Shown: one piece after another, positions 1-64,000 of the stretch
Numbering within the stretch: position 1 is the first letter of the stretch
How the letters are laid out: every line of letters starts with the position of its first letter
Made by a program: the position numbers and the translations under genes
Source: Prosthecobacter vanneervenii
GTDB lineage: Bacteria; Verrucomicrobiota; Verrucomicrobiia; Verrucomicrobiales; Verrucomicrobiaceae
Length of the DNA stretch: 64,000 nucleotides
NCBI RefSeq assembly: GCF_014203095.1
Contig: NZ_JACHIG010000004.1
Span: 1-64,000, forward strand
Direction: 5' to 3'
The notes under the pieces: model-generated
The model's database searches: none
What the model was told of the DNA's origin: nothing
The model's input: the letters and a program-made list of their open reading frames with translations, nothing else

Positions 1-2
1 AC

Positions 3-74
3 AAGCTTGCTCGCCACTTCCTCTCCCTCATTCAGTTTGCCTCCGTCATCGACTGGCTCAGATATGGCTCTTGA
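3..74 (+). CDS. C-terminal end of a truncated upstream gene
   Basis: Frame 3 is open from the window edge and stops at TGA 72-74, giving 23 residues that end in DWLRYGS. The composition is protein-like, with aromatic and aliphatic residues and no low complexity. The stop overlaps the TTG start of the next gene in a TTGA arrangement typical of translationally coupled genes. Too little is present to assign a family, and a chance open frame is not excluded. Confidence 0.45.
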   Translation, partial: KLARHFLSLIQFASVIDWLRYGS

Positions 75-577
75 GGGTTTTCAAACACGGCCTAGCCAGC
101 TACGAACGCAATGAAGACGGCACGCAGACTTGCGCCGCTCGTGGCACATACAAGGGCGCAGAGGTCGGCTTTCGAGTTCGGCTGCCTTCCGAGTGGAAGC
201 CAGGCACCTTGGGGAATACGGGCATAACCACTTATCAAGCCACAATCACCCTTGAAAGCCTGGGCGCGGCCAGTGATTGCTTCGTCGTAGCGCTGGGAGA
301 CTTGTATGGCGGTGAGCTGCGCCCCACCAGCATGGCCCCACAGGTGACTTTCACCGCCATTAGCCTGGAGGGCACCCCAGCCACGCTCGAGAAGGGGGCG
401 ACGAAGATCAAACTGTTCTTCGAGCCCACGGAAGATTCGGAGGAGGCCAGCGAGCTGTTCTATGCCGAACACTATTTGAACATTGATCTTGAATCTCGGA
501 CAGTTGAGTTTCACGAGAAGGATGATTCCTACAGAGATGCTGTCTTGAGAGCTCTCTCTGGTGAGATAAAAAAATGA
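71..577 (+). CDS. hypothetical protein, 168 aa, coupled to the upstream gene
   Basis: I do not recognise this protein. It is an acidic, probably cytoplasmic, mixed alpha/beta protein with no signal peptide, no membrane segment and no repeated cysteines. The best start is TTG at 71, because it overlaps the upstream stop by four bases; no in-frame ATG lies near the beginning. The frame remains open upstream, so a longer form is formally possible. A small acidic product coupled to the 3' end of another gene would fit an immunity protein or another stoichiometric partner, but that is only an inference from arrangement. The next gene is convergent. Confidence 0.6.
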   Translation: MRVFKHGLASYERNEDGTQTCAARGTYKGAEVGFRVRLPSEWKPGTLGNTGITTYQATITLESLGAASDCFVVALGDLYGGELRPTSMAPQVTFTAISLEGTPATLEKGATKIKLFFEPTEDSEEASELFYAEHYLNIDLESRTVEFHEKDDSYRDAVLRALSGEIKK

Positions 578-681
578 ACCTGCCGCACGTGGGCAACCTG
601 GCATGATATTGAGAGCAATGTGGAACGGTCTGTTGGTCTAGTAGACAGCGTTCATCCCCATTGGAGATCGCACATCTGGCA

Positions 682-3639
682 TCAGCCCTCGGTGGAGGAA
701 ATCGGGAAGCGCAGCTTGATCTCCGTGCCTTGGTCTGGATTCCCCCGCACATAAAGCTGGCCGCGCATCTGCTCGGCAAAAACGGCGAGGATCTTGAGGC
801 CGAGGCCGCTGCCTTCTCCCGGATGAAAATCTGCCGGCAGGCCCACGCCGTCATCGAGGATGACGAGCTCTCCAGTGCCGTGTTTGTAGTTCAGCACAGC
901 GCTGACCTGGCCTTTGCGACCGTGCGGGTAGGCGTGCTCAAAGCAGTTGGAGAGAGCCTCATTCAGCGTCAGCGCCAGAGGCATGAGCCACTCCTGCTCC
1001 ACTGAGCCTTCCTGGAGCTGCAGCTTCACCTTGATCTGCTCCTCCTTCATTTCATAGCACTCGCGCAGATGCGCCACGAGATCGCGGGCAAAGTCGTTGA
1101 AGGTGTCTCCTCTGCCCAGCGCCACCTGATAGAGATGCTGGTGCAGAGCGGCGATGGCGCGGACTCGGTTCTGGCTGGAGCGCAGGGCATTGCGTGCATC
1201 CTGATCACTCACGCCATTGATCTGCATGTTAAGCAGGCTGGAGATGATCTGAAGATGATTTTTGATGCGGTGATGCGTCTCGGTGAGCAGGAGCTTCTCG
1301 CGCTCCAGATTCACCACCGGCCAGCGCTGGCTGGAGGGAGCCACCACCTGGTAGGCCACCGGCGTGGCTGCATGGACGGCAGGTGCGGTCTGCATCTGCG
1401 CCGCCCCTGGGGCATCGCCAGCAGGACTGCTGTGACTGGAGAGCTCGATGCCGCCAAACTCCAGCACGCGCGCGGTGGTTTCCACCTCGCCGCGCTTGCC
1501 ATTGCCGCCAAAGAACGGACGCCTGACGATATTGTCTGGGTGTGCGGCCTGATCTGCCAGATCGGTGAAGAAACCGGTGGCGTCCGAAGGACGGAAGAAC
1601 TGGTGCAGCGGGCGGCCGATGGCTGCGGCGGCCTCGATACCAAAGACATGCTGCGCATGCTCCGTCCAGCTGCGCACCCTGCCGTTGGCATCGGTAGTCA
1701 GCAAGATGTGGCTGATGGGCTGGGAAGGAGCGTGGAAAGGTCGCGTGAGTGGCGGTGCCGCAGGGAAGGAAGGCACGGGTGCGGCCCCATGCTCCGGCAG
1801 TTCCTGCAGATAATGAATGGTGCAGTGTGCCTCACCCTGGGCATCCTGCACCACAGCGATGTGCAGCATGGCGCGGGAGAAGCCGCCGCCTGGGCGCTTG
1901 ATCTGCACGCTGATGGATTCTGACTGCCTGCCGCTGATGCGAAGGGTGCGCAGCGCATCCCTCCGTGCGGTGGCGCTTTCAGGGTCCAGCCACGCATCCA
2001 GCGGGTAGCGGCGCAGCTCCGACTTGGCCTGTCCCAGCAGCGCCTCGGCATGCTGGTTGACTTCAAAGATCACGCCCGCCTTGTCCGTCATCACCAGCGC
2101 CACGGGGCTGCCCTGCATGAGCGTGCGCAGTTTGGCCTCCATGCTGCGCAGCTGCTCTTCATGACGTGTGTGCTCGGTGGCGTCCTGAATGCTCACGAGC
2201 AGTCCGCCGCTGGGCAGCGAGACGGGATGAAATTCCAGCTCCTTGAGCAGGCCGTCAGCCGTAGCCAGAGAAACGGTACGCGTGAGCTGCCTGCGCCACA
2301 CGCTCTCCCGCCAGGCCATGACCACCTGGGCGCGGTGCTCTTCGGTGGGGCAGCCATGCGCCAGCCAGCTTTCCACATTTTGCTCGGGGTCCAGCGGGCG
2401 GCCGAGCAGCTTGGCCAGGCGCTCGTTTTGAAACACAGGTGTGCCGCGCTCATCCAGAACAAAGACTCCGCAGGGGATGCTCTCCAGGTAACTGCGCAGC
2501 CGTCCCTCACGACGGGCAAAGGTCTGCTGCGCCTCGGAGAGCGTGCGCAGTTCCTGGCGCGCACGGGAGAGCTCCGTCTCCAGGCGCTGCAAGGCACCGT
2601 CGTCCACAGCCGGTGCGGGCGCTGGCTGGGCCAGGAAAGCCGGCGGCGGTGTGACAGGAGCTGGTATCACCGGCTCAGGCGGACTGTAGAGCAGACCGCC
2701 CTCCAGCGCCGTCTGCGGGGAGAGACCCATCAGCATGAACTGCCGGGGCGCATTCTCTCCGCCTTTGCTGGCCAGTGCTGAGACCAGCCAGCGAGATGGC
2801 GCGCCATATTCTGCGGAAAAGTCGTTTCGGGTGATGATGCAGCCGGGAGTAGGTTCCTGGCTGAGCGCCACATTGGTCAGCACCTCCAGTGTTTGCAGTC
2901 GCAGGGCACCGTGGTCGCGTCCCGGGCCGAAGATTTCCCAGAAGCAGGTGCTGCCCTCCTGAATGCCTTTGTCCAGGGTCAGATGGGCTGCAGCCACATT
3001 GGCGCGCAGGATGACTCCGTCTTCATTCAGCACCAGCATGGGCATGGCGCAGTCCAGGGCGTCGGGGGCCTTCGCCTCAGGTGGGGTGTCCTCCAGATCC
3101 TCGATGTGGGAGGGTAGTTTGGAATCGTCTTCGGCGGAACGCTGGCGTGAGCTGAACTTCTCGCAGGTGACCATGAGGCCTCCTACAGAGGCATCCCGCT
3201 TCTTGCGCCAGGGGCGCACCTCCCAGCGGTACACCAGATGGCGTCCATCAGGGCCGCTGAGCGCGTCGTGCTCACTGCGGACGATGTGTCCCTGAAGCGC
3301 ACGCTCATAGACCTGCCGCCAGCCTGGGTGCAGGCCGGGAAAGATTTCATACTGGCTCTTGCCCACCAGTGGCTGCACCTGCTGCAGGCCAAATTCGGAG
3401 ATCCACTGCCGGTTGGCCAGCATGTAGCGCATGCTGCGGTCAAACATGGCCATGGCCACCGGGGCGTTTTCCACCAGCACACCCAGCACCAGCTCCATGT
3501 CCTCGGATTCATTCTTGGTGGGCTCCCCACCTCCTGCCGATCTCGTGGTAGGAGGATCCTTGAACTCATCGCGCGTCTTCTCCGCAGGCGCTGCCTGCGC
3601 CTTGGGATGAATGACATTTCTGAGGACCGAGGAAGACAT
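682..3639 (-). CDS. multi-PAS sensor histidine kinase (HisKA_2 type)
   Basis: Cytoplasmic hybrid-length sensor kinase of 985 aa. PAS-like segments are visible at about 48-160, 195-290, 385-480, 505-615 and 650-720. A Pro/Ala-rich linker sits near 320-345, and a short heptad-like helix at about 350-380 precedes the third PAS. The phosphoacceptor region contains THHRIKNHLQ, with His789-His790, which is the HisKA_2 signature. It is followed by an HATPase domain with N box (LNEALSNCFEHAYP), G1 (LDDGVGLP) and G2 (GSGLGLKIL). There is no transmembrane segment and no receiver domain, so the signal is probably cytosolic (a redox state, ligand or light) and the response regulator is unlinked. HisKA_2 kinases often signal to PhyR-like or stand-alone regulators. 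The start at 3639 is the first ATG of the frame; a later ATG at about residue 48 would still keep all PAS domains. Confidence 0.9.
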   Translation of the reverse strand: MSSSVLRNVIHPKAQAAPAEKTRDEFKDPPTTRSAGGGEPTKNESEDMELVLGVLVENAPVAMAMFDRSMRYMLANRQWISEFGLQQVQPLVGKSQYEIFPGLHPGWRQVYERALQGHIVRSEHDALSGPDGRHLVYRWEVRPWRKKRDASVGGLMVTCEKFSSRQRSAEDDSKLPSHIEDLEDTPPEAKAPDALDCAMPMLVLNEDGVILRANVAAAHLTLDKGIQEGSTCFWEIFGPGRDHGALRLQTLEVLTNVALSQEPTPGCIITRNDFSAEYGAPSRWLVSALASKGGENAPRQFMLMGLSPQTALEGGLLYSPPEPVIPAPVTPPPAFLAQPAPAPAVDDGALQRLETELSRARQELRTLSEAQQTFARREGRLRSYLESIPCGVFVLDERGTPVFQNERLAKLLGRPLDPEQNVESWLAHGCPTEEHRAQVVMAWRESVWRRQLTRTVSLATADGLLKELEFHPVSLPSGGLLVSIQDATEHTRHEEQLRSMEAKLRTLMQGSPVALVMTDKAGVIFEVNQHAEALLGQAKSELRRYPLDAWLDPESATARRDALRTLRISGRQSESISVQIKRPGGGFSRAMLHIAVVQDAQGEAHCTIHYLQELPEHGAAPVPSFPAAPPLTRPFHAPSQPISHILLTTDANGRVRSWTEHAQHVFGIEAAAAIGRPLHQFFRPSDATGFFTDLADQAAHPDNIVRRPFFGGNGKRGEVETTARVLEFGGIELSSHSSPAGDAPGAAQMQTAPAVHAATPVAYQVVAPSSQRWPVVNLEREKLLLTETHHRIKNHLQIISSLLNMQINGVSDQDARNALRSSQNRVRAIAALHQHLYQVALGRGDTFNDFARDLVAHLRECYEMKEEQIKVKLQLQEGSVEQEWLMPLALTLNEALSNCFEHAYPHGRKGQVSAVLNYKHGTGELVILDDGVGLPADFHPGEGSGLGLKILAVFAEQMRGQLYVRGNPDQGTEIKLRFPISSTEG

Positions 3640-3770
3640 TTCGAGACTTGTTGAGAAAATTTAAAATTTAAGTCCTCCCAAGTTATCAGCAAGGCGAAAA
3701 ACAGAAGAATTGATTCTCAATTCAGCAATATTATAGCCTGAAGTGCAATGGGAGCAATTGGGCGGAATAT

Positions 3771-4220
3771 TCATTCCCGATGATAAGGCTCTCCCTTGAT
3801 AATGGTGTAGGCACGATAAATCTGCTCCATCAACATCACCCAGGCGATGTCGTGCTGCATCGTTAATGAGGAAAGAGACCAGCACACGCGGGCCTTGGCG
3901 CGTAACTGGGTCGAATGACCGTCAGCACCGCCGATGACGAGGCAGACGCGTTTACGTCCGGAGACCTCTTCCTGCTGGATCCAGCGCGCCATTTCCACAC
4001 TGCGCAGCTGCTTGCCTCGCTCGTCCAGCAAAATGCACAACTCTCTTGCGCAGGCAGCCTCGATCTGTTTCTCCACTTTTTCGAGAGGCCCCTCTTTAAT
4101 GATGATATGCTCAAAGTGGCTGTAGTGTTGCAGCCTCTTCCAATAGAGGTCCACGGCCTCCTTGACCCAAGGATGGCCGGGTTTTCCAACGGTGATGATG
4201 CGCCACTGCATGAGAGACAA
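3771..4220 (-). CDS. rlmH: 23S rRNA pseudouridine-1915 N3-methyltransferase RlmH
   Basis: SPOUT-class methyltransferase that modifies pseudouridine 1915 of helix 69 in 23S rRNA on assembled 70S ribosomes. The product is 149 aa, close to the 155 aa of the E. coli enzyme. It shows the family landmarks: an N-terminal strand IITVGKP, LDERGKQLRS in the middle, the SAM-binding glycine loop VIGGADGHS, and the C-terminal trefoil-knot motif EQIYRAYTIIKGEPYHRE. The domain is complete. It is transcribed away from the lipoprotein gene at 4382, and the AT-rich 160-base gap between them probably carries promoters for both directions. Confidence 0.95.
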   Translation of the reverse strand: MSLMQWRIITVGKPGHPWVKEAVDLYWKRLQHYSHFEHIIIKEGPLEKVEKQIEAACARELCILLDERGKQLRSVEMARWIQQEEVSGRKRVCLVIGGADGHSTQLRAKARVCWSLSSLTMQHDIAWVMLMEQIYRAYTIIKGEPYHRE

Positions 4221-4381
4221 AAGCCCACATCAGCAGGAGATGATCAACATGTCCATGATATTATTGTGGTTTTAATAAAAGTGGATATTGTTACTTAGCA
4301 TTACCATCCTTGTTGTTGCATAATTTAAAAAGATCGTTAAATTGAGAATGCTAATTCAAAAATTAACCGCCCGATAAGCCT

Positions 4382-5140
4382 ATGTCTAAAGCTCCTCTTA
4401 CTTCGGTTCATCTCGTCGCTACTGGCCTTGCGGCGGTTATGATGGCCTCCTGTGCCGTCCCGCCCCGCCAAGCCTGGCAGCAGATCCAGACTCAGGGTCT
4501 CTTCTCTTATTACATGGGAAATGAGAGCCGCCCGCTGGGTGCTGGAAACCGCAGCACTCCTGTAGTCGTGCAGAGCAACACCCCTGCTCAGACTCCTGCT
4601 GCTCCTGTCGTGGGTCCTGACCGCCCTGCCACCCCCCCACCGGCCATGCTGAATGCTTCCACCATGCCCGTGGCGCAGACAGTCCCAGACCTTCCCGGTT
4701 ATGTACGCACTCCCTTCACCAATCCGCCGCGTCTTGTGGATGTGCGTGGCATGGCTGCGGGCTCCAAGGTGGTGTGCCCCTATACCCAGCGTCCCTTCCT
4801 GGTGCCTGGCAGTGTGAGCGCCACCAGCGTGGCCTCCAGCCGCCCGAAAACTCCGGCTGAGCCAGAGCGTCCACGCACCACGCCTCCAGTGGAAGCCAAC
4901 ACCAATGTGGCCGCAATGACCAAGCCCGCGCCTTCTGCCCCGAGCACACCGGCTCCCGTCACAGCACCTACCACCGCCGCTCCTGAGCTGCCGTATGGTA
5001 CCGCCATCGCCGGCCGCCCCGGTTTTGTGAACAGCCCCTATGCCGCCAAGCATCAGCTGGTGGACGTAACCGGCCTCCCTGTCGGTATGGAAGTGAAGTG
5101 CCCCTACACCGGCAAGCTCTTCCGCGTTCCTCCGCAGTAG
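4382..5140 (+). CDS. lipoprotein with two CPYT repeats
   Basis: Predicted lipoprotein of 252 aa. A hydrophobic signal ends in a lipobox (MMASC), so the mature protein would start at about Cys23 and be anchored in the envelope. A Pro/Ala/Thr-rich spacer joins two homologous modules of about 37 residues near positions 104-140 and 213-252. Each has the pattern LVDV-x-G-(5 residues)-V-x-CPYT-x-(R/K)-x-F-x-VP. The repeated CPYT and closing VP suggest a small folded unit of unknown function, and each unit carries a single cysteine. I do not recognise a named family. It is monocistronic: an AT-rich promoter region lies upstream and a strong intrinsic terminator follows at 5174. Confidence 0.85.
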   Translation: MSKAPLTSVHLVATGLAAVMMASCAVPPRQAWQQIQTQGLFSYYMGNESRPLGAGNRSTPVVVQSNTPAQTPAAPVVGPDRPATPPPAMLNASTMPVAQTVPDLPGYVRTPFTNPPRLVDVRGMAAGSKVVCPYTQRPFLVPGSVSATSVASSRPKTPAEPERPRTTPPVEANTNVAAMTKPAPSAPSTPAPVTAPTTAAPELPYGTAIAGRPGFVNSPYAAKHQLVDVTGLPVGMEVKCPYTGKLFRVPPQ

Positions 5141-5173
5141 GCTCCGGCTTTACCCAGCATTGCTCAATCACCC

Positions 5174-5215
5174 GCCCCGTCTGGAAAAAATCCGGACGGG
5201 GCTTTTCATTTTTTA
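5174..5215 (+). terminator. intrinsic terminator after the CPYT lipoprotein gene
   Basis: A 12-bp GC-rich stem (5174-5185 with 5191-5202, one G-T pair) with a five-base A loop is followed by a T-rich run. It lies 33 bases after the stop codon at 5140 and ahead of the mla operon, so it should separate the two transcription units. Confidence 0.88.
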
Positions 5216-5268
5216 TCTGCGTGTACCGTGATTTGCCTTCACGCCACAACATGCGATGATGGCGCGCA

Positions 5269-6072
5269 ATGGAATTCCCCACTGGCCCGTTGACCCTTGC
5301 GGGCCGCACGTTTTTACATTTTCTGGTCTATCTCGGGCAGCTCACCTCACTGATGAAGGAGCTGTCGATTGCCGTGCGCTCCGGTGTCTGGAGGCTGCGG
5401 CTGGTGGCGCAGCAGATTGTCTCCATCGGCTATGGTTCCCAGGCGGTGGTGATAGTGACCGGCGCCTTCACCGGGGCGGTGTTCACGTTTCAGAGCTACG
5501 CCAAGTTCAAAGATTTTGGCTTTGAGACGACGGTGGGCGCCGTGGTGTCTGTGGCGCTGTGCCGTGAGCTGGGACCAGTGCTGGCCGGACTGATGGTGGC
5601 AGGCCGTGTGGGTGCGGCGATGGCTGCCGATATCGGCACCATGAAGGTCACGGAGCAGGTGGACGCACTGCGCGTCATGGGCGTGCATCCGGTGGACTAT
5701 TTGGTGCTGCCGCGCTTTCTGGCCATGATGGTCTCCATGCCCTTCCTGGTGGCGGAGAGCATTTCCTTTGGTCTCTTTGCCTCGTATCTGGTCACGAGCT
5801 TTGGCTATGACATGCCTTCGGCATGGTATCTGACCCACATGCTCGACCACACCAACATGGAGGATCTCAGCATCGGCATGATCAAAGGTTTTGTCTTCGG
5901 CATGCTGATCACTCTGATCTCCTGCCATCAGGGGCTGAATGCAGAAAATGGTGCCGTGGGTGTGGGCGCAGGTACCACGCGTGCTGTGGTGATCTCATCG
6001 CTGGTGATGCTGATCGTGAATTTCTTTCTTTCCATCCTGCTGAACTACGTCTTTCCCATCGGGACCGTCTAA
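5269..6072 (+). CDS. mlaE: MlaE-family ABC permease
   Basis: Inner-membrane permease subunit of an Mla/Mkl-type phospholipid transporter, 267 aa. It has five to six hydrophobic segments and the family signature ELGPVLAGLMVAGRVGAAMA followed by DIGTMKVTEQVDALRVMG, which contacts the ATPase. It is the first gene of an E-F-D operon: its stop at 6072 is four bases before the ATPase start, and the MCE protein follows. In Gram-negative bacteria the complex moves phospholipids between the inner and outer membranes. The periplasmic carrier MlaC and the STAS subunit MlaB are not in this cluster. The ATG at 5269 is the only in-frame ATG before the conserved region. Confidence 0.93.
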   Translation: MEFPTGPLTLAGRTFLHFLVYLGQLTSLMKELSIAVRSGVWRLRLVAQQIVSIGYGSQAVVIVTGAFTGAVFTFQSYAKFKDFGFETTVGAVVSVALCRELGPVLAGLMVAGRVGAAMAADIGTMKVTEQVDALRVMGVHPVDYLVLPRFLAMMVSMPFLVAESISFGLFASYLVTSFGYDMPSAWYLTHMLDHTNMEDLSIGMIKGFVFGMLITLISCHQGLNAENGAVGVGAGTTRAVVISSLVMLIVNFFLSILLNYVFPIGTV

Positions 6073-6076
6073 GCCC

Positions 6077-6871
6077 ATGGCTGAATCCTCCTCCAACATG
6101 ACGAAGCCTGCACCCGCAGAAAGCGGACGTGCCTTCATTGAACTGATCAATGTCAGCAAGCGTTTCGGCAGCCAGGTGGTGCTCGACAACGTCAATCTCT
6201 CCCTGCAGCATGGGGAGACACTCTGCATCATCGGCCCCAGCGGCGAGGGCAAAACCGTCACGCTCAAGCACATCATCGGCCTTCTCAAGCCCGACAGCGG
6301 AGATATCTACGTGGACGGCATGCACGTGAATCGCCTCAAGGAGCGCGAGATGGCGCCCATTCGTCAGAAGGTCAGCATGCTTTTCCAGGGCGGCGCGCTC
6401 TTTGACAACCTGACTGTGGAGCAAAACGTGGCCTTCCCGCTGCTGGAGCATGGCCTCCGGGACCGTGAAGAGATCGACCGCCGGGTGCGGGCCGCGCTGC
6501 AGGCCGTAGATTTGGACGAGCACCGCTTCAAATACCCCACCAGTCTCTCTGGTGGCATGCGTAAGAGAACCGGCATCGCCCGCGCCATCATCGACCGCAG
6601 CGAGTGCATCCTGTACGACGAGCCCAACTCGGGCCTCGACCCTATCGGCTCGGACATCATTGACCAGATGATCCTGCGCATGCAGCGCCGCTACAAAGTG
6701 ACCTCCGTCATCGTCACGCATGACATGCGCAGCATCTTCAAGATCGCCAACCGTGTGGCCATGCTCTACCGTGGCCAGATCCGCTTCCTCGGCACGCCCC
6801 AGGAGCTGCGGGATTCCCAAGATCAGATCGTGCAGGACTTCATCAATGGCCGCTCTGACGTGACCGGCTGA
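6077..6871 (+). CDS. mlaF: MlaF-family ABC transporter ATPase
   Basis: Cytoplasmic ATPase subunit of the Mla-type lipid transporter, 264 aa. The Walker A is GPSGEGKT (residues 53-60), with a glutamate where many ABC ATPases have glycine or serine, as is common in this subfamily. The ABC signature LSGGMRKR lies near residue 155, Walker B is ILYDEP with the D-loop SGLDP, and the switch histidine is in VIVTHD. All catalytic elements are intact. It lies four bases after mlaE and 44 bases before mlaD, so cotranscription is very likely. Confidence 0.95.
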   Translation: MAESSSNMTKPAPAESGRAFIELINVSKRFGSQVVLDNVNLSLQHGETLCIIGPSGEGKTVTLKHIIGLLKPDSGDIYVDGMHVNRLKEREMAPIRQKVSMLFQGGALFDNLTVEQNVAFPLLEHGLRDREEIDRRVRAALQAVDLDEHRFKYPTSLSGGMRKRTGIARAIIDRSECILYDEPNSGLDPIGSDIIDQMILRMQRRYKVTSVIVTHDMRSIFKIANRVAMLYRGQIRFLGTPQELRDSQDQIVQDFINGRSDVTG

Positions 6872-6915
6872 CCTGCCGCATAGCTTTCTTCATCCTCATT
6901 CCACTTCATCATCTC

Positions 6916-7968
6916 ATGATCGACAGCGACAAAAAAACCGAAATGCTCGTCGGGCTTTTCATGTTCGTCGGGCTTCTTCTGCTCGGCGGCCTCATCCTCA
7001 TGTTTGGGCGTGTGCGCGAGGTCTTCAAGGACACCTACCATCTTCGCGTGGCGTTTCCAAACGCTGCCGGCATCAAGGAGGGCTCTCCGATCTTCCTCGG
7101 CGGCTCCCGCGTGGGCAAGGTGGACAAGAAACCGCAGCTCAATGACACCTTCACCGGCGTTATCCTGGATCTTGAGCTCTTCAAGGACGTGATGATCCCT
7201 GCGGACGCCTCCTTTGCCATCGGCTCCGCAGGCCTGATGGGAGATGCGCTGGTGGAGATCAAGCCCACCGGCAAGCAGACAAGCGCCTTCCTCCCGCATG
7301 ACCTCGACAAGGTCATCGAAGGTGAAAAGGGCGGTGGTCTCAACGACCTGCAAAGCCAGGCTGAAAAGGTGGGCAAAAAAGTGGATGTGGTGCTGGATGA
7401 CGTGCGCACCGCACTCAAGGATGTCCAGGGCGCCATGGGCAAGGTGAACAAAGAAGCGCTCTCAGACACGACGATCCAACACTTCAAAGAGGGCATCGAG
7501 CATCTGAACAACACGCTCAAACGGGTGGATGAAAAAGTGCTGGGAGACGAAAACTCCCTGGCTCTCAAGACAGCTCTGGCAGACTTCAAAGCCGCGGCAG
7601 CCAGCTTCAAGGTGGCCGCCAAAAACGTGGAGGAATCCTCCGCCAAGCTCGGACCCATGTTAGACAAGCTGGACCCTGCCATCGCCAAGGCCGACAAAGT
7701 CATGACCACGGCGGATGAATCTCTGCAGTCCATCAAGAAGGCCGCTGACAGCTTTGCCCTGGCCGCCTCTAACATCACCACCGGCAAGGGTCTGCTGGGC
7801 GCGCTCATGAACGACGAGCGCCTCATGACCGACTTCCGCGACCTGATTTACAACTTCAAGGTCAACGGCCCGCTCTGGTACAAGGACACCGCCGAAAGGC
7901 TGCGTGCGGAAGAAGCCAAGAAGCTGCATCCCGAGGAGTCCCAGCCGAAGCGTGGTATCTTCAGGTAA
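6916..7968 (+). CDS. mlaD: MlaD-family MCE domain lipid-binding protein
   Basis: Substrate-binding subunit of the Mla-type transporter, 350 aa. A single N-terminal membrane anchor (about residues 11-31) is followed by one MCE domain (about 40-117, with FPNAAGIKEGSPIFLGG and GDALVEIKPTG). A long helical C-terminal tail (about 125-320) is rich in Ala, Lys and Asp. The tail is longer than in E. coli MlaD (183 aa), which resembles actinobacterial or chloroplast-type MCE proteins whose helices may form a tube or bridge across the periplasm. It is the last gene of the mlaEFD unit. Confidence 0.93.
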   Translation: MIDSDKKTEMLVGLFMFVGLLLLGGLILMFGRVREVFKDTYHLRVAFPNAAGIKEGSPIFLGGSRVGKVDKKPQLNDTFTGVILDLELFKDVMIPADASFAIGSAGLMGDALVEIKPTGKQTSAFLPHDLDKVIEGEKGGGLNDLQSQAEKVGKKVDVVLDDVRTALKDVQGAMGKVNKEALSDTTIQHFKEGIEHLNNTLKRVDEKVLGDENSLALKTALADFKAAAASFKVAAKNVEESSAKLGPMLDKLDPAIAKADKVMTTADESLQSIKKAADSFALAASNITTGKGLLGALMNDERLMTDFRDLIYNFKVNGPLWYKDTAERLRAEEAKKLHPEESQPKRGIFR

Positions 7969-8117
7969 AAAGTATACGCTATGGCGGAGAGGGCTCGTCC
8001 CGATGCTTCGAGCCGTCGCAGAATCAATTCATCCAACGTTTTGATGGCCGGCTGGGCCGCGTGGTGTCGTGGTTGAGTTGACGGTATCTTGACGAGCCAG
8101 CTGCTCCCAAACCATGA

Positions 8118-11100
8118 TTACGGTGTGCCGAAGATCAGGCGCATAAAGCGGCGGGTGGTATTGCCGCTGCTGAGGGTATCGCGAGCGCGCACGGTCTGCA
8201 CAGGACCGTCTGTGATGACTTCCAGCGTGACTGGGTTCCAGCTGCCGAATGAGTCAGTGGACTCTGCAGAGTAGGTGACGTCCGGCAGGGCCTTGGGCCG
8301 GGTGAAGATGAGCGTGAGTCCGTTGGCATCCACCGTAGGCTGCGGTGGTGTATTGCGTGCCAGCGGATCAGTGCCCATGGCGTACTCTGCCAGATTTTTC
8401 ACGCCATCGCCATCCGGGTCTGCATTGTCGGCGGAAAGACCTGCGGAGATCTGGCCGGCGGTGAAGTGCTGTGACTTCCAGCTGCTGGAACTCTGCCCCT
8501 GGATGACGAGTGTGCCGCCCTGGGTGCCGGTGTAGTTGGTGTCGGAGATGCTGGCCGCCACCGTGTAGCTGCCGAAGCCGGAGGGCGCGGTGGAGGATCC
8601 GTTGTAGGTGATGTTGACCGTCAGCCCCACAGGCGTGGTCACCGCAGTGACGGGCTTGGCTGCGCCATCGTAGACTTGAGTGAGGCCGCTGAGCGCGATA
8701 CTGGCGGTGGCCTGTGCTACGTTCAGGGTGCCGTTGGCGGTGCCCTGATAGTTGGTGTCGTTGATCGTGGCGACAATAGGATAGCTGCCAGCGTTGGTGG
8801 GTGCGCTGGAAGAGCCGTTGTAAGTGTAGGTAACCGTAAGGCCATTAGGCGTCGTGGTGGAGGTGACGGTCCTGGCAGTGCCGTTGTAGGTCTGAGAAAG
8901 ACTGCCAAGACTGATGCTACCGCTGGCTTTGGAGATGGTGAGTGTGCCGTTGGCGGTGCCCTGATAATTGGTGTCGTTGATGGTGGCGACAACAGGATAG
9001 CTGCCAGCGTTGGTGGGAGCAGTGGAGGAGCCGTTGTAAGTGTAGGTCACCGTGAGGCCGTTGGGTGTTGTCGTGGAGGTGACACTCTTGGCGGTGCCGT
9101 CGTAGGTTGGAGAAAGACTGCCAAGGCTCACTGTTGCAGTCGCTTTGGCGATGGTCATGCTGCCGGTGGCGGAGCCTTGGTAGTTGGTGTCATTGATGGT
9201 CCCCACCACCGTATAGGTTCCGGCGTTGGTGGGAGCAGTGGAAGAGCCGTTGTAGGTATAGGTGACTGTGAGGCCGCTAGGTGTGGTGGTGGACGTGGCG
9301 GTCTTGGCGGTGCCGTCGTAAGTGGGGGAAAGACCGCCTAAATTCACAGTGCCACTGAGTTTGGGCACGGTGATACTAAAACTCTGAGTGGTTGTGCCGT
9401 TGCTATTGGTGGCTGTTACGACTCCACTGTAGGTGCCTGCGGTGCTGCAGGTGCCGGAGATGACACCTGCAGAGCTTAGGGTCAGTCCCGCTGGCAGTGC
9501 TCCTGACGTGACAGAGAAAGTCGGCACAGGATAGCCGGTTGCAGTATAGGTGAAAGAATAAGCGGAGCCCACTGCACCATTGGCGCTAGGCGCTGCACTG
9601 GTAATGGAGGGGGCTTGATTCACGGTCACTGCAAAAGTCTGCGACACAGTGTTTCCATCCAGATCTGTTGCGGTGACGGTCACATTGCTCTGACCGCCAG
9701 CCACGCCATTGATCTGCAGGTTGGTGCCGCTGATGCTGGCGCTGACGGCTGAAGAGTTGGTGTTGCCGGTGACACTGTAACTCAGCACGGCCACGGGGGC
9801 AGCGGAGGTGATGGTGACCATCTTTGTCGTATCCATCGTGGAGCCACTGGTCACCGGCCAGTTGGTCAGCGAGGTGTTGGCGGTGCCGTCCACATTCACC
9901 GTGCTGCTTACTGTGGGCAGGGCTGCGATGGCGTTGGCTGTGGTCATGCCGCTGCCAGCCACACGCGCAAAAACGGTGAAGCCACCGTTTTGGTTGTCCA
10001 GGTTGCTGCTGTTGTCCGCCAGATTGACAAAAAACTGGTCTGTGGCGCTGTTGGGGTCAGAGCCCAGCTTGGCCATGGCCACAGTGCCTGTCAGGTTGGA
10101 GATGCCGGGCTCATTGGTGGGAGACGCGGTCGTGGTAATGGAGGTGAAATTGTTTGGCGATGACAGTACCTTGAAGCCCCCCCCTTGAATGACGAATCCG
10201 GGCACAGAGCGGTGAAACACAGCCCCGTTGTAGTTTCCGCTGTAGCTGGCGTTGTTGACGTAGCTGAGGAAATTCGTCACCGTGTTCGGTGTGGCGGTGT
10301 TGTAGAGAATGAAGTCCATGTTCCCCATGTTGGTGATGAGGCGCACGGCGGATTCAGAGTCGGGATCTGAAAATTTGTCTGTGAGGGAGATGGAGGTGTT
10401 GCCGCCGCTGGCCAGCGTCTGGCTGCTGATAGTGGTGCCGGTCAATGGCGCGGCAGGGGCTCGGATGATTCGAAGTTTGAGCGTGTTATTGGTGGTCCAT
10501 CCGCTGCTAAACGTGGCCGTCATCGGGCAGCTGAACACGCCTGTCACCGTTGGTGTGCCGGAGACGAGCCCTGTGCTGCTGTTGAAAGTGAGGCCGGTGG
10601 GCAGGCCCGTGATGCTCCACGAAGTGCGCGAGGATGCCGTGCTGACGGTTGCTTGATAAGAGAAGGCCTGGTTGTAGGTGATAGGCTGGTAGGTGCGACT
10701 GGTGAAGCCGTCCTTGGTGGTTGTTGTAGCGGTGTTGCTGGCCGAGGAAAGGATGACTGAGGTGCTCTGATAGGCGGCATACACCTGGAAGTCATAGGCG
10801 GTGCCGGGGTTGAGGCCAGTTACGCTATACGAGGTTGCGTTTGCAGCCGTGTAGTTAAGCAAGGTATAGCTGCCTGTTCCGCTGCTGCGGTAATAGACCG
10901 CATAGCCACCCTCAGCGGCAGAGTTGTCCGTCCAAGCCAGGTTCACCGTGCTCTCAGAGGCGGTGGTGGCCGTGAGGCCGGTGGGCGCAAAGAAGGGTGT
11001 GGTGACAGACACCGTGTTGGAATAGGAAGTGTAGGCCGTGGGACTGGCGGACGTGCCCTGGAAGCCACGAATGCGGAACTGATAGGCCGTGCCCGGAGCC

Positions 11101-11675
11101 AGGCCGGGGAAGTTCACATTGGAGAGGCTGGCACCTGTGTTTCCTCCTGAGACGAAACCGGTGGAGGCGGGGTTGTATTCGTAGAAATAGCCCGCCTCGG
11201 AGTAGGAGTTGTCCACAACCGCGAAGCGCACGGTGGATTCATTAGTGATCGTGGTCGTGGCGATCACCGGCGTGCTGAAGGATGCGGGCGTGACGGTGAT
11301 GGTATTGGTGTAGCTGGTGCTGTTGCCTGCGTTGAAGGCTCCGACGTAGGCGCATACCTGGAAGGTGTATGTGGTGCCGGCCGACAACGTGAGTCCGACG
11401 TATACAGTACCCTTACTGGCGCTGGTAGTAGAGGTCACCTGAAAGTGCTGTGTGCCACTGCCGTTTACCGTGTAGGCAAAGTCAAAACCGGTTTCATCGG
11501 TGGAGTTGTCGTCAAAGCTGAAATAGACAACACTCGCACTGTCTTGGACGGCTGCGCCGAGTGCGGCTGGAGCGCCATTGGGCACACCTGCGAAAGAGGG
11601 CGAAGCGCAAAAAAGCGCCAGAAAGCTGATGACGAGAAAGCGCAAACCCCGGAGGGAGAGAATGCTGGAGACCAT
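8118..11675 (-). CDS. giant secreted protein with Fn3, cyclophilin, Ig-like and MBG domains
   Basis: Secreted multidomain protein of about 1185 aa. I place the start at the ATG at 11675, which gives a clean signal peptide (LRFLVISFLALFCASPSFAG); the frame is open 60 bases further upstream. In order: about three fibronectin III-like modules, a putative Ig module (ITGLPTGLTFNSSTGLVSGTP), and a complete cyclophilin-type peptidyl-prolyl isomerase domain. The isomerase has FHRSVPGFVIQGGG and, later, SATDQFFVNLAD. Further Ig-like segments follow, then four MBG-like repeats of about 71 residues and a C-terminal module with DPDGDGVKNLAEYAMGTDP ending in RRFMRLIFGTP. It is probably a cell-surface or extracellular adhesin-like protein. 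An enzyme domain buried in such a chain is unusual. Confidence 0.85.
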   Translation of the reverse strand: MVSSILSLRGLRFLVISFLALFCASPSFAGVPNGAPAALGAAVQDSASVVYFSFDDNSTDETGFDFAYTVNGSGTQHFQVTSTTSASKGTVYVGLTLSAGTTYTFQVCAYVGAFNAGNSTSYTNTITVTPASFSTPVIATTTITNESTVRFAVVDNSYSEAGYFYEYNPASTGFVSGGNTGASLSNVNFPGLAPGTAYQFRIRGFQGTSASPTAYTSYSNTVSVTTPFFAPTGLTATTASESTVNLAWTDNSAAEGGYAVYYRSSGTGSYTLLNYTAANATSYSVTGLNPGTAYDFQVYAAYQSTSVILSSASNTATTTTKDGFTSRTYQPITYNQAFSYQATVSTASSRTSWSITGLPTGLTFNSSTGLVSGTPTVTGVFSCPMTATFSSGWTTNNTLKLRIIRAPAAPLTGTTISSQTLASGGNTSISLTDKFSDPDSESAVRLITNMGNMDFILYNTATPNTVTNFLSYVNNASYSGNYNGAVFHRSVPGFVIQGGGFKVLSSPNNFTSITTTASPTNEPGISNLTGTVAMAKLGSDPNSATDQFFVNLADNSSNLDNQNGGFTVFARVAGSGMTTANAIAALPTVSSTVNVDGTANTSLTNWPVTSGSTMDTTKMVTITSAAPVAVLSYSVTGNTNSSAVSASISGTNLQINGVAGGQSNVTVTATDLDGNTVSQTFAVTVNQAPSITSAAPSANGAVGSAYSFTYTATGYPVPTFSVTSGALPAGLTLSSAGVISGTCSTAGTYSGVVTATNSNGTTTQSFSITVPKLSGTVNLGGLSPTYDGTAKTATSTTTPSGLTVTYTYNGSSTAPTNAGTYTVVGTINDTNYQGSATGSMTIAKATATVSLGSLSPTYDGTAKSVTSTTTPNGLTVTYTYNGSSTAPTNAGSYPVVATINDTNYQGTANGTLTISKASGSISLGSLSQTYNGTARTVTSTTTPNGLTVTYTYNGSSSAPTNAGSYPIVATINDTNYQGTANGTLNVAQATASIALSGLTQVYDGAAKPVTAVTTPVGLTVNITYNGSSTAPSGFGSYTVAASISDTNYTGTQGGTLVIQGQSSSSWKSQHFTAGQISAGLSADNADPDGDGVKNLAEYAMGTDPLARNTPPQPTVDANGLTLIFTRPKALPDVTYSAESTDSFGSWNPVTLEVITDGPVQTVRARDTLSSGNTTRRFMRLIFGTP
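8496..9350 (-). repeat. four tandem MBG-like coding repeats (~213 bp each)
   Basis: Four consecutive units of 70-72 codons lie inside the giant secreted protein. Each contains the pattern Y(D/N)G-x-A-(K/R), then TYNGSS(T/S)AP and (I/V)NDTNYQG or a close variant. The second and third units are nearly identical at the nucleotide level over long stretches, including the third base of codons, which indicates recent duplication or gene conversion. The fourth, C-terminal unit is the most diverged. Confidence 0.85.
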
Positions 11676-11957
11676 GATTTGGAGGATTTTTGGGGGAGGG
11701 CGGCGAGAGTAACCGCAATGGCCCGACGGCGTCAATCACAGAGGGGCGGACCATGGTGGCGGTGCCCTCTACCTGACATCCCTGCGCGGCAAATGTTCAC
11801 CACTTTGATGCTGAATAGGCTGAACCTTTAATATTCGGCACTCCCGACGGAAACCCCGGACGGCAGGAGCATGGAGCACTATCCCCAGGCAGAACTTGAA
11901 ACCTTGAAGATATTTCCGGCCACGCTGCGCTGTGTGACGAAACTTTTACACGCCGAG

Positions 11958-12596
11958 CTAGGCCAGCACTTCGTGCAGCATCTGCTCGTCTTCCTGCAGC
12001 TCCTCCAGAATGAGCGCACGCAGGCGGCGTTTGGCGCGATGCAGGGCGGTGCGCAGGGAGCCTTTCATGGGCTGAGCTGCGCGGCAGCCTTTGACGATCT
12101 GGTCTTCCAGGCAGCTCCACACATCAGGATGCCCCTGGGCATGCAGCTCCGCACAGCAGGAGTGCAGCGCACGCTCGATCGCGCCACGGGCCCAGTCGCG
12201 GTCCATCTCGTGGTCCGGTGCGGGATGTGAGTCTGCCACGTCGATGTTTTCGCCATTTTCATCGCTGAGGGAAAAGCACACGGCACCGCCACCACGACGC
12301 TGCCGGGTGCGGTGCTGCCACCGCTTGATGAGGTGGGTGCGCAGTCGTGCAAACAGGAAGGCAGCCTGCTCTCCATGATCCACAATGGCGGCGGCGCGCT
12401 CGTGCTGGCCCTGGGCCACCAGTTTGGCAAAGAGCTCCTGCACAGCGTCCTCGGCGTCGTGCATCTCACAGCCGCGTGCCCTGGCAAAGGCGCAGAGCAC
12501 CGGCCAGTGGCGGCGGTAAAGCTGAGAGGTGGCGGCGAGGGCGGAGGTATCGGTGGTGTAGCTGCTGCTGGTAGCGTGGTCTTCTCCGAGGTGCAT
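11958..12596 (-). CDS. ECF-like RNA polymerase sigma factor
   Basis: Sigma-70 family protein of about 212 aa if started at the ATG at 12596 (MHLGEDHA). The upstream frame is open to 12674, but it would then overlap the divergent kinase region. Region 2 is recognisable from LYRRHWPVLCAFARARGC followed by AEDAVQELFAKLV, the helix that binds the core enzyme and the -10 element. The C-terminus, LRTALHRAKRRLRALILEEL, looks like the recognition helix of region 4. The central linker (about 95-150) is longer and more acidic than in a minimal ECF factor. No anti-sigma gene is adjacent; the neighbour is a divergent sensor kinase. Confidence 0.8.
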   Translation of the reverse strand: MHLGEDHATSSSYTTDTSALAATSQLYRRHWPVLCAFARARGCEMHDAEDAVQELFAKLVAQGQHERAAAIVDHGEQAAFLFARLRTHLIKRWQHRTRQRRGGGAVCFSLSDENGENIDVADSHPAPDHEMDRDWARGAIERALHSCCAELHAQGHPDVWSCLEDQIVKGCRAAQPMKGSLRTALHRAKRRLRALILEELQEDEQMLHEVLA

Positions 12597-12739
12597 GGCG
12601 TGCGTGGGTTGTTTCTTTGAAGCATTTGAGCCGCACGGCATGACGCCAGCCTGCGGCGGAACATTAATTGGCATTTATCTTCGTGCGCACTGCGCCGTGC
12701 CGGGTGAAACTCCCCGCAGATACTCCTTCCCCTCCCGGC

Positions 12740-14362
12740 ATGAGCGCCCCGGCCAACACCCGCAGCTTCCGTACCCGCCTGGCCCTGCAGACCATCGTCG
12801 TCGCAGGCGCCTTGGTGGCGGGCTTTGGCACCGCTGCATGGTGGTATGCCAGCCGCACGCTGGAGCGCAGCGTGGACGACCGCATCATCGCCCCCGCTCA
12901 GCGTGTGTGGAACCGCATCGACCCCTACACCACAGATGCACAATTCAAGATGATCGCCGACCTTGTCTTCGGCACTTCCCCGGACCGTAATTCCACGCAT
13001 GCCGCCCTCGTGGTACAGGAGCATGCGCAGGGTAAGACGCTTTTCGCAACGCCCAATGCGCCGAAAGATCTGGATGTGTATTTCCGCAGCTGCTTTCCCA
13101 CGGCCGAGGAAATCCAGCGTGCGCCGCAGGGGCCGCATCCTGGAGGTGCAGGTGGCCCGCCCGGTCCTCCAGGGAGCAGGCGGCGCGAGCCCCCGCCGCC
13201 GCGCGGTGGCGGTGGGTTTGACGAGCTGCTTGGCACCCCTGGCTATGACCTCGGACGGCCGCCACCACCGGACGACGAACTGCCCTTCCGCCCGCAGATG
13301 CCCATGGTGCGGGAGCCCACCACTTTTACTGCTCGCTCCGGAGGCATCGACTGGCGTTTTGGCGCTTTCAGCAGCCCCAGCTACACCATCTTTGTGGGCC
13401 TCTCTCTCACCGACGTCTATGCTGAGATCAACCGCATGGCATGGTGGTACGTGAGCGCCGGTGCGCTGGGGCTGGCTCTGGCGGGCCTCGGTGCACTGTG
13501 GACCTCCAGGCAGGCCATGCGCCCGCTGGAGCGCGTGGTGGGGACCGCACAGCGTCTCACGGCCAGCGATCTCGCCGAACGCATCCCGCTGCAAAAGGAT
13601 GACAACCGCGAATTCGCCCAGCTCATTGACGTGCTCAATGGCATGATGCAGCGCCTGGAGGCCAGCTTTCAGCAGGCCGTGCGCTTCACGGCAGACGCCT
13701 CCCACGAGCTCAAGACGCCGCTGGCCATCATGCTGGCGGATCTGGACGATGCCGTGCGCCATTCCACCCCTGGCAGCACTGAGCACGAGCGCTTTACCTC
13801 GCTCTTTCAGGAGGCCACACGCCTCAAGCAGATCACCCAGAGCCTGCTGCTTCTCTCTCAGGCAGACGCGGGCCGTCTGCCCACCCATCCAGAAACCTAC
13901 GACCTCAGCACAGATCTTGAGCGCCTCATCGAGGACGGAGAAATTTTGTGCGAGCAGGCCGGGCTCAAGCTGGAGCACCACATCCAGCCCGGCATCTCGG
14001 TGCATGCAGATCGTGCGCTGCTGCAGCAGGTATTTCAAAATCTGCTCAGCAATGCAGTTAAGTACAACCGCCCCGGCGGCAGTGTCTCACTCAGCCTTTC
14101 ACGCCAGGATGGGATGATGGTTTTCACCGCTCTCAACACCGGCCCCGGTATCCCTGCGGAAAATCAGCAGCGTCTTTTTGAGCGCTTCTTCCGTGGAGAC
14201 AAAGCCCACACACGCCAAAAAGACGGCTTCGGTCTCGGCCTCAACATCGCCACCGAACTCGCCCGTGCCAACGGTGCCGACCTTCGTCTGGTGAGCTCGA
14301 AGGAGGACGAAACGATCTTCGAGGTTCGAATGCCTGCGCAGGCCGAGATGGTGGCGGCGTGA
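12740..14362 (+). CDS. membrane sensor histidine kinase (HAMP, CusS-like)
   Basis: Inner-membrane sensor kinase of about 540 aa when started at the ATG at 12740. The first membrane segment is at about 15-35 and the second at about 235-255, with a periplasmic sensor domain between. That domain contains an unusual Pro/Gly-rich stretch (PPPPRGGGG and PPPPDD) at about 130-185. A HAMP domain follows, then the phosphoacceptor box DASHELKTPLAIM (His322), N box (QNLLSNAVKYN), G1 (NTGPGI), F box and G2 (GFGLGLNIA). Asn replaces Asp in G1, as in many heavy-metal sensor kinases, so the domain is probably active. No response regulator gene is adjacent; a sigma factor gene lies divergently upstream. Confidence 0.88.
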   Translation: MSAPANTRSFRTRLALQTIVVAGALVAGFGTAAWWYASRTLERSVDDRIIAPAQRVWNRIDPYTTDAQFKMIADLVFGTSPDRNSTHAALVVQEHAQGKTLFATPNAPKDLDVYFRSCFPTAEEIQRAPQGPHPGGAGGPPGPPGSRRREPPPPRGGGGFDELLGTPGYDLGRPPPPDDELPFRPQMPMVREPTTFTARSGGIDWRFGAFSSPSYTIFVGLSLTDVYAEINRMAWWYVSAGALGLALAGLGALWTSRQAMRPLERVVGTAQRLTASDLAERIPLQKDDNREFAQLIDVLNGMMQRLEASFQQAVRFTADASHELKTPLAIMLADLDDAVRHSTPGSTEHERFTSLFQEATRLKQITQSLLLLSQADAGRLPTHPETYDLSTDLERLIEDGEILCEQAGLKLEHHIQPGISVHADRALLQQVFQNLLSNAVKYNRPGGSVSLSLSRQDGMMVFTALNTGPGIPAENQQRLFERFFRGDKAHTRQKDGFGLGLNIATELARANGADLRLVSSKEDETIFEVRMPAQAEMVAA

Positions 14363-14393
14363 TGCTAAATTGTCAGAGCCAAGTCTGCCCCGG

Positions 14394-15143
14394 TTATTTT
14401 TTGCCCATAATACCTGTGGCAGTCTTATTTTTAAATGCTGGTGCGGCAAGGATTTCCCACGTAGCCTCCGGGTTCTCGCGCCTTTGCATGACGCCAGGTT
14501 CAGCGGGCACGAGCCCTCGTTTTTTATTCGGCAGGCCCTGTGCTTCTTTCCAGGCATCCATCATGAAGTCGGCCATTCCCGCATACCATTCTAGATCAGG
14601 GTTAGGGTACATTTCCCCGTCTGCTAACTTCGCTTTATGATCAAGAGCTGATGTGATCGTAATCTGCATAAGCTTGCTGCCAGTCAGTCCAAAGACCATA
14701 AACCCTCTGATGCACAGGAGGTCGAATCCCCGAGGATTTTGAAAAAACAGCCCCGGCGTCCTGGCAATCACTGAAGTCCGGGAGATTCTATGCCAAAGCG
14801 CATCATGGGCAGTCTGAGAATCAGCATACTCGTGAAACTCAAAAAGGACGAGGGCTCTGACCTTCGAATCTTTTGGAAAGTCAATTTGGAAACCAGTGCG
14901 CATCGAGGAGGAATCCGTTCGAATAGCCTTAGAATCGTCAGCCGGTGCATTTGTTGCAGGCTTTACACTTGGATTAAAAAAGATGTTATAATCGCTTTGT
15001 GTGGGATGGAGGTTTGTTAACCGATCCGCCAGGACGGTTTGGAGATTTGCATAAGCATTGAAGCGAGCATCCTCTCCATGGATCAGTCGGGTGGAAAACA
15101 AGGCACCTACAATTACCAAAGTTAATTTGGCCGCCATGATCAT
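14394..15143 (-). CDS. hypothetical secreted protein
   Basis: Protein of about 249 aa with an N-terminal signal peptide (MIMAAKLTLVIVGALFSTRLIHG) when started at the ATG at 15143; the frame extends further upstream but that part lacks protein-like features. The mature part is mixed, with FFQNPRGFDLLCIRGFMVFG near the middle and a basic tail. I do not recognise a family. Its base composition is visibly less GC-rich than the flanking kinase and esterase genes, a possible sign of acquisition. It ends tail-to-tail with the kinase gene, 31 bases away. Confidence 0.7.
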   Translation of the reverse strand: MIMAAKLTLVIVGALFSTRLIHGEDARFNAYANLQTVLADRLTNLHPTQSDYNIFFNPSVKPATNAPADDSKAIRTDSSSMRTGFQIDFPKDSKVRALVLFEFHEYADSQTAHDALWHRISRTSVIARTPGLFFQNPRGFDLLCIRGFMVFGLTGSKLMQITITSALDHKAKLADGEMYPNPDLEWYAGMADFMMDAWKEAQGLPNKKRGLVPAEPGVMQRRENPEATWEILAAPAFKNKTATGIMGKK

Positions 15144-15220
15144 GACTAGATTTTGTTTAAAAGGTGCCTGGATGCGAATGCTGCGTTCTTCGCCGCAATG
15201 AGGGTGGAAGGCTCTTTTCT

Positions 15221-16318
15221 TTACCGAAACAGCTTCGGCGTGAAGTCGGTGAGATACTGACGCCACACGGGCCAGGAATGATCTCCTGCGGTCTCGTGCC
15301 ATTCGTGGTTGATGCCGCTGGACTTGAGCTTGTCGATGAGCTGATGATTGCGCTCCAGCAGGAAGTCTTTTTCTCCGCAGGCGATCCACAGCAGCTTCAG
15401 TTTTGCATTCGTGCCCGAGGCGTCATTGAGAGCGGGCTTGATTTCGTTTTCATCCACTGCGCCGCTGAAGGAGCCGATCCAGGCAAAGCGGTCGAGATTT
15501 GTCATGCCGATGCTCAGGGCCTGCCAGCCGCCCATGCTGAGGCCGGCGAGGGCGCGTTGCGTACGGTCTTTGGACACACGGTAGTGGCTTTCCACCAGAG
15601 GGATGGCATCGGTGAAGAGTTCGTCCTTGAAGGCGGCCAGAGAGAGTGCGCGGCGGTCGGCCATGTCCCGTGGCACCTGGCCGAGCGGGTGACCGTCGAT
15701 CATGAGGATGATCATGGGCTGCGCTTTGCCTGCAGCGATGAGGTTGTCGAGAATCCAGTGTGCCTTGCCATGCTGCACCCAGGTCTCGTGGCGGTCGCCG
15801 GAGCCGTGCTGCAGCACAAAGAGCGGGTACTCTTTCGGTGCACCGGACTCATAGCCGGGCGGGGTGTACACCCAGGCACCGCGTTGTTTTTTGAGTGCCT
15901 TGGAGAGGTAGATGTGCTGATGCACGGTGCCGTGGGGCACCTCCTGAAAATCCCACGGCGCAGGCGGGCTGGCGGGAATGTGCAGGATGCTGGAGGTGGG
16001 GCTGCGCTGGGGCTTCTGTGCCGTGTTGGCGGGGTCGATCATGCTGAGCTCATCCATCACCAGGCTGTACTCCCAGACGCCTGCGGGCACGCTGGGCACC
16101 GCCAGAGTCCAGACGCCATCTTCGCCCTTGGTCATGGCCACGGTCTTGCGGTCCCACTGGCCTCTCACGGCCACGTTTTGAGCCTTGGGCGCACGCAGGC
16201 GGAAGGTCACGCTGCTGCCATCCTCCGCGATTTCGGGGGAGATGACGGGGCCGCTTTTCTGTGCCAGAGCGGCACAGTGGCAGGTGAAAAGAAACGCGAG
16301 GCTAAGGAGGTGCTTCAT
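15221..16318 (-). CDS. secreted CE1-type esterase with N-terminal E-set domain
   Basis: Predicted extracytoplasmic alpha/beta-hydrolase of 365 aa with a signal peptide (cleavage near CAALAQ). Residues about 25-110 look like an E-set/glycogen-binding-like beta module (VTFRLRAPKAQNVAVRGQW). Residues about 130-365 form an esterase D / feruloyl-esterase-like domain. The nucleophile motif is GLSMGG, a likely acid is in IACGEKDFLL, and the likely histidine is in AGDHSWPVW, so the triad is complete. Such enzymes (family CE1, as in XynZ) remove feruloyl or acetyl groups from plant polysaccharides, which fits a polysaccharide-degrading bacterium. The substrate cannot be fixed from sequence. It is monocistronic, with an AT-rich upstream region at 16319-16449. 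Confidence 0.85.
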   Translation of the reverse strand: MKHLLSLAFLFTCHCAALAQKSGPVISPEIAEDGSSVTFRLRAPKAQNVAVRGQWDRKTVAMTKGEDGVWTLAVPSVPAGVWEYSLVMDELSMIDPANTAQKPQRSPTSSILHIPASPPAPWDFQEVPHGTVHQHIYLSKALKKQRGAWVYTPPGYESGAPKEYPLFVLQHGSGDRHETWVQHGKAHWILDNLIAAGKAQPMIILMIDGHPLGQVPRDMADRRALSLAAFKDELFTDAIPLVESHYRVSKDRTQRALAGLSMGGWQALSIGMTNLDRFAWIGSFSGAVDENEIKPALNDASGTNAKLKLLWIACGEKDFLLERNHQLIDKLKSSGINHEWHETAGDHSWPVWRQYLTDFTPKLFR

Positions 16319-16449
16319 AGGAGACTCGATGCTGACATAACGGACAGTTAAAGGGAAGACTGGAATATGGATACCACAGTGAGAGGGGGGATATTGTTGA
16401 ATAGGGGCGGCTGGTGGGCGTCCAACTCAAATAACAACCCACTGTGGTT

Positions 16450-16764
16450 ATGAAAACAAAACTCCTCCTCCTCGTGGCGGCTGTGGTTGCCGCCACCTCT
16501 CTGAGCTCATGCTATGTGCCGGGCTACTACGGCTACAGCAACAACTACTACCGACCGTGGGGCTACTACGGCGGGTACGGCATCTACAACAACTACTACG
16601 GCCGCCCTGGCTACGCTTACGGCGGCTATCGCGGGCCTTACTTTGGCCGCCCTGCCTACGGCGGTTATCGGCCAGGCTTTGGTGGCTACCATGGTGGCTT
16701 TGCCCACACGGGTGGTTTCCACGGCGGCTATCATGGCGGTGGTTTCCACGGCTGGCACCACTGA
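16450..16764 (+). CDS. small Gly/Tyr-rich lipoprotein
   Basis: Predicted lipoprotein of 104 aa. The signal KTKLLLLVAAVVAATSLSSC ends in a lipobox with Cys at about position 21. The mature part is a low-complexity chain of Tyr, Gly, Asn and Arg (YYGGYG-type repeats) followed by a Gly/His-rich tail (HGGYHGGGFHGWHH). Such chains are intrinsically disordered and may bind metal through the terminal histidines or form surface assemblies. I chose the ATG at 16450; an upstream GTG at 16444 would add two residues. A strong terminator follows at 16821. Confidence 0.8.
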   Translation: MKTKLLLLVAAVVAATSLSSCYVPGYYGYSNNYYRPWGYYGGYGIYNNYYGRPGYAYGGYRGPYFGRPAYGGYRPGFGGYHGGFAHTGGFHGGYHGGGFHGWHH

Positions 16765-16820
16765 TGCAAATGGCTGCAAGCAGATCATCCCCGGCACTAG
16801 GGGCATGATCTGTCCGATCT

Positions 16821-16857
16821 CACATGCCGCATGCACTCATGCGGCATGTGCTTTTTT
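16821..16857 (+). terminator. intrinsic terminator after the Gly/Tyr lipoprotein gene
   Basis: A perfect 13-bp stem (16821-16833 with 16838-16850) with a four-base loop is followed by C and six T. It lies 57 bases after the lipoprotein stop codon. The T run is on the plus-strand side only, so it serves the lipoprotein gene rather than selO. Confidence 0.92.
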
Positions 16858-16878
16858 CGCAGGTGCGTTTGAGCCAGT

Positions 16879-18363
16879 TCAGGTGCCGCAGAAGGTCTGA
16901 TACTCGCCGGGACCAACGCCTGAGGGAGTGGTGTACTCGGCGGGCAGCGTGCGGCTGTGATCAAACGGCCGCGCCAGCACCTCAAGCAAGTGGTGCATGG
17001 GAGTCAGATCATCGCGCTCTGAGGCCGCTGCCAGCGCCTCCTCTACCTTGTGATTGCGCGGGATGACAACCGGATTGTGCGCTTGCATGCACTGCTGCAC
17101 CTCGTCTGCAGACTGGGGCTGTCGGCCCAATCTCTCCTGCCACTGTTTGTGCCAGGCGGTGAAGGCGGCGTCCTCCAGCGGCAGGTTTTTCTCGGTGCTG
17201 CTCAGGCTCCGGAAGGCATTGGTAAAATCCGCCTTCTGCTCGCGCATCCAGGTCAGCAGACCCTCGATCAGCGCACGATCCTCCACCTCCTCGGTGAAGA
17301 GACCCAGCTTGGCGCGCATGCCAGCCAACCATCGCTGCTCAAAGAGCGTGCGGAAGCTTGAGATCTCCGCGTTGGCCACTTCTATGGCCTGCTTTTCATC
17401 GGCATGCAGCAGCGGCAGCAGAGCCTCGGCAAGGCGGGCCAGATTCCACTGCGCCATCTGCGGCTGGTTGCCGTAGGCATAGCGTCCGTGGCGGTCGATG
17501 CTGCTAAACACCGTGGCGGGGTCGAAGGCATCCATGAAGGCACAAGGGCCATAGTCGATCGTCTCGCCGCTCAGTGCCACGTTGTCTGTGTTCATCACAC
17601 CGTGGATGAAGCCCACGCACTGCCATTGCGCGATGAGTGCGGCCTGGCGCTCGATCACCGCACGCAGCAGGGTCAGGCCGGGTTCATTTGTCTCTGCACG
17701 GTCCGGGTAGTGCCGCTTCAGAGTGTACTCTGCCAGCGCCTTCAGAGCTTCGTGGTTCTGATGCGCCGCCGCCCACTCAAAGGTACCCACACGGATGTGA
17801 CTGGCGGCGATGCGTGTGAGCACCGCTCCCGGCTGCACCTCCTGACGCCAGACTTTCTCTCCCGTAGCCGCCACCGCGAGACTGCGCGTAGTGGGAATGC
17901 CCAGCGCGTGCATGGCTTCGCTGATGATGTATTCGCGAAGCATCGGTCCCAGCGCTGCACGGCCGTCTCCACGGCGTGAGAAGGGCGTGGGTCCTGAGCC
18001 TTTGAGCTGCACGTCAAAACGCTCGCCTGCAGGCGTCACCTGCTCTCCCAGCAGGATGGCGCGGCCATCGCCCAGCCCGGTAAAGTTTCCATATTGGTGT
18101 CCCGCATAGGCCTGCGCCAGCGGCTTGGCACCCTCCGGCAGCTCATTGCCTGCAAAGATCGCCGCACGCTCTGCCAGCACTGAGCCGTTGAGTCCGAGCG
18201 TTTGCGCCAGCGCGTGATTAAACACGACCATGCGCGGCTCCTTCACCGGTGTGGGGTCCAGGTGCTCGTAGAACAGCGCGGGGAGCTCGGCGTACGTGTG
18301 CTCCAGATTCCAGCCACTCAGGCCGGGCGCGGAGACAGAGGATGAAATCACAGACTCAGACAT
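16879..18363 (-). CDS. selO: protein adenylyltransferase SelO (YdiU)
   Basis: Pseudokinase-fold enzyme that transfers AMP from ATP to Ser, Thr or Tyr of target proteins and has been linked to redox homeostasis. With the start at the ATG at 18363 (MSESVISS) it is 494 aa, close to the usual 480-490. Family landmarks are present: [18 protein letters not shown] near residue 84, [32 protein letters not shown], and the catalytic [13 protein letters not shown] followed by [10 protein letters not shown]. The protein ends with a cysteine close to the C-terminus (FCGT). It is divergent from the mnmM-like gene with a 132-base shared upstream region. Confidence 0.95.
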
Positions 18364-18495
18364 GCAGGGTATACGCCCCTCATCCGCCACGCGGGGCGGC
18401 AAGTCCAATGCTCACGCGAAGAGAGAGAAGCACCATCGTCACATCCCGCATGCAAACTCATGGTTTCTGCTCCAAAGGATGCGTCTGATTGCGAC

Positions 18496-19101
18496 ATGAC
18501 ACCTGCTCCCCATAAACCTCACCTTGCCAGCCCGAATGGCGGCCTGCCCTCATCCGTGCTGTGGGCGCAACTCATGCTCAAAGACCGCCTGCAGCCCGGA
18601 GACGTGGTGGTGGATGCCACGATGGGCAATGGCCATGACACTCTTTTCCTCACGCAATGCGTGAGCCCCGGCGGCCATGTGTATGCGTTTGATGTGCAGG
18701 CCGCCGCGCTGGTGGAAACCGCCAAACGCGTGCCTGCGGAGATGACGACCCTCATCCACTCCGGGCATGAAACCATGCGCGAGCACGTGCCGGCTGAGCT
18801 TCATGGAAAGATCAGCGCCATCATGTTCAATCTCGGCTACCTGCCCGGTACGGACAAAACGCTCATCACCCGCACTGAGACCACCATGACCGCCGTGCAG
18901 GTGGCGCTGGAGCTGCTGCGGCCGGGAGGGCTGCTCACCATCGCCGTGTATCCCGGGCATGAAGGCGGAGCCGAGGAGGGGCGCAGCATCGCCGCGTGGG
19001 CTGCGGGGTTGGAATCCCGCCGCTACGAGGTGCAGCATCTGCGCCCGATCAACCGTGCTGCTTCCCCGCCGGAGCTGTGGGTGGTGTGGAAGCGCGGATA
19101 A
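18496..19101 (+). CDS. class I SAM-dependent methyltransferase, MnmM/YtqB family
   Basis: Small cytoplasmic methyltransferase of about 201 aa. The SAM-binding motif I is VVDATMGNGHDTLFL, followed by VYAFDVQ at the end of strand 2 and the family motif FNLGYLPGTDK. The C-terminal part has GGLLTIAVYPGHEGG. This matches the PF06962 family, whose Bacillus and Staphylococcus members (YtqB/MnmM) methylate 5-aminomethyl-2-thiouridine at the tRNA wobble position. I started it at the second ATG (18496), since the first 12 codons from 18460 would overlap the promoter region shared with selO. The exact substrate in this organism is inferred. Confidence 0.85.
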   Translation: MTPAPHKPHLASPNGGLPSSVLWAQLMLKDRLQPGDVVVDATMGNGHDTLFLTQCVSPGGHVYAFDVQAAALVETAKRVPAEMTTLIHSGHETMREHVPAELHGKISAIMFNLGYLPGTDKTLITRTETTMTAVQVALELLRPGGLLTIAVYPGHEGGAEEGRSIAAWAAGLESRRYEVQHLRPINRAASPPELWVVWKRG

Positions 19102-19181
19102 TGCGTCATAAACACAGCCGGGCTTGCGCAGGCGCTGGGTACGAGCCCCATTACGATACGTTCTCCAACCATCCGCTCTCC

Positions 19182-20087
19182 ATGCCCACACGCCGCCACT
19201 TTCTTCACACCGCACTTGGGTTTGCCACATTGCCCCATCTCGCACAGGCGGCACCGAGTGGCATCGGTCTCGGATTCAGCCTGTATGGCATGAAGACGTT
19301 GACGCTGGCAGACGCGCTTAAAACGTGTGCCGAGATCGGCTACTCGAATGTGGAGCTGGCTCTGAACGCAGGCTTTCCTAGCGAGCCCAAGGTCTTCACT
19401 GCCGAGGCGCGCAAGCTGGCTGTGGAGCAGCTCGCGGCACTGAAGCTGGACCTGCCCTGCCTGATGGTGAACATCAGCCTGACTGCCGACGACAAGGCCC
19501 ATGCGCTGGCATTGCAGACCATCCGCGATGCCGCGCAGGTGGCGCGTGACATGAACGCTTTGCAGCCGCCCATCATCGAAACCGTCTGCGGCGGCAAACC
19601 GGCCACCTGGGAGCAGCAGAAGGCCGGCATGGTGGAGAAACTGCATGCCTGGGCTGAAGTGGCCGAGAAAGAGAAGACCACCATCGCCATCAAGGCCCAC
19701 GTGGGCAGCGCGGTGAACTCGCCCGAGCGGCTGCTCTGGCTGCTGGATCAGGTGAAGTCTCCCGCCATCCAGGTGACCTATGACTACAGCCATTTTGAGC
19801 TGCAAGGCATCGACATGGAGGAGAGCATGAAGCTCCTGCTGCCGCGCACCAAGTTCATCCACGTCAAAGACGCGAGCGGAGATGCCGCCAAGTTCCAGTT
19901 CCTGCTGCCCGGCGAAGGCCGCACCGATTACGTGAAGTACTTCACGGTGCTCAAGCAGCACGGCTACCACGGACCCGTGGTGGTGGAGGTCAGCGGCCAG
20001 ATCTTCAGCAAGCCCGGCTACGACCCCGTGGCTGCAGCGAAGAAATGCCACGCCGCGCTGGCTGGTGCGCTGGCGAAAGCTGGTTGA
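19182..20087 (+). CDS. exported TIM-barrel sugar isomerase/epimerase-like protein
   Basis: Protein of 301 aa with a twin-arginine-type N-terminus (TRRHFLHTALGFATLPHLAQA), so it may be exported folded by Tat. The mature part is a xylose-isomerase-like TIM barrel (AP endonuclease 2 family). It shows LGFSLYGMKTL, EIGYSNVELAL, the metal-ligand regions VTYDYSHFEL and FIHVKDASG, and the barrel end HGYHGPVVVEVSG. Family members isomerise or epimerise small sugars or inositols, and no substrate can be read from the sequence. It lies 45 bases ahead of a NIPSNAP gene on the same strand, so the two are probably cotranscribed. Confidence 0.87.
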   Translation: MPTRRHFLHTALGFATLPHLAQAAPSGIGLGFSLYGMKTLTLADALKTCAEIGYSNVELALNAGFPSEPKVFTAEARKLAVEQLAALKLDLPCLMVNISLTADDKAHALALQTIRDAAQVARDMNALQPPIIETVCGGKPATWEQQKAGMVEKLHAWAEVAEKEKTTIAIKAHVGSAVNSPERLLWLLDQVKSPAIQVTYDYSHFELQGIDMEESMKLLLPRTKFIHVKDASGDAAKFQFLLPGEGRTDYVKYFTVLKQHGYHGPVVVEVSGQIFSKPGYDPVAAAKKCHAALAGALAKAG

Positions 20088-20132
20088 TCTCGTTTTCCTC
20101 TTTCTGATCTGTTCCACCAACTCCCCTCCCCC

Positions 20133-20915
20133 ATGACACGAAGCTCCTTTCTTAAATCCACCGTAGCCGCCACCGGTCTGGTCGGCGCTGTTCAAAGCCT
20201 GTCTGCCGCTGATGCACCTGCTGGCGCTCGAGAGTACTTTGAAATTCGCAAATACACACTCAAGAGTCCGGAAAAGCAGGCCGTGCTGGAAGCTTACCTG
20301 AAGGACGCCGCCATCCCCGCGCTCAACCGCCTGGGTGTGAAGAATGTGGGCGTGTTTCTGCCAGAAAAGCAGGAAGGTGCCTCTGTGCTATATGTGGTGC
20401 TGCGCTACAGCACGCTGGACCAGCTGGCCAAAACGGTGGAACTGCTCTCAGACACCGCGCTGCAGCAGCAGGGCGCAGCGCATCTCGATGCACCTGCCAC
20501 GGATGTCGTCTTTGACTGCGTGGAAAGCTGGCTGACGCAGGGCATCTCCGGCATGCCAGCCATGGAAGTCCCCGCCAAGGGCGACCAGGTGTACCAGCTC
20601 CGCATCTACGAAAGCCCCACGGAGAAGACCGCGAAGAAAAAGATCGAGATGTTCAACATCGGCGAGCTGGAGATCTTCAAGCGCAGTGGTCTGAACGCCG
20701 TCTTCTTTGGAGAGACAATCGTCGGGCCGCTCATGCCCAATCTGACCTACATGCTGAGCTTCAGCGATGCTGCGGCCAAGGACAAAGCCTGGGGCACCTT
20801 CCGTATGGACCCTGACTGGACCAAGCTCAAGACCACACCCGGATTCACGGACAAGGAGATCGTCTCCCGCATCACCAACATCGTGCTGGTGCCTGCACCG
20901 TATTCACAGATCTAG
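20133..20915 (+). CDS. exported NIPSNAP-family protein
   Basis: Protein of 260 aa. The N-terminus (TRSSFLKSTVAATGL) resembles Tat signals but has Arg-Ser in place of twin arginine, so a Sec route is also possible. Two ferredoxin-like alpha/beta halves are visible: EYFEIRKYTL with YVVLRYSTLDQL, and VYQLRIYESP with LTYMLSFSDA, as in NIPSNAP domains. Bacterial NIPSNAP proteins are common next to sugar isomerases and dehydrogenases in Planctomycetes and Verrucomicrobiota, but their function is not established. It is likely in one transcript with the TIM-barrel gene and is followed by a strong hairpin at 20926. Confidence 0.88.
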   Translation: MTRSSFLKSTVAATGLVGAVQSLSAADAPAGAREYFEIRKYTLKSPEKQAVLEAYLKDAAIPALNRLGVKNVGVFLPEKQEGASVLYVVLRYSTLDQLAKTVELLSDTALQQQGAAHLDAPATDVVFDCVESWLTQGISGMPAMEVPAKGDQVYQLRIYESPTEKTAKKKIEMFNIGELEIFKRSGLNAVFFGETIVGPLMPNLTYMLSFSDAAAKDKAWGTFRMDPDWTKLKTTPGFTDKEIVSRITNIVLVPAPYSQI

Positions 20916-20925
20916 CGATAATGTT

Positions 20926-20949
20926 GGAGCCGGGATGTTTCCCGGCTCC
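20926..20949. terminator. hairpin between convergent genes
   Basis: A perfect 10-bp GC-rich stem (20926-20935 with 20940-20949) with a four-base loop lies 10 bases after the NIPSNAP stop and 26 bases before the end of the convergent thioredoxin-like gene. Neither side has a T run, so it is not a canonical intrinsic terminator. It may instead protect mRNA 3' ends or act with Rho. Confidence 0.5.
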
Positions 20950-20975
20950 GCAGTCTCAGGTGGCAGGCTTCGGCT

Positions 20976-21398
20976 TTATTTCTTTGCTTTGGCCAGCACG
21001 CTGGAGAGCGTCTTGGCAAACGCTTCTGGTGAATTGGAGCCAATCTGTTTGTCGATCTCCTTGCCTTCAGGCGTGAGAAACTCGATGTGCGGAATGCTGG
21101 TGACGCCGTACTTGGTGGCGACTTTCTCATTACGCTCGTCATCGATGTCGATGTAGGCCCAGACGAATTTGTCGTGATAGGCCTTCACCGCCTCACTGGG
21201 ATAGACCTCCCTTTTCATGGACTGGCAGGGGCCGCACCAGGCTGCGGAGAAGACCATGATGACGGGCTTGCCGGACTTTTTGGCGGCGCTCATGGCGTAG
21301 TCGCTGCTGTCTTTGAATTCGGGGCTGCCTTTGGGGAAATCACTGGCGAGTGCGAGGCCAGTGGCTGCCGCGAGGACGAGAAGAATGGCTTTTTTCAT
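20976..21398 (-). CDS. periplasmic thioredoxin-like protein
   Basis: Exported thioredoxin-fold protein of 140 aa starting at the ATG at 21398 (MKKAILLVLAAATGLALA signal). The active site is FSAAWCGPCQSM, and the cis-proline is in TSIPHIEFL. The lysine-rich helix after it and the YIDIDDERNEKVATKYGV segment fit the DUF953/thioredoxin_7-like branch. The WCGPC site predicts disulfide reductase or oxidase activity in the periplasm. The gene is monocistronic and convergent with the NIPSNAP gene. Confidence 0.9.
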   Translation of the reverse strand: MKKAILLVLAAATGLALASDFPKGSPEFKDSSDYAMSAAKKSGKPVIMVFSAAWCGPCQSMKREVYPSEAVKAYHDKFVWAYIDIDDERNEKVATKYGVTSIPHIEFLTPEGKEIDKQIGSNSPEAFAKTLSSVLAKAKK

Positions 21399-21527
21399 GG
21401 CTGGGGTTGGGTGGTGTATGAAAGTGTAACGACTCATACGAGGCAGGGGCGGCGGTTTTATTTCAGGTTTTTCTCTCCCGCTCTCATCGCATGATGAGGA
21501 TTGACATGCCTGCCGCCTGTCCTAGCC

Positions 21528-22568
21528 ATGCGCATGAAGATTATCCGGTTTCCACTCATGGTGGCGTGTGCTTCCGCTCTTATCATGTCGTCGCTGCCGG
21601 CGGCGGCGAACGAAGGATTCTTCTCCAAGGATGGCCAGACCGTGACGCTTGGCTTGGGAGAGCGGGGTATCTCGGGTCTGCTGCAGGTGGAAATAGCCAC
21701 TGGAAAAGTCACCCAAGCCCCGCTGCCGGCAGAGCTCAAGGATGAAAGCATCGACAGCGTGGCCTGTGGCAGCGAGGGCGAGGCACTCTTTCTGGCCAAG
21801 AACGGTGTGTGGGTGTGGACGCCCGGAGCCGCCATACCAGTGAAGCACGTCTGCCCCACCGCGCCTGCCATGAATGCCATGGAGCTTTTTGTTTCCACGG
21901 TGCCTGGCACCCCCTTCACCGACTGCCTTTTTGTCAGCGGCAATGAGACTGCAGACGCGGGCAGCCTGGGCTCCTTCTACGGACGTCGCCCGGGTGCTAA
22001 AAACGCCTTTCAATCTGTCTTCTGCCGCAGGGTCAGCGATGTCACAGGAGGCATCTTTTCCACGGACGGGCGTCTTTTCTTCATCAGCCGTGGCGATGTG
22101 TGGGAGGGCGGGTTCCAGCCGAATGAAGACAACGGCATGGATCGCCTAGGAACGCTGGTGGGCGCACGCATCGCTCCATTGGCTGCGCTCTATACCGATG
22201 AAGCTAGCGGAGGCAGTCTGTGGGCGGAGCACGTGGCTCCTGCGGGGGGCTGGCTCTATGTGCAGATGCGCGGACGCCACATGGCCACCGTGCTGCGGCT
22301 GCCTCTGCCCGCCAAGCCGCTCTACACGCCTGCCTCGCAGGATACTCCAGGCACAAAAGACCAGCTCTCCGTCATGTCCCACGCCTTGGCCCGGACGGAA
22401 GTCATTGCTGAGGACATGGAGTTTGCCAGCGGCTTCTGCGCCACCGAAGTGGATGGCAAGCCGCGCATTTTTTACGTGAGCGACATGGAGGGTGAAAAAG
22501 GCCTGGCCATGATGCTGTGGGAAGGTGCAGGCAAGCCGCGTGTCATTGGCCACCTGCCCAGGGAGTAA
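21528..22568 (+). CDS. hypothetical secreted protein, possibly beta-propeller-like
   Basis: Exported protein of 346 aa with signal MKIIRFPLMVACASALIMSS and likely cleavage near PAAANE. The mature chain is rich in short beta-strands with repeated turn signatures (GEALFLAKNGVWVW, GGIFSTDGRLFFISRGDVWEGG, DGKPRIFYVSDMEGE), which suggests a beta-propeller or similar repeat fold. I do not recognise a named family. It lies 21 bases before the glycosyltransferase gene on the same strand and may be cotranscribed with it. The start at 21528 gives the best signal peptide; the frame is open from 21501. Confidence 0.75.
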   Translation: MRMKIIRFPLMVACASALIMSSLPAAANEGFFSKDGQTVTLGLGERGISGLLQVEIATGKVTQAPLPAELKDESIDSVACGSEGEALFLAKNGVWVWTPGAAIPVKHVCPTAPAMNAMELFVSTVPGTPFTDCLFVSGNETADAGSLGSFYGRRPGAKNAFQSVFCRRVSDVTGGIFSTDGRLFFISRGDVWEGGFQPNEDNGMDRLGTLVGARIAPLAALYTDEASGGSLWAEHVAPAGGWLYVQMRGRHMATVLRLPLPAKPLYTPASQDTPGTKDQLSVMSHALARTEVIAEDMEFASGFCATEVDGKPRIFYVSDMEGEKGLAMMLWEGAGKPRVIGHLPRE

Positions 22569-22589
22569 ACCACGCCGCCTATCAGATTC

Positions 22590-23453
22590 ATGTCCCCTGG
22601 CGAGCCCCTCCGGCTGACTCTCTTTGCCGTGCCGAAACCTTTTGAGGGACACATCGGCTGCATCCAGCGCAATGCCGTGCGCAGCTGGCGGCAGCTGGGC
22701 GAGCAGGTGCAGATCCTGCTGTTTGGCGATGAGCATGGCACGCGGGAGATGGCGCAGGAGGTCGGGGCGGTGCATCTGCCGCATATCCGATACAATCAGC
22801 ATGGCACTCCGCTGCTGGACGGCGTATTTGCCGAAGCCCACCAGCACGGCACAGCTCCATTTCTCGTCTATGTGAATGCAGATATCATCCTGCTGGATGA
22901 CCTCTGGACTACGCTGGAGATCGTGCGGCAGTCCGCGCATCAGCGGTTTCTCATCTTCGGAAAACGCACGGATCTGGATGTGACCGAGACGATTCCCATG
23001 GAGAGCGCAGGCTGGCAGCAGCAGCTGAGGCTGGACGCCGCCCAGCGTGGTGTTCTGGCCTACCGGGGGTGCAAAGACTACTTTCTTTTTTCGAGGTTGG
23101 TCTATGAAACGATTCCCGCCTTTGCCGTGGGGCGCGGCAATTGGGACAACTGGATGCTGCACGATGCCAAACTGCGGAAGATTCCTGTCATCGACGTTAC
23201 GGGAACGCTCACTGCCATCCATCAAAACCATGGCTACAGCCACACCAAGGGCTCGCGCAAAATGGCGTATGTGACCGGAGCTGAGGCTCGGGAAAACGAG
23301 AGACTGGCAGGGGGGCAGAATATTGTCTCCGGCAGCACGCCTACCCACACCATCCGAGGCAGGCAGATCAGGCGCCTATCCTGGATGGCGAGCCGCTGGC
23401 TCTACTGGCGCGAGATACCACAGCTGTTCAAGCTGCTGAAAAGTTTTTGTTAA
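22590..23453 (+). CDS. glycosyltransferase-like protein (GT-A fold)
   Basis: Protein of 287 aa without signal peptide. The N-terminal half looks like a GT-A nucleotide-sugar-binding domain: LTLFAVPKPFEG, VQILLFGDEHG, and FLVYVNADIILLDDLW, in which NAD (residues 96-98) sits where a DxD metal-binding motif is usually found. Later, RGCKDYFLFSRLVY and FAVGRGNWDNWML resemble acceptor-side motifs of bacterial and plant transferases. Activity on a surface glycan is plausible but not shown. It lies 21 bases after the secreted protein gene, and the next gene is convergent. Confidence 0.75.
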   Translation: MSPGEPLRLTLFAVPKPFEGHIGCIQRNAVRSWRQLGEQVQILLFGDEHGTREMAQEVGAVHLPHIRYNQHGTPLLDGVFAEAHQHGTAPFLVYVNADIILLDDLWTTLEIVRQSAHQRFLIFGKRTDLDVTETIPMESAGWQQQLRLDAAQRGVLAYRGCKDYFLFSRLVYETIPAFAVGRGNWDNWMLHDAKLRKIPVIDVTGTLTAIHQNHGYSHTKGSRKMAYVTGAEARENERLAGGQNIVSGSTPTHTIRGRQIRRLSWMASRWLYWREIPQLFKLLKSFC

Positions 23454-23529
23454 ACTCTGCAGCCGCCTGTAGGGGGCACTGCGTCGGGAAGAAGGCTGCA
23501 GGCGCAGTTTTGTCCAGCTTTCCGCAGCA

Positions 23530-24069
23530 TCAGTGCATGCCTCGGTGGCTTCCGCCATGATGACTGCCGCTGCTGTGGCCAGATGATGAGCCGCCGGACG
23601 CAGCCCCCCCTGAATGATGCCTGCCATGCGAGCTCCCGCCAAAACCCCCTGCCCCTGCGCCGCCACCGGAGTGGTGATGCGTGCTGCCGCCAAAGCTGCC
23701 ACCCGCTGAAGATCCGCCGGAATGATGATGTGAGCTGCCGCCGAAGGAAGAAAAACCGCTGCCCAAATGGCTGCCAGAATGGTGCTGGTAGTGGCCGGCT
23801 GAGGGAGCCGGCACGTGCCTGCCGCTGGCATGATGCGAGGGCGCGCCATGCCATGAGACGACCGAAGAAGGGCCGGAGTAGCTAGTGTAGGGACGTGTGG
23901 GGTAGCGGCTGTATGAGCCCACCGGGCGCGAGTAATAACTGCTGCCGTAGTAGCCGGGCCTCCCGTAAGAGGAGCCGTAGCCATAACTGGAGACATAAGG
24001 GCCGTCCACACAGGAGGGCAGAGAGACGGCAGTGATTGAGGCAAAAAGAAAAAGCAGGCGGATTTTCAT
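23530..24069 (-). CDS. Ser/Gly/His-rich lipoprotein
   Basis: Predicted lipoprotein of 179 aa when started at the ATG at 24069. The signal ends in lipobox SLPSC with Cys at about position 20. The mature part begins with Tyr/Ser/Gly repeats (YGSSYGRPGYYGSSYYSRP) and continues as a Ser/Gly chain with many HHHSGG-type clusters. The His clusters suggest divalent-metal binding, and the chain is otherwise likely disordered. It resembles the smaller Gly/Tyr lipoprotein at 16450 in layout (lipobox, Tyr/Gly stretch, His tail), so the two may belong to one loosely conserved class. No catalytic features are visible. Confidence 0.78.
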   Translation of the reverse strand: MKIRLLFLFASITAVSLPSCVDGPYVSSYGYGSSYGRPGYYGSSYYSRPVGSYSRYPTRPYTSYSGPSSVVSWHGAPSHHASGRHVPAPSAGHYQHHSGSHLGSGFSSFGGSSHHHSGGSSAGGSFGGSTHHHSGGGAGAGGFGGSSHGRHHSGGAASGGSSSGHSSGSHHGGSHRGMH

Positions 24070-24142
24070 AGTCTCCCTATCCGACGAATAGGCCCACAGC
24101 TTATTCAGCCTATTATTGCAGCAGGTGCATGGCCCCGTTTTT

Positions 24143-25018
24143 CTACTTCGAGAATTCGCCTGCCAGCGCGGTGGCTTCCGCCAGAAAGGCCTCCGCCAGC
24201 GGCGAAAGACGGCCCGTCCATAGCGCGCCAAAGCACAGGGGTGGAAAGTCATCTAGCACCAGAAGCTGCAGCTCTGCAGGCAGTTCAAAGCGCGGATGCT
24301 GCAGCACGAGGCCCGCCCCAAAGCCCTCTGTGACGTAGCGCAGCACCAGATCCAGGCTGCCCACCTCCAGGCTTGGCAGCCACTCAAGACCGCGCTGGCG
24401 CAGTGCTGTTTGAAAAGTGCGCGACACCACATCCCGCGCACCCATGGCCACCAGCGGCAGGTCGATGCGGTCCTTTTCAAAGATTTGAGCGGCACGAGTG
24501 ATCCCGCTCTGCTTTGGCACCAGCAGGGCCATGGGCAGGCGAAGCAACTCGCGGGATTCGATGTTGGCTGTGGTCTTTTCCGTCAGGGTGCCAAAGCCAA
24601 TGTCGACCTCCTGTGCTGCCAGCAGGGTCTCGATCTCCTGCTGCCGACCGTGTGTGAGTGTGAAGTGAAAACCCTTCACCCGCCGACGCATGCGGCCAAA
24701 GATCTCCGGCAGGTAGTCGCGCTGCACCACCTCCGCTGCAGCGATGCGCAGACGGTTTTCTCCGCCGCCGCGCAGGCGGTCCGCCATCTCACCCAGGCCG
24801 CCGAAAAATGGGGAGATGAAGTCATAAAGCGTCTGTCCCTCGCGCGTGAGCTGGAACGGCCGCCGCTGATAGAGCGTGACGCCCAGCGCATCCTCCAGCT
24901 GCAGAATCTGCGCGCTGATGGCAGGCTGCTGGATGCCGTAAGGCATGGCCCGTGCCGCCGCGCTCACACCGCCGTGACGTGCCACATAGTAGAAAAGCTC
25001 AAGGTGATGAACGTTCAT
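24143..25018 (-). CDS. LysR-family transcriptional regulator
   Basis: DNA-binding regulator of 291 aa. The winged helix-turn-helix is at about 1-62 (HHLELFYYVARHGGVSAAAR and QPAISAQILQLEDALG). A linker helix and a type 2 periplasmic-binding-like effector domain (about 90-290) follow. LysR proteins usually regulate a divergent neighbour and bind a small co-inducer. The divergent gene here encodes the DUF2339 membrane protein, with 89 bases between the two starts, so that operon is the first candidate target. Confidence 0.93.
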   Translation of the reverse strand: MNVHHLELFYYVARHGGVSAAARAMPYGIQQPAISAQILQLEDALGVTLYQRRPFQLTREGQTLYDFISPFFGGLGEMADRLRGGGENRLRIAAAEVVQRDYLPEIFGRMRRRVKGFHFTLTHGRQQEIETLLAAQEVDIGFGTLTEKTTANIESRELLRLPMALLVPKQSGITRAAQIFEKDRIDLPLVAMGARDVVSRTFQTALRQRGLEWLPSLEVGSLDLVLRYVTEGFGAGLVLQHPRFELPAELQLLVLDDFPPLCFGALWTGRLSPLAEAFLAEATALAGEFSK

Positions 25019-25107
25019 GCCGGCAGGAGGCTATACGGTTTATCAATGATGCCACCTGGAAATATCAATTTCCCTTGCGGGTCGTTGCTGGGAGACTTCG
25101 CGGCGTT

Positions 25108-28101
25108 ATGGAAGAAATCGTTTTCATCCTGTTGATCGTCAGCGGTGCGGTGCTTGTCATGCCCATCATCGCGCTTGTCACCGCCAACCTGGCCAAGCGA
25201 CGCATCGCGGCACTGGACACGGAAATCCAGGCCATGCGGGAGCGCGAAGACAGGCTGATCCGACGCATTGAGGCGCTGGAAAATACCAGCCCGTCTCAGA
25301 CGACCACAGCCGCCGTTCCGCCAGCCTCAGCCCCGGCCACCGTCGCAGCACCTCCGCCTCTTGAGCCCGTCTTCGCTGCACCCAGCTCGGTAGCATCGCC
25401 TGCTCCAGCCGTCCGTCCTCCGGACCCGCAACCACCCGCAACGGTTCCCGCCGTCAGTCCTCCGTACTCGCGGCCACCCGCCCCTCCCAGACCCCGCTCC
25501 GCGCCTGCGCCCGGCATATCGCTTGAACAATTCATGGGGGCCAAGCTCTTCGCCTGGGTGGGTGGGCTGGCCTTGTTTTTGGGCATCGTCTTCTTTGTGA
25601 AACTCAGCATCGAGCGCGGCTGGATCTCTGCGGAGCTGCGCACGGCCATCGGTTTTGTCATGGGTGCGGCGCTTGTGAGCGCCGGAGTGGTGATTCAGCG
25701 CCGCAGGGCTTATGCCACGCTGGCTCACACGCTCTGTGCCACAGGCATCGTGGTGCTCTACGGGGTCAGCTTTGCCGCACATGCGCTCTACCATATCCCT
25801 CCCTTTCACCATTCGCTCGTGACGTTTGGCATGATGGCCCTCATCACCACCGCCGCATTTCTGCTGGCCGTGCGCATGGAGGCTCAGGTCGTCGCAGTGC
25901 TCGGCATGCTCGGCGGTTTCCTCACCCCCATCCTCTGCTCCACCGGCCATGACAACCCGGGCGGGCTGTTTGGCTACATCGCGCTGCTGGACATCGGCGT
26001 GCTGGCCGTGGCCAGAAGCAAACGCTGGCTGCACCTCACGGCGCTCGCAGCTGCGGGCACCATCTTCATGCAGGCGGGATGGATGGTGAAATTTTTCCAC
26101 TCCTCACACTATGCCATGGGTGCGGCCACATGGGTTCCCGTATCCGTGTTTCTCGGCTTTGCGGTGCTGTTTGCGCTCGCGGCGTGGTGGTCGCGCCGGA
26201 GTGAGGATGAGGACGCCTTTCCCGCAGCTGCCGCTCTGGCCCTTTGCGGCAGCGCCTTGTTTACCGCCTTTGTGTTTCTTTGCTTCGGCGCCATCACGGA
26301 ACGGCCCACGCTGCTGTACAGCTTTGTTCTCGGCATCAATCTCGTGGTCATGTGCCTGGTGTGGCTGCAGCCACGTATGGCCAAGGCTCACGCCGTCGTC
26401 GTGACGCTCACTTTTCTGCATCTTTCGGAGTGGACCGTCAGCAACCTCAGCGCCGCGCTGCTCTCCCAGGCGCTGGGCATCTATCTGGTCTTTGGCCTCA
26501 TTCACTCTGCCTACGCCGTGCTCTGGCACCGTCGGAATGCGCTCGTCGCCCCTTTCATCGGGTGGATGCCGGTGATCACGCTCCTGCTGCTGCTGCTCCC
26601 GGTACTTTGTCTCGATTCCGTCAGCCTTCTGCTTTGGCCTGCCATCCTGCTGGTGGATCTGCTCATCATCGGGCTGGCGATTCTCAGCGGGGCTTTGCTT
26701 CCCGTCCTGGTTGCGCTGTTCCTCACGCTTCTCACCGCCGCAGTATGGCTGTTTCATCTGCCCTCCCATGCAGCAGGAGGACTGGGCCAGTTCCTGGTGG
26801 TGGTGGGCGGTTTCGCTGTGCTGTTTGGTGGCATGGGCAGTTTCCTGGCGCGCAAAGTACCGAAGGCCCTCTACGCCTCTCTGCTGCCAGTCAGCTCCGC
26901 CGTGCTGCCTTTTGCCCTGTTGATTATGGCAACGCTGCACCTGGGGGTGGCTGACCCCTCACAGGTGTTTGGCCTCGGGCTGCTGCTGACGTTGTTTCTT
27001 CTCGGGCTGGTGCGGATCAGCGGCATCACGGTGCTGGCGCCCACCGCGCTGGGCTGCGTGCTGGCTCTGGAGTGGGCGTGGCACGGGCAGAGCTTCAGCA
27101 CGGAGCGTGCAGTCACGCCGCTGCTATGGTATGCGGGCTTCTATGTGCTGTTCACGGTGTTCCCTCTGGTGTTTGCCAAGCTCATGGCCGCACGCAGGCT
27201 GCCATGGATTGCTTCTGCGGCGTCGGGGCTGGGCACCTTTGGCCTCGTCTATCGTGCGGTCGGCCTGACCTGGCCGAATGAGACGATGGGCCTGCTGCCC
27301 TTGGCCTTTGCCATCGCGCCGCTGCTGTGCCTGGTGTTTGTGCTCAAACAACACTCGGCGGAAAATCCCGCGCGTCTCTCGCAGCTCGCGTGGTTCGGTG
27401 GTGTGGCGCTTTTTTTCATCACCCTCATTTTCCCGGTGCAGTTTGAAAAGCAGTGGATCACCATCGGCTGGGCGCTGGAGGGCGCAGCGCTGTGCTGGCT
27501 CTTTCTGCGGGTGGCCCATCCGGGGCTGCGAGCTACGGGGGCGGTGCTCCTCTCGGCGGCCTTTGTGCGGCTGGCCCTCAATCCTGCCGTGCTGCAATAT
27601 CAGGTGCGTGGCGGAACGGCTCTGCTCAACTGGGAGCTTTACGCCTACAGTCTCTGCGCGCTCGCACTCTTTGCTGCGGCGCGCTTGCTTGCTCCGCCAC
27701 ATCATTGCTGGGGTAAAATCAATCTCCGCAGCGCCTTCTGTGCATTCGGCGGCATCCTGCTCTTCCTCCTGCTCAATATCGAGATCGCGGATGCTTTCAC
27801 GCCATCGGGTCAGCAGTCGATCACTTTTGATTTTGACGGCAGTTTTGCCCGCGACATGACCTACACTATCGCCTGGGCGCTGTATGCGCTCGCGCTGCTG
27901 GTGATCGGCATCTGGCAGAAAAATGCGCCGACGCGCTATGCGGGCATCGGCCTGCTGGCCATCGCCCTGCTGAAGCTGTTTCTGCATGATCTCGCCAGTA
28001 TCGAAAGCATCTACCGCATCGGCGCTCTCATGGTGGTGGCGGTGATTGCCCTGGCCGCCTCATTCCTGTATCAACGTTTCCTCACCGACGACCGCTCATG
28101 A
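25108..28101 (+). CDS. DUF2339 polytopic membrane protein
   Basis: Large inner-membrane protein of 997 aa. The N-terminal hydrophobic helix is followed by a short coiled coil (about residues 25-55: LDTEIQAMREREDRLIRRIE), a Pro/Ala-rich linker to about residue 140, and then some 25 or more hydrophobic segments to the end. The entry to the membrane region, FMGAKLFAWVGGLALFLGIVFFVK, is characteristic of DUF2339. Function is unknown in the family. I chose the ATG at 25108 because it begins the coding pattern shared with the family; upstream codons run into the LysR promoter region. The stop overlaps the next start in ATGA, so translation is coupled to the DUF3999 protein. Confidence 0.9.
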   Translation: MEEIVFILLIVSGAVLVMPIIALVTANLAKRRIAALDTEIQAMREREDRLIRRIEALENTSPSQTTTAAVPPASAPATVAAPPPLEPVFAAPSSVASPAPAVRPPDPQPPATVPAVSPPYSRPPAPPRPRSAPAPGISLEQFMGAKLFAWVGGLALFLGIVFFVKLSIERGWISAELRTAIGFVMGAALVSAGVVIQRRRAYATLAHTLCATGIVVLYGVSFAAHALYHIPPFHHSLVTFGMMALITTAAFLLAVRMEAQVVAVLGMLGGFLTPILCSTGHDNPGGLFGYIALLDIGVLAVARSKRWLHLTALAAAGTIFMQAGWMVKFFHSSHYAMGAATWVPVSVFLGFAVLFALAAWWSRRSEDEDAFPAAAALALCGSALFTAFVFLCFGAITERPTLLYSFVLGINLVVMCLVWLQPRMAKAHAVVVTLTFLHLSEWTVSNLSAALLSQALGIYLVFGLIHSAYAVLWHRRNALVAPFIGWMPVITLLLLLLPVLCLDSVSLLLWPAILLVDLLIIGLAILSGALLPVLVALFLTLLTAAVWLFHLPSHAAGGLGQFLVVVGGFAVLFGGMGSFLARKVPKALYASLLPVSSAVLPFALLIMATLHLGVADPSQVFGLGLLLTLFLLGLVRISGITVLAPTALGCVLALEWAWHGQSFSTERAVTPLLWYAGFYVLFTVFPLVFAKLMAARRLPWIASAASGLGTFGLVYRAVGLTWPNETMGLLPLAFAIAPLLCLVFVLKQHSAENPARLSQLAWFGGVALFFITLIFPVQFEKQWITIGWALEGAALCWLFLRVAHPGLRATGAVLLSAAFVRLALNPAVLQYQVRGGTALLNWELYAYSLCALALFAAARLLAPPHHCWGKINLRSAFCAFGGILLFLLLNIEIADAFTPSGQQSITFDFDGSFARDMTYTIAWALYALALLVIGIWQKNAPTRYAGIGLLAIALLKLFLHDLASIESIYRIGALMVVAVIALAASFLYQRFLTDDRS

Positions 28102-30023
28102 AACCACTGCTCCTTCCGTTCCTCGTGCTCTGCCTGCATGCCCGTGTCGGCGCCGCCGACTTTGCCACCTGGACGCATCGTCAGAAGATCACCATCGCGC
28201 AGTCCGGCCTCATCCGGATTGAGCTTGAGCCTGCACTGCTGGATGTCTCGCGCAGCACCGGCGGCTCGGCTTTTCACGATCTGCGCGTCATCAGTCCCGA
28301 TGGTGTGGAGACGCCTCGCATCATTGAGCTGCCTCGTCTTACGCGCCCGACACTGCACGCCGCCGCCACCTTTAAAACCACGCTCAATCCCACCAGCACC
28401 GTGCTGGAGTTTCAGCCGCCTGCCGGTGTCGTCATCTCCGCCGTACAGCTGCAGACAAACGCTGCTTCGTTCATCAAATCCGCCACGCTGGAGACAAGTT
28501 ATGACGGCAGCCTTTGGCAAACGCATGCCACCAACGAGATGCTCTGCCGGCAGAGTGGCACCGAGCGCCTGCGCCTCTCCTGCCCTCCGGCGGCGTGGAC
28601 CCATTTCCGCATTACCATCGATGACACCCGCACCATGCCTGTCATCTTTACGGGGGCGCAGCTGCGGGCTGACCTGCCGGAGCTTCAGACGCTTCCTCAA
28701 CCCGTGACAGTGCGGGCGCGTTCTGAATCCGGCGGAGACACTCACCTGAAGCTGGACCTCGGCACCGCCAACATCTTCCTGAGTCACCTGCGGCTGCACA
28801 CACCCGAGGCCGTGTTTCAGCGCGAGGCCACGCTTCTCGGCGCACACGCCACCCTCTACCGCCTGCAGCATGAAGGCCGTAGCGTGGAGGAGCTGGACAT
28901 CCCCGTGGATCAACTGGCCGGCACACGCGAGGTGGAACTTGTCATCCGCAACGGCGACAGCCCGCCGCTTCGTATCGACCGCATCGAGGCCACCCGGCAC
29001 CCGGTGGCCGTGGTGTTTCAAGCAGATGCCGCCGGCGAGTGGCTGCTCTACATGGGAAATGCTCAGGCTCCCGAACCACGCTATGACATCGCCCGGCTCG
29101 ATGACAAACTGCGCTACGTCGCCGCCCACTCCGCCACGGCAAGCGCGGTGGAGGCCAACTCCGCCTACAGCAAAAGCGCCACCGCCCCGGATGTGGGCGA
29201 CTCGGGCCCTCCGATTGACGTCTCTCCCTGGTCTTTCCGGCGGCCTGTCCTGTTTAAGGAGCCCGGGGTCATCATAGTGGAGGTTGACCCCGAAACACTC
29301 GCCCGCTCGGCCAATGACCTGCACGACATCCGCGTCGTGCGTGAGGGGCGCCAGCTCCCGTTTCTGGCCATCAAACCCGGCCTCGAGCGCTCGCTCGATG
29401 TCCCCATCGCCGAAGTGGCAGTCCCCGGCGCTCCCACGTGGTCCAAATGGGACATACAGCTGCCCTTTGCCAACTTTCCTGCCAGCGAGCTCCTGCTGGA
29501 ATCTCCCACTCCTCTTTTTGCCCGCACACTCACGGTCACCGAGCAGCATGAGTCAGAGCGCGGCAGCTTTGAGCGCATCCTCAGCAATGCCAACTGGCAG
29601 CGCAGGCCCGGCCAGGCCGCAACCAGCTTCCACCTGGCGCTCTACTCTGCGCCGCGGGCAGCCTCCATCCGTGTCGCGACGGACAATGGAGACAATCCCC
29701 GGCTGCAGATTACCTCCGCGAAGGTCATCTACCCCGTGGTGAAGCTGCTGTTCCGCGTGCCAGACACAGCCCCTGTGCAGCTCTGCTACGGCAATCGCCA
29801 GGCCCCTTATACGCGCTACGACCTCCAGCTGGCGCGGCCCGAATTCGAAACCGCCACAAAAGTAGCCGCAGAGCTCGGCGCTGAAGAGAAGCTCCCGGGT
29901 TTCTCTGCCGACTCTGCCCGTTCTGCCAGCCTGGGCAGTCCCTGGCTCTGGGCCGCGCTGGCGTTGGTGGTGGTGGCGCTGCTCTGGGTGGTGGCCAGGA
30001 TGCTGCCAAAACAAGCAGCATGA
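28098..30023 (+). CDS. DUF3999 family envelope protein
   Basis: Exported protein of 641 aa with a signal peptide (LLLPFLVLCLHARVGA) and one C-terminal membrane anchor (about 610-635: LGSPWLWAALALVVVALLWVV). The body is beta-rich with features typical of DUF3999 such as HDLRVISPDGVETPRI and LCYGNRQAPYTRYDL. DUF2339 and DUF3999 genes are frequent neighbours in Gram-negative genomes, and here they overlap by four bases, so the two proteins probably form a complex with a large periplasmic part. The molecular role is not known. Confidence 0.88.
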   Translation: MKPLLLPFLVLCLHARVGAADFATWTHRQKITIAQSGLIRIELEPALLDVSRSTGGSAFHDLRVISPDGVETPRIIELPRLTRPTLHAAATFKTTLNPTSTVLEFQPPAGVVISAVQLQTNAASFIKSATLETSYDGSLWQTHATNEMLCRQSGTERLRLSCPPAAWTHFRITIDDTRTMPVIFTGAQLRADLPELQTLPQPVTVRARSESGGDTHLKLDLGTANIFLSHLRLHTPEAVFQREATLLGAHATLYRLQHEGRSVEELDIPVDQLAGTREVELVIRNGDSPPLRIDRIEATRHPVAVVFQADAAGEWLLYMGNAQAPEPRYDIARLDDKLRYVAAHSATASAVEANSAYSKSATAPDVGDSGPPIDVSPWSFRRPVLFKEPGVIIVEVDPETLARSANDLHDIRVVREGRQLPFLAIKPGLERSLDVPIAEVAVPGAPTWSKWDIQLPFANFPASELLLESPTPLFARTLTVTEQHESERGSFERILSNANWQRRPGQAATSFHLALYSAPRAASIRVATDNGDNPRLQITSAKVIYPVVKLLFRVPDTAPVQLCYGNRQAPYTRYDLQLARPEFETATKVAAELGAEEKLPGFSADSARSASLGSPWLWAALALVVVALLWVVARMLPKQAA

Positions 30024-30158
30024 AGAGGTAGCGCCCCGACCTTGACGTCATGAATGTGATTTGGCCCTATCTTTCCGCCAAACTCACGCGCTTGATCAGC
30101 GTTTATACTTGACCTCTGCACCAGCACCCGCTGCTTTAGGCTCCGCACTTACTCCCTC

Positions 30159-32516
30159 ATGAAAACCGCCCCGCGTTTCCTTACCCTCGCATCCGCCTGC
30201 CTGATCGCTGCCTCCAGCGCCAGCGCCCAGCTCGCGGAAGAGTACCGCATGTGGACGAACACCGCCGGCAAGCAGGTGGAGGCCACTCTGGTGTCTGTGG
30301 ATGCCGCTGCACGCAGCCTGAAAATCAAGATGAAGGATGGGCGCGAGTTTGATGTGCCGATCGCCACTCTCAGCCCGGCGGATTTTGAATATGCCAAGGC
30401 TCGCTATGCCGCCATGCAGGCAGCACCGGCCGCCACACCTCCCGCTGCCATGCCCGCAGCGACCACTCCTGCGGCAGCCGCCACTCCGACACCCGCTGCG
30501 CCTCCCGCAGCTCCTACGAAGGGCGGAGCCAAGGCGGTGGCCGCCAAAAAGCCTGCGCCGGAACGGCCTAAGCTCACCGTGGTTCCAGTGGCCAAATTCA
30601 AAGCTCCTTCGGCCAATGATTACCTCAGTGGCATCGCCAAAGTGCGCCCCCGCCTCATCCACAATGCCGCCAGCTGGGCTGCACTGAAAGGTCAGATCGC
30701 GGCGGATCCGGTGCTGGCCAAGATCATGGAGGCCCTCAAGGCCTCCGGTGAAGACCTCCTGAAAGACCCTGAGCTGGCCCGCATCAATGGCGACACAGGC
30801 GGTGAAGGCCCCAAGGCGGTGTACCGCATGGGCCTGCTGGGCGCGCTGCACTACGGCGATGGCGACCTCAAATGGCAGGAACGCGGTGTGCGTGAGCTCA
30901 TCGCCCTCACGGACAAGGTCTCCTTCCGCGACTGGCACCCTGAACTCGTGGACAATGTGACGGACATGGTGGTGGCCACCGCCTTGGGTTATGACTGGTT
31001 CCGCACCGGGCTGAATGCCGAGCAAGCCACCGGCGTGCGCACTTATCTGGCGGAAAAAGGAATCGCCGCCCTCATAGCCCATCTTGAGGGCGAAGAAGTC
31101 CCCGAAAGCGCCAAAGGCGTGTCCGGAGGCCAGACGGGGACGAAGTCCAAGGCTGCTCCGCCAAAGGGGCAGCCCAAGCCGCAGGCCAAGCCAGATACAG
31201 GCAAACTGCCGCCGGACAGCAAGCAGATGGCCGCCGCCTCTGCGCTGCTGCTTTCTGCCATCTGCCTCGTGGATGAAGAGCCTGCCATCGCCAAAAAAGC
31301 GGCGGAAGCATCCGCCAAAATCTTTGGCAAAGGCATCGTGCGCTTTGCCCCGGCTGGCGTGTGGCCAGAAGGACTGCAGGCTGGCGAAACGGTGATGGAT
31401 TACGTGGCCATGCTCTCGCAGTCGCTGAAATCTGCCACCGCCACCGGCAAGGACCTTGGCATCAGCTATCTGGAAGGCATCCCTCAGTTCGCCGTGGCCC
31501 GCATGCACATGATGGGGCCCACCGGGCAGATCTTTAATTTCGGAGATACCAAGGGAGCCGTCTCGCTGCGTCCGTGGGTCACCACCTGGTTGTGTGGTGT
31601 GGCTGGAAACCCAGGCATTCGCGCCGTGGCAGCCACTGGCAAGCAGCCCGTCAGCGCTTCTTACTTTGGCCAGGTCGGCAACTTCCTTTACTACAACCCG
31701 CATGCTGCTGGCGACGGCACGGCCGATAGCATGGACTACTCACAGCCCGGGGGCTTTGTGGCCACCTCGCGTTCCGGCTGGGAAAAGACGGACTATTTCG
31801 TCGCGGTGAAAGGCGGAGATAATGAAGACACGACCGCGCAGCTGGACATCGGCAGTTTTGTGCTGGATGCCGGCGGTGAGCGCTGGGGCATCGAGCTGGG
31901 CGCCGAGCAGGACAAAGCACCTGGCTTTGAAGTCAAGCCGGGCGCGGACCGCACCAAGCGCTTTGCCCTCTATGTCGAAAACACCCTGGGACAGAACACG
32001 CTGGTGATCGACGGCAACCAGCAGGATCAAGATGCCAAGGCATCAGTGCTTCTGGGCTATTCGACTCCGGAGCGCGGCACCGCTGTGGTGGACATGACCA
32101 AGGCCTACTCAAAGCCTGCCAAGGACGTGCATCGTGGCATCATGGTGGTGCGCGGTGCCAAGCCCTACGTGGTGCTGCAGGATGACCTTGTGATGAAAAA
32201 CACCGGCAGCATCACCTGGAGCATGCACACCAAGGCCGAGATCAGCGCCAGCGGCACGACCGCCAAGCTGACTCAGGGTGGCAAGACGCTGGTGGCCACG
32301 ATCGTTTCTCCCGCCAACGCCACCTTCAGCTCCGCAGAACCGCCTGAGGCCGCCACCGAACAGTCTCGTGATCTGGTGCGGGAAAAAGTCCATGTGCTCA
32401 AGGCGTCGGTGGATGGTGCCAAAGGCCCACAAAGCCTGTGCATCACCTTTGCGCTGGATGAGGCTGCCACACACACTGCCACCCCCGTTGCCACCTGGGG
32501 TGCGCCAAAGAAGTAA
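30159..32516 (+). CDS. secreted SHD1-heparinase II/III-like protein
   Basis: Exported protein of 785 aa. A signal peptide (cleavage near SSASAQ) is followed by an SHD1-type domain at about 27-88 (YRMWTNTAGKQVEATLVSV to IATLSPADFEYA), an Ala/Pro/Thr linker to about 145, and a long helical region (about 150-440) that looks like the alpha/alpha-toroid of polysaccharide lyases (LGYDWFRTGLNAEQ, YLEGIPQFAVARM). A beta-rich C-terminal half has GGFVATSRSGWEKTDYFVAVKGG and an IGSFVLDAGGERWG segment, as in heparinase II/III-like enzymes. The predicted role is uronic-acid polysaccharide cleavage by beta-elimination; I did not identify the catalytic Tyr and His with certainty. SHD1 fusions to secreted enzymes are typical of the PVC superphylum. 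Confidence 0.85.
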   Translation: MKTAPRFLTLASACLIAASSASAQLAEEYRMWTNTAGKQVEATLVSVDAAARSLKIKMKDGREFDVPIATLSPADFEYAKARYAAMQAAPAATPPAAMPAATTPAAAATPTPAAPPAAPTKGGAKAVAAKKPAPERPKLTVVPVAKFKAPSANDYLSGIAKVRPRLIHNAASWAALKGQIAADPVLAKIMEALKASGEDLLKDPELARINGDTGGEGPKAVYRMGLLGALHYGDGDLKWQERGVRELIALTDKVSFRDWHPELVDNVTDMVVATALGYDWFRTGLNAEQATGVRTYLAEKGIAALIAHLEGEEVPESAKGVSGGQTGTKSKAAPPKGQPKPQAKPDTGKLPPDSKQMAAASALLLSAICLVDEEPAIAKKAAEASAKIFGKGIVRFAPAGVWPEGLQAGETVMDYVAMLSQSLKSATATGKDLGISYLEGIPQFAVARMHMMGPTGQIFNFGDTKGAVSLRPWVTTWLCGVAGNPGIRAVAATGKQPVSASYFGQVGNFLYYNPHAAGDGTADSMDYSQPGGFVATSRSGWEKTDYFVAVKGGDNEDTTAQLDIGSFVLDAGGERWGIELGAEQDKAPGFEVKPGADRTKRFALYVENTLGQNTLVIDGNQQDQDAKASVLLGYSTPERGTAVVDMTKAYSKPAKDVHRGIMVVRGAKPYVVLQDDLVMKNTGSITWSMHTKAEISASGTTAKLTQGGKTLVATIVSPANATFSSAEPPEAATEQSRDLVREKVHVLKASVDGAKGPQSLCITFALDEAATHTATPVATWGAPKK

Positions 32517-32567
32517 CACGGACTGAGCTTGCCCGCAGTTGTCAGGTGACTCCTGCGGCGTGCTGTC

Positions 32568-33455
32568 CTACGCGCGCGGATGCGCTGCCTCATAGACCTC
32601 CTTCATCCGCTGGGTGGAGACGTGGGTGTAGATCTGTGTGGTGGAGAGGCTGGCGTGGCCCAGCAGCTCCTGCACGCTGCGCAGGTCGGCGCCGTTGTTG
32701 AGCAGATGCGTGGCAAAGCTGTGGCGCAGCTTGTGAGGGGTCAGGTGCACCGGCAGGCCGGAGGCACGCCAGTATTTGGAGATCACGTCATCCACCGCCT
32801 GGCCGGAAATGCGGCGGCGCAGCTTGCTGAGAAAGAGCGCGCCGTCGTGCACCCCGGCCTTGAGGCGGTAGCGCTGCACTGCCTCCAGCGCCTTGAGGCC
32901 CACCGGACAGATGCGCTCCTTGCTGCCTTTGCCAAAGACGCGCACGGTCTCCGTGTAGGTGTCGATGTCCGCCACGTTCAGCGCCACCAGCTCGCTCAGG
33001 CGCATGCCAGTGCTGTAAAAAAGCTCCAGGATGGCTGCGTCCCTTTCCGGGGCCCAAACAGCGTCCCGCTTGGACTTCTCCATTGTCAGCGGCAGCGTAA
33101 GCATGGCCTCCACCTGCGCCACGGTCAGCGTCACAGGCAGCTTCTTCTCGCGCTTGGGCAGCTGCACCTCCAGCAGCGGATTGTTCTTCCAGCCGCGGCG
33201 GCGGGTCAGCCATTTGAAGAAGCTGCGCAGCGCCGCAAACTGGAGGCGGATAGTGGCGCGCCCGCGCTCCTGCTTCATCAGGTCAAAGAGAAAGGCGCGG
33301 AAGTCATCCGCCGTCAGCTCGCTCCAGCCTTTGAAGGGCGTGCGCCACTCGCGGAGCTGACGCAGGGCCAGCTCGTAATTGGCCTGCGTACGCACCGAGG
33401 AGCGGCGCTCCACCTCCAGGAACTCCAGAAATTCGGCGGCCAGCTTGTCCTCCAT
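32568..33455 (-). CDS. tyrosine recombinase, XerC/XerD type
   Basis: Site-specific recombinase of 295 aa. The N-terminal SAM-like core-binding domain (about 5-85) is followed by a catalytic domain with all active residues: Arg152 (TGMRLSEL), Lys176 (FGKGSKER), His241 and Arg244 (HKLRHSF), His267 (LLGHAS) and nucleophile Tyr276 (TQIYTHV). Length and motifs fit the chromosomal Xer recombinases that resolve chromosome dimers at dif, rather than phage integrases. It starts five bases after the end of the rhomboid-like gene and is the last gene of that minus-strand operon. No dif-like site was recognised nearby. Confidence 0.93.
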   Translation of the reverse strand: MEDKLAAEFLEFLEVERRSSVRTQANYELALRQLREWRTPFKGWSELTADDFRAFLFDLMKQERGRATIRLQFAALRSFFKWLTRRRGWKNNPLLEVQLPKREKKLPVTLTVAQVEAMLTLPLTMEKSKRDAVWAPERDAAILELFYSTGMRLSELVALNVADIDTYTETVRVFGKGSKERICPVGLKALEAVQRYRLKAGVHDGALFLSKLRRRISGQAVDDVISKYWRASGLPVHLTPHKLRHSFATHLLNNGADLRSVQELLGHASLSTTQIYTHVSTQRMKEVYEAAHPRA

Positions 33456-33460
33456 GGCGG

Positions 33461-34249
33461 TCAGCCTCCGGTGCGTTTGGCGCGGCAGGCGCTGCAGATT
33501 TCTTCTCCGGAGTCCAGCACACGGAAGTCCAGCTGAGGATCATCCAGGTCTGTCTTTTTGCACACAGAGCACTGGTGGAAAAAGCTGCTCGCAGGCATCT
33601 TGGCGGATTCAAACCGGCTGCGGCGTGAGGCCACCTGCGCCATGCGCGCCCGCTCGCTGACAAATCCGGGGCCGAAGGCCACGAGGTAGTTCAGATGCCA
33701 GAGCAGCACTGGCAGCACCAGCAGAGGCTCGCGGATCACCATCAGCGCCGTCATCCCCGCCGTCAGCGCGGCGACCCACTTCATTTTCACGGGCAGGATA
33801 AAGTAGATGAAGATTTCCTCGTTTGGAAACAGCGTGGCAAAAGCGAAGAGCAGCGTCTGATAGAGAAACATGCCCGGGGCGGGCCAGCCCAGAAACAGTG
33901 CGCCCAGTGTCACGGCCAGCATCCAGCCGAAGATGTAGAGATTGACCCGAAACGCTCCCCAGGCCGCATCCAGGCTGCGGCCGATCCACATCATGAACAT
34001 CGTGCCGATCAGAGCCCAGATGAGCGAGAAATTGCCAGGAATGAACACATGCGTGATCAGCCGCCAGACTTCGCCGTGCATCACACGATCCGGATCCAGC
34101 TTGAGAAACTGCAGGTAGGCCGCTGCTCCCTCCTTGGACATCAGCGTGACGATCATGAGCACCAGCAGCTGAAAGATCGCGATCGTCTGGACGAGGCCGG
34201 GGATGGCAAAGCGGCCGAGTTTGGATTCTAATTTGGAAATCAAAGGCAT
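33461..34249 (-). CDS. rhomboid-like membrane protein without the catalytic serine
   Basis: Polytopic membrane protein of 262 aa, started at the ATG at 34249. Five to six hydrophobic segments are arranged as in rhomboids: GEVWRLITHVFIPG, the amphipathic loop, then ALIGTMFMMWIGRSLDAAWG. The GxSG catalytic-serine motif expected in the next helix is absent; that position reads MFLYQTLLFAFA. It is therefore probably a non-proteolytic, Derlin-like pseudo-rhomboid. The soluble C-terminus (about 205-262) carries CSVC and CSAC pairs 27 residues apart, which look like a zinc ribbon. The gene is sandwiched between the FMN/iron-sulfur protein and the Xer recombinase with very short gaps. Confidence 0.82.
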   Translation of the reverse strand: MPLISKLESKLGRFAIPGLVQTIAIFQLLVLMIVTLMSKEGAAAYLQFLKLDPDRVMHGEVWRLITHVFIPGNFSLIWALIGTMFMMWIGRSLDAAWGAFRVNLYIFGWMLAVTLGALFLGWPAPGMFLYQTLLFAFATLFPNEEIFIYFILPVKMKWVAALTAGMTALMVIREPLLVLPVLLWHLNYLVAFGPGFVSERARMAQVASRRSRFESAKMPASSFFHQCSVCKKTDLDDPQLDFRVLDSGEEICSACRAKRTGG

Positions 34250-34272
34250 GTGGGAGGTCTGGTAGTCCGGTT

Positions 34273-35943
34273 TCAGCCCGGAGCCAAGAGAAGAACGAGC
34301 GCCACACATAATGCGGCGAGCCAATCTCTCGTGCCGAAGCGGTCGCCATCGCCCGTAAAGCGGAGCAGCTTGAACACGGCCCCCGTGGGGCAGCCGTAGC
34401 GGCAGTAGGCCAGTGGCGTGAAGAGAGAAAATACCAGCCCCCCGATGGCGATGCCGATGCTGGCCCACCCCGCCACACGAAAGACGTACGCGTCAAAGGG
34501 CTCCAGTGCATTCAGATTCACCGGCAGCGCAAACGCGGCACTGAAGAAGACCAGCGCCAGCAGCACGAAGGGAATTTTGGAAAGCAACGCATCGACCTTC
34601 TTTGACGGCGACCACTGCCATCTCAGCTGCCGCACCAGCAGCTGCTGCAGCGCACCGTGCGGGCAGATGTGGTGGCAGTAGAGTTGTTTGCTGGTAAAGA
34701 CCGGCCCCAGCAGCGCCACGGCTGCGAGCAGCACCAGCCCCTGCGCCGTGCGCCACGGCGTGCCATGGGCCGACCATCCGGCCAGCAATCCCTGAGAAAG
34801 CATCTCTCCTGCGATGAATCCTCCATACACCACCAGCAGCGCATGATGCAGGTGGCGGCACCAAGCACTACCCCGCAGCGGCGTGAAGGCCATCACAAAC
34901 GCCGCCAGCAAGATGGCCACATGTCCCGTATCCTGCCAGCGCCAGCGCGCGGCCATCTGCTGCCACCAGCCGTGCCGTGCCTCGTTTTCCTTCTGCAGGC
35001 TCTCCGCACGCACGCGCACCCCTTCCGCGATGCCATAGCTCGTCTGCGTCGCGCCAGACACCCCCTCCACGCCGGCGGCATTGAAGTCGATATGCGCGAT
35101 CTTCTCCGTCGTCATGCCATCAAAGGTTTTCAAAAAAGCCGGATCGCCCGTCACGTAGCCCACATACTGCTCCGTGTCATAGCTGCGCCGCAGGGCGATC
35201 CCGCGCAGCGTGCCGCCGCTCGCGTCCATCAGCATAAAGGTGTCGCTCGGCCCCTTGTAGCCCACCGTGCCGTCGGAGGCCGGCGCGGTGCGCACCGCCA
35301 GCGCGATCACCGCGCCCTTATCATCCAGCACCTCCTGAGAGCCTGGATGTGCCTTCGATTCACGCAGCTGCGCCGCTTTTGGCTCCAGTTTCTGCACCTC
35401 CTCCAGCGTGATCCCATCAGGAAACCGCAGCGACGTCGTGGCGCTCTTGCCCATCCGCCTCAGCACGCCTTCAGCGATGGCGCTGCTCGTTAGCGTTGCT
35501 CCCGTCACGGCCTCCGGCTGCAGGCTGGCCAGCTCTGCCGCCTTCTTCCCGGTGAACTGCTTGAAAAAAGCGCGCTCCCTCACCACCTCCGCCACATGGT
35601 CCGTCGTGTCTCCGCTGCTCAGAATGCGCAGTCCCAGCACTTTGCCGCGTGCATCCAGAGCGATCAATGTGTTGGTCGGTCCCGAGTAGCCGATGATGTC
35701 ATCCCCCTCCGGAGAGGTCTGCATCACGTGTCCGATCGTGATGCCCGACTCATCCTTCACTGCCTGTATGCCGCCTTGAGAGACCAAGGTCGCCGCCGCA
35801 GGGAAGAAATCCCGCACCCGCTCCACCGTCAGCTCCACCGCTGCTGGCGGCTGCGCGCGTCGGATGGCCACCACCGCCAGCGCCAGCAGCCCCACGCGCC
35901 AGAGGCGCAGGGCGGTGGATTTCCAGCGGAGTGTGGTGGGCAT
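34273..35943 (-). CDS. NosR-like membrane protein: two FMN-binding domains and two CxxxCP motifs
   Basis: Inner-membrane electron-transfer protein of 556 aa. After an N-terminal anchor come two periplasmic FMN-binding domains with covalent-flavinylation motifs VTGATLTS (148-154) and VSGATQTS (296-302). A membrane domain with about six helices follows, carrying two CxxxCP motifs, CHHICP (423-428) and CRYGCP (514-519), like the NosR/NapH/CcoG-type ferredoxin domain. The family moves electrons from the quinone pool or cytosol to periplasmic reductases. No classical terminal reductase or ApbE flavin transferase gene is adjacent, so the partner is unknown. It is the first gene of an operon with the rhomboid-like protein (23-base gap) and XerC/D. 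Confidence 0.87.
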   Translation of the reverse strand: MPTTLRWKSTALRLWRVGLLALAVVAIRRAQPPAAVELTVERVRDFFPAAATLVSQGGIQAVKDESGITIGHVMQTSPEGDDIIGYSGPTNTLIALDARGKVLGLRILSSGDTTDHVAEVVRERAFFKQFTGKKAAELASLQPEAVTGATLTSSAIAEGVLRRMGKSATTSLRFPDGITLEEVQKLEPKAAQLRESKAHPGSQEVLDDKGAVIALAVRTAPASDGTVGYKGPSDTFMLMDASGGTLRGIALRRSYDTEQYVGYVTGDPAFLKTFDGMTTEKIAHIDFNAAGVEGVSGATQTSYGIAEGVRVRAESLQKENEARHGWWQQMAARWRWQDTGHVAILLAAFVMAFTPLRGSAWCRHLHHALLVVYGGFIAGEMLSQGLLAGWSAHGTPWRTAQGLVLLAAVALLGPVFTSKQLYCHHICPHGALQQLLVRQLRWQWSPSKKVDALLSKIPFVLLALVFFSAAFALPVNLNALEPFDAYVFRVAGWASIGIAIGGLVFSLFTPLAYCRYGCPTGAVFKLLRFTGDGDRFGTRDWLAALCVALVLLLAPG

Positions 35944-36027
35944 GGCAGCGTGTCAGGAGAAGATACGGATTTACACCGCAGGGATCATAAAGCCGCAGAG
36001 ATTTTTCTCCTTCTTTCCGCCAGTTCC

Positions 36028-36759
36028 TCAGTGCACTTCCCCCAGATCCACCACCCATGGCTGCCCGCAGCGCCCTCCCAAAATCAGGTCCGCTGCCAGA
36101 TTATACCAGCACGGGGCGCCATCGATCACCACCGCGTCAGAGCTTACCACCACCACGTCGCGGGCGGCGATCAGCTCTGCATCCGGGTTGAACACGGTAT
36201 CCACCGTCCAGGGCCAGCCATGCTGCTCCGCGAGTTCACGCAGGCGCGCGGCCAGACGCCCGCTGTTGGACACTGGCTTGTCCAGCAGCCAGTGCACAGA
36301 CGCCGCTCCCAGCTCCGCCAGGCGGCTGCCCGCCAGCACCACCGCCGCATCCGTCTCCGCCACCGCATGGTAGGAGCCGTGCACGCTGGACATGTCACGC
36401 ACACAACCGTCCCGGCAGCGCAGCAGCACGCCCCCGCTCAGGGCTGCCTCCAGGCTCACCAGCAGATTGAATCCGTCCACCATCACCCCTCGCCCGCGAA
36501 GCGCCTCCGCCAGCAACTGCCGCTGCGCCCGCCCTTCACGCGCTGCATCCGCGCAGGCGGCACGGCCTGCGGCCAGGCGCTGGCGCTCCCGCAACTCATG
36601 GCGGTCTCCCACCAGCTTCACCGCCGAGTTCCGGGCATAGCCTCGGCTCATCAGCCACGAAAGCTCCTCCACTGCCACCCGCAGTACCGGTGCCGCCTCC
36701 GCAGCAAACAGCTCCTCATCCGCCGGATGCCTGCCACGATGTCTTTCCACGCCGCTCAT
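36028..36759 (-). CDS. DUF434 domain protein
   Basis: Cytoplasmic protein of 243 aa. The N-terminal part has LSWLMSRGYARNSAVKLVGD and RHELRERQR, which fit DUF434. The rest (VMVDGFNLLVSLEAALSGG, then SSVHGSY, LDKPVSNSGRLA and VVVVSSDAVVIDG) fits the PIN-like nuclease-type domain that accompanies DUF434 in COG2454. The acidic residues VDGFN, LDKP and SSDAVV could form a metal site, so an RNA nuclease activity is possible but unproven. It is monocistronic, 84 bases ahead of the FMN protein gene on the same strand, and may share its transcript. Confidence 0.78.
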   Translation of the reverse strand: MSGVERHRGRHPADEELFAAEAAPVLRVAVEELSWLMSRGYARNSAVKLVGDRHELRERQRLAAGRAACADAAREGRAQRQLLAEALRGRGVMVDGFNLLVSLEAALSGGVLLRCRDGCVRDMSSVHGSYHAVAETDAAVVLAGSRLAELGAASVHWLLDKPVSNSGRLAARLRELAEQHGWPWTVDTVFNPDAELIAARDVVVVSSDAVVIDGAPCWYNLAADLILGGRCGQPWVVDLGEVH

Positions 36760-36988
36760 GTTGGGTTCAACCCTACCAGAGGAGATCGTTCGAAACCAGT
36801 CCTGATTGACGCGTCAGCACCAGATGCGCCGCTCCTTCGTCTCAAGCGGGCTCGGGACGAAGGAGGCATGCAGATCAGTGATCAGCGGCTGCTGCAGATA
36901 CTGCCAGATGGTATCCATTCCGCCGCCGATGCGTGCATGGCAGAAGCTGGAACGACGCAAAGATTGTTACGGAATCTAGGGCCAATAT

Positions 36989-37432
36989 TCAGCGGGTGCT
37001 CACCGTGCGTGCTTTGGTCGAAGGCCGGGTGGCTCGTGATCCATTGCTGCCGACAATCCTGGCGAAGGTGCTGCCTGCAGGAACACCCATGGAAACCCGT
37101 GTGGCACCGTTGGTGATGTGCGCTGCCGTGTTTCCAGGGTAAGTGCGGATGCCGGACATCGGCGAGACAGCCCCGACTGGGCGGTAGTAAACCACGGGTT
37201 CGACTCTTGTGGGGCTGCTGTTCTCGGCAAAGACCGGCTTTGCGGGGGTGGGTTTCACCGCTGGTGATTTGGCAGGTGCCGGTACAATGGCGCTGGCACT
37301 TGCAGCATTGGCAGCAGTCGTGCCGGAGGGAATGATGGCTGGCAGAATGGTTTCCGCCGACGTTTGGGCCTTGGCAGGCGTGGTGAGCACCAGCACCGCC
37401 AGAGAAATCAGGAGGATGCATGTGGTTTTCAT
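36989..37432 (-). CDS. small hypothetical secreted protein
   Basis: Exported protein of 147 aa with a signal peptide (CILLISLAVLVLTTPAKAQ). The mature chain starts with an Ala/Pro/Thr-rich disordered region to about residue 75. A short conserved-looking core follows, VVYYRPVGAVSPMSGIRTYP and TRVSMGVPAGSTFARIVGS, and then a basic tail. No family is recognised. Upstream and downstream gaps of about 145 and 230 bases suggest it is transcribed alone. Confidence 0.65.
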   Translation of the reverse strand: MKTTCILLISLAVLVLTTPAKAQTSAETILPAIIPSGTTAANAASASAIVPAPAKSPAVKPTPAKPVFAENSSPTRVEPVVYYRPVGAVSPMSGIRTYPGNTAAHITNGATRVSMGVPAGSTFARIVGSNGSRATRPSTKARTVSTR

Positions 37433-37576
37433 AGTACAGAGATTAAACGCACGTTTTGACGCCTCGATGCAGAAAATAGGACTGCGTACTTGAACATAGG
37501 TTCGTGCGCCTACCCTGCACTATCGGGCCACTTCTCAGGGAGTTCATTCCCCACGGGTCGGCCTGAATACACGAGC

Positions 37577-38992
37577 TCAAACCACATTAGCGGAAACGAG
37601 CGGGTCTCCCACCGGCAGCTCGACCCAAAATTCCGCGCCGCCTTCGTCGCGGTTGGTGCAGCCGGAGCTGCCATTGTGTGCATGCATCAGCGCCTGCACC
37701 AGGCTGAGACCCAGTCCCATGCCGGGCGTGCTGGCGCTGGATGCAGAGCCGCGCATATGCCGCCGCCAGATTTTGGTCAGGTCTCCTGGCGTGAGCCCCG
37801 GACCTGTGTCCGTGACTGAGATGCGTGCCTGTTCTGCACGCATGTTCAGAGCCAGATTCACCATTCCTCCTCGCGGCGTGTAGGCAAAGGCGTTGTCCAG
37901 CAGATTGGCAACTGCCTGGTTGATGCGCTGGCGGTCCAGCAGCACCCAGCAGGTGGTGGGGGCCTCCAGAGTGAAGGTGAGGCCGCGCTCCTCCGCTGCG
38001 GCCTTGTAGAGATCGTGCAGATCGGTGAGCAGCTCTTTGAGATCGACGATCTCAAGATGCAGCTTCAGCGCCTTGTGCTCTCCTGCCCGCGTAGTGAGGA
38101 TGGTCTGCACCAGGTCCGCCGCGCGGTCGATCTCCTCCAGCCCGCGTGCGGCAGCCTCACGTGCGGCGGGGGTCTCGATATGGTCATGAAAAGTTTCCAG
38201 ATTGCCGCGGATGCGTGCCAGAGGCGTGCGCAGCTCATGCGCCAGATGGTCATTGGCGCTCTGCAGTTCTTCGGTCAGGGCATCGATCCGGTCCAGGCCG
38301 GCGTTGTAGGCGGCGGCAAAGGCCTTCAGCTCCGGCACTGCTCCAGGCGCTTCGAGTCTTGTGGTGGTCAGTCCTTGGGCCAGCTTCTGCGTGCTGTGCA
38401 TCATCTCCTGCACGGGCTTCATCACATGCCGCACAAACCACCACAGGGGCAGCAGCATGAAAACGGTGGAGGCCAGGCCCGCGAGCCAGAGATGCCGGCG
38501 GATGTGCTCGACGTAGGCCAGGTCTTCGGCATCGGTGCGGCCAAACCAGAGGGCATTCCCATCTTCCATAACCTGACAGCCGACGAGAAGCTGCTGCTGC
38601 CTGCCGGGGTGTGCGATCGTCATGAGCCAGGTCTCCGAAGGCTTCATCTTCTTGGGCGGGCGTTTGGGCCAGTTGTAACCCGCGACGGCCTCCGGCGTCT
38701 GCTCGAAAATCGTTTCGCCCTTGGCATTGGTGATACGGACAGCCTGGCTCTCCTCATGTTTTCCGGCCTCAAAAACCTCCCTGAGCTCCTTGAGGCCGTT
38801 GCGGTTGTAGAGCACGGCGTACTCACCCAGGTCATCGAGCACCACAGCGCGGGCGATGCTGCTGAGATTTTGCCGCATGGCCCAGCCGGCCACGGTGATG
38901 CACAGGGCGGTGCTGCAGGCCATGAGGACTGTCAGCAGCAGGCCGAGCCGCCAGGTGGACGGCATGCGCTCAGGTAGCAGACGTGAAAACAT
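37577..38992 (-). CDS. membrane sensor histidine kinase of a two-component pair
   Basis: Sensor kinase of 471 aa started at the ATG at 38992 (MFSRLLPERM). The first membrane segment is at about 16-37 and the second at about 168-188, enclosing a periplasmic sensor domain of about 130 residues. A HAMP-like linker follows, then the phosphoacceptor box AHELRTPLARI (His252), N box (NQAVANLLDNAFAYTP), G1 (DTGPGL) and G2 (GMGLGLSLVQ). All kinase motifs are intact. The start overlaps the end of the response regulator gene by 23 bases, so the pair is cotranscribed. The signal is unknown; the divergent gene is a multihaem cytochrome, which suggests an envelope or redox stimulus. Confidence 0.92.
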   Translation of the reverse strand: MFSRLLPERMPSTWRLGLLLTVLMACSTALCITVAGWAMRQNLSSIARAVVLDDLGEYAVLYNRNGLKELREVFEAGKHEESQAVRITNAKGETIFEQTPEAVAGYNWPKRPPKKMKPSETWLMTIAHPGRQQQLLVGCQVMEDGNALWFGRTDAEDLAYVEHIRRHLWLAGLASTVFMLLPLWWFVRHVMKPVQEMMHSTQKLAQGLTTTRLEAPGAVPELKAFAAAYNAGLDRIDALTEELQSANDHLAHELRTPLARIRGNLETFHDHIETPAAREAAARGLEEIDRAADLVQTILTTRAGEHKALKLHLEIVDLKELLTDLHDLYKAAAEERGLTFTLEAPTTCWVLLDRQRINQAVANLLDNAFAYTPRGGMVNLALNMRAEQARISVTDTGPGLTPGDLTKIWRRHMRGSASSASTPGMGLGLSLVQALMHAHNGSSGCTNRDEGGAEFWVELPVGDPLVSANVV

Positions 38993-39656
38993 AACCTTTG
39001 CCTCGGACGGTTTGCAGGTGGGAGGGCCTGCCCGGAGTGTCAATCTTTCGGCGCAGGCGGCAGATCATCGCATCCACGACATTGGTGCCCGGGTCAAACT
39101 GGATGTCCCAGACTTTCTCGAGCAGGAATTTTTTGCTCAGAGTGCGCTGTTCATGGGCCAGCAGCACCTCCAGCAGCGTCCACTCGCGCGGCTGCAGTTC
39201 CACGGTTTCCGTACCGTCATGCAGCCGGCGTTTGATCGGGTCCAGAGTCCATCTGCCCAAACGGCGTGTGCCCGCCGCGGGTGGCTGCTGCACTCCGTTT
39301 TGACGCCGGATGGCCGCCTCCAGGCAGGCCAGCAGCTCCTCCACCGCAAAGGGCTTGGTCACATACTGGTCGCCTCCGGATTTGTAGCCGCGCACTCGGT
39401 CAGTCACATCCCCACGCGCTGTGACGAAAACCACGGGAATGCTGAATCCGCGCGCACGGATCTGCTCCACCACAGCGAAGCCGTCCATGTCCGGCAGGCC
39501 CACGTCCAGCACTACGGCATCAAAAGGCTCCTGCGCCAGCAGCGGCAGCGCCGCCGCACCACTCGCGCGGTGGGTGCACGTATAGCCCGCCTCCTGTAGC
39601 CAGAGCGCCATCTGGCGTGCGAGCTCGACATCATCTTCAACAAGCAAAATATGCAT
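38970..39656 (-). CDS. OmpR-family response regulator
   Basis: Response regulator of 228 aa with the start at the ATG at 39656 (MHILLVEDD). The receiver domain has acidic pair EDD (7-9), phosphoacceptor Asp51 (VVLDVGLPDMDG), switch Thr in VVFVTARG, and Lys in YVTKPF. A C-terminal winged-helix DNA-binding domain (about 125-225) includes LQPREWTLLEVLLAHEQ and VDAMICRLRRKID, ending in VRGKGYVF. It is the partner of the overlapping kinase. Its start is 108 bases from the divergent cytochrome gene start, and the 25-base element at 39709 lies between them, so that element could alternatively be this regulator's binding site. Confidence 0.95.
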   Translation of the reverse strand: MHILLVEDDVELARQMALWLQEAGYTCTHRASGAAALPLLAQEPFDAVVLDVGLPDMDGFAVVEQIRARGFSIPVVFVTARGDVTDRVRGYKSGGDQYVTKPFAVEELLACLEAAIRRQNGVQQPPAAGTRRLGRWTLDPIKRRLHDGTETVELQPREWTLLEVLLAHEQRTLSKKFLLEKVWDIQFDPGTNVVDAMICRLRRKIDTPGRPSHLQTVRGKGYVFTSAT

Positions 39657-39708
39657 GGTGGTGCGCAGCATAGGCACAGGCTGTTTCAAAAGGCACCCAA
39701 ATTAGGAG

Positions 39709-39749
39709 TTCATTACCAAATGATAACGTGTCTCCTGCATTGAAATCTG
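39709..39749 (+). promoter_or_regulatory. candidate ECF-type promoter, copy 1 (cytochrome gene)
   Basis: The 25-base element at 39709-39733 matches a second copy at 42111-42135 at 24 of 25 positions. Within it GATAAC (39722-39727) is followed after 18 bases by TCTG (39746-39749), at exactly the same distance as in the second copy. An AAC-containing -35 and a TCTG/GTC-like -10 fit ECF sigma promoters in general. The cytochrome start codon follows at 39765, which would leave a very short leader. A dyad-like TTA...TAA inside the element makes a regulator operator an alternative. Confidence 0.6.
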
Positions 39750-39764
39750 TCGAAATGCACTTGA

Positions 39765-42047
39765 ATGAACCGTCATCGTTTTGGGCGCATGTTTCTGGCA
39801 GGCCTGCTTATGCAGCCCGTGATGCTTCCTGCAGGAAACGGCCAGTGGACAGTGGTGGCCTGGAACAACCTTGGCATGCACTGCATGGACGATGACTACA
39901 GCGTCTTTTCCATTCTGCCTCCATTTAACACGATCAACGCGCAGGTCATGGATGCGGCGGGGCATCTGATCACGGATCCGACAGCCGCAGGCATAAGTGT
40001 GACGTACGAGTCCCTGGCAAGCCCGGACGGATCCATCAACACGACTTCCTCCGGCAAGACAAACTTCTACGACTATGCAGCGATGTTGTTTGGTGCTGGT
40101 TTGGGCGCAGATCAGGGACTGGCAGGAAAATCAATGCCAGGCCCGGCAAACACACCGCAGGTGATGTCTTGGACGGCAGGCATGAATTGGTTTGAAGCGG
40201 CGGGCATTCCGCTGACACCGACGGACGATGCGGGCCGGCACAATCCATATCCGCTGCTACGCATTTCGGTGAGGAACTCTCTTGGCAGCGTGCTGGCCAG
40301 CGCAGACATCGTGGCGCCGGTGTCAGATGAAATGGACTGCCGTGCCTGCCACAAGTCCGGCTCCGGACCTGCGGCGATGCCTGCTGCCGGCTGGGTGAAC
40401 GATGCCAGTGACAAGCGCGACTTCCGCCTGAACATCCTGCGTTTGCACGATGAAAAGAGCGCCGCCGATCCGCTATACGCGCCAGCGCTGGCGGCGATGG
40501 GCTATGCACCAGAAGGCCTGTACCATAGCGTCGTGAACAGCCACAAACAGGTGCTGTGCGCCACATGCCATGCCTCCGAGGCGCTCGGTACCGGCGGTTA
40601 TGCAGGCGTCAAACCACTCACTGCGTCCATGCACGGCAGGCATGCCAGCGTGACAAACCCCACCAATGGCCAGCTCATGGACTCCGCACTCAGCCGGAAT
40701 GCCTGCTATCTCTGCCATCCGGGCTCTCAAACACGCTGCCTGCGCGGTGCGATGGGAGGCGCGGTGAACGCCACGGACGGATCTCTGGTGATGCAATGCC
40801 AGAGCTGCCACGGCAGCATGAGCACCGTCGGCAGCACCGCCCGCACCGGCTGGCTGGACGAGCCAAACTGCCAGGCCTGCCACAGCGGAGATGCGCAGAC
40901 GAATGAAGGATCGATTCGCTTTACCAGCGTCTTCAGCGCCCCAGGGGTGATGCGTGTGCCATCCAACCAGCGCTTTGCCACAAACGCGGACACACCCATG
41001 GCGGGCAAGTCGCTGTTCCGCTTTTCAAAAGGGCATGGCGGCTTGGTTTGCAGCGCCTGCCATGGCAGCACGCATGCGGAATACCCTTCCCTGCATCGGG
41101 ATGACAATCTCTACTCCTGGAACAAGCAGGGGCACCGCGGCAAGCTGGCGGACTGCACCGTCTGCCATCCCTCCATGCCCTCCAACAGCGTTGGCGGCCC
41201 TCATGGCATCCACCCCATCGGGAGCCAGACTTGGGTCAAGGATCATGCGGACATCGCCCGCGCCATCAGTCCCAATTATGCCGCCTGTCGTGAATGCCAC
41301 GGCACGGACTTGCGCGGCACTCCCCTGTCGCGTGCGCAGGCGGATCGTGCTCTGACAACGAAGTTTGGCCTGCTCACACTCAAACGCGGCATGGAGGTGA
41401 GCTGCTACTACTGCCACGACGGCCCTGGCAGCAGCAACGCCAGCACTCACGTCGGTCCCAGCGTGGCCAATGCCCGGCTGGCGGTGCCATTGAACACACC
41501 TTCGAGCGTCACGCTCACCGCCAGCGGTACCAGCCCACAGCTGCGCGTCATCCAGCAGCCCTTTCACGGCACCGTCGGCATCTCGGGCACAGTGGCGACC
41601 TACTTTCCTGATACCGGGTACCAGGGACCGGACGCCTTCACCTACATTGCCAGTGATTCTGGCAGCTTTGTGGACTCGCAGCCCGCGACGGTATCCATTG
41701 TCGTCGGGACCAGAGATTATCAGCGTGATGCTGACGGCGACGGCTTGAGCGACTGGCTGGAATACGCACTCGGGCTCGATCCTGCAATGCGAAGTGAGCG
41801 TCTGCCTCAGCACCAGATCGAAAATGTGGGTGGCACAACTTACCTCACTCTACGCGTCTTCCGCAGCCCGATGCGCCCGGCGGAGATGAGCACCGTGGTC
41901 AAAGTCTCCGGTGATCTGAAAAACTGGACGCCCGGCACCATCCTAAACGACACCGCCACGGAGCTCAAGGTGCGCGACACCATCAGTACAGGAGCCTCCT
42001 CCTCACGTTTTCTGCGGATCGAAGCCACCGGGCCTGGCACACCGTGA
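39765..42047 (+). CDS. nine-haem c-type cytochrome with cadherin-like and calcium-binding tail
   Basis: Exported protein of 760 aa with a signal peptide (RFGRMFLAGLLMQPVMLPAG). The N-terminal part (about 25-190; VAWNNLGMHCMDDDYSVFS) has no haem motif. Nine CxxCH motifs follow between about 195 and 550: CRACH, CATCH, CYLCH, CQSCH, CQACH, CSACH, CTVCH, CRECH and CYYCH. After the haem domain comes a cadherin/Ig-like module (about 570-645: FHGTVGISG, YQGPDAFTYIASD). A thrombospondin-3-like acidic loop DADGDGLSDWLEYALGLDP leads to a C-terminal beta module ending in SSRFLRIEA. It probably transfers electrons outside the inner membrane and may be surface-attached through its tail. Confidence 0.9.
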   Translation: MNRHRFGRMFLAGLLMQPVMLPAGNGQWTVVAWNNLGMHCMDDDYSVFSILPPFNTINAQVMDAAGHLITDPTAAGISVTYESLASPDGSINTTSSGKTNFYDYAAMLFGAGLGADQGLAGKSMPGPANTPQVMSWTAGMNWFEAAGIPLTPTDDAGRHNPYPLLRISVRNSLGSVLASADIVAPVSDEMDCRACHKSGSGPAAMPAAGWVNDASDKRDFRLNILRLHDEKSAADPLYAPALAAMGYAPEGLYHSVVNSHKQVLCATCHASEALGTGGYAGVKPLTASMHGRHASVTNPTNGQLMDSALSRNACYLCHPGSQTRCLRGAMGGAVNATDGSLVMQCQSCHGSMSTVGSTARTGWLDEPNCQACHSGDAQTNEGSIRFTSVFSAPGVMRVPSNQRFATNADTPMAGKSLFRFSKGHGGLVCSACHGSTHAEYPSLHRDDNLYSWNKQGHRGKLADCTVCHPSMPSNSVGGPHGIHPIGSQTWVKDHADIARAISPNYAACRECHGTDLRGTPLSRAQADRALTTKFGLLTLKRGMEVSCYYCHDGPGSSNASTHVGPSVANARLAVPLNTPSSVTLTASGTSPQLRVIQQPFHGTVGISGTVATYFPDTGYQGPDAFTYIASDSGSFVDSQPATVSIVVGTRDYQRDADGDGLSDWLEYALGLDPAMRSERLPQHQIENVGGTTYLTLRVFRSPMRPAEMSTVVKVSGDLKNWTPGTILNDTATELKVRDTISTGASSSRFLRIEATGPGTP

Positions 42048-42110
42048 TTTCGTCTTCGGGTCCTATCGCAAAATAGGCGCACTTCATCCCAAAGGCCGCC
42101 GTCTCCGGCA

Positions 42111-42151
42111 TTCATTACCAAACGATAACGTGTCTTTCGGCCCGCGTTCTG
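42111..42151 (+). promoter_or_regulatory. candidate ECF-type promoter, copy 2 (sigma factor gene)
   Basis: Second copy of the 25-base element (42111-42135), differing from the first at a single base. GATAAC (42124-42129) is followed after 18 bases by TCTG (42148-42151); the intervening bases beyond the shared element are unrelated to those of copy 1, so conservation of spacing and end boxes is notable. The sigma factor start codon is at 42174. Its position suggests the sigma factor controls its own transcript and the downstream giant protein. Confidence 0.6.
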
Positions 42152-42173
42152 GCCCAATACGACCCAGTGCGCC

Positions 42174-42755
42174 ATGACAACCACTATCCTTCATCCAGCC
42201 CAGGACGAGTACGACCGCCTCTTTGCACAAGCTCTGCAAGGAGATACCGTGTCGGCTGAGCGGCTTTATGCCCGCTGCGTGCCTTCACTGGCAGGGTGGC
42301 TGGCGCAGCGTTTTGGCCAGCACATGGCGCATGAGGCAGCGCATGAGGCCATGGCGGAGGCTTTCCGTCAGGGAGATCAGTTTCAGCCGCGGGGTTCATT
42401 TTGCGGCTGGCTGTGGAGCATCGGCTGGCATCGCGCACTCAAAACTCTGCGTACTGAAACCCGGCGTAAGGCCAGGGAAGAGATCTACTCTCTGTGCGAG
42501 AGATCAACACACGCCGTTGAGTTGCATGATCGTCATCTCAGGCTGGTCTCCCTTCTCGCCAGGCTGCCATCCTCCCAGCGGGAACTTCTGGTGCTGCACT
42601 ATGTGCAGGGAAAATCCAGCCGGGACATCGCCGCGCTGCATGGGCGCACACGCAGCGCTGTGGCGGTGAATTTGCATCGTCTCTGCCGCAGGCTGAGGGC
42701 GCAGCTCCTCGCACCAACGGCCAACATCCAAGCCTCTGCAGCAGCAACCCACTGA
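42174..42755 (+). CDS. ECF RNA polymerase sigma factor
   Basis: Sigma factor of 193 aa. Region 2 covers about 15-85 (YDRLFAQALQGDTVSAERLY, HEAMAEAFRQGDQF and FCGWLWSIGWHRALKTLR). Region 4 covers about 120-178 (LLARLPSSQRELLVLHYVQG, SRDIAALHGRTRSAVAVNLHRLCRRLR). This is the compact two-domain layout of extracytoplasmic-function factors. No anti-sigma gene is adjacent. The giant secreted protein starts 10 bases after the stop, so the two are cotranscribed, and a near-identical promoter-like element precedes both this gene and the upstream cytochrome gene. Confidence 0.92.
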   Translation: MTTTILHPAQDEYDRLFAQALQGDTVSAERLYARCVPSLAGWLAQRFGQHMAHEAAHEAMAEAFRQGDQFQPRGSFCGWLWSIGWHRALKTLRTETRRKAREEIYSLCERSTHAVELHDRHLRLVSLLARLPSSQRELLVLHYVQGKSSRDIAALHGRTRSAVAVNLHRLCRRLRAQLLAPTANIQASAAATH

Positions 42756-42765
42756 GCCTTTTCAC

Positions 42766-45700
42766 ATGAAACGCAAGACCACTACCCTGCCCGCCACAGA
42801 CGTGGCACCTACGATCTTCCGCAGCAGATTGTGGATGAGCGTGCTTTTTTCGCTTTCTCTGGCAGCAGGCATATCCACAGCTCGCGCCAGCATCGCCTAC
42901 GGCAGCATCAACAACTTCGACACGGTCAACGACACCGGCGTCGAGTGCCATGGCTTTGAGATCGAGCTGGATGACATCCACAGCACCGACATTACCTACA
43001 CCTACAATTACAACCACTACGGCGTGCCGGACATCAAGGAGGACAACACTGACCCGGCGCATCCGAAAGTCTTCATTCGCTGGCAGGGAAAAAAAAATCC
43101 CAATGGCACCTGGTCGGCCTATACAGCCATACCGGCGGCTCCGATTCCTCCGACGCAGGGGCATCAGTTCACCAATCCCGCTGTTAACTTCGGTGGCGAG
43201 CATTTCGGGGTGGGATACATCACCCAGCCTTCAGCGGTGCTTTACAACTGGCTGATCGACAACGGCAGCGGCACCCTGGTGCGCGGCGGTGCGGTGCAGG
43301 TCTCCACGCCTACCTTCACCTACAATCCGCCTGCCGCCGCAGCACCTGCGCAGGTTCAGGCGGTCATAGTGCCACCTCCGCCTCCAGCGCCACCGCCCAA
43401 GGAATTTGGCAAGGCCGTCTGGATGAAGGAAATCAAAACCACGACACACAATGCCGGCAAAGTGAAGCTTCGTGATTTGGTGTCTGAAGACCCCGCTGAC
43501 CCCGGCGGCAAAAACTGGAAAAACGGCGAGCCCGACGAAGTGGAGGTCGAGTGGCGCATCCTGCAGAAAAAAACCAGCGCTGCCGATGGCGGCCCGAACA
43601 ACCAGGTGGCCGCTGCTGCCGAGCCGCTGCCCAATGGCAATGAGGTCGTCACTCGCCGCTACGAATTCTACAAGTATGTGGGTCCGCTGGATGCAGAGAC
43701 AGGCGAAGCCATGGGGACGGCTGTAGGTGCTGATGGTGTGCACGGAACTGGCAGTGCCACCTACGCGGACCATTTCAATGGAGCCACGGGAGAATGGGTC
43801 ACCGTGACCACAGACATGACCACCCAGGTGCTGGTGGGAGATTTCACTGGTGCGCAGATGGCCGCTGTGGATGTGAACGAGGCACTCGGACTCATCGACC
43901 ACGTAGGAGACGGGCAGGTCGGAAAGGCTTTTGCCGCGCGTAGAATGATCGTGGAAGGTGGCGTGCCATTCACCGCTGTGCAGACCGGCACGGTGCCGCC
44001 TGGAATGACGTTTGATGAAGTCACCGGCATTCTCAGCGGCACGCCCAGCACCGCCGGGCAGTTTCAGTTCAGTGTCACCGCAAGCGACGGGGTAAACCCA
44101 GATGTGCAGAAGAACTACACCATGAACATCGCTGCCGCTGGAGCAGCGCTGCCGGCGCAGTCCTTGCTGGACACCGTGGTGTCTCCCGTGGGCGCGGGAA
44201 CGACGGCTGGAGATGGCTCCTACAATCCCGGTGACAACGCTGCAGTCTCCATCGCCACTACAGCTCCGGGCTACACCTTTCTAAACTGGACAGACAATGG
44301 TCAGGTCGTCAGCACACTTCCGGACTATACCGTGGTGATGGATGTGAACCACACGCTGGTGGCCAATTTTGTGCCTGCGACGGTGCAGTGGACCATCAGC
44401 GCCAGCGCCTCCCCTGTTGCGGGTGGCATGGTTAGCGGAGACGGCCTGGTGGACGACGGCACCAGCGTCACGCTCACGGCCATTCCCAATGCCGGCTACG
44501 TCTTTACCAGTTGGACCGAGGCCGGGGCACTCGTCAGCGCCTCTGCCACTTATACCTTCACGGCCTCTGCGGACCGTACCTTGGTTGCCAATTTTACCCT
44601 GGCTCCCACCTATAGCATCACCACCTCGGCAGCTCCGACGGCAGGAGGCAGCACCAGTGGCGGCGGCACTTATGCCAGTGGTGCCAGCGTTACTGTCACA
44701 GCCACTCCGAATGCCGGCTACACATTCGTCAATTGGACTCAAAACGGCACTCAGGTCAGCTCCGCAGCCAGTTACACGTTCAACGCCACCACCAGTCGTG
44801 CCCTGGTGGCCAATTTTGTGCTCAATGGCGGAGCTTTGCGCACCATTGCTGCCAGCTCGAGTCCAGTGGCAGGCGGCACCGTTTCCGGGGCGGGCACTTA
44901 TGCAGACGGGACCAGTGTCACCGTCACAGCCAGTCCGGCGGCCGGGTACAAGTTTTCCAAATGGAAAGAAGGCAGCACCACGGTGAGCACCTCGCCCAGC
45001 TACACCTTCACCGTTTCGGCGAATCGCACACTGGTGGCCTCCTTCTCTCAGTCTTACAAAGTTACATGCACTTCCAGCCCGGCCAATGGCGGCAGCACTG
45101 AGGCAGACAGCCCCAGCTACAGCCCTGGAGACAACGGTAATGTGAAAGCCACCCCGGCTGCGGGTTACCAGTTTGTCAGCTGGACGGAGAACGGCGCTGT
45201 GGTCAGCACCAATTCGACCTACAACTTCACCAACGTCAGAGCTAATCACGCCTACGTGGCCAACTTTATGCCGGTGGGCGGACTGCTCATGGCAGTGAGT
45301 GCCTCACCTGCTGCCGGTGGTGTGGTTTCAGGCGGCGGCGCTTGCATGGTGGGAGACAGCGTCACTGTCTCTGCCACGCCAAATGCGGGCTACGTTTTCA
45401 CTGCCTGGACCGAGGGGGGAGCCGTGGTCAGCAATGCAGCCAGCTATGCTTTTCTGGCTTCGGCAAGCCGCACGCTCGTGGCCACCTTTACGGCGGGCTA
45501 CGGCATCACCACCAGTGTGCAGCCACCCACGGCAGGCACGACCGGTGGCGGCGGAGTTGTCAGCGTAGGGGCCAGCACCACACTCAGCGCCACGGCCAAT
45601 CCGGGCTACTCCTTCATCAACTGGACGGACAGTCAGGGAAACGTGGTCAGCACCAATCCAAGCTACTCTTTCACTCCTGCAGCCAGCGGTGCCTACACCG

Positions 45701-47820
45701 CCAATTTCAGCTCCTTGGTCGCAGGCATTCCGTTCAACTTTGACAATGCCACCCCTGCGCTGAACACAGATGCCCCGGTGCCATTCACGCAGCTCATGGT
45801 GGGGTACACCGCCACCTTCAGCTCGGATGCAGACGGTGCCTTTACGACGCGATCCGATGCCGCCTCGGGTCGAACACTCTCCAAGTTTTCAGGGCTCTAT
45901 CTTGAATCTGTCTCTGATGCGGCACAGCTCGACATCAGGCTGGATCAGTCTGTCACCGGTATCAGTCTGGACTTTGCCACGATCGAGGCGCTCACTGTTC
46001 CGGTGGCTTCAACTCTGCAACTCACCGCCATCGACAATTCATCAGGCGCGCCTGTCGTGGTTGGCACTGTCATCGCGCACGGGAGCGCGAGTGCTGGTGA
46101 TAGCCTGCCCTGCGGCAGCATCAGCTTTAATGCTGCTGGTGCGGTGTTTGACGAGGTCCTCCTTCAGCTCCCGGACCTGCCAGCCGGGGCGCAGCGTTTC
46201 ATTGTGGACAACATCGAGGTGAGCCCCGGTGGCAGCACGGGAGGAACCATGACGCTGGCGAATCCCAATTGGAACATCACGCTTTCAGATTTCGGCTATT
46301 CCGACTTCCTGCTCGATAACACGGCGGGTTTCGTCGGGCGCGAGTATCTCTCTGGCGAATGGGGCAGCGCCGTAGCTTATCAGGTGGGCGGGCAGGCTCA
46401 TGCGCCCACCTGGCTGGAACCTGCTTTCTTGTATCCCGACTGGCAGACCAACTCTGACTTCCATGTCGTCACCGGCATCCATCTGGTGGGCGGAAACAAG
46501 GATGGGCTGCCGGTGGCGGAATCAGTGATCGCCAACAACGACATTGAGATCATCCTGCGCTTTGAAATGGTGGACACCGTTGTGGGCACGCCCATGGGCA
46601 TCACACCCGCCAGCGCGCCCGGTGCGGGAGCATCGATCAACAGCAACCGCTACGTAATGAACCAGACCTTTGTGGTGCGAAACATCAGCGGTGCTACCAT
46701 CACCAACTTGCAGCTCTTTCAGCTGTTGCACGGGCTCATTTCCCAGCATGGCCAGTACGACAACCGCAGCTACACCGGCAAGCTCTCCGAGTACCGCTAC
46801 GACGCCACCATGGCGGGCGTGGATGACAGCGCTGCTGGCAGTCAGAGCTCCACAGTCGGTCTGGAGGACTACATCGGCTTTCAGTCCAAAGTCGCACCGG
46901 CAGCTTACGAGATCGGCAGCTATGGCATCGTGGGCATTGATGACCATGTGACTGGCAAGCCCTCTGATGGTGTGCATCTCTCGATTGAAAAAAACTGGCA
47001 GAGCGCCCCATACACCAGCCGCCTCGGCCGCGATCTCTTCACACCCACCAGCCCATGGATAGCCGGTGGGCAGCGCTGGGATCTCGGCACGTTGGCTGCA
47101 GGTCAGAGTGTCAGTTTTGACATCGTCCTCAGTCTTCTCACCGGCACCAAGGTGAGCATCACCGGCGGAGGCAGCGGCGGTCAGGGTGGCGGGGGCAGCT
47201 GCAATGGCGGCTCTACGCATGTGGGTGGAGTGGATTTTGAATTCGACGAAATCACCCAGGAAGGAACCTTCTTCGGTGAGTATTCAGATGCCGACGACTC
47301 TGAACTTTCCGAGCGCACCACGGAGGGCGAGTTTGCCCTGCCGTCATTTGAGACACCGCATGCCACGCGCAGGCAGCTCTGGAAGCTCCAATACAACGGA
47401 ACCCATACAGGGAACATCAAGCTGAAGTTCGCTTATGATCCCAGCCTGCTGCCAGCGGGCTATGATGAAAACCAGCTCGTCATCTACCACTTCCGCAATG
47501 GTGTCTGGGAGAAGCTCAGCGGCAAGGTGGACACGACCAACAAGGTCATCGAGGCCGTGAGCCCCTCCCTCTCGCCATTCATGCTCGGAGTGAATGATGT
47601 GGTGGTGAAGCCCGACGTGGCGGTCTCTGTTTCCAATCCGGGAACTCTGACAGTCAGCTGGCCGGATTCCTTCACAGGCTGGATCCTGCAAGAAGCTGCA
47701 GATCTCAATGCCGCCAGTTGGGCCAACTCCACACGTCCTGTCACTTCGGCAGGCGGTACTTGCAGTGTGGATGTTCCCATCAGTGAAGGCTCGAAATTCT
47801 TCCGTCTCATGAGGCCCTGA
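42766..47820 (+). CDS. giant secreted InlB-repeat protein
   Basis: Exported protein of 1684 aa with a long N-terminal signal region (LWMSVLFSLSLAAGISTARA). The N-terminal domain (about 45-200) is beta-rich. A Pro-rich linker (about 200-215) precedes a further domain, then a putative Ig segment (GTVPPGMTFDEVTGILSGTP, about 410-460). Seven divergent InlB B-repeats (about 469-981) each have the pattern Y-x-F-x-x-W-x-(7-10)-VS-...-NRTLVANF or a close variant. The C-terminal half holds large beta modules, a Gly-rich stretch (GGGSGGQGGGGS) and a terminal domain ending in KFFRLMRP. It is probably a surface or matrix protein. It is coupled to the ECF sigma factor 10 bases upstream. Confidence 0.88.
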   Translation: MKRKTTTLPATDVAPTIFRSRLWMSVLFSLSLAAGISTARASIAYGSINNFDTVNDTGVECHGFEIELDDIHSTDITYTYNYNHYGVPDIKEDNTDPAHPKVFIRWQGKKNPNGTWSAYTAIPAAPIPPTQGHQFTNPAVNFGGEHFGVGYITQPSAVLYNWLIDNGSGTLVRGGAVQVSTPTFTYNPPAAAAPAQVQAVIVPPPPPAPPPKEFGKAVWMKEIKTTTHNAGKVKLRDLVSEDPADPGGKNWKNGEPDEVEVEWRILQKKTSAADGGPNNQVAAAAEPLPNGNEVVTRRYEFYKYVGPLDAETGEAMGTAVGADGVHGTGSATYADHFNGATGEWVTVTTDMTTQVLVGDFTGAQMAAVDVNEALGLIDHVGDGQVGKAFAARRMIVEGGVPFTAVQTGTVPPGMTFDEVTGILSGTPSTAGQFQFSVTASDGVNPDVQKNYTMNIAAAGAALPAQSLLDTVVSPVGAGTTAGDGSYNPGDNAAVSIATTAPGYTFLNWTDNGQVVSTLPDYTVVMDVNHTLVANFVPATVQWTISASASPVAGGMVSGDGLVDDGTSVTLTAIPNAGYVFTSWTEAGALVSASATYTFTASADRTLVANFTLAPTYSITTSAAPTAGGSTSGGGTYASGASVTVTATPNAGYTFVNWTQNGTQVSSAASYTFNATTSRALVANFVLNGGALRTIAASSSPVAGGTVSGAGTYADGTSVTVTASPAAGYKFSKWKEGSTTVSTSPSYTFTVSANRTLVASFSQSYKVTCTSSPANGGSTEADSPSYSPGDNGNVKATPAAGYQFVSWTENGAVVSTNSTYNFTNVRANHAYVANFMPVGGLLMAVSASPAAGGVVSGGGACMVGDSVTVSATPNAGYVFTAWTEGGAVVSNAASYAFLASASRTLVATFTAGYGITTSVQPPTAGTTGGGGVVSVGASTTLSATANPGYSFINWTDSQGNVVSTNPSYSFTPAASGAYTANFSSLVAGIPFNFDNATPALNTDAPVPFTQLMVGYTATFSSDADGAFTTRSDAASGRTLSKFSGLYLESVSDAAQLDIRLDQSVTGISLDFATIEALTVPVASTLQLTAIDNSSGAPVVVGTVIAHGSASAGDSLPCGSISFNAAGAVFDEVLLQLPDLPAGAQRFIVDNIEVSPGGSTGGTMTLANPNWNITLSDFGYSDFLLDNTAGFVGREYLSGEWGSAVAYQVGGQAHAPTWLEPAFLYPDWQTNSDFHVVTGIHLVGGNKDGLPVAESVIANNDIEIILRFEMVDTVVGTPMGITPASAPGAGASINSNRYVMNQTFVVRNISGATITNLQLFQLLHGLISQHGQYDNRSYTGKLSEYRYDATMAGVDDSAAGSQSSTVGLEDYIGFQSKVAPAAYEIGSYGIVGIDDHVTGKPSDGVHLSIEKNWQSAPYTSRLGRDLFTPTSPWIAGGQRWDLGTLAAGQSVSFDIVLSLLTGTKVSITGGGSGGQGGGGSCNGGSTHVGGVDFEFDEITQEGTFFGEYSDADDSELSERTTEGEFALPSFETPHATRRQLWKLQYNGTHTGNIKLKFAYDPSLLPAGYDENQLVIYHFRNGVWEKLSGKVDTTNKVIEAVSPSLSPFMLGVNDVVVKPDVAVSVSNPGTLTVSWPDSFTGWILQEAADLNAASWANSTRPVTSAGGTCSVDVPISEGSKFFRLMRP
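44170..45708 (+). repeat. seven divergent InlB B-type coding repeats
   Basis: Seven consecutive units of roughly 70-75 codons lie within the giant protein. Each ends in a phrase such as LVANF, LVASF, YVANF or LVATF and contains an aromatic-x-x-W core preceded by a Gly-Tyr. Unlike the MBG repeats at 8496, the units have drifted at the nucleotide level, which suggests an older array under selection for structure rather than recent duplication. Confidence 0.85.
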
Positions 47821-47979
47821 ATCTAATGACTGTTAGCACCGTGATTCTTGCTAAGATGCTCATCGGTGAGATTGAGTTTCAAGTTCACTCGCGGCATGTG
47901 TCAAGGTCTGGGCAGGAATTGGTTGAACAGCCTTAAGCCTGTGGGAAGATCGGCGTCTGAGATCACGAGAATCTCTCTC

Positions 47980-48462
47980 ATGAAGCGCATTTACCGCCTG
48001 CTTGCCTTGCTGCTGCTGCTTGCCTACGCAGGCTCGGCCACTGCGATCATGCCGGCTGTGTTCGCGGCATTGGCAACCATCGATGGCAGCCATCGAGTCT
48101 TGATCTGCCGGACTGAGCAGGGCACCCAGGTGCGGCTCCATCATCATGAAGATGACTACACACCCGAGGTGTGTGACCACAGCGGCATGCTGACCAGACT
48201 GGTCGTGAGCTTCTGCCGTCCTGCCACGGAGGGAGACCACAGCCTTTCCACCACTCAAGACTCAGGAACCCTCGCAGGCCCGGACGATGAGGAGGAGCGT
48301 CTCATCAAAGACAAGCATTGGGGTGTCCTGCCATGCTTGGAATTCACGCCCCGCTTTGCGCGAACGTCAGCGCTTCATGTGTCCAGTCTTGCTTGGAATG
48401 ATCAGCATGAAAATACCGCTGATACACTCAGACAGATCGCCACCATCAGGCTGCTGATTTGA
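47980..48462 (+). CDS. hypothetical secreted protein
   Basis: Small exported protein of 160 aa when started at the ATG at 47980 (MKRIYRLLALLLLLAYAGSATA signal). The mature part has two histidine-rich spots (RLHHHEDDYTPEVCDH near 50-65) and three cysteines (in LICRTE, EVCDH and SFCRP), which together could bind a metal. I do not recognise a family. The frame is open upstream to 47848, but that part shows no signal peptide and is probably not translated. It sits between the giant protein and the polyketide operon without tight coupling to either. Confidence 0.6.
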   Translation: MKRIYRLLALLLLLAYAGSATAIMPAVFAALATIDGSHRVLICRTEQGTQVRLHHHEDDYTPEVCDHSGMLTRLVVSFCRPATEGDHSLSTTQDSGTLAGPDDEEERLIKDKHWGVLPCLEFTPRFARTSALHVSSLAWNDQHENTADTLRQIATIRLLI

Positions 48463-48623
48463 TCTGAAGCTGGCAAACAGCGTCTGCGGCATCTTCATGC
48501 TGGCGGCGGTTGGTTTGCCATTTGCTCCTGCTTCCGATGCTAAACGCACCAGATCATGCGTATGCATTCGGAGTTGCTCTCTCTCTGCTTCCATAGCCGT
48601 CCTGCCCGCATCACGCGCACTTC

Positions 48624-49193
48624 ATGAAAATATCTCCTCTTCTTCTGCTCTTTCTCCTGGCCGGTTCTGCCCTGGCCGAAACCTCCCGCTGGTCTGGCAC
48701 CAGCACCATCGCCTTCAACGGCTCCTCCACACTCCACGACTGGGGTGGCAAGGTGGAGCCCAAACCCTTTACCACCATTGTCACTATGGATGCGGATGGA
48801 AATCCCACCAAGGTGGAGGCCACTGTCACCGTGGAGGTGTCCAGGATGGACACTGCCGAGGCCAAGCGGGATGAAAACATGCGCAAGGCCATGCAGGCCA
48901 CGGCGCATCCTCTCATCACAGCACTCATCGACACTCCCTTCACGGCCATCCGCCAGGGAGATGCCGCTCCTGCCACCCTGCCCTTGAAGCTTACGATGCT
49001 GGGCCAGACGCAGACCGTCATCGGCAAAATCAGCCGGTGGCATCACCAGGGTGACAAGGCTTCCTTTGATCTCGATATCGATCTCTCCCTGAAGAAAAGC
49101 GGCATCACGGTCCCATCTGTTCTGCTTTTCATCCGAGTGGGCGATGCCATCCGCGTGCATGCCAGCGTCTCCCTCAAACGCCACCATTCTTGA
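48624..49193 (+). CDS. YceI-family lipid-binding protein
   Basis: Exported lipocalin-like protein of 189 aa with a signal peptide (LLLLFLLAGSALAE). The mature part carries YceI features: FNGSSTLHDWGGKV, KVEATVTVEVSRMDT, the acidic/basic turn AEAKRDENMRKAM with HPLITALI, and LPLKLTMLGQTQTV. YceI proteins form a beta-barrel that binds isoprenoid or fatty-acyl chains; the Thermus homologue TT1927b was solved with a polyisoprenoid quinone. Here the stop is only three bases before the type III polyketide synthase start, so it appears to be the first gene of that operon and may carry its lipid product across the periplasm. Confidence 0.85.
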   Translation: MKISPLLLLFLLAGSALAETSRWSGTSTIAFNGSSTLHDWGGKVEPKPFTTIVTMDADGNPTKVEATVTVEVSRMDTAEAKRDENMRKAMQATAHPLITALIDTPFTAIRQGDAAPATLPLKLTMLGQTQTVIGKISRWHHQGDKASFDLDIDLSLKKSGITVPSVLLFIRVGDAIRVHASVSLKRHHS

Positions 49194-49196
49194 TTC

Positions 49197-50357
49197 ATGC
49201 CCGCCTACATTCACCACATCGCCACGGAGACGCCGGAGTTCATCTACAGCAATGAATTCACGCGTGATCGCATGAAGGGCTGGATCTCCGAGCCGCGTGC
49301 CCAGCGCCTTGTCGAGATGATCTATGACCGCACAGGGATCGAGACGCGCTACAGTGCCAGCGACGACTTCATGAAGGAGGAAGGTGCGCTCTTCCGCACC
49401 CAGCCGGACGGCTCGCTCAATTCGCCAGGCACCGGAGAGCGAAATGCTCTCTATGCCAAAGCCTCGCGGGAGCTCGCCGTGAAGCTCGCACGCAAGACGC
49501 TGGCGGAGTGTCCGCACTTTGCCAAGGAGGAGATCACCCACATCGTCTTCGCTTCCTGCACCGGCTTTGCCAATCCGGGGCCGGATTACCACATCATGCG
49601 CGAGCTGGGACTCAACGAGAGCGTGGAGCGCTACACCGTCGGCTTCATGGGCTGCTATGCCGCCTTTCCCGCGCTGCGCATGGCCGCGCAATTTTGCGAA
49701 GCCAATCCGCAGGCTGTGGTGCTGGTCATGTGCCTGGAACTCTGTTCACTCCATCTACAGGTGAGCGAAAAACCGGAAAGCATCGTGGCCAATGCGCTCT
49801 TCGCCGATGGCGCGGCCGCTGCCATCGTCAGCGCGCGCGAGCCGCAGAGGGACCGTCCCAGCTTCCGCGTGCATGGCTTCCGCTCGGCGCTCGTGCCCTC
49901 CAGCGAGGCGCACATGGCCTGGGATATCGGGAACAACGGCTTCAACATGGTTCTCTCCGCCTATGTGCCCGAGCTCATCGGCAGCAACATCCGCGACATC
50001 CTTGGCGGCATCCTCGACAAGCATGGCCTAAGCGCGACAGACATCGACGAATGGGCCGTTCATCCGGGTGGGCGTGCCATTCTGGACCAGATCGAACAGC
50101 AGCTTGCGCTGCCTGCCTCCGCGCTGGAGATGTCTCGCAGTGTACTGCGGGACTATGGCAACATGAGCAGTCCCACCGTGATGTTTGTACTCAAAGGCTT
50201 CCTCGAAGAAGCGGAAACCAAACGGGCCATGACCTGCGCCATCGCCTTTGGCCCTGGTCTTACAGTGGAGACCGCCGTCCTCGAGCGCTGTGGTGCGGCC
50301 ATTCCGCCCGTGGAAACGGTGCAACCTGCCATTATGACTCAGGCCGCAGTACCATGA
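49197..50357 (+). CDS. type III polyketide synthase
   Basis: Chalcone-synthase-like enzyme of 386 aa. It condenses a fatty-acyl starter with malonyl-CoA units and cyclises the chain to an alkylresorcinol, alkylpyrone or related product. The catalytic triad is complete: Cys153 (TVGFMGCYAAFPALRM), His289 (WAVHPGGRAIL) and Asn322 (DYGNMSSPTVMFVL). The thiolase fold is complete, and the C-terminal FGPGLTVET motif matches the family loop GPGLTVE. The following four genes are coupled or closely spaced (FAD monooxygenase by ATGA overlap), so the product is probably a tailored phenolic lipid, as in Streptomyces srsABC and Azotobacter arsBC. Chain length cannot be read from the sequence. Confidence 0.92.
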   Translation: MPAYIHHIATETPEFIYSNEFTRDRMKGWISEPRAQRLVEMIYDRTGIETRYSASDDFMKEEGALFRTQPDGSLNSPGTGERNALYAKASRELAVKLARKTLAECPHFAKEEITHIVFASCTGFANPGPDYHIMRELGLNESVERYTVGFMGCYAAFPALRMAAQFCEANPQAVVLVMCLELCSLHLQVSEKPESIVANALFADGAAAAIVSAREPQRDRPSFRVHGFRSALVPSSEAHMAWDIGNNGFNMVLSAYVPELIGSNIRDILGGILDKHGLSATDIDEWAVHPGGRAILDQIEQQLALPASALEMSRSVLRDYGNMSSPTVMFVLKGFLEEAETKRAMTCAIAFGPGLTVETAVLERCGAAIPPVETVQPAIMTQAAVP

Positions 50358-51526
50358 ACACCACCGACTACGACGTCATCATCGTCGGCGGCGGGCCTGT
50401 GGGTCTTCTGCTCGCCTGCCTGCTCAAACAGCAGGGGCAGCGCATTCGTGTGTTGGAGCGCCGCACTGAGTCCATCGCACACTCCGCAGCCATCGGCATC
50501 ACGCCGCCCTCCCTGCACATTTTGGAAAAACTGGGGCTCGCCTCCAAATTCATCTCCAGCGGGGTAAAGGTGCGCGACTGCTTTGTGCATGGCCAGCGTG
50601 GAAAGCTCGGCTGCGTCTCCTTCCGCGAGATCCCGGACGAGCACCGCTTCATCCTCTCGCTGCCGCAGGTCACCACCATCGCCCTTTTGCAGGATCATCT
50701 GGGTCCGGAGCACTTCGAAGCTGGCTGCGAGGTTAGCTACGTGCGGCAGACGGCGGATCACTGCGAGGTGCAGGCCGGCGGGAGCAGACTCACGGCGCGC
50801 TTTGTGGTGGCGTGTGATGGCAGCCGCAGCTCCGTGCGCAGCGTCATCGGCATGCGTGCGCCGGGCCGCTCCTACGACTGCCATTTTGTCATGGGCGACT
50901 TCGTGGACCGCAGCAGCTTTGGAGACGAGGCACACCTCTTCTTCACTGCAGCGGGTTCGGTGGAGTCCTTTCCCCTGCCCGGTGGGCAGCGCCGGTGGGT
51001 GGTGCAGACAGACACACGCATGGACCGCCCGCCTCCCGGATTGGTCAGCATGCTGACCAAACAACGTACCGGCATCGACGTCCCTGCTGCAGACCAAGTC
51101 AATGAGAGCGTCTTTACCCCGCGCAAGTTCAACTGCGACCGCTACTACGAAGGGCGCATCCTTTTCTGCGGAGACGCCGCACACGGGATGAGCCCCATAG
51201 GTGGCCAGGGCATGAACACAGGCTTTGCCGATGCGGAATTTCTCGCCGAAATCCTGACGCGCAGCGATCCCCTCAAGCTTTTGCCCGCCTACAACCGCTA
51301 CCGCCGCAAGGCCGCTAAAACGGCCATCTTCCGCGCCGAGTGGGGCATGTGGCTCGGTACCTGGCGCGGGCGTGTACGCTCAGCACTACGGGACTTCATT
51401 TTGAAATACCTGCTCTGCCAGGGCCCCGTGGCCAGGCACATGGGCTCGTTCTACGCCATGCTCACCATTCCTTTTAACACCCTCAAACGCGTTCCTGCCG
51501 CCAGCCTGCAGCCGCGCACCCTCTGA
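50354..51526 (+). CDS. FAD-dependent aromatic monooxygenase
   Basis: Class A flavoprotein hydroxylase of 390 aa, started at the ATG that overlaps the polyketide synthase stop (ATGA). The ADP-binding Rossmann motif is VIIVGGGPVG (residues 8-17), the second FAD/NADPH motif is CDGSRSSVRSVIG, and the third is FCGDAAHGMSPIGGQGMNTG, so all three flavoprotein-hydroxylase fingerprints are present. Relatives hydroxylate phenolic rings with NAD(P)H and O2. In srsABC the equivalent enzyme (SrsC) converts methylated alkylresorcinol to a quinone; that role is inferred here from gene order. It is followed nine bases later by a methyltransferase gene. Confidence 0.92.
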   Translation: MNTTDYDVIIVGGGPVGLLLACLLKQQGQRIRVLERRTESIAHSAAIGITPPSLHILEKLGLASKFISSGVKVRDCFVHGQRGKLGCVSFREIPDEHRFILSLPQVTTIALLQDHLGPEHFEAGCEVSYVRQTADHCEVQAGGSRLTARFVVACDGSRSSVRSVIGMRAPGRSYDCHFVMGDFVDRSSFGDEAHLFFTAAGSVESFPLPGGQRRWVVQTDTRMDRPPPGLVSMLTKQRTGIDVPAADQVNESVFTPRKFNCDRYYEGRILFCGDAAHGMSPIGGQGMNTGFADAEFLAEILTRSDPLKLLPAYNRYRRKAAKTAIFRAEWGMWLGTWRGRVRSALRDFILKYLLCQGPVARHMGSFYAMLTIPFNTLKRVPAASLQPRTL

Positions 51527-51535
51527 TTTTGCCTC

Positions 51536-52384
51536 ATGTCCGACTCCTCTACTTACATCTCCACCATCGAAGGCGCAGCCTCCCACTACGACGACCTCGA
51601 CCAGTTTTACCGAGAAATCTGGGGCGAGCACATCCACCACGGCGTCTGGTTCACCGGTAAGGAGACCGACACTGAAGCCGCTGAAAATCTGGTCAAAATC
51701 GTCGCCGACCTCGGCCATCACAGCCCTGGTCTGAAGGTCTGCGACATCGGCAGCGGCTACGGCACCACCGCCCGCATCTTGGCGCAGAAGCACGGTGTCG
51801 ACATCACCGGCATGACCATATCCGCTGTGCAGGTTGCATATGCCGAAAAGCACAATTCAGTGCCCGGACTCACCCATTTCATGCTGCGGGACTGGTATGA
51901 CAACCAGCTGCCGGACAACCACTTCGACATCGTACAGACCGTTGAAAGTCTGGAGCACATGCCCGACCTGCCCGGCTTCTTCCGTGAATGCTACCGGGTC
52001 ATGAAGCCAGGCGGCCGCCTGGTGGCCACCGCCTGGATGTCTTGTGAAAATCCCGACACCTTTGCCCGGCGGCATTTCATCGATGCCATCACGCGCGAGG
52101 CTCAAATTGCCGGCGTCAGGCCAGAGAGCGAATTCCGCGCTGCCACTGAGGGCGCAGGCTTTGTGAAATATCAGTTCAAAGACTACGCCCCGCAGGTGAA
52201 ACGTACCTGGCCGCTCTGCGCCCTGCGCACAGTAAAGGGGCTGCTGACGAAATCGCGCTACCGCCGTTTCCTGTTCAGTTCCCGCAATCCGAACCGCATT
52301 TTTGCCCTGACACTGTTCCGCATCTGGCTGGCCTACGAGCTGGGCATCCAGCGTTACGGAGTCTTCAGTGCCGAAAAGCGTTGA
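51536..52384 (+). CDS. SAM-dependent methyltransferase (tocopherol/sterol-type)
   Basis: Class I methyltransferase of 282 aa. Motif I is VCDIGSGYGTTARIL (about 68-82), followed by DITGMTISAVQVAYA, and motif post-II VQTVESLEHMPD. The sequence around GMTIS and YVAEKH-like positions matches the gamma-tocopherol/sterol C-methyltransferase branch, which methylates lipid or quinone substrates. The C-terminal helical half (about 190-282) is Arg/Phe-rich and could sit at the membrane. In context it is the likely O- or C-methyltransferase for the polyketide synthase product, comparable to SrsB in function but not necessarily in sequence family. Confidence 0.9.
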   Translation: MSDSSTYISTIEGAASHYDDLDQFYREIWGEHIHHGVWFTGKETDTEAAENLVKIVADLGHHSPGLKVCDIGSGYGTTARILAQKHGVDITGMTISAVQVAYAEKHNSVPGLTHFMLRDWYDNQLPDNHFDIVQTVESLEHMPDLPGFFRECYRVMKPGGRLVATAWMSCENPDTFARRHFIDAITREAQIAGVRPESEFRAATEGAGFVKYQFKDYAPQVKRTWPLCALRTVKGLLTKSRYRRFLFSSRNPNRIFALTLFRIWLAYELGIQRYGVFSAEKR

Positions 52385-52414
52385 ACCGGCACCAGAATTG
52401 ATTAAACACCGCCC

Positions 52415-52777
52415 ATGCCTGTAAGCGAAGAACGCCAGCAAGAACTCGCCAAATCCCTCAAGCGCTGCAGCGCGGAGACTTTGGCGGCCGCCATTCGATT
52501 CGACGAGACCAAAAACCTCGATGAACTGCCCGCTATCATCCTCGGCGTGCTGGAGCGTGACGCCGCCAACCCGCGCCCGGATGGCATGGCCTCCGTCACG
52601 GACGATATGAAGCTGGTCGATGACATCGGCATGGACTCCTTTGGCATGATCGAAGTGGTGATGACGGCCGAGGAAGTGCTCGGCCTCACCATCGCTACCG
52701 AGGAGATGGGCAGCATCAGCACTCTGGGCGACCTGAAGAAATTCCTGCGTACCAAACTCGGCGCCAGCCATTCATGA
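52415..52777 (+). CDS. acyl carrier protein with N-terminal extension
   Basis: Acyl carrier protein of 120 aa. The phosphopantetheine serine is Ser75 in IGMDSFGMIEVVMTAEE. The four-helix core is therefore preceded by about 39 residues more than a typical 78-aa AcpP, where the serine is at position 36-37. The extension is alpha-helical and charged. The gene overlaps the ketoacyl synthase start by four bases (ATGA), so the two proteins are made together. It probably carries a growing or finished acyl chain for the type III synthase; the extension may mediate docking. No phosphopantetheinyl transferase gene is in the cluster. Confidence 0.9.
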   Translation: MPVSEERQQELAKSLKRCSAETLAAAIRFDETKNLDELPAIILGVLERDAANPRPDGMASVTDDMKLVDDIGMDSFGMIEVVMTAEEVLGLTIATEEMGSISTLGDLKKFLRTKLGASHS

Positions 52778-54033
52778 AGCGCGTCGTCGTCACAGGCCTG
52801 GGCTTCATCTCCAGCATTGGCAACAACCGTGCCGAAGTCACCCAGAGCCTGCGCGAAGCACGCTCCGGCATTGAGTTTGTGCCTGAGCTGGCCGCAGCCA
52901 ATGACCGTGTGAAACTGGCGGGCACAGTGAAGGGGTTTGATTTCCCCTCCTCCGACCCACTCGACTGGACCTTCCCATCCCACGTGCAGCTCAACCGCGC
53001 CCAGCTGCGCACCATGGTGCCCAACTCGGTCTTTGCCACCGCTGCCATGCAGGAGGCCATCGCCGATTCTGGACTGCTCCCCGAGCAGGTTTCAGATCCG
53101 CAGACCGGGCTCTACTGCGCCTCCGCAGGCTCACCCTGGATGACTTATCTGGCCATGGACTCCGTGCTCAAGCGAGGCCCGGCCCGCACCTCGGCACCGG
53201 TCGTCATCGCTGGCATGCCGAATTCCCTGCACCTCAATCTCACCGCACGCTTTGCCATCAAAGGAGCCACGCTGGCCTTTAACAGCGCCTGCGCCTCTTC
53301 CTCCCACGCCCTCGGCCACGCCTGCGACATGATCCGCCTGGGCCGGCAAAAGCGCATGTTTGTCGTCGGTGCTGAGGATGCGCAGCAGATCCACACGATT
53401 CTCCCCTTTGCCTCCCTGCGTGCACTTAGCTCGCAAAGCGATCCTTTTTTGGCTCCTCGTCCGTTTGATGCAGGTCGTGATGGCTTCATCATCACCGGTG
53501 GCGGAGTGGTGCTCGTGCTCGAAGAGGCCGAACTGGCTGCCGAGCGTGGCGCCAAAGTGTATGCCGAGGTCAAAGGCTGGGGCCAGAGCTCCGACGGCTA
53601 TGATGTCGTCGCACCCGATCCCTCCGGCAGCGGACTCGCACGCGCCATGACGAATGCCATGCAGGACGCGGACCTCGCTCCGGAAGCGATCGATTATATC
53701 AATGCCCACGCCACGGCCACCCAGGCCGGAGACATCGCCGAACTCAGCGCCCTGAAGACCGTCTTCACTGGAGACAAACGCCCCAAGGTCAGCAGCACCA
53801 AGGCACTGACCGGCCACGGCCTCTGCCTCGCAGGTGCGCTGGAGGCGGGCATCAGCTGTCTGGCTTTGAGTGAGGGCTTCATGCCTATCTCCGCCAAGAT
53901 CCAGAATCTCGATCCCGCCAGCGAAGGCGTGTCCATCCTCACCAGCCCGACCGATCAGGCTCCGCGTGTGGCCATGAGCAACTCCAGCGGCTTTGGCGGC
54001 TCGAATGTGGCGCTGATTTTCTCGGCTACTTGA
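52774..54033 (+). CDS. beta-ketoacyl-ACP synthase (KAS II/FabF-like)
   Basis: Condensing enzyme of 419 aa. The catalytic triad is Cys173 (FNSACASSSHALG), His312 (NAHATATQAGD) and His348 (STKALTGHGL), with Lys343 in its usual place, so it is competent for decarboxylative Claisen condensation. There is no adjacent ketoreductase, dehydratase or enoyl reductase, so it would rely on the housekeeping fatty acid enzymes or act on a special acyl-ACP. Coupling to the acyl carrier protein gene suggests a dedicated priming system for the type III polyketide synthase. The 3' end overlaps the convergent RND gene by eight bases (54026-54033). Confidence 0.93.
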   Translation: MKRVVVTGLGFISSIGNNRAEVTQSLREARSGIEFVPELAAANDRVKLAGTVKGFDFPSSDPLDWTFPSHVQLNRAQLRTMVPNSVFATAAMQEAIADSGLLPEQVSDPQTGLYCASAGSPWMTYLAMDSVLKRGPARTSAPVVIAGMPNSLHLNLTARFAIKGATLAFNSACASSSHALGHACDMIRLGRQKRMFVVGAEDAQQIHTILPFASLRALSSQSDPFLAPRPFDAGRDGFIITGGGVVLVLEEAELAAERGAKVYAEVKGWGQSSDGYDVVAPDPSGSGLARAMTNAMQDADLAPEAIDYINAHATATQAGDIAELSALKTVFTGDKRPKVSSTKALTGHGLCLAGALEAGISCLALSEGFMPISAKIQNLDPASEGVSILTSPTDQAPRVAMSNSSGFGGSNVALIFSAT

Positions 54034-56563
54034 TCCAGCGCCATCGGGCAAACTGGAGGTAAAGTACGGGCAACAGCACCAGCGTGAGCACGGTGCCAAA
54101 CAGCAGTCCAAAGATGTGCACCGCTGTCAGCGGCCGCCACAGCTCACCGCCAGTCACGGCCAGAGGGATTAGTCCGCACACCGTGGCAAACACCGTGGCC
54201 AGCACAGCACGCAGGCGCACCAGCGCGGCCTGCATGAGTGCAGGCTCCAGCTCCATGCCAGCGGCGCGTTCTTCCTCAATGAAATCCGAAAGCACGATGA
54301 TGTGGCTGACGATGACGCCTGCCAGACTCACGATGCCGATCAGCGCCATGAACCCGAAGGACGCATGCGTGGCGGCCATGCCGGCAAACGCGCCGATCAA
54401 TCCCAGCGGCACGGTCAGCATGACCACCACCGATTTCATGAACGAGCGAAATTGTATCATCATCGCCAGTGCGATCAGCGCCAGAGAGATTTTCAGCACA
54501 CGTTCCATCTCCCGCTGGCTGGTGGTCAGTTCGCGTTCCTCGCCACCGAAGGCAATGCCGGAGGCGGGGAAGGCAGTGCGCGCCTTGGTCAGAATGCCTG
54601 AGGCCAGTGTGCCGAAAGGGGCCATGGCTTTCACCGTCACCGTGCGCTGCTGGTTGATGCGCGTGATGATGCCCGAGTCATCATGCACCTTGTAGGCTCC
54701 CGCATCGACCAGCGCCTGACGCACCTGCGCGATCTTGGCCGGGATGTCATCTCCGCTTATTTCGATCTGGATCGGCGTTTCCAGCGCAGGCCCCTGCTCG
54801 ATCTGTTTCACGAGGCAGAGTGCATCCTTGATCTCGCGGTCAAAGACCTCGCGCAGATGCACGATCAGTGCGGGCACATCCTCCGCATGGCGCGTGTTTA
54901 CCAGCACCTGGGCCACGTTCGCCGCAGGCTGACGCGGCAGGACATTGTAGTAAAACATCGGCGTGCCGCCGCCGCTGACGAGGATCGCGCTTTGCACCGC
55001 CTCCTCCTTTTGCAGCCTGTCGCCGATTTGTGCGGTGACCTTCCGCGTCTGCTCGATGCTGCTTCCCTCCGGCAGGCGGAGGTCGATCAGGAACTGATTG
55101 CGCTCCGCCACGGGGAAGAATTGCTTGCCAAAAAACGGGATGAGCGCCGTGCTGGCACCCAGCAGGCCGTAGGCGGCAATGATCGTGAGCAGCGGCCTGC
55201 GCAGCGCGAACTGCAGCGCGTTTTTGTAAAACGGAATGAGCCGGTGCAGCGGGTGCGAGCCGTTGACGGCATCGAATCCTTTCTGCCCGCGCAGCAGGTA
55301 GTAGCCCAGCAGCGGGATGAAGGTCATGGAAACGATGCGTGAAGAGACCAACGCCAGCGTGATGACCACGGGCAGCGAGATGATGAAGGCACCCATGTCT
55401 CCCGGCAGCAGGGCCAGCGGCAGGAAGGCTACGATGTTGATGATCGTGCCAAAAAAGATGGCTCGCCGCAGCTTGAAGGGGCCCAGCCAGGCGGCGATGC
55501 CGCGCGGCTGCCCGTCTGCCAGCTCGCGGTTGATCCCGTCCGAGGCCACCACCGGATCATCCACCAGCATGCCCAGGGAGATGATCAGCGCGGCAATGGA
55601 GATCTGCTGCAGCGGCACATGCAGCGCCGCCATGCCGCCCAGCGTCATTGCAATTGTAAGCGGGATGGCCACGGCCACGACCAAGGCCGTGCGCCAGTCC
55701 ATCAGCAGCAGCGCCACCAGCACCACCACCACGACGGCCTCGATGAAACAGCGCAGGAATTCCCCAATGCGGTGCGCCGTGGCTGCAGGCTGGTCGGAGA
55801 CAGTGATCACCTTCACACTCTCGGGCAGTTTGAGCCCGCCGATTTTCGCCAGCACCGCATCTTTGAAATCATGAATGATGTTTCCCGCCTTCATCTCCAC
55901 CGCCACCAGCACGCTCTCGGCAGGCTGCAGCTGGCCATCTTTTTCACGGTGCAGCGTGCGCACGCTGTAGCCAGCAGCGACCATGTCCTCAAAAGAGGCG
56001 ATCATCTCCGGCGCATGCCCAAACTGCCGGATGCGCCCGCTGCTCGGCACCGTCCTCAGCGCCCTCTCGATCTCATCCGCACCGCTCACAGCTTTTTCTC
56101 CCAGCACCGCAAAAAGCAGAGTGGCGGGCAGCTGGTAGTCCGTCTCCAGGCGCGGCTCCAGGCTGCCTTCCGGTAGCTTCACCGTCTTCAAAATCTCGCG
56201 TGTCTTCCGCCACTGTTCATCAATCGCTTTCTTGCGGTCGGTGTAGAGTCTGATGACAATGGTGGACACATTGTCCTGCGACTGAGACTGCAGCTTTTCC
56301 AGCGTGGGCAGATGTTTGAGCGCGGCTTCCAGCGGGGCTGTCACCTCCTGCTCCATCTGCGCGGCAGTCAGCAGCGGGTGCACAGTCACCAGCACTGCAT
56401 CGTGTGTCGGAAAGGTGGGGTCCTCCTGCTGTGGCAGACTTTGAAATGAGAGCCAGCCCCAGGTGAGTACCGCCGCCATGGACAGCCACCCCAGCAGCCG
56501 ATGCTCCACGAAGAAACGCGTGATGATGGCATTGGCGGGAGCAGATGCGGAAGACGAATCCAT
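54026..56563 (-). CDS. compact RND-family transporter
   Basis: Inner-membrane proton-driven transporter of 845 aa, started at the ATG at 56563. TM1 is at about 22-41 and TM2 at about 270-289. The TM4 region has GMLVDDPVVASDG with the paired Asp335/Asp336 of the proton relay, and TM10 is GVIVSHIIVLSDF. The two periplasmic loops are about 228 and 212 residues, each some 75-100 shorter than in AcrB (1049 aa), so part of the porter and funnel/docking region is absent from both halves. No membrane-fusion or TolC gene is adjacent. It is convergent with, and slightly overlaps, the polyketide operon, so export of the lipid product is a reasonable inference. Confidence 0.87.
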   Translation of the reverse strand: MDSSSASAPANAIITRFFVEHRLLGWLSMAAVLTWGWLSFQSLPQQEDPTFPTHDAVLVTVHPLLTAAQMEQEVTAPLEAALKHLPTLEKLQSQSQDNVSTIVIRLYTDRKKAIDEQWRKTREILKTVKLPEGSLEPRLETDYQLPATLLFAVLGEKAVSGADEIERALRTVPSSGRIRQFGHAPEMIASFEDMVAAGYSVRTLHREKDGQLQPAESVLVAVEMKAGNIIHDFKDAVLAKIGGLKLPESVKVITVSDQPAATAHRIGEFLRCFIEAVVVVVLVALLLMDWRTALVVAVAIPLTIAMTLGGMAALHVPLQQISIAALIISLGMLVDDPVVASDGINRELADGQPRGIAAWLGPFKLRRAIFFGTIINIVAFLPLALLPGDMGAFIISLPVVITLALVSSRIVSMTFIPLLGYYLLRGQKGFDAVNGSHPLHRLIPFYKNALQFALRRPLLTIIAAYGLLGASTALIPFFGKQFFPVAERNQFLIDLRLPEGSSIEQTRKVTAQIGDRLQKEEAVQSAILVSGGGTPMFYYNVLPRQPAANVAQVLVNTRHAEDVPALIVHLREVFDREIKDALCLVKQIEQGPALETPIQIEISGDDIPAKIAQVRQALVDAGAYKVHDDSGIITRINQQRTVTVKAMAPFGTLASGILTKARTAFPASGIAFGGEERELTTSQREMERVLKISLALIALAMMIQFRSFMKSVVVMLTVPLGLIGAFAGMAATHASFGFMALIGIVSLAGVIVSHIIVLSDFIEEERAAGMELEPALMQAALVRLRAVLATVFATVCGLIPLAVTGGELWRPLTAVHIFGLLFGTVLTLVLLPVLYLQFARWRWIK

Positions 56564-56657
56564 GCGGGCTGGGGCTGGCTCTAGTTTTCGCCCCGTCTGG
56601 GCGGCTGTGCAATGACGCACGTTGCCCTCTCGTAGGAGTGCGTTCATACTGCAGCAC

Positions 56658-58247
56658 ATGATCCGGCCCCACACGCCGCCAGAAACTCCCGCCGACAAGC
56701 CCGCCCGCAGCGGCGAGGCGGCTGGCACGTGGGCGTCTCCCTGGGAGCTGGATCTGGAGTGGATGGATGCGCCAAAGGGAAAGCGGATTCGTCCTGCAGA
56801 GCCGAAAAAAGCTGCGACTCCTCCGGTGCACACGCCTCAGGCCATGCCTCCTCCTGTTGCTGCTTCGTCACCCGCGCAGAGGCAGCCGGTCAGTGAGGTG
56901 GAAAAAGACGACTTCATACCAAGGCAGGCGCCGCCCTCACGGCTCGTCAAAAAAGCCCAGCCTCCACCACGTGGCGAGAGCGAGGCCTCCTGGCCCACCC
57001 TCATCATTCTCAGCATGGGGCTCCTCGCCTTTGTCTTCATCATCTGGCTGTATGTGGACGATCAGACGCCAGGTCTGGACACTGACTTTCTGGTCAACCG
57101 GCCGGTCGATCAGGCGGCCACGATTCAGACGCCCGAAAAGCTGCGCAAACTCCTCGGTTCCCTGGTGCCTTTTGATGATGGTCAGCAGCAAGGCACCCCC
57201 CCCTGGTTGTGGGACACCCCCACGCTTTCCCGCGTGGTGCAGGCCAACGGTCTTGCGCTCGAAAACCTGCGCGATCTGCTGGAAGACGCCGACTGGCATC
57301 CCGCGCACGCTTCATGGCATGCCGCAGACCCTTGTGTTGATCCACGCTGGCGGCAGCTCATGGTGCTCAAGCAGGCTGAGGCCGCCTACCTTTCCCGGCG
57401 TATGCAGGAGGATTCCGCCTTCACCGCCGCCATCGACCTCGCCGAGCTCGGCTGGCGGCTGGAGCAGCTCTGGGCCTGGCCGTCTTGCTACCGGCAGGCG
57501 CTTCAGGCGCAGGCGCTCGCTTCCCAGACCATGGCAGACCTGCTGCGGCAGACACGGCTGCCTGAGGCCACCCTGCGTCAGTTCCAGCGTCAGTTCAGCG
57601 TCTGCCAGCCCACGGCGGAGATGCTCGTGGGGGCCATGAGCGCTTTTTACGTGCATGAAAAGAAGCTCATCCTCGGTCCCAAGAGCGGAGAGAGTCTGGA
57701 TACGATGCCCGGCGGCGTGGCACTGCGACGTCCCGGACGGCTTTTCTTCAAGCCGTATGAGACTCTGCAGCATTTCGCCACCGCATTCCGGCAGATCAAG
57801 GCCGAGGTGCCCTCTCCCCTTGCCCTCACCTCCGAGGTTCGGCTTAAGGAGTCCATCAACAGTGAAGCCTCCTACCAGCCCAACTCCTCTGGTCTCGCCT
57901 ACTACCACCAGCGGATGAGGCTCTACACGCCCATGCCTGCCGAGTTGGGTCTGGCACGCGCCCGCGCAAACCTCATCATCACCCTCTTCGCCGTGCGGCG
58001 CTGTATCGCCGAAAAGAAATCTGTGCCGGCCAGCCTCGAAGAACTGCGCACCTTCAACTTTCTCCTCGATGTTCCCGTAGACCCCTACTCTGGCGCGCCG
58101 CTGTTCTACAACCGCACCAGCGGCCTCATCTGGTCCGTGGGCCGAGACCTCAAGTCTGCCAATGGCTCACCCACAGAGCCTCCTATGAGCGACGCCATGG
58201 AGCCTACCGTGGAAGTCGGCATCGCCGTGGCGGCTGTGGCAAAGTGA
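56658..58247 (+). CDS. hypothetical single-pass membrane protein
   Basis: Protein of 529 aa started at the ATG at 56658. The N-terminal 115 residues are Pro/Ala/Lys-rich and probably cytoplasmic. One membrane helix follows at about 122-142 (LIILSMGLLAFVFIIWLYV), then a helical extracytoplasmic domain to about 430. The C-terminus has LITLFAVRRCIAEKKSVPA and VDPYSGAPLFYNRTSGLIWSVG, a pattern seen at the C-terminus of many Planctomycete and Verrucomicrobial envelope proteins related to pseudopilin tails. No enzyme motif is visible. It is divergent from the RND gene and ends exactly next to the OppA-like gene stop. Confidence 0.78.
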   Translation: MIRPHTPPETPADKPARSGEAAGTWASPWELDLEWMDAPKGKRIRPAEPKKAATPPVHTPQAMPPPVAASSPAQRQPVSEVEKDDFIPRQAPPSRLVKKAQPPPRGESEASWPTLIILSMGLLAFVFIIWLYVDDQTPGLDTDFLVNRPVDQAATIQTPEKLRKLLGSLVPFDDGQQQGTPPWLWDTPTLSRVVQANGLALENLRDLLEDADWHPAHASWHAADPCVDPRWRQLMVLKQAEAAYLSRRMQEDSAFTAAIDLAELGWRLEQLWAWPSCYRQALQAQALASQTMADLLRQTRLPEATLRQFQRQFSVCQPTAEMLVGAMSAFYVHEKKLILGPKSGESLDTMPGGVALRRPGRLFFKPYETLQHFATAFRQIKAEVPSPLALTSEVRLKESINSEASYQPNSSGLAYYHQRMRLYTPMPAELGLARARANLIITLFAVRRCIAEKKSVPASLEELRTFNFLLDVPVDPYSGAPLFYNRTSGLIWSVGRDLKSANGSPTEPPMSDAMEPTVEVGIAVAAVAK

Positions 58248-59819
58248 TTACTTCCACCGCATGCAGCGGAAGGGATGATCATCGATCATGTTGGCCTGCA
58301 CGCCGCTGAGGCGGTCGGCATGGTAAAACTGCACGCCCACGTAGTGGTAGAGGGGCATGATCACGCAGTCGTCTGTGACGAGGAGCTTCTCGGCCTGCTG
58401 AAAGAGCCTGTTGCGTTGGCCCAGGTCCGCCTCGCGTCCGGCGGCGGCGATGAGGTTATCGTATGCCGTGCTTGCCCAACCGGTGGCGTTGTTGCCGCTG
58501 ACGGAGAGAAACATCTCCAGAAATGTCCCCGGGTCGTTGTAGTCACCCACCCAGCTGCTGCGGCACAGCTGGTAGTTTTTCCCCTTCATGGAGTCCAGGT
58601 AGATCTTCCATTCCTGCTTGGCCAGGTCCACGCTTACGCCGAGGTGCTCTCGCCACATGGCCTGCAGCTCCACGGCGATGTTGCGCTCGACCGGCTTGGG
58701 AAAGTAGAGGTATTCCACACGCGGAAAACCTTTGCCGCCTGGATAGCCTGCTTCAGCGAGCAGCCTGCGCGCTCGTTCGGGGTCAAAATCCGGTCCGCGA
58801 GGCGGCTGATAGTTCTGCCCCGCGCCGGGAGGGGTAAGGCTGTAAGCATCGAGTTCTCCTAGCTGCGTGATCTTTTCCGTCACCCGTTTGCGGTCGATCG
58901 ACAGTGAGAACGCGAGCCGGATCTTCGGGTTGTCAAACGGCGCTCGTGTCACATTGAAGCGCATGAAATAGCTGCCGAGAAACGGGCCCGTGTGGAAGTA
59001 GGGCTTCTGCTTGAGCTTCGCCGTCAGCGAGGTGGGCACCATGCCCTTGTCCACGATCAGGTCTGCCTGGCCGGTGAGGAAGTAGTTGATCGCCGTGTTC
59101 GGCTCCGAGATCGGCAGTACATCGATGCTCTTCATCGACACATTGGCTGCGTCCCAGTAGCGCTCGTTGCGGCGCAGGGACATGCGGTCGTCCAGCAGCC
59201 ATTCCCCTAGCGTGTAAGCTCCGTTGCTTACGAGTGTGCCTGGTTTGATCCACGCCGAGCCATGCTTTTCGATCACGCTCTTCGGCACCGGATACAGCGT
59301 CGTGAAAGCACAGAGGTCGATGAAGTAGGGCGTGGGGTTTTCCAGCTCCACCCGCAGCGTGCGGTCATCCACCGCCGTCACACCCACCTGCGTAAAATCC
59401 TTGAGCGTGCCCTCATGGTAGGCGCGTGCATTCTTGATGACATAAAGCTGGCTGGCGTAATCCGCGCCAAACTCTGGCGTGAGCACACGCTGCCATGAGT
59501 AGATGAAGTCTTGCGTGCCTAGCGGCGTTCCATCGCTCCACACCGTGTTTGGGCGCAGGTGGAAGGTGTAGGTCTTGCGATCAGGTGTCACCTCCCAGCG
59601 CTCCGCCAGGCCAGGCTGCGGCTTGCCTGCTTCATCGATCCGGCACAGCCCCTCAAACAGCGCCGAGGCCACGCGCATGCCCACCTGATCTGTCACCACA
59701 TGCGGATCGATGCTCTCCGGCTCTGCGCCATTGATGAACACTAGGTCCGCACGCGGTCGCGAACGCCCGCAGGCGGCGAGGGAGATCAGGAGTGCGGCTG
59801 CGAGTGCGAAGCGGATCAC
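58248..59819 (-). CDS. peptide ABC transporter substrate-binding lipoprotein (OppA-like)
   Basis: Solute-binding protein of the SBP_bac_5 family, about 523 aa. I place the start at the GTG at 59819, giving a short lipoprotein signal (IRFALAAALLISLAAC); another GTG 15 bases upstream (59834) is possible. The conserved family phrases are GAEPESIDPHVVTD near the N-terminus, GLCRIDEAGKPQPGLAERW, and TYTFHLRPNTVWSDGTPLG, followed by the C-terminal lobe. Such proteins deliver oligopeptides (sometimes nickel or other ligands) to an ABC permease. No permease or ATPase gene is next to it, so its partner complex is encoded elsewhere. Confidence 0.9.
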   Translation of the reverse strand: MIRFALAAALLISLAACGRSRPRADLVFINGAEPESIDPHVVTDQVGMRVASALFEGLCRIDEAGKPQPGLAERWEVTPDRKTYTFHLRPNTVWSDGTPLGTQDFIYSWQRVLTPEFGADYASQLYVIKNARAYHEGTLKDFTQVGVTAVDDRTLRVELENPTPYFIDLCAFTTLYPVPKSVIEKHGSAWIKPGTLVSNGAYTLGEWLLDDRMSLRRNERYWDAANVSMKSIDVLPISEPNTAINYFLTGQADLIVDKGMVPTSLTAKLKQKPYFHTGPFLGSYFMRFNVTRAPFDNPKIRLAFSLSIDRKRVTEKITQLGELDAYSLTPPGAGQNYQPPRGPDFDPERARRLLAEAGYPGGKGFPRVEYLYFPKPVERNIAVELQAMWREHLGVSVDLAKQEWKIYLDSMKGKNYQLCRSSWVGDYNDPGTFLEMFLSVSGNNATGWASTAYDNLIAAAGREADLGQRNRLFQQAEKLLVTDDCVIMPLYHYVGVQFYHADRLSGVQANMIDDHPFRCMRWK

Positions 59820-59927
59820 GCAAAAAACTAGCACACGCTTCGCAGCCTATGCAGCACAATCCTTGCATCCTGCTGCAATGATTCGTATTCCCACAGCGTT
59901 CCCAGCATCCCTCCCTTTTCCCGACCC

Positions 59928-61601
59928 ATGCGCATCCTCTGCCTCCTCTCCCTCCTGGCCGTCTCCGCCCGTGCGGAATTGAAACTCCCCGCCATCATTG
60001 GCGACAACATGGTGCTGCAGCAGAAGCAGGCCAATCCGCTCTGGGGCTGGGACGCTCCGGGCACCGAGGTGACAGTGAAGTTTGGCCCCCAAACGAAGAC
60101 CGCCAAGGCCGGTGCCGATGGTAAATGGACCGTGAAGCTGGACGCCGTGCCCGCCAATGCGCAGCCGGCCACCATCTCCATCAAAGGCAGCAGTGCCAAG
60201 GAGCTGAAAAATGTGCTCGTGGGCGAGGTGTGGGTCTGCTCCGGCCAGTCCAACATGGGCTTCAACCTCAACAGCACCTGGGATGCCGATCTCGACATCG
60301 CTCAGGCCAAGGACGCCCAGCTGCGCCTCATCTCCGTGCCGCAGGTCGGTACGCAGGAGATTCAGAATGACTTCAAAGGCCAGTGGGAGGAGTGCACCCC
60401 CACCAGTGCGGCGCAGTTCACTGCCGTGGGCTACCACTTTGGCCGCGTGCTGCGGGAGATGCTTGGCGTCCCCGTCGGCCTCATCGACAACGCCTGGGGT
60501 GGCAGCGCCTGCGAGGCCTGGGTGAAGCGCGATGTGCTGGAAAAAGATCCGCGATTCGCCTCCATCATCGCCCGCTGGAAGCAGACGGAGTCCACCTTCA
60601 CCCAGGAGGCTTTCGACAAGCAAGTCGCCGATCACAAGACGAAGCTGGCTGAATGGACCAAAGCCCGTGCCGAAGCCCTCAAGGCCGGCAAATACTTCAC
60701 CGCTCAGGCTCCCCGCCCGCCGCAGAATCCCATGACCGGCCAGCATCGCCCCGGCAACCTCTATGCCGGCGTGCTTCATCCCACCATCGGCTATGGCATC
60801 AAAGGCGCCATCTGGTACCAGGGCGAGTCCAACGCCAGCCGCGCCAAGGAATACCGCGATCTCTTCCCCTTCATGATCGAGCATTGGCGCAAGGAGTGGA
60901 AGCAGGGAGACTTCCCCTTCTACTGGGTGCAGCTGGCCGACTACAAGGCCTACAAGACCGAGCCCGTGGAAAGCGACTGGGCTGAGCTGCGCGAGGCGCA
61001 GACCCTCACCATCCGCAAGCTGCCGCACACTGGCCAGTGCGTGATCACTGACCTTGGTGAAGCCAACGACATCCATCCTAAAAACAAGCGCGACGTGGCC
61101 GAGCGCCTCGCCCGCTGGGCGCTGGTGCAGGATTATGGCCAGCAGCTTGTCTATCGCAGCCCCGAGCTGAAGGACGCCAAATTTGAAGGCGGTAAAGCCC
61201 TCCTCACCTTCGACTACGCCCCGCAGGGCCTGCGCACCGTGGACACCGACGATGTCAAAGGCTTTGCCATCTGCGGCGAAGACAAGAAATGGGTCTGGGC
61301 CAAGGCCAGCATCATCGGCGGCTCCAAGAAAGGCACCAACCAGATCGAAGTCAGCGCTGAGGGCATCACCAAGCCCGTTGCTGTGCGCTACGCCTGGGCA
61401 GACAATCCGGTCTGCAATGTCTATTCCGCCGAAGGCCTGCCCGTCACCCCCTTCCGTACCGATGACTTCCCCATGATCACCGATCCGGCCAATCCGAACA
61501 GCGCCGAGGCCCAGAACGCCAAACGTGCGGAAGATCTCAAGAAGCTGATGGAGGCGAAAAAAGCCAACGAGGCCAAGAAGAAGGCCAAGGCCGCGAAGTA
61601 G
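59928..61601 (+). CDS. sialate O-acetylesterase-like SGNH hydrolase
   Basis: Exported carbohydrate esterase of 557 aa with a short signal peptide (LLSLLAVSARAE). The N-terminal beta domain (about 20-95) is followed by the SASA-type SGNH domain: nucleophile Ser108 in CSGQSNM, the glycine and asparagine oxyanion elements around DNAWGGSACEAW, IWYQGESNA, and the Asp/His pair in DLGEANDIHPKNK. These motifs are complete. Family members remove acetyl groups from sialic acid or from plant glycans such as xylan or pectin. Ala/Lys-rich low complexity closes the protein. The region upstream (59820-59927) is a shared divergent promoter with the OppA-like gene. Confidence 0.93.
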   Translation: MRILCLLSLLAVSARAELKLPAIIGDNMVLQQKQANPLWGWDAPGTEVTVKFGPQTKTAKAGADGKWTVKLDAVPANAQPATISIKGSSAKELKNVLVGEVWVCSGQSNMGFNLNSTWDADLDIAQAKDAQLRLISVPQVGTQEIQNDFKGQWEECTPTSAAQFTAVGYHFGRVLREMLGVPVGLIDNAWGGSACEAWVKRDVLEKDPRFASIIARWKQTESTFTQEAFDKQVADHKTKLAEWTKARAEALKAGKYFTAQAPRPPQNPMTGQHRPGNLYAGVLHPTIGYGIKGAIWYQGESNASRAKEYRDLFPFMIEHWRKEWKQGDFPFYWVQLADYKAYKTEPVESDWAELREAQTLTIRKLPHTGQCVITDLGEANDIHPKNKRDVAERLARWALVQDYGQQLVYRSPELKDAKFEGGKALLTFDYAPQGLRTVDTDDVKGFAICGEDKKWVWAKASIIGGSKKGTNQIEVSAEGITKPVAVRYAWADNPVCNVYSAEGLPVTPFRTDDFPMITDPANPNSAEAQNAKRAEDLKKLMEAKKANEAKKKAKAAK

Positions 61602-61686
61602 GGTCAGCGCCGATAGCGATTATTTCTTTAGCAAACTTGTGCTAGAGGGGGCGGGCTGCGTATGTTTGTGACATCCTGTCACCTGC

Positions 61687-63189
61687 ATGAACATACGCCC
61701 GCTCCTGTTCGTCCCCGCCCTGGTCTTGCTGCCTGATGTACTCAGAGCACAGCCCGCCTCACCTTCCCCTGCGGTCACCCAGGCGGTCGACACCTCCACC
61801 TCGGCATGGGAGGGCATCGTCAATATCGATGTCTCCGTGCTCATGCCAGATTATCGCGAGCCATGGAATGCAGGCCAGCCCAGCGGTGGCAGCGGCACCG
61901 GCTTCCTCATCGGCAAAAACCGCTTTCTGACCAATGCGCACGTCGTCAGCAACGCCACGCGCATCCTCATCCGCACCACCAACGACCCTGAGCCGCACGC
62001 GGCCAAGATCGTCCACATCGCGCATGACTGTGACCTCGCCCTGATCGAAGCCGAGGACGGCAGCCATTTCGACAAGCTCAAGCCGCTCGATTTCGGCGGT
62101 ATTCCTCAGCTCAACACCGAGGTCATTGCCATCGGCTACCCCATCGGCGGCGATCGCATCTCCGTCACACGTGGTGTCGTCTCCCGCATCGACTTCCGCC
62201 CCTACAGCCACACCAGTGTGGATTCCCATCTGGCCATTCAGGTGGATGCCGCGATCAACCCCGGCAACTCCGGCGGCCCCGTGATGCAGTCCGGTAAGGT
62301 GGTGGGCGTGGCCTTCCAAGGCTTCAGCGGCCGGGTGGCGCAGAATGTCGGCTACATGATCCCTGTCCCGGTCATCAAGCGCTTCCTCAAGGACATCGAA
62401 GACGGTCGCTACGACCACTACGTGGACCTCGCTGCTAGCGACTTCCCCATCGAAAACCCCGCGCAGGCCAAAGCCCTCGGCATCAACGGCGACGGTGTCG
62501 GCGTGCTGGTGGGAGATGTGGAGCCTCAGGGCAGCGTGGCCGAGGTGCTCAAAATCGGCGATGTCATTCTCAGCATTGATGACAATCCGGTGATGAACAA
62601 CGGCCTCGTCCGCTTCGAAGGCGAGCTCATGGACATGAACGAAATCGTGGAACGCAAGTTCGCTGGAGACACCATCAAGGTGAAGTACCTGCGTGAAGGC
62701 AAAAAGAAGGAGGCCACGGTCACGCTCAAGCGCTTTGACCCCTATGTGCGCCTCGGTGCGCAGTACAACCAGCGCCCGCGCTATATCGTCAATGCAGGCC
62801 TCGTCTTCCAGCCGCTGGACCGCAACCTTGTGGATGCCCACCAGATTCGCGATGACACCGTGAGCTATGTTTTCGACAACTTCCTCACCGACAAGCTCTA
62901 TGTCGAGCGTCCGGAGCCCGTGGTGCTTACCAATGTGCTGCCGGATGAGGTGAACACCTGGATCACCCCCTACGCGCACAGCATCGTGGATGAGATCAAT
63001 GGTGTGAAGATCCGCTCCCTCAAGGACGTGCAGACCGCCCTGGCCAAGAAGGAAAAGCCCTTCATCGAAATCTCTCTGCTGGAGAAAAACCGCCCGCTCG
63101 TGCTCAAGCGCGAGCTCGCCGAGGCCGCCCACAAGCGCATCATGCAGAACTACAACATCCAGGAGGACTCCTATCTCGGAGACGAATAA
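61687..63189 (+). CDS. HtrA-like trypsin-fold serine protease with PDZ domains
   Basis: Exported protease of 500 aa with a signal peptide (LLFVPALVLLPDVLRAQ). The trypsin-like domain (about 40-245) has the complete triad: His85 (LTNAHVVSNA), Asp116 (HDCDLALIE) and Ser195 (INPGNSGGPVM). One PDZ-like domain follows at about 255-355 (GVLVGDVEPQGSVAEVLKIGDVI) and a second, shorter module at about 420-475 (IVDEINGVKIRSLKDVQTAL). HtrA proteins degrade or refold damaged envelope proteins. A paralogue with a degenerate active site starts 39 bases downstream on the same strand, so they are probably cotranscribed. Confidence 0.95.
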   Translation: MNIRPLLFVPALVLLPDVLRAQPASPSPAVTQAVDTSTSAWEGIVNIDVSVLMPDYREPWNAGQPSGGSGTGFLIGKNRFLTNAHVVSNATRILIRTTNDPEPHAAKIVHIAHDCDLALIEAEDGSHFDKLKPLDFGGIPQLNTEVIAIGYPIGGDRISVTRGVVSRIDFRPYSHTSVDSHLAIQVDAAINPGNSGGPVMQSGKVVGVAFQGFSGRVAQNVGYMIPVPVIKRFLKDIEDGRYDHYVDLAASDFPIENPAQAKALGINGDGVGVLVGDVEPQGSVAEVLKIGDVILSIDDNPVMNNGLVRFEGELMDMNEIVERKFAGDTIKVKYLREGKKKEATVTLKRFDPYVRLGAQYNQRPRYIVNAGLVFQPLDRNLVDAHQIRDDTVSYVFDNFLTDKLYVERPEPVVLTNVLPDEVNTWITPYAHSIVDEINGVKIRSLKDVQTALAKKEKPFIEISLLEKNRPLVLKRELAEAAHKRIMQNYNIQEDSYLGDE

Positions 63190-63227
63190 CAGCACCGCCT
63201 TCCGAACCTTCCAGCCTCGACGCCTCC

Positions 63228-64000
63228 ATGAAGCTCTCCCCGTTTTTCCCTCTCCTCCTTCTCACACTCGGTGCCGGCGCGCTCTCCGCGCAGACACCCT
63301 CGGCCGATGCACCGAAAAAGAAACGCGCTGCTGCTCCTGCAGAGAACGGCGCGGCCGTGCCTCAGCAGGTGGTGCAAAGCAATTCCCTCGTGAAGGTGAA
63401 CGCCACCTCCCAGCCCTACAGCCTGCATCTGCCATGGCAGAAGGAGTCACCCTCCGGTCGTCGTGGCCTGGGTGTGGTGCTGGCAGGCAATCGCGTACTC
63501 GTCACCGGTCAGATGGTGGCCAATGCCACCTACATCGAGCTGGAGCTGCCGGAGAACGGGCAGAAGGTCCCTGCCAAGGTCGTAGCGGTGGACTATGAGG
63601 CCAATCTGGCGCTGCTGGAGTCCCCGGCCTCGGACAAGCAGAAGGCCTTCTTCGCCGGGCTCAAGCCCATGGCCGTGGACAGCGGCACCCGTATCGAGGA
63701 CAAGGTGGACATCCTGCAGGCCGGACGCGTGGGAGAGCTCATCAAGAGCCCCCTCGTCATCAGCAAGGTGCTCACCCGCCGCTACAATGTCGAAGGCTCC
63801 GGCTTCCTCGTCTATGAGGCCAACAACATCGTCCGCAGCGAGGCCAACAGCTTCACCCTCCCTGTGGTGAAAGGCGGTAAGCTCGTCGGTCTGCTGCTCA
63901 GCTACGATTCCAAGAACCAGGTCACCACCATCCTGCCCGCGCCCATCATCGAGCACTTCCTCAAAGACGTGGCCGATGGCAGCTACGAGGGCTTTCCCAG
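63228..64000 (+). CDS. HtrA-like pseudoprotease, 3' end beyond the window
   Basis: Partial gene: 257 codons from the ATG at 63228 run to the window edge without a stop. The signal peptide is LLLLTLGAGALSAQ. The body aligns with the upstream protease: NRVLVTGQMVANAT here against NRFLTNAHVVSNAT there, so the catalytic His becomes Gln95. The Asp of DLALI becomes Asn127 in NLALL. GNSGGPV becomes ANSFTLPV, so the Ser is kept at 208 but the oxyanion glycines are lost. FLKDVADGSYEG matches FLKDIEDGRYDH at the domain end. This indicates a catalytically dead paralogue that may bind substrates or regulate the active protease. PDZ domains, if present, lie outside the window. Confidence 0.88.
   Translation, partial: MKLSPFFPLLLLTLGAGALSAQTPSADAPKKKRAAAPAENGAAVPQQVVQSNSLVKVNATSQPYSLHLPWQKESPSGRRGLGVVLAGNRVLVTGQMVANATYIELELPENGQKVPAKVVAVDYEANLALLESPASDKQKAFFAGLKPMAVDSGTRIEDKVDILQAGRVGELIKSPLVISKVLTRRYNVEGSGFLVYEANNIVRSEANSFTLPVVKGGKLVGLLLSYDSKNQVTTILPAPIIEHFLKDVADGSYEGFP

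Follow-up and report, generated by a model that had tools for sequence, protein, structure and literature searches.

The six-gene cluster found in the window, which is the whole 64,000-nucleotide stretch of Prosthecobacter vanneervenii DNA analyzed here, raises the question of what its encoded proteins make together. The predicted product is very probably a greasy phenol or quinone lipid. An initial annotation of this DNA had placed a six-gene operon at positions 48624 to 54033, with gaps of 3, -4, 9, 30, and -4 bases between successive genes. Both statements were borne out, and all six open reading frames lie on the + strand and run from ATG to TGA with zero internal stops (Table 1). The gene families that it had named were also confirmed, as each of the six products scored above its Pfam gathering threshold.

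Table 1. Genes of the operon, with positions in the window and predicted roles
Gene	Position	Strand	Length	Predicted role
YceI	48624-49193	+	189 aa	Putative carrier of the lipid product in the periplasm
Type III polyketide synthase (PKS)	49197-50357	+	386 aa	Probable long-chain alkylresorcinol synthase
FAD monooxygenase (FMO)	50354-51526	+	390 aa	Proposed ring hydroxylase
Class I SAM methyltransferase	51536-52384	+	282 aa	Ring O- or C-methylation proposed
Acyl carrier protein (ACP)	52415-52777	+	120 aa	Dedicated acyl carrier protein
Ketosynthase (KS), FabB/FabF-type	52774-54033	+	419 aa	Proposed acyl-chain elongase

The gene content of the locus was compared to that of the 24 other genomes of the genus in which a KS gene lies beside the PKS gene. 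The PKS, FMO, ACP, and KS genes were present in all 24, YceI was present in 21, and the complete six-gene set was present in 14. This synteny demonstrates that the grouping is not due to chance, and a chance neighborhood was rejected on this basis and on that of a YceI-PKS pairing far above expectation. An operon scan limited to sigma-70 consensus sites found no promoter, and the same scan found fewer terminators than in shuffled sequence. Directly downstream of the operon lies a convergent RND gene (54026 to 56833, - strand), which was kept out of the operon because it is on the opposite strand. Counted by eye, an RND gene lies just downstream in 13 of the 14 KS loci that carry the methyltransferase and in none of the 10 that do not, where one 22-residue remnant was seen.

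The ACP scored 26.2 bits for the Pfam PP-binding domain (cut-off, 20.8) and carries an N-terminal extension of approximately 55 residues that was conserved in 8 of 8 aligned sequences; PDB carrier domains mostly align to it from residue 57 to 60 onward. The KS scored 121.5 bits for ketoacyl-synt and 112.8 bits for ketoacyl-synt_C (cut-off, 20.8), with the FabB-type protein 3oyt as its best PDB match (E = 6.1e-85). Its score against the FabB equivalog model PRK07967 (NCBIfam) was 362 bits, under the cut-off of 630, and it is therefore a FabB/F-type enzyme and not the housekeeping FabB. That it is the ordinary fatty acid KS of the cell was rejected, as the closest of the 8 KS-domain matches in the genome was 34% identical. 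Residues Cys173, His312, Lys343, His348, and Phe407 of the KS and Ser75 of the ACP were invariant in all 42 aligned sequences (the window and 41 loci, near-copies included). Together with the PKS residues described below, these upheld the earlier claim that the catalytic residues of the condensing enzymes are intact.

A close KS was found in 25 of 48 genomes of the genus. Of the 26 genus genomes that gave a KS match, 25 have it beside the PKS gene. The ACP and KS pair joined the PKS operon once, in one clade, as a single change on the PKS tree. The remaining 23 genomes, including G050 with a 47% identical KS, lacked a close one, so the PKS itself does not depend on chain supply by ACP-KS. Alternatively, the pair would feed no PKS and would make an unrelated acyl chain, such as one destined for an envelope glycolipid, being merely co-regulated with the other genes. 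Of the other 239 phylum-sample genomes, 32 have KS homologues of 44 to 58% identity, and since none of the 32 had a PKS match (E <= 1e-60), the homologues serve another role there; some adjoin a short-chain dehydrogenase or glycosyltransferases, and an ACP-KS pair lies on a PKS-free contig in two genomes (G011 and G001). These observations favor the alternative, which we nevertheless find unlikely, because the close KS was inside the PKS operon in 25 genus genomes, lies directly between the PKS and FMO genes in L010-type loci, and after its single joining was retained throughout the clade. In Azotobacter, the ACP domain of ArsA delivers the chains used by ArsB and ArsC (PMC6274091), and it is reasonably likely that the KS-ACP pair supplies the PKS starter, presumably by acyl-ACP transfer to the PKS.

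Hydroxylation and methylation of the ring are predicted from the families to which the two tailoring enzymes belong. The FMO scored 155 bits for FAD_binding_3 (cut-off, 22), and its PDB matches included rifampin monooxygenase, which was the best, and the polyketide oxygenases PgaE and CabE. The motifs GGGPVG, CDGSRSSVR, and GDAAH...GGQGMN, which we take to be those of this enzyme class, are all present. Its start codon, the ATG at 50354, sits within a longer open frame that starts at 49508. Elsewhere, FMO fusions occur, with a methyltransferase domain in L068 and L074 and with a membrane domain in L018, L019, L020, and L037. The methyltransferase scored 75.2 bits for Methyltransf_11 (cut-off, 21.2) and 67.4 bits for CMAS, and its best PDB match was 3bus (E = 6.7e-21). 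As it was present in only 14 of the 24 other genus loci with a KS, it is not a fixed part of the operon; 9 of the 10 loci without it have a different methyltransferase-like gene, c7.

YceI, a putative secreted lipocalin, scored 40.8 bits against its Pfam family (cut-off, 23.7) and has a signal-like stretch, read by eye, at its N terminus. When its AlphaFold model (mean pLDDT, 81.8) was searched with Foldseek, the best matches were the polyisoprenoid-binding protein 1wub (E = 1.7e-10) and also BcnB, BcnA, and E. coli YceI; the PDB entries matched include 1wub, 5ixg, 5ixh, and 1y0g, in agreement with a YceI domain and a lipocalin-like barrel. In the 240-genome phylum sample, YceI lies directly upstream of the PKS gene in 12 of the 26 PKS-bearing genomes, compared to an expected 0.015. 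In the order to which the Desulfuromonadales assembly L035 belongs, 23 of the 24 PKS loci have YceI. Its partnership with the PKS is genuine and extends well beyond the genus. YceI is common and not obligatory, given that it was not upstream in the other 14 phylum-sample genomes, was absent within reach at 37 of 80 related loci, and was absent at 3 of the 24 KS-bearing genus loci. Most solved YceI structures contain an isoprenoid, such as ubiquinone-8 (PMC9113575). Family and fold make YceI a putative carrier that may bind the lipid product of the operon, a proposal that we regard as evenly balanced.

Whether the ring becomes a quinone was addressed in the order of L035, where 24 of 136 genomes had the PKS. 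An FMO was found in 11 PKS loci, and a cysteine-rich U32 protein was found in 10 PKS genomes, in 8 of these within the locus. No PKS locus had both, and 3 PKS genomes had neither; the genome-wide absence of the FMO was checked in 13 genomes. A UbiE-like methyltransferase was detected by tblastn at 22 of the 24 PKS loci. The U32 family includes UbiU and UbiV, which act as hydroxylases in the making of ubiquinone without requiring O2 (PMC6747719). The mutual exclusion of FMO and U32 protein, together with the UbiE-like methyltransferase, points to quinone chemistry, and the operon product is probably hydroxylated or a quinone. The U32 protein of L035 scored 38 bits for Peptidase_U32 (cut-off, 22.4), that of L040 scored 16.8 bits against the UbiU equivalog model (cut-off, 440), and the UbiU model had zero matches (E <= 0.01) in the other three frames scanned; the protein is thus of the same family and is not UbiU. 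Of the cysteines that might hold a 4Fe-4S cluster, ten columns were invariant in 6 of 6 aligned U32 sequences, counted irrespective of the spacing in the published UbiU/UbiV motifs. The L040 methyltransferase scored 117 bits for Ubie_methyltran (cut-off, 20.1), 153.3 bits against TIGR01934 (cut-off, 158.35), and 169.4 bits against PRK00216.1-5 (cut-off, 216), and by these scores the enzyme of the relatives is classed as UbiE-like, under the NCBIfam cut-offs. A secreted protein of the Desulfuromonadales-like operons, c14, had zero PDB fold matches (E <= 0.001), which leaves the guess that it is a LolA-like carrier unsupported.

The product could instead remain a phenol, a hydroxylated and methylated alkylresorcinol like the hierridins, a lipid with a structural function in the membrane or at the surface and not that of a redox carrier. 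PKS-oxidoreductase-methyltransferase operons of planctomycetes and cyanobacteria have been linked to alkylresorcinols and hierridins (PMC10896814; PMC8086630), alkylresorcinols are membrane lipids of Azotobacter cysts (PMC4824345), and the methyltransferase varies among loci, all of which speak for this outcome. We consider it rather improbable in view of the FMO-U32 exclusion and the UbiE-like methyltransferase of the relatives, and of the binding of quinones by YceI lipocalins (PMC9113575). The available text of PMC10896814 reports no quinone from the planctomycete compounds, whose function, according to Milke et al., differs from that in other producers. For the favored quinone-type lipid, a role as a respiratory electron carrier or antioxidant can be suggested only tentatively.

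The ring itself is most probably that of a long-chain alkylresorcinol. The PKS scored 104.8 bits for Chal_sti_synt_C and 98.3 bits for Chal_sti_synt_N (cut-off, 27; PF00195/PF02797), and PKS18 was its best PDB match (E = 1.8e-55). Cys153, His289, and Asn322 were invariant in all 139 sequences of the alignment (the window and 138 loci; 111 different sequences), as was Trp242, in a column that holds Leu in PKS18 and ORAS and Trp in Steely1. Column mapping, with ArsB and ArsC outside the alignment, would place Trp242 at the position of ArsB residue 281. Azotobacter ArsB carrying W281G no longer makes alkylresorcinol, and the pyrone maker ArsC has Gly (PMC6274091; PMC9927152); given this mapping, Trp242 would favor resorcinol over pyrone cyclization. 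Four of six planctomycete PKS genes expressed in Corynebacterium gave long-chain alkylresorcinols, and the two silent ones are located outside such operons (PMC10896814). Chain length class and cyclization are likewise predicted from the named families. DpgA-type chemistry was rejected (DpgA model, 174 bits; cut-off, 425). That the PKS yields alkylpyrones or another non-resorcinol ring, as might be expected from its nearest solved relative, PKS18, the product of which is pyrones, is highly improbable given the invariant Trp242 in place of Leu, the low DpgA score, and the little substrate that a pyrone would leave for the FMO and quinol-type methyltransferases.

Taken together, these results make it fairly likely that the operon as a whole directs the synthesis of a membrane lipid whose ring is redox active. 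While attached to the dedicated ACP, a fatty acyl chain would be lengthened or tailored by the dedicated KS, with the ketoreductase, dehydratase, and enoyl reductase borrowed from the cell, and the acyl-ACP would pass this chain to the PKS. Addition of three malonyl units and a C2-C7 aldol closure would then give a 5-alkylresorcinol, which the FMO would hydroxylate to a ring able to oxidize to a benzoquinone. After methylation of the hydroxylated ring by the methyltransferase, the resulting alkyl-(hydro)quinone lipid would be taken up by the YceI beta-barrel and held or shuttled in the periplasm.

Its own fatty-chain supplier and periplasmic carrier appear to set this operon apart from known clusters. 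The initial annotation had described an added lipid carrier and priming module: YceI is a true partner and the ACP-KS pair is clade specific, the carrier function is proposed from family and fold, and priming is conjectural. It had seen in this a distinct, possibly undescribed version; one planctomycete-like PKS operon includes a lipid/isoprenoid-binding protein gene (PMC10896814), and the YceI-PKS link is thus not wholly new. Among the literature matches listed, no title or abstract opening described a type III PKS alkylresorcinol operon with an ACP-KS pair or a U32 protein, and the word YceI was absent from one set of 15 of these matches. A broader reading, speculative and on balance improbable, is that of an unrecognized periplasm-facing polyketide-quinone system across Verrucomicrobiota, Kiritimatiellota, and Desulfuromonadales-like bacteria. 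YceI would carry a non-isoprenoid alkylquinone, an O2-dependent flavin enzyme would hydroxylate the ring, with a UbiU/V-family protein taking over this step in anaerobes, and tail length in the Prosthecobacter-like clade would be set by a private ACP-KS, replacing isoprenoid tail synthesis. If true, this would join type III PKS lipids, YceI lipocalins, and O2-independent ring hydroxylation, which are usually handled separately, and would give YceI a directly testable cargo. Cultured Prosthecobacter and Desulfuromonas-like anaerobes, the latter being organisms whose quinones are described as isoprenoid, would then also offer a quinone pathway of non-isoprenoid type that can be tested.

The parallel to srsABC that had been drawn at the outset held up, as a type III PKS, FMO, and methyltransferase follow the logic of srsABC of Streptomyces griseus and pkqABC of Mycobacterium smegmatis, in which a type III PKS, a SAM methyltransferase, and a hydroxylase/oxidoreductase occur together and the resorcinol ring is made first and then the quinone (PMC9927152). 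Compared to these, the Prosthecobacter operon, known here from its genes alone, has the order PKS-FMO-methyltransferase and adds YceI and a dedicated ACP-KS. The operons of PMC10896814 have the three core functions in common with it, and no ACP-KS pair is described in the available text of that study. In arsABCD of Azotobacter vinelandii, a chain supplier gene adjoins the alkylresorcinol synthase and the acyl starter is ACP bound (PMC6274091; PMC4824345), for which a counterpart is predicted in Prosthecobacter. The Ars system has the fatty acid synthase ArsA and the phosphopantetheinyl transferase ArsD, whereas the six Prosthecobacter genes include neither and instead encode a discrete ACP and KS and tailoring enzymes. 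Dedicated ACPs of rhizobia, of the NodF/AcpXL type, have a partner KS (NodE and others). They are likened to the Prosthecobacter ACP by role and not by sequence, being additional ACPs set aside for a single lipid (PMC9386255), and in Prosthecobacter a type III PKS would act as the acceptor. Finally, the YceI fold is common to the YceI/BcnA lipocalins linked to cytochrome b561 (LcoA), where the cargo is a lipid or quinone (PMC9113575); the Prosthecobacter YceI adjoins a polyketide lipid synthase in place of a cytochrome b561.

The initial annotation had arranged six genes in one operon, encoding a YceI-like protein, a type III polyketide synthase (PKS), an FAD monooxygenase (FMO), a methyltransferase, an acyl carrier protein (ACP) and a ketosynthase (KS). 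This arrangement was verified: the gaps are 3, -4, 9, 30 and -4 bases, there are no internal stops, and all genes were assigned to Pfam families, with YceI, chalcone/stilbene-synthase N and C, FAD_binding_3, Methyltransf_11/CMAS, PP-binding and ketoacyl-synthase domains exceeding the gathering scores. PF02797 was matched once in the 6.66-Mb genome, and the nearest named relatives of the PKS, among the best 80 of at least 586 matched stretches, came from Prosthecobacter and other Verrucomicrobiaceae assemblies. The closest solved structure was PKS18 (E = 1.8e-55). When the PKS was aligned with those of 138 loci (111 different sequences), the catalytic triad and Trp242 were invariant in 139 of 139; at the Trp242 column, PKS18 and ORAS have Leu and Steely1 has Trp. 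By our own column mapping, we take Trp242 to be the counterpart of Trp281 in ArsB, a protein outside the alignment. Passages of two papers describe Trp281 of Azotobacter ArsB (Gly in ArsC) as bearing on resorcinol versus pyrone formation (PMC6274091) and this outcome as "partially attributed" to that position (PMC9927152).

The genes surrounding the operon, together with two from related loci, are listed below. Counted by eye, 13 of the 14 KS loci that include the methyltransferase had an RND gene directly 3' of KS, versus 0 of the 10 that lack it. The L010 relative of the 541-residue family had no Pfam matches.

Features near the operon and in relatives (L-numbers are compared loci; L035 is from a Desulfuromonadales assembly)
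Feature	Position	Strand	Remarks
1684-aa repeat-rich protein	42766-47820	+	5' of operon; clustered in 3/81 loci including window
204-aa protein	47848-48462	+	5' of operon; clustered in 3/81 loci including window
RND transporter gene	54026-56833	-	convergent with KS; 8-base overlap at KS end
541-aa protein family	56622-58247	+	close to operon in 9/81 loci including window
c14 secreted protein	L035:11457-12092		between MMPL and U32
U32-family protein	L035:12122-13399		YceI-PKS-UbiE-like operons; also L032, L038, L039, L040, L042, L055, L195-L197; FMO in none of these loci

We surveyed 68 genomes of the family, 48 of them from the genus, including that of the window. The PKS family was found in 58 and the KS (E <= 1e-100) in 28, of which 25 were genus genomes with KS beside PKS. 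In two genomes from other genera (G001 and G011), KS proteins 64% and 69% identical, respectively, were encoded with ACP on short draft contigs without PKS, and one genus genome (G050) carried a 47% KS with ACP. The G011 copy of the pair (L148; the G001 copy is L149) adjoins genes for a Cupin_8/JmjC-type and a NAD_binding_4 protein. The loci compared were 58 of 59 selected PKS places plus these two KS contigs, leaving out weak places, cut-off places, the window's own and the second PKS place of G020. In the 24 close-KS genus loci besides the window, PKS, FMO, ACP and KS were each present in 24, YceI in 21 and the window-type methyltransferase in 14. Nine of the 10 KS loci without that methyltransferase had, 3' of KS, a different methyltransferase-like family (c7), whose Pfam matches were all below threshold and which was absent from the window. 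On a quick PKS tree (SH-aLRT only), one change explains the KS-bearing loci, with a support of 99 against the other labelled rows and 60 unlabelled rows outside the count; one of the latter, L021, whose contig stops within the FMO gene, falls just outside the KS-bearing group (fork 85). Given this single change, the sequences suggest that the ACP-KS pair most likely joined the PKS operon once.

All catalytic residues are present in the KS, which is of the FabB/F type and shares 34% identity with its nearest counterpart in the same genome; the ACP carries an N-terminal extension that is conserved. KS homologues (44 to 58% identity) occurred in 32 of the other 239 genomes of a 240-genome phylum sample, all of the same class, and none of the 32 had a PKS match at E <= 1e-60. 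Of 16 homologue places viewed, some were near a short-chain dehydrogenase or glycosyltransferases, and in several an ACP preceded KS. We read ACP-KS as an older lipid-tailoring pair that would have been recruited to the PKS operon. In the parts of two papers that bear on this, Azotobacter ArsA supplies C23-C25 chains, handed from its ACP domain to ArsB/ArsC (PMC4824345, PMC6274091), which makes acyl-ACP transfer to the window PKS plausible by analogy. Homologues from other families of the class (L154, L165-L180) numbered 1 to 3 per genome, some adjoining a B12-binding radical SAM protein. Elsewhere in the window's genome, around 44-52 kb of contig C14, a KS domain was located in a 2955-aa open frame, as was a carrier-protein domain; they probably belong to a single large multidomain synthase.

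YceI was the more widespread partner. PKS (E <= 1e-60) was found in 26 and YceI in 81 of the 240 phylum genomes, and YceI lay within 3 kb upstream of PKS on the same strand in 12 of the 26, against 0.015 expected by random placement with kinship ignored; the distance was at most 100 bases in 10 of the 12, and 14 of the 26 had no YceI so placed. Among the best 80 of at least 586 PKS-matched loci, YceI was upstream (<=2.7 kb) in 41, downstream in 2 and missing in 37. A predicted model of the window YceI (mean pLDDT 81.8) matched the polyisoprenoid-binding protein 1wub, BcnB, BcnA and E. coli YceI. Most YceI structures contain an isoprenoid such as ubiquinone-8, according to a section of PMC9113575. 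Part of PMC10896814 places a lipid/isoprenoid-binding protein gene in one planctomycete-like PKS operon, and a like association has therefore been seen at least once.

The PKS-FMO interval varied. A gap of 600 to 900 bases, a class that also takes in loci with a separate methyltransferase gene there, was found in 14 of 18 compared genus loci without KS. In L018, L019, L020 and L037 this space encodes an N-terminal domain, membrane by eye, fused to FMO; its likeness to phospholipid methyltransferases was weak (PEMT E = 0.13 in L019 and 0.0096 in L037, both under cut-off). FMO was fused with a methyltransferase-like domain in L068 and L074, and in L046 a single 779-aa open frame runs from the PKS start across FMO. 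In L005/L099, a 54-residue PKS fragment (67% identity) about 1.5 kb upstream of PKS, 5' of YceI, looks like the remnant of an old duplication.

Full-size Desulfuromonadales-like loci read YceI, PKS, (FMO), MMPL, secreted c14, (U32) and UbiE-like. Among 136 genomes of this order, PKS was found in 24 and the U32 protein in 13. The 24 PKS loci contained FMO in 11, U32 in 8, both in none and neither in 5, with MMPL in 19, c14 in 15 and a UbiE-like methyltransferase in 22. For the c14 protein, neither Pfam at its cut-offs nor a fold search of the PDB gave a match. Two genomes with neither gene at the locus (G399 and G400) had U32 elsewhere, and another U32 genome (G333) had a 4-kb contig with MMPL, c14, U32 and UbiE-like genes without PKS. 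G401 and G403 had a U32 gene (41% identical) no more than 2.1 kb away from a PKS that is only distantly related (27 to 28% identity). In 13 genomes searched genome-wide, FMO (E <= 1e-20) was absent from all seven U32 genomes, and four had FMO at >=61% identity without U32; the sole FMO match in G301 was 32%, and G312 had neither. Zero overlap of 10 U32 and 11 FMO genomes has p = 2.8e-6 under independent draws; the PKS tree groups the four FMO loci among the best 80 of at least 586, and also most U32 loci, and the true number of events is therefore small.

The L035 U32 protein scored 38 bits with Peptidase_U32 (cut-off 22.4), such proteins fall far under the UbiU equivalog cut-off (L040, 16.8 versus 440), and ten cysteine columns were invariant in 6 of 6 aligned sequences. 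The UbiE-like label rests in L040 on a Pfam score of 117 bits (cut-off 20.1), below NCBIfam cut-offs, and in other loci on tblastn likeness. A portion of PMC6747719 describes UbiU/UbiV as U32-family O2-independent hydroxylases of ubiquinone synthesis, and the U32 protein could possibly be such a hydroxylase of a polyketide quinone. Since 22 of 24 loci have UbiE-like genes, the simplest reading is that the relatives' operons would finish a quinol ring, with the window FMO as the aerobic form of the same step. L039, which carries U32, also encodes a segment of 35 residues with 60% identity to FMO, immediately past UbiE and 6.16 kb from the PKS start in the downstream direction; it is possibly what is left of a monooxygenase that was replaced.

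Taken together, the core idea of the initial annotation holds, and by its predicted gene functions the operon is of the srs/pkq type. The proposed oxidation to a quinone gains backing from the hydroxylase swap in relatives, with the quinone itself a predicted product. Compared with the polyketide quinone operons srsABC of Streptomyces griseus and pkqABC of Mycobacterium smegmatis, what is new in the window is a clade-specific ACP-KS pair, a putative chain supply, and a widely conserved YceI partner.
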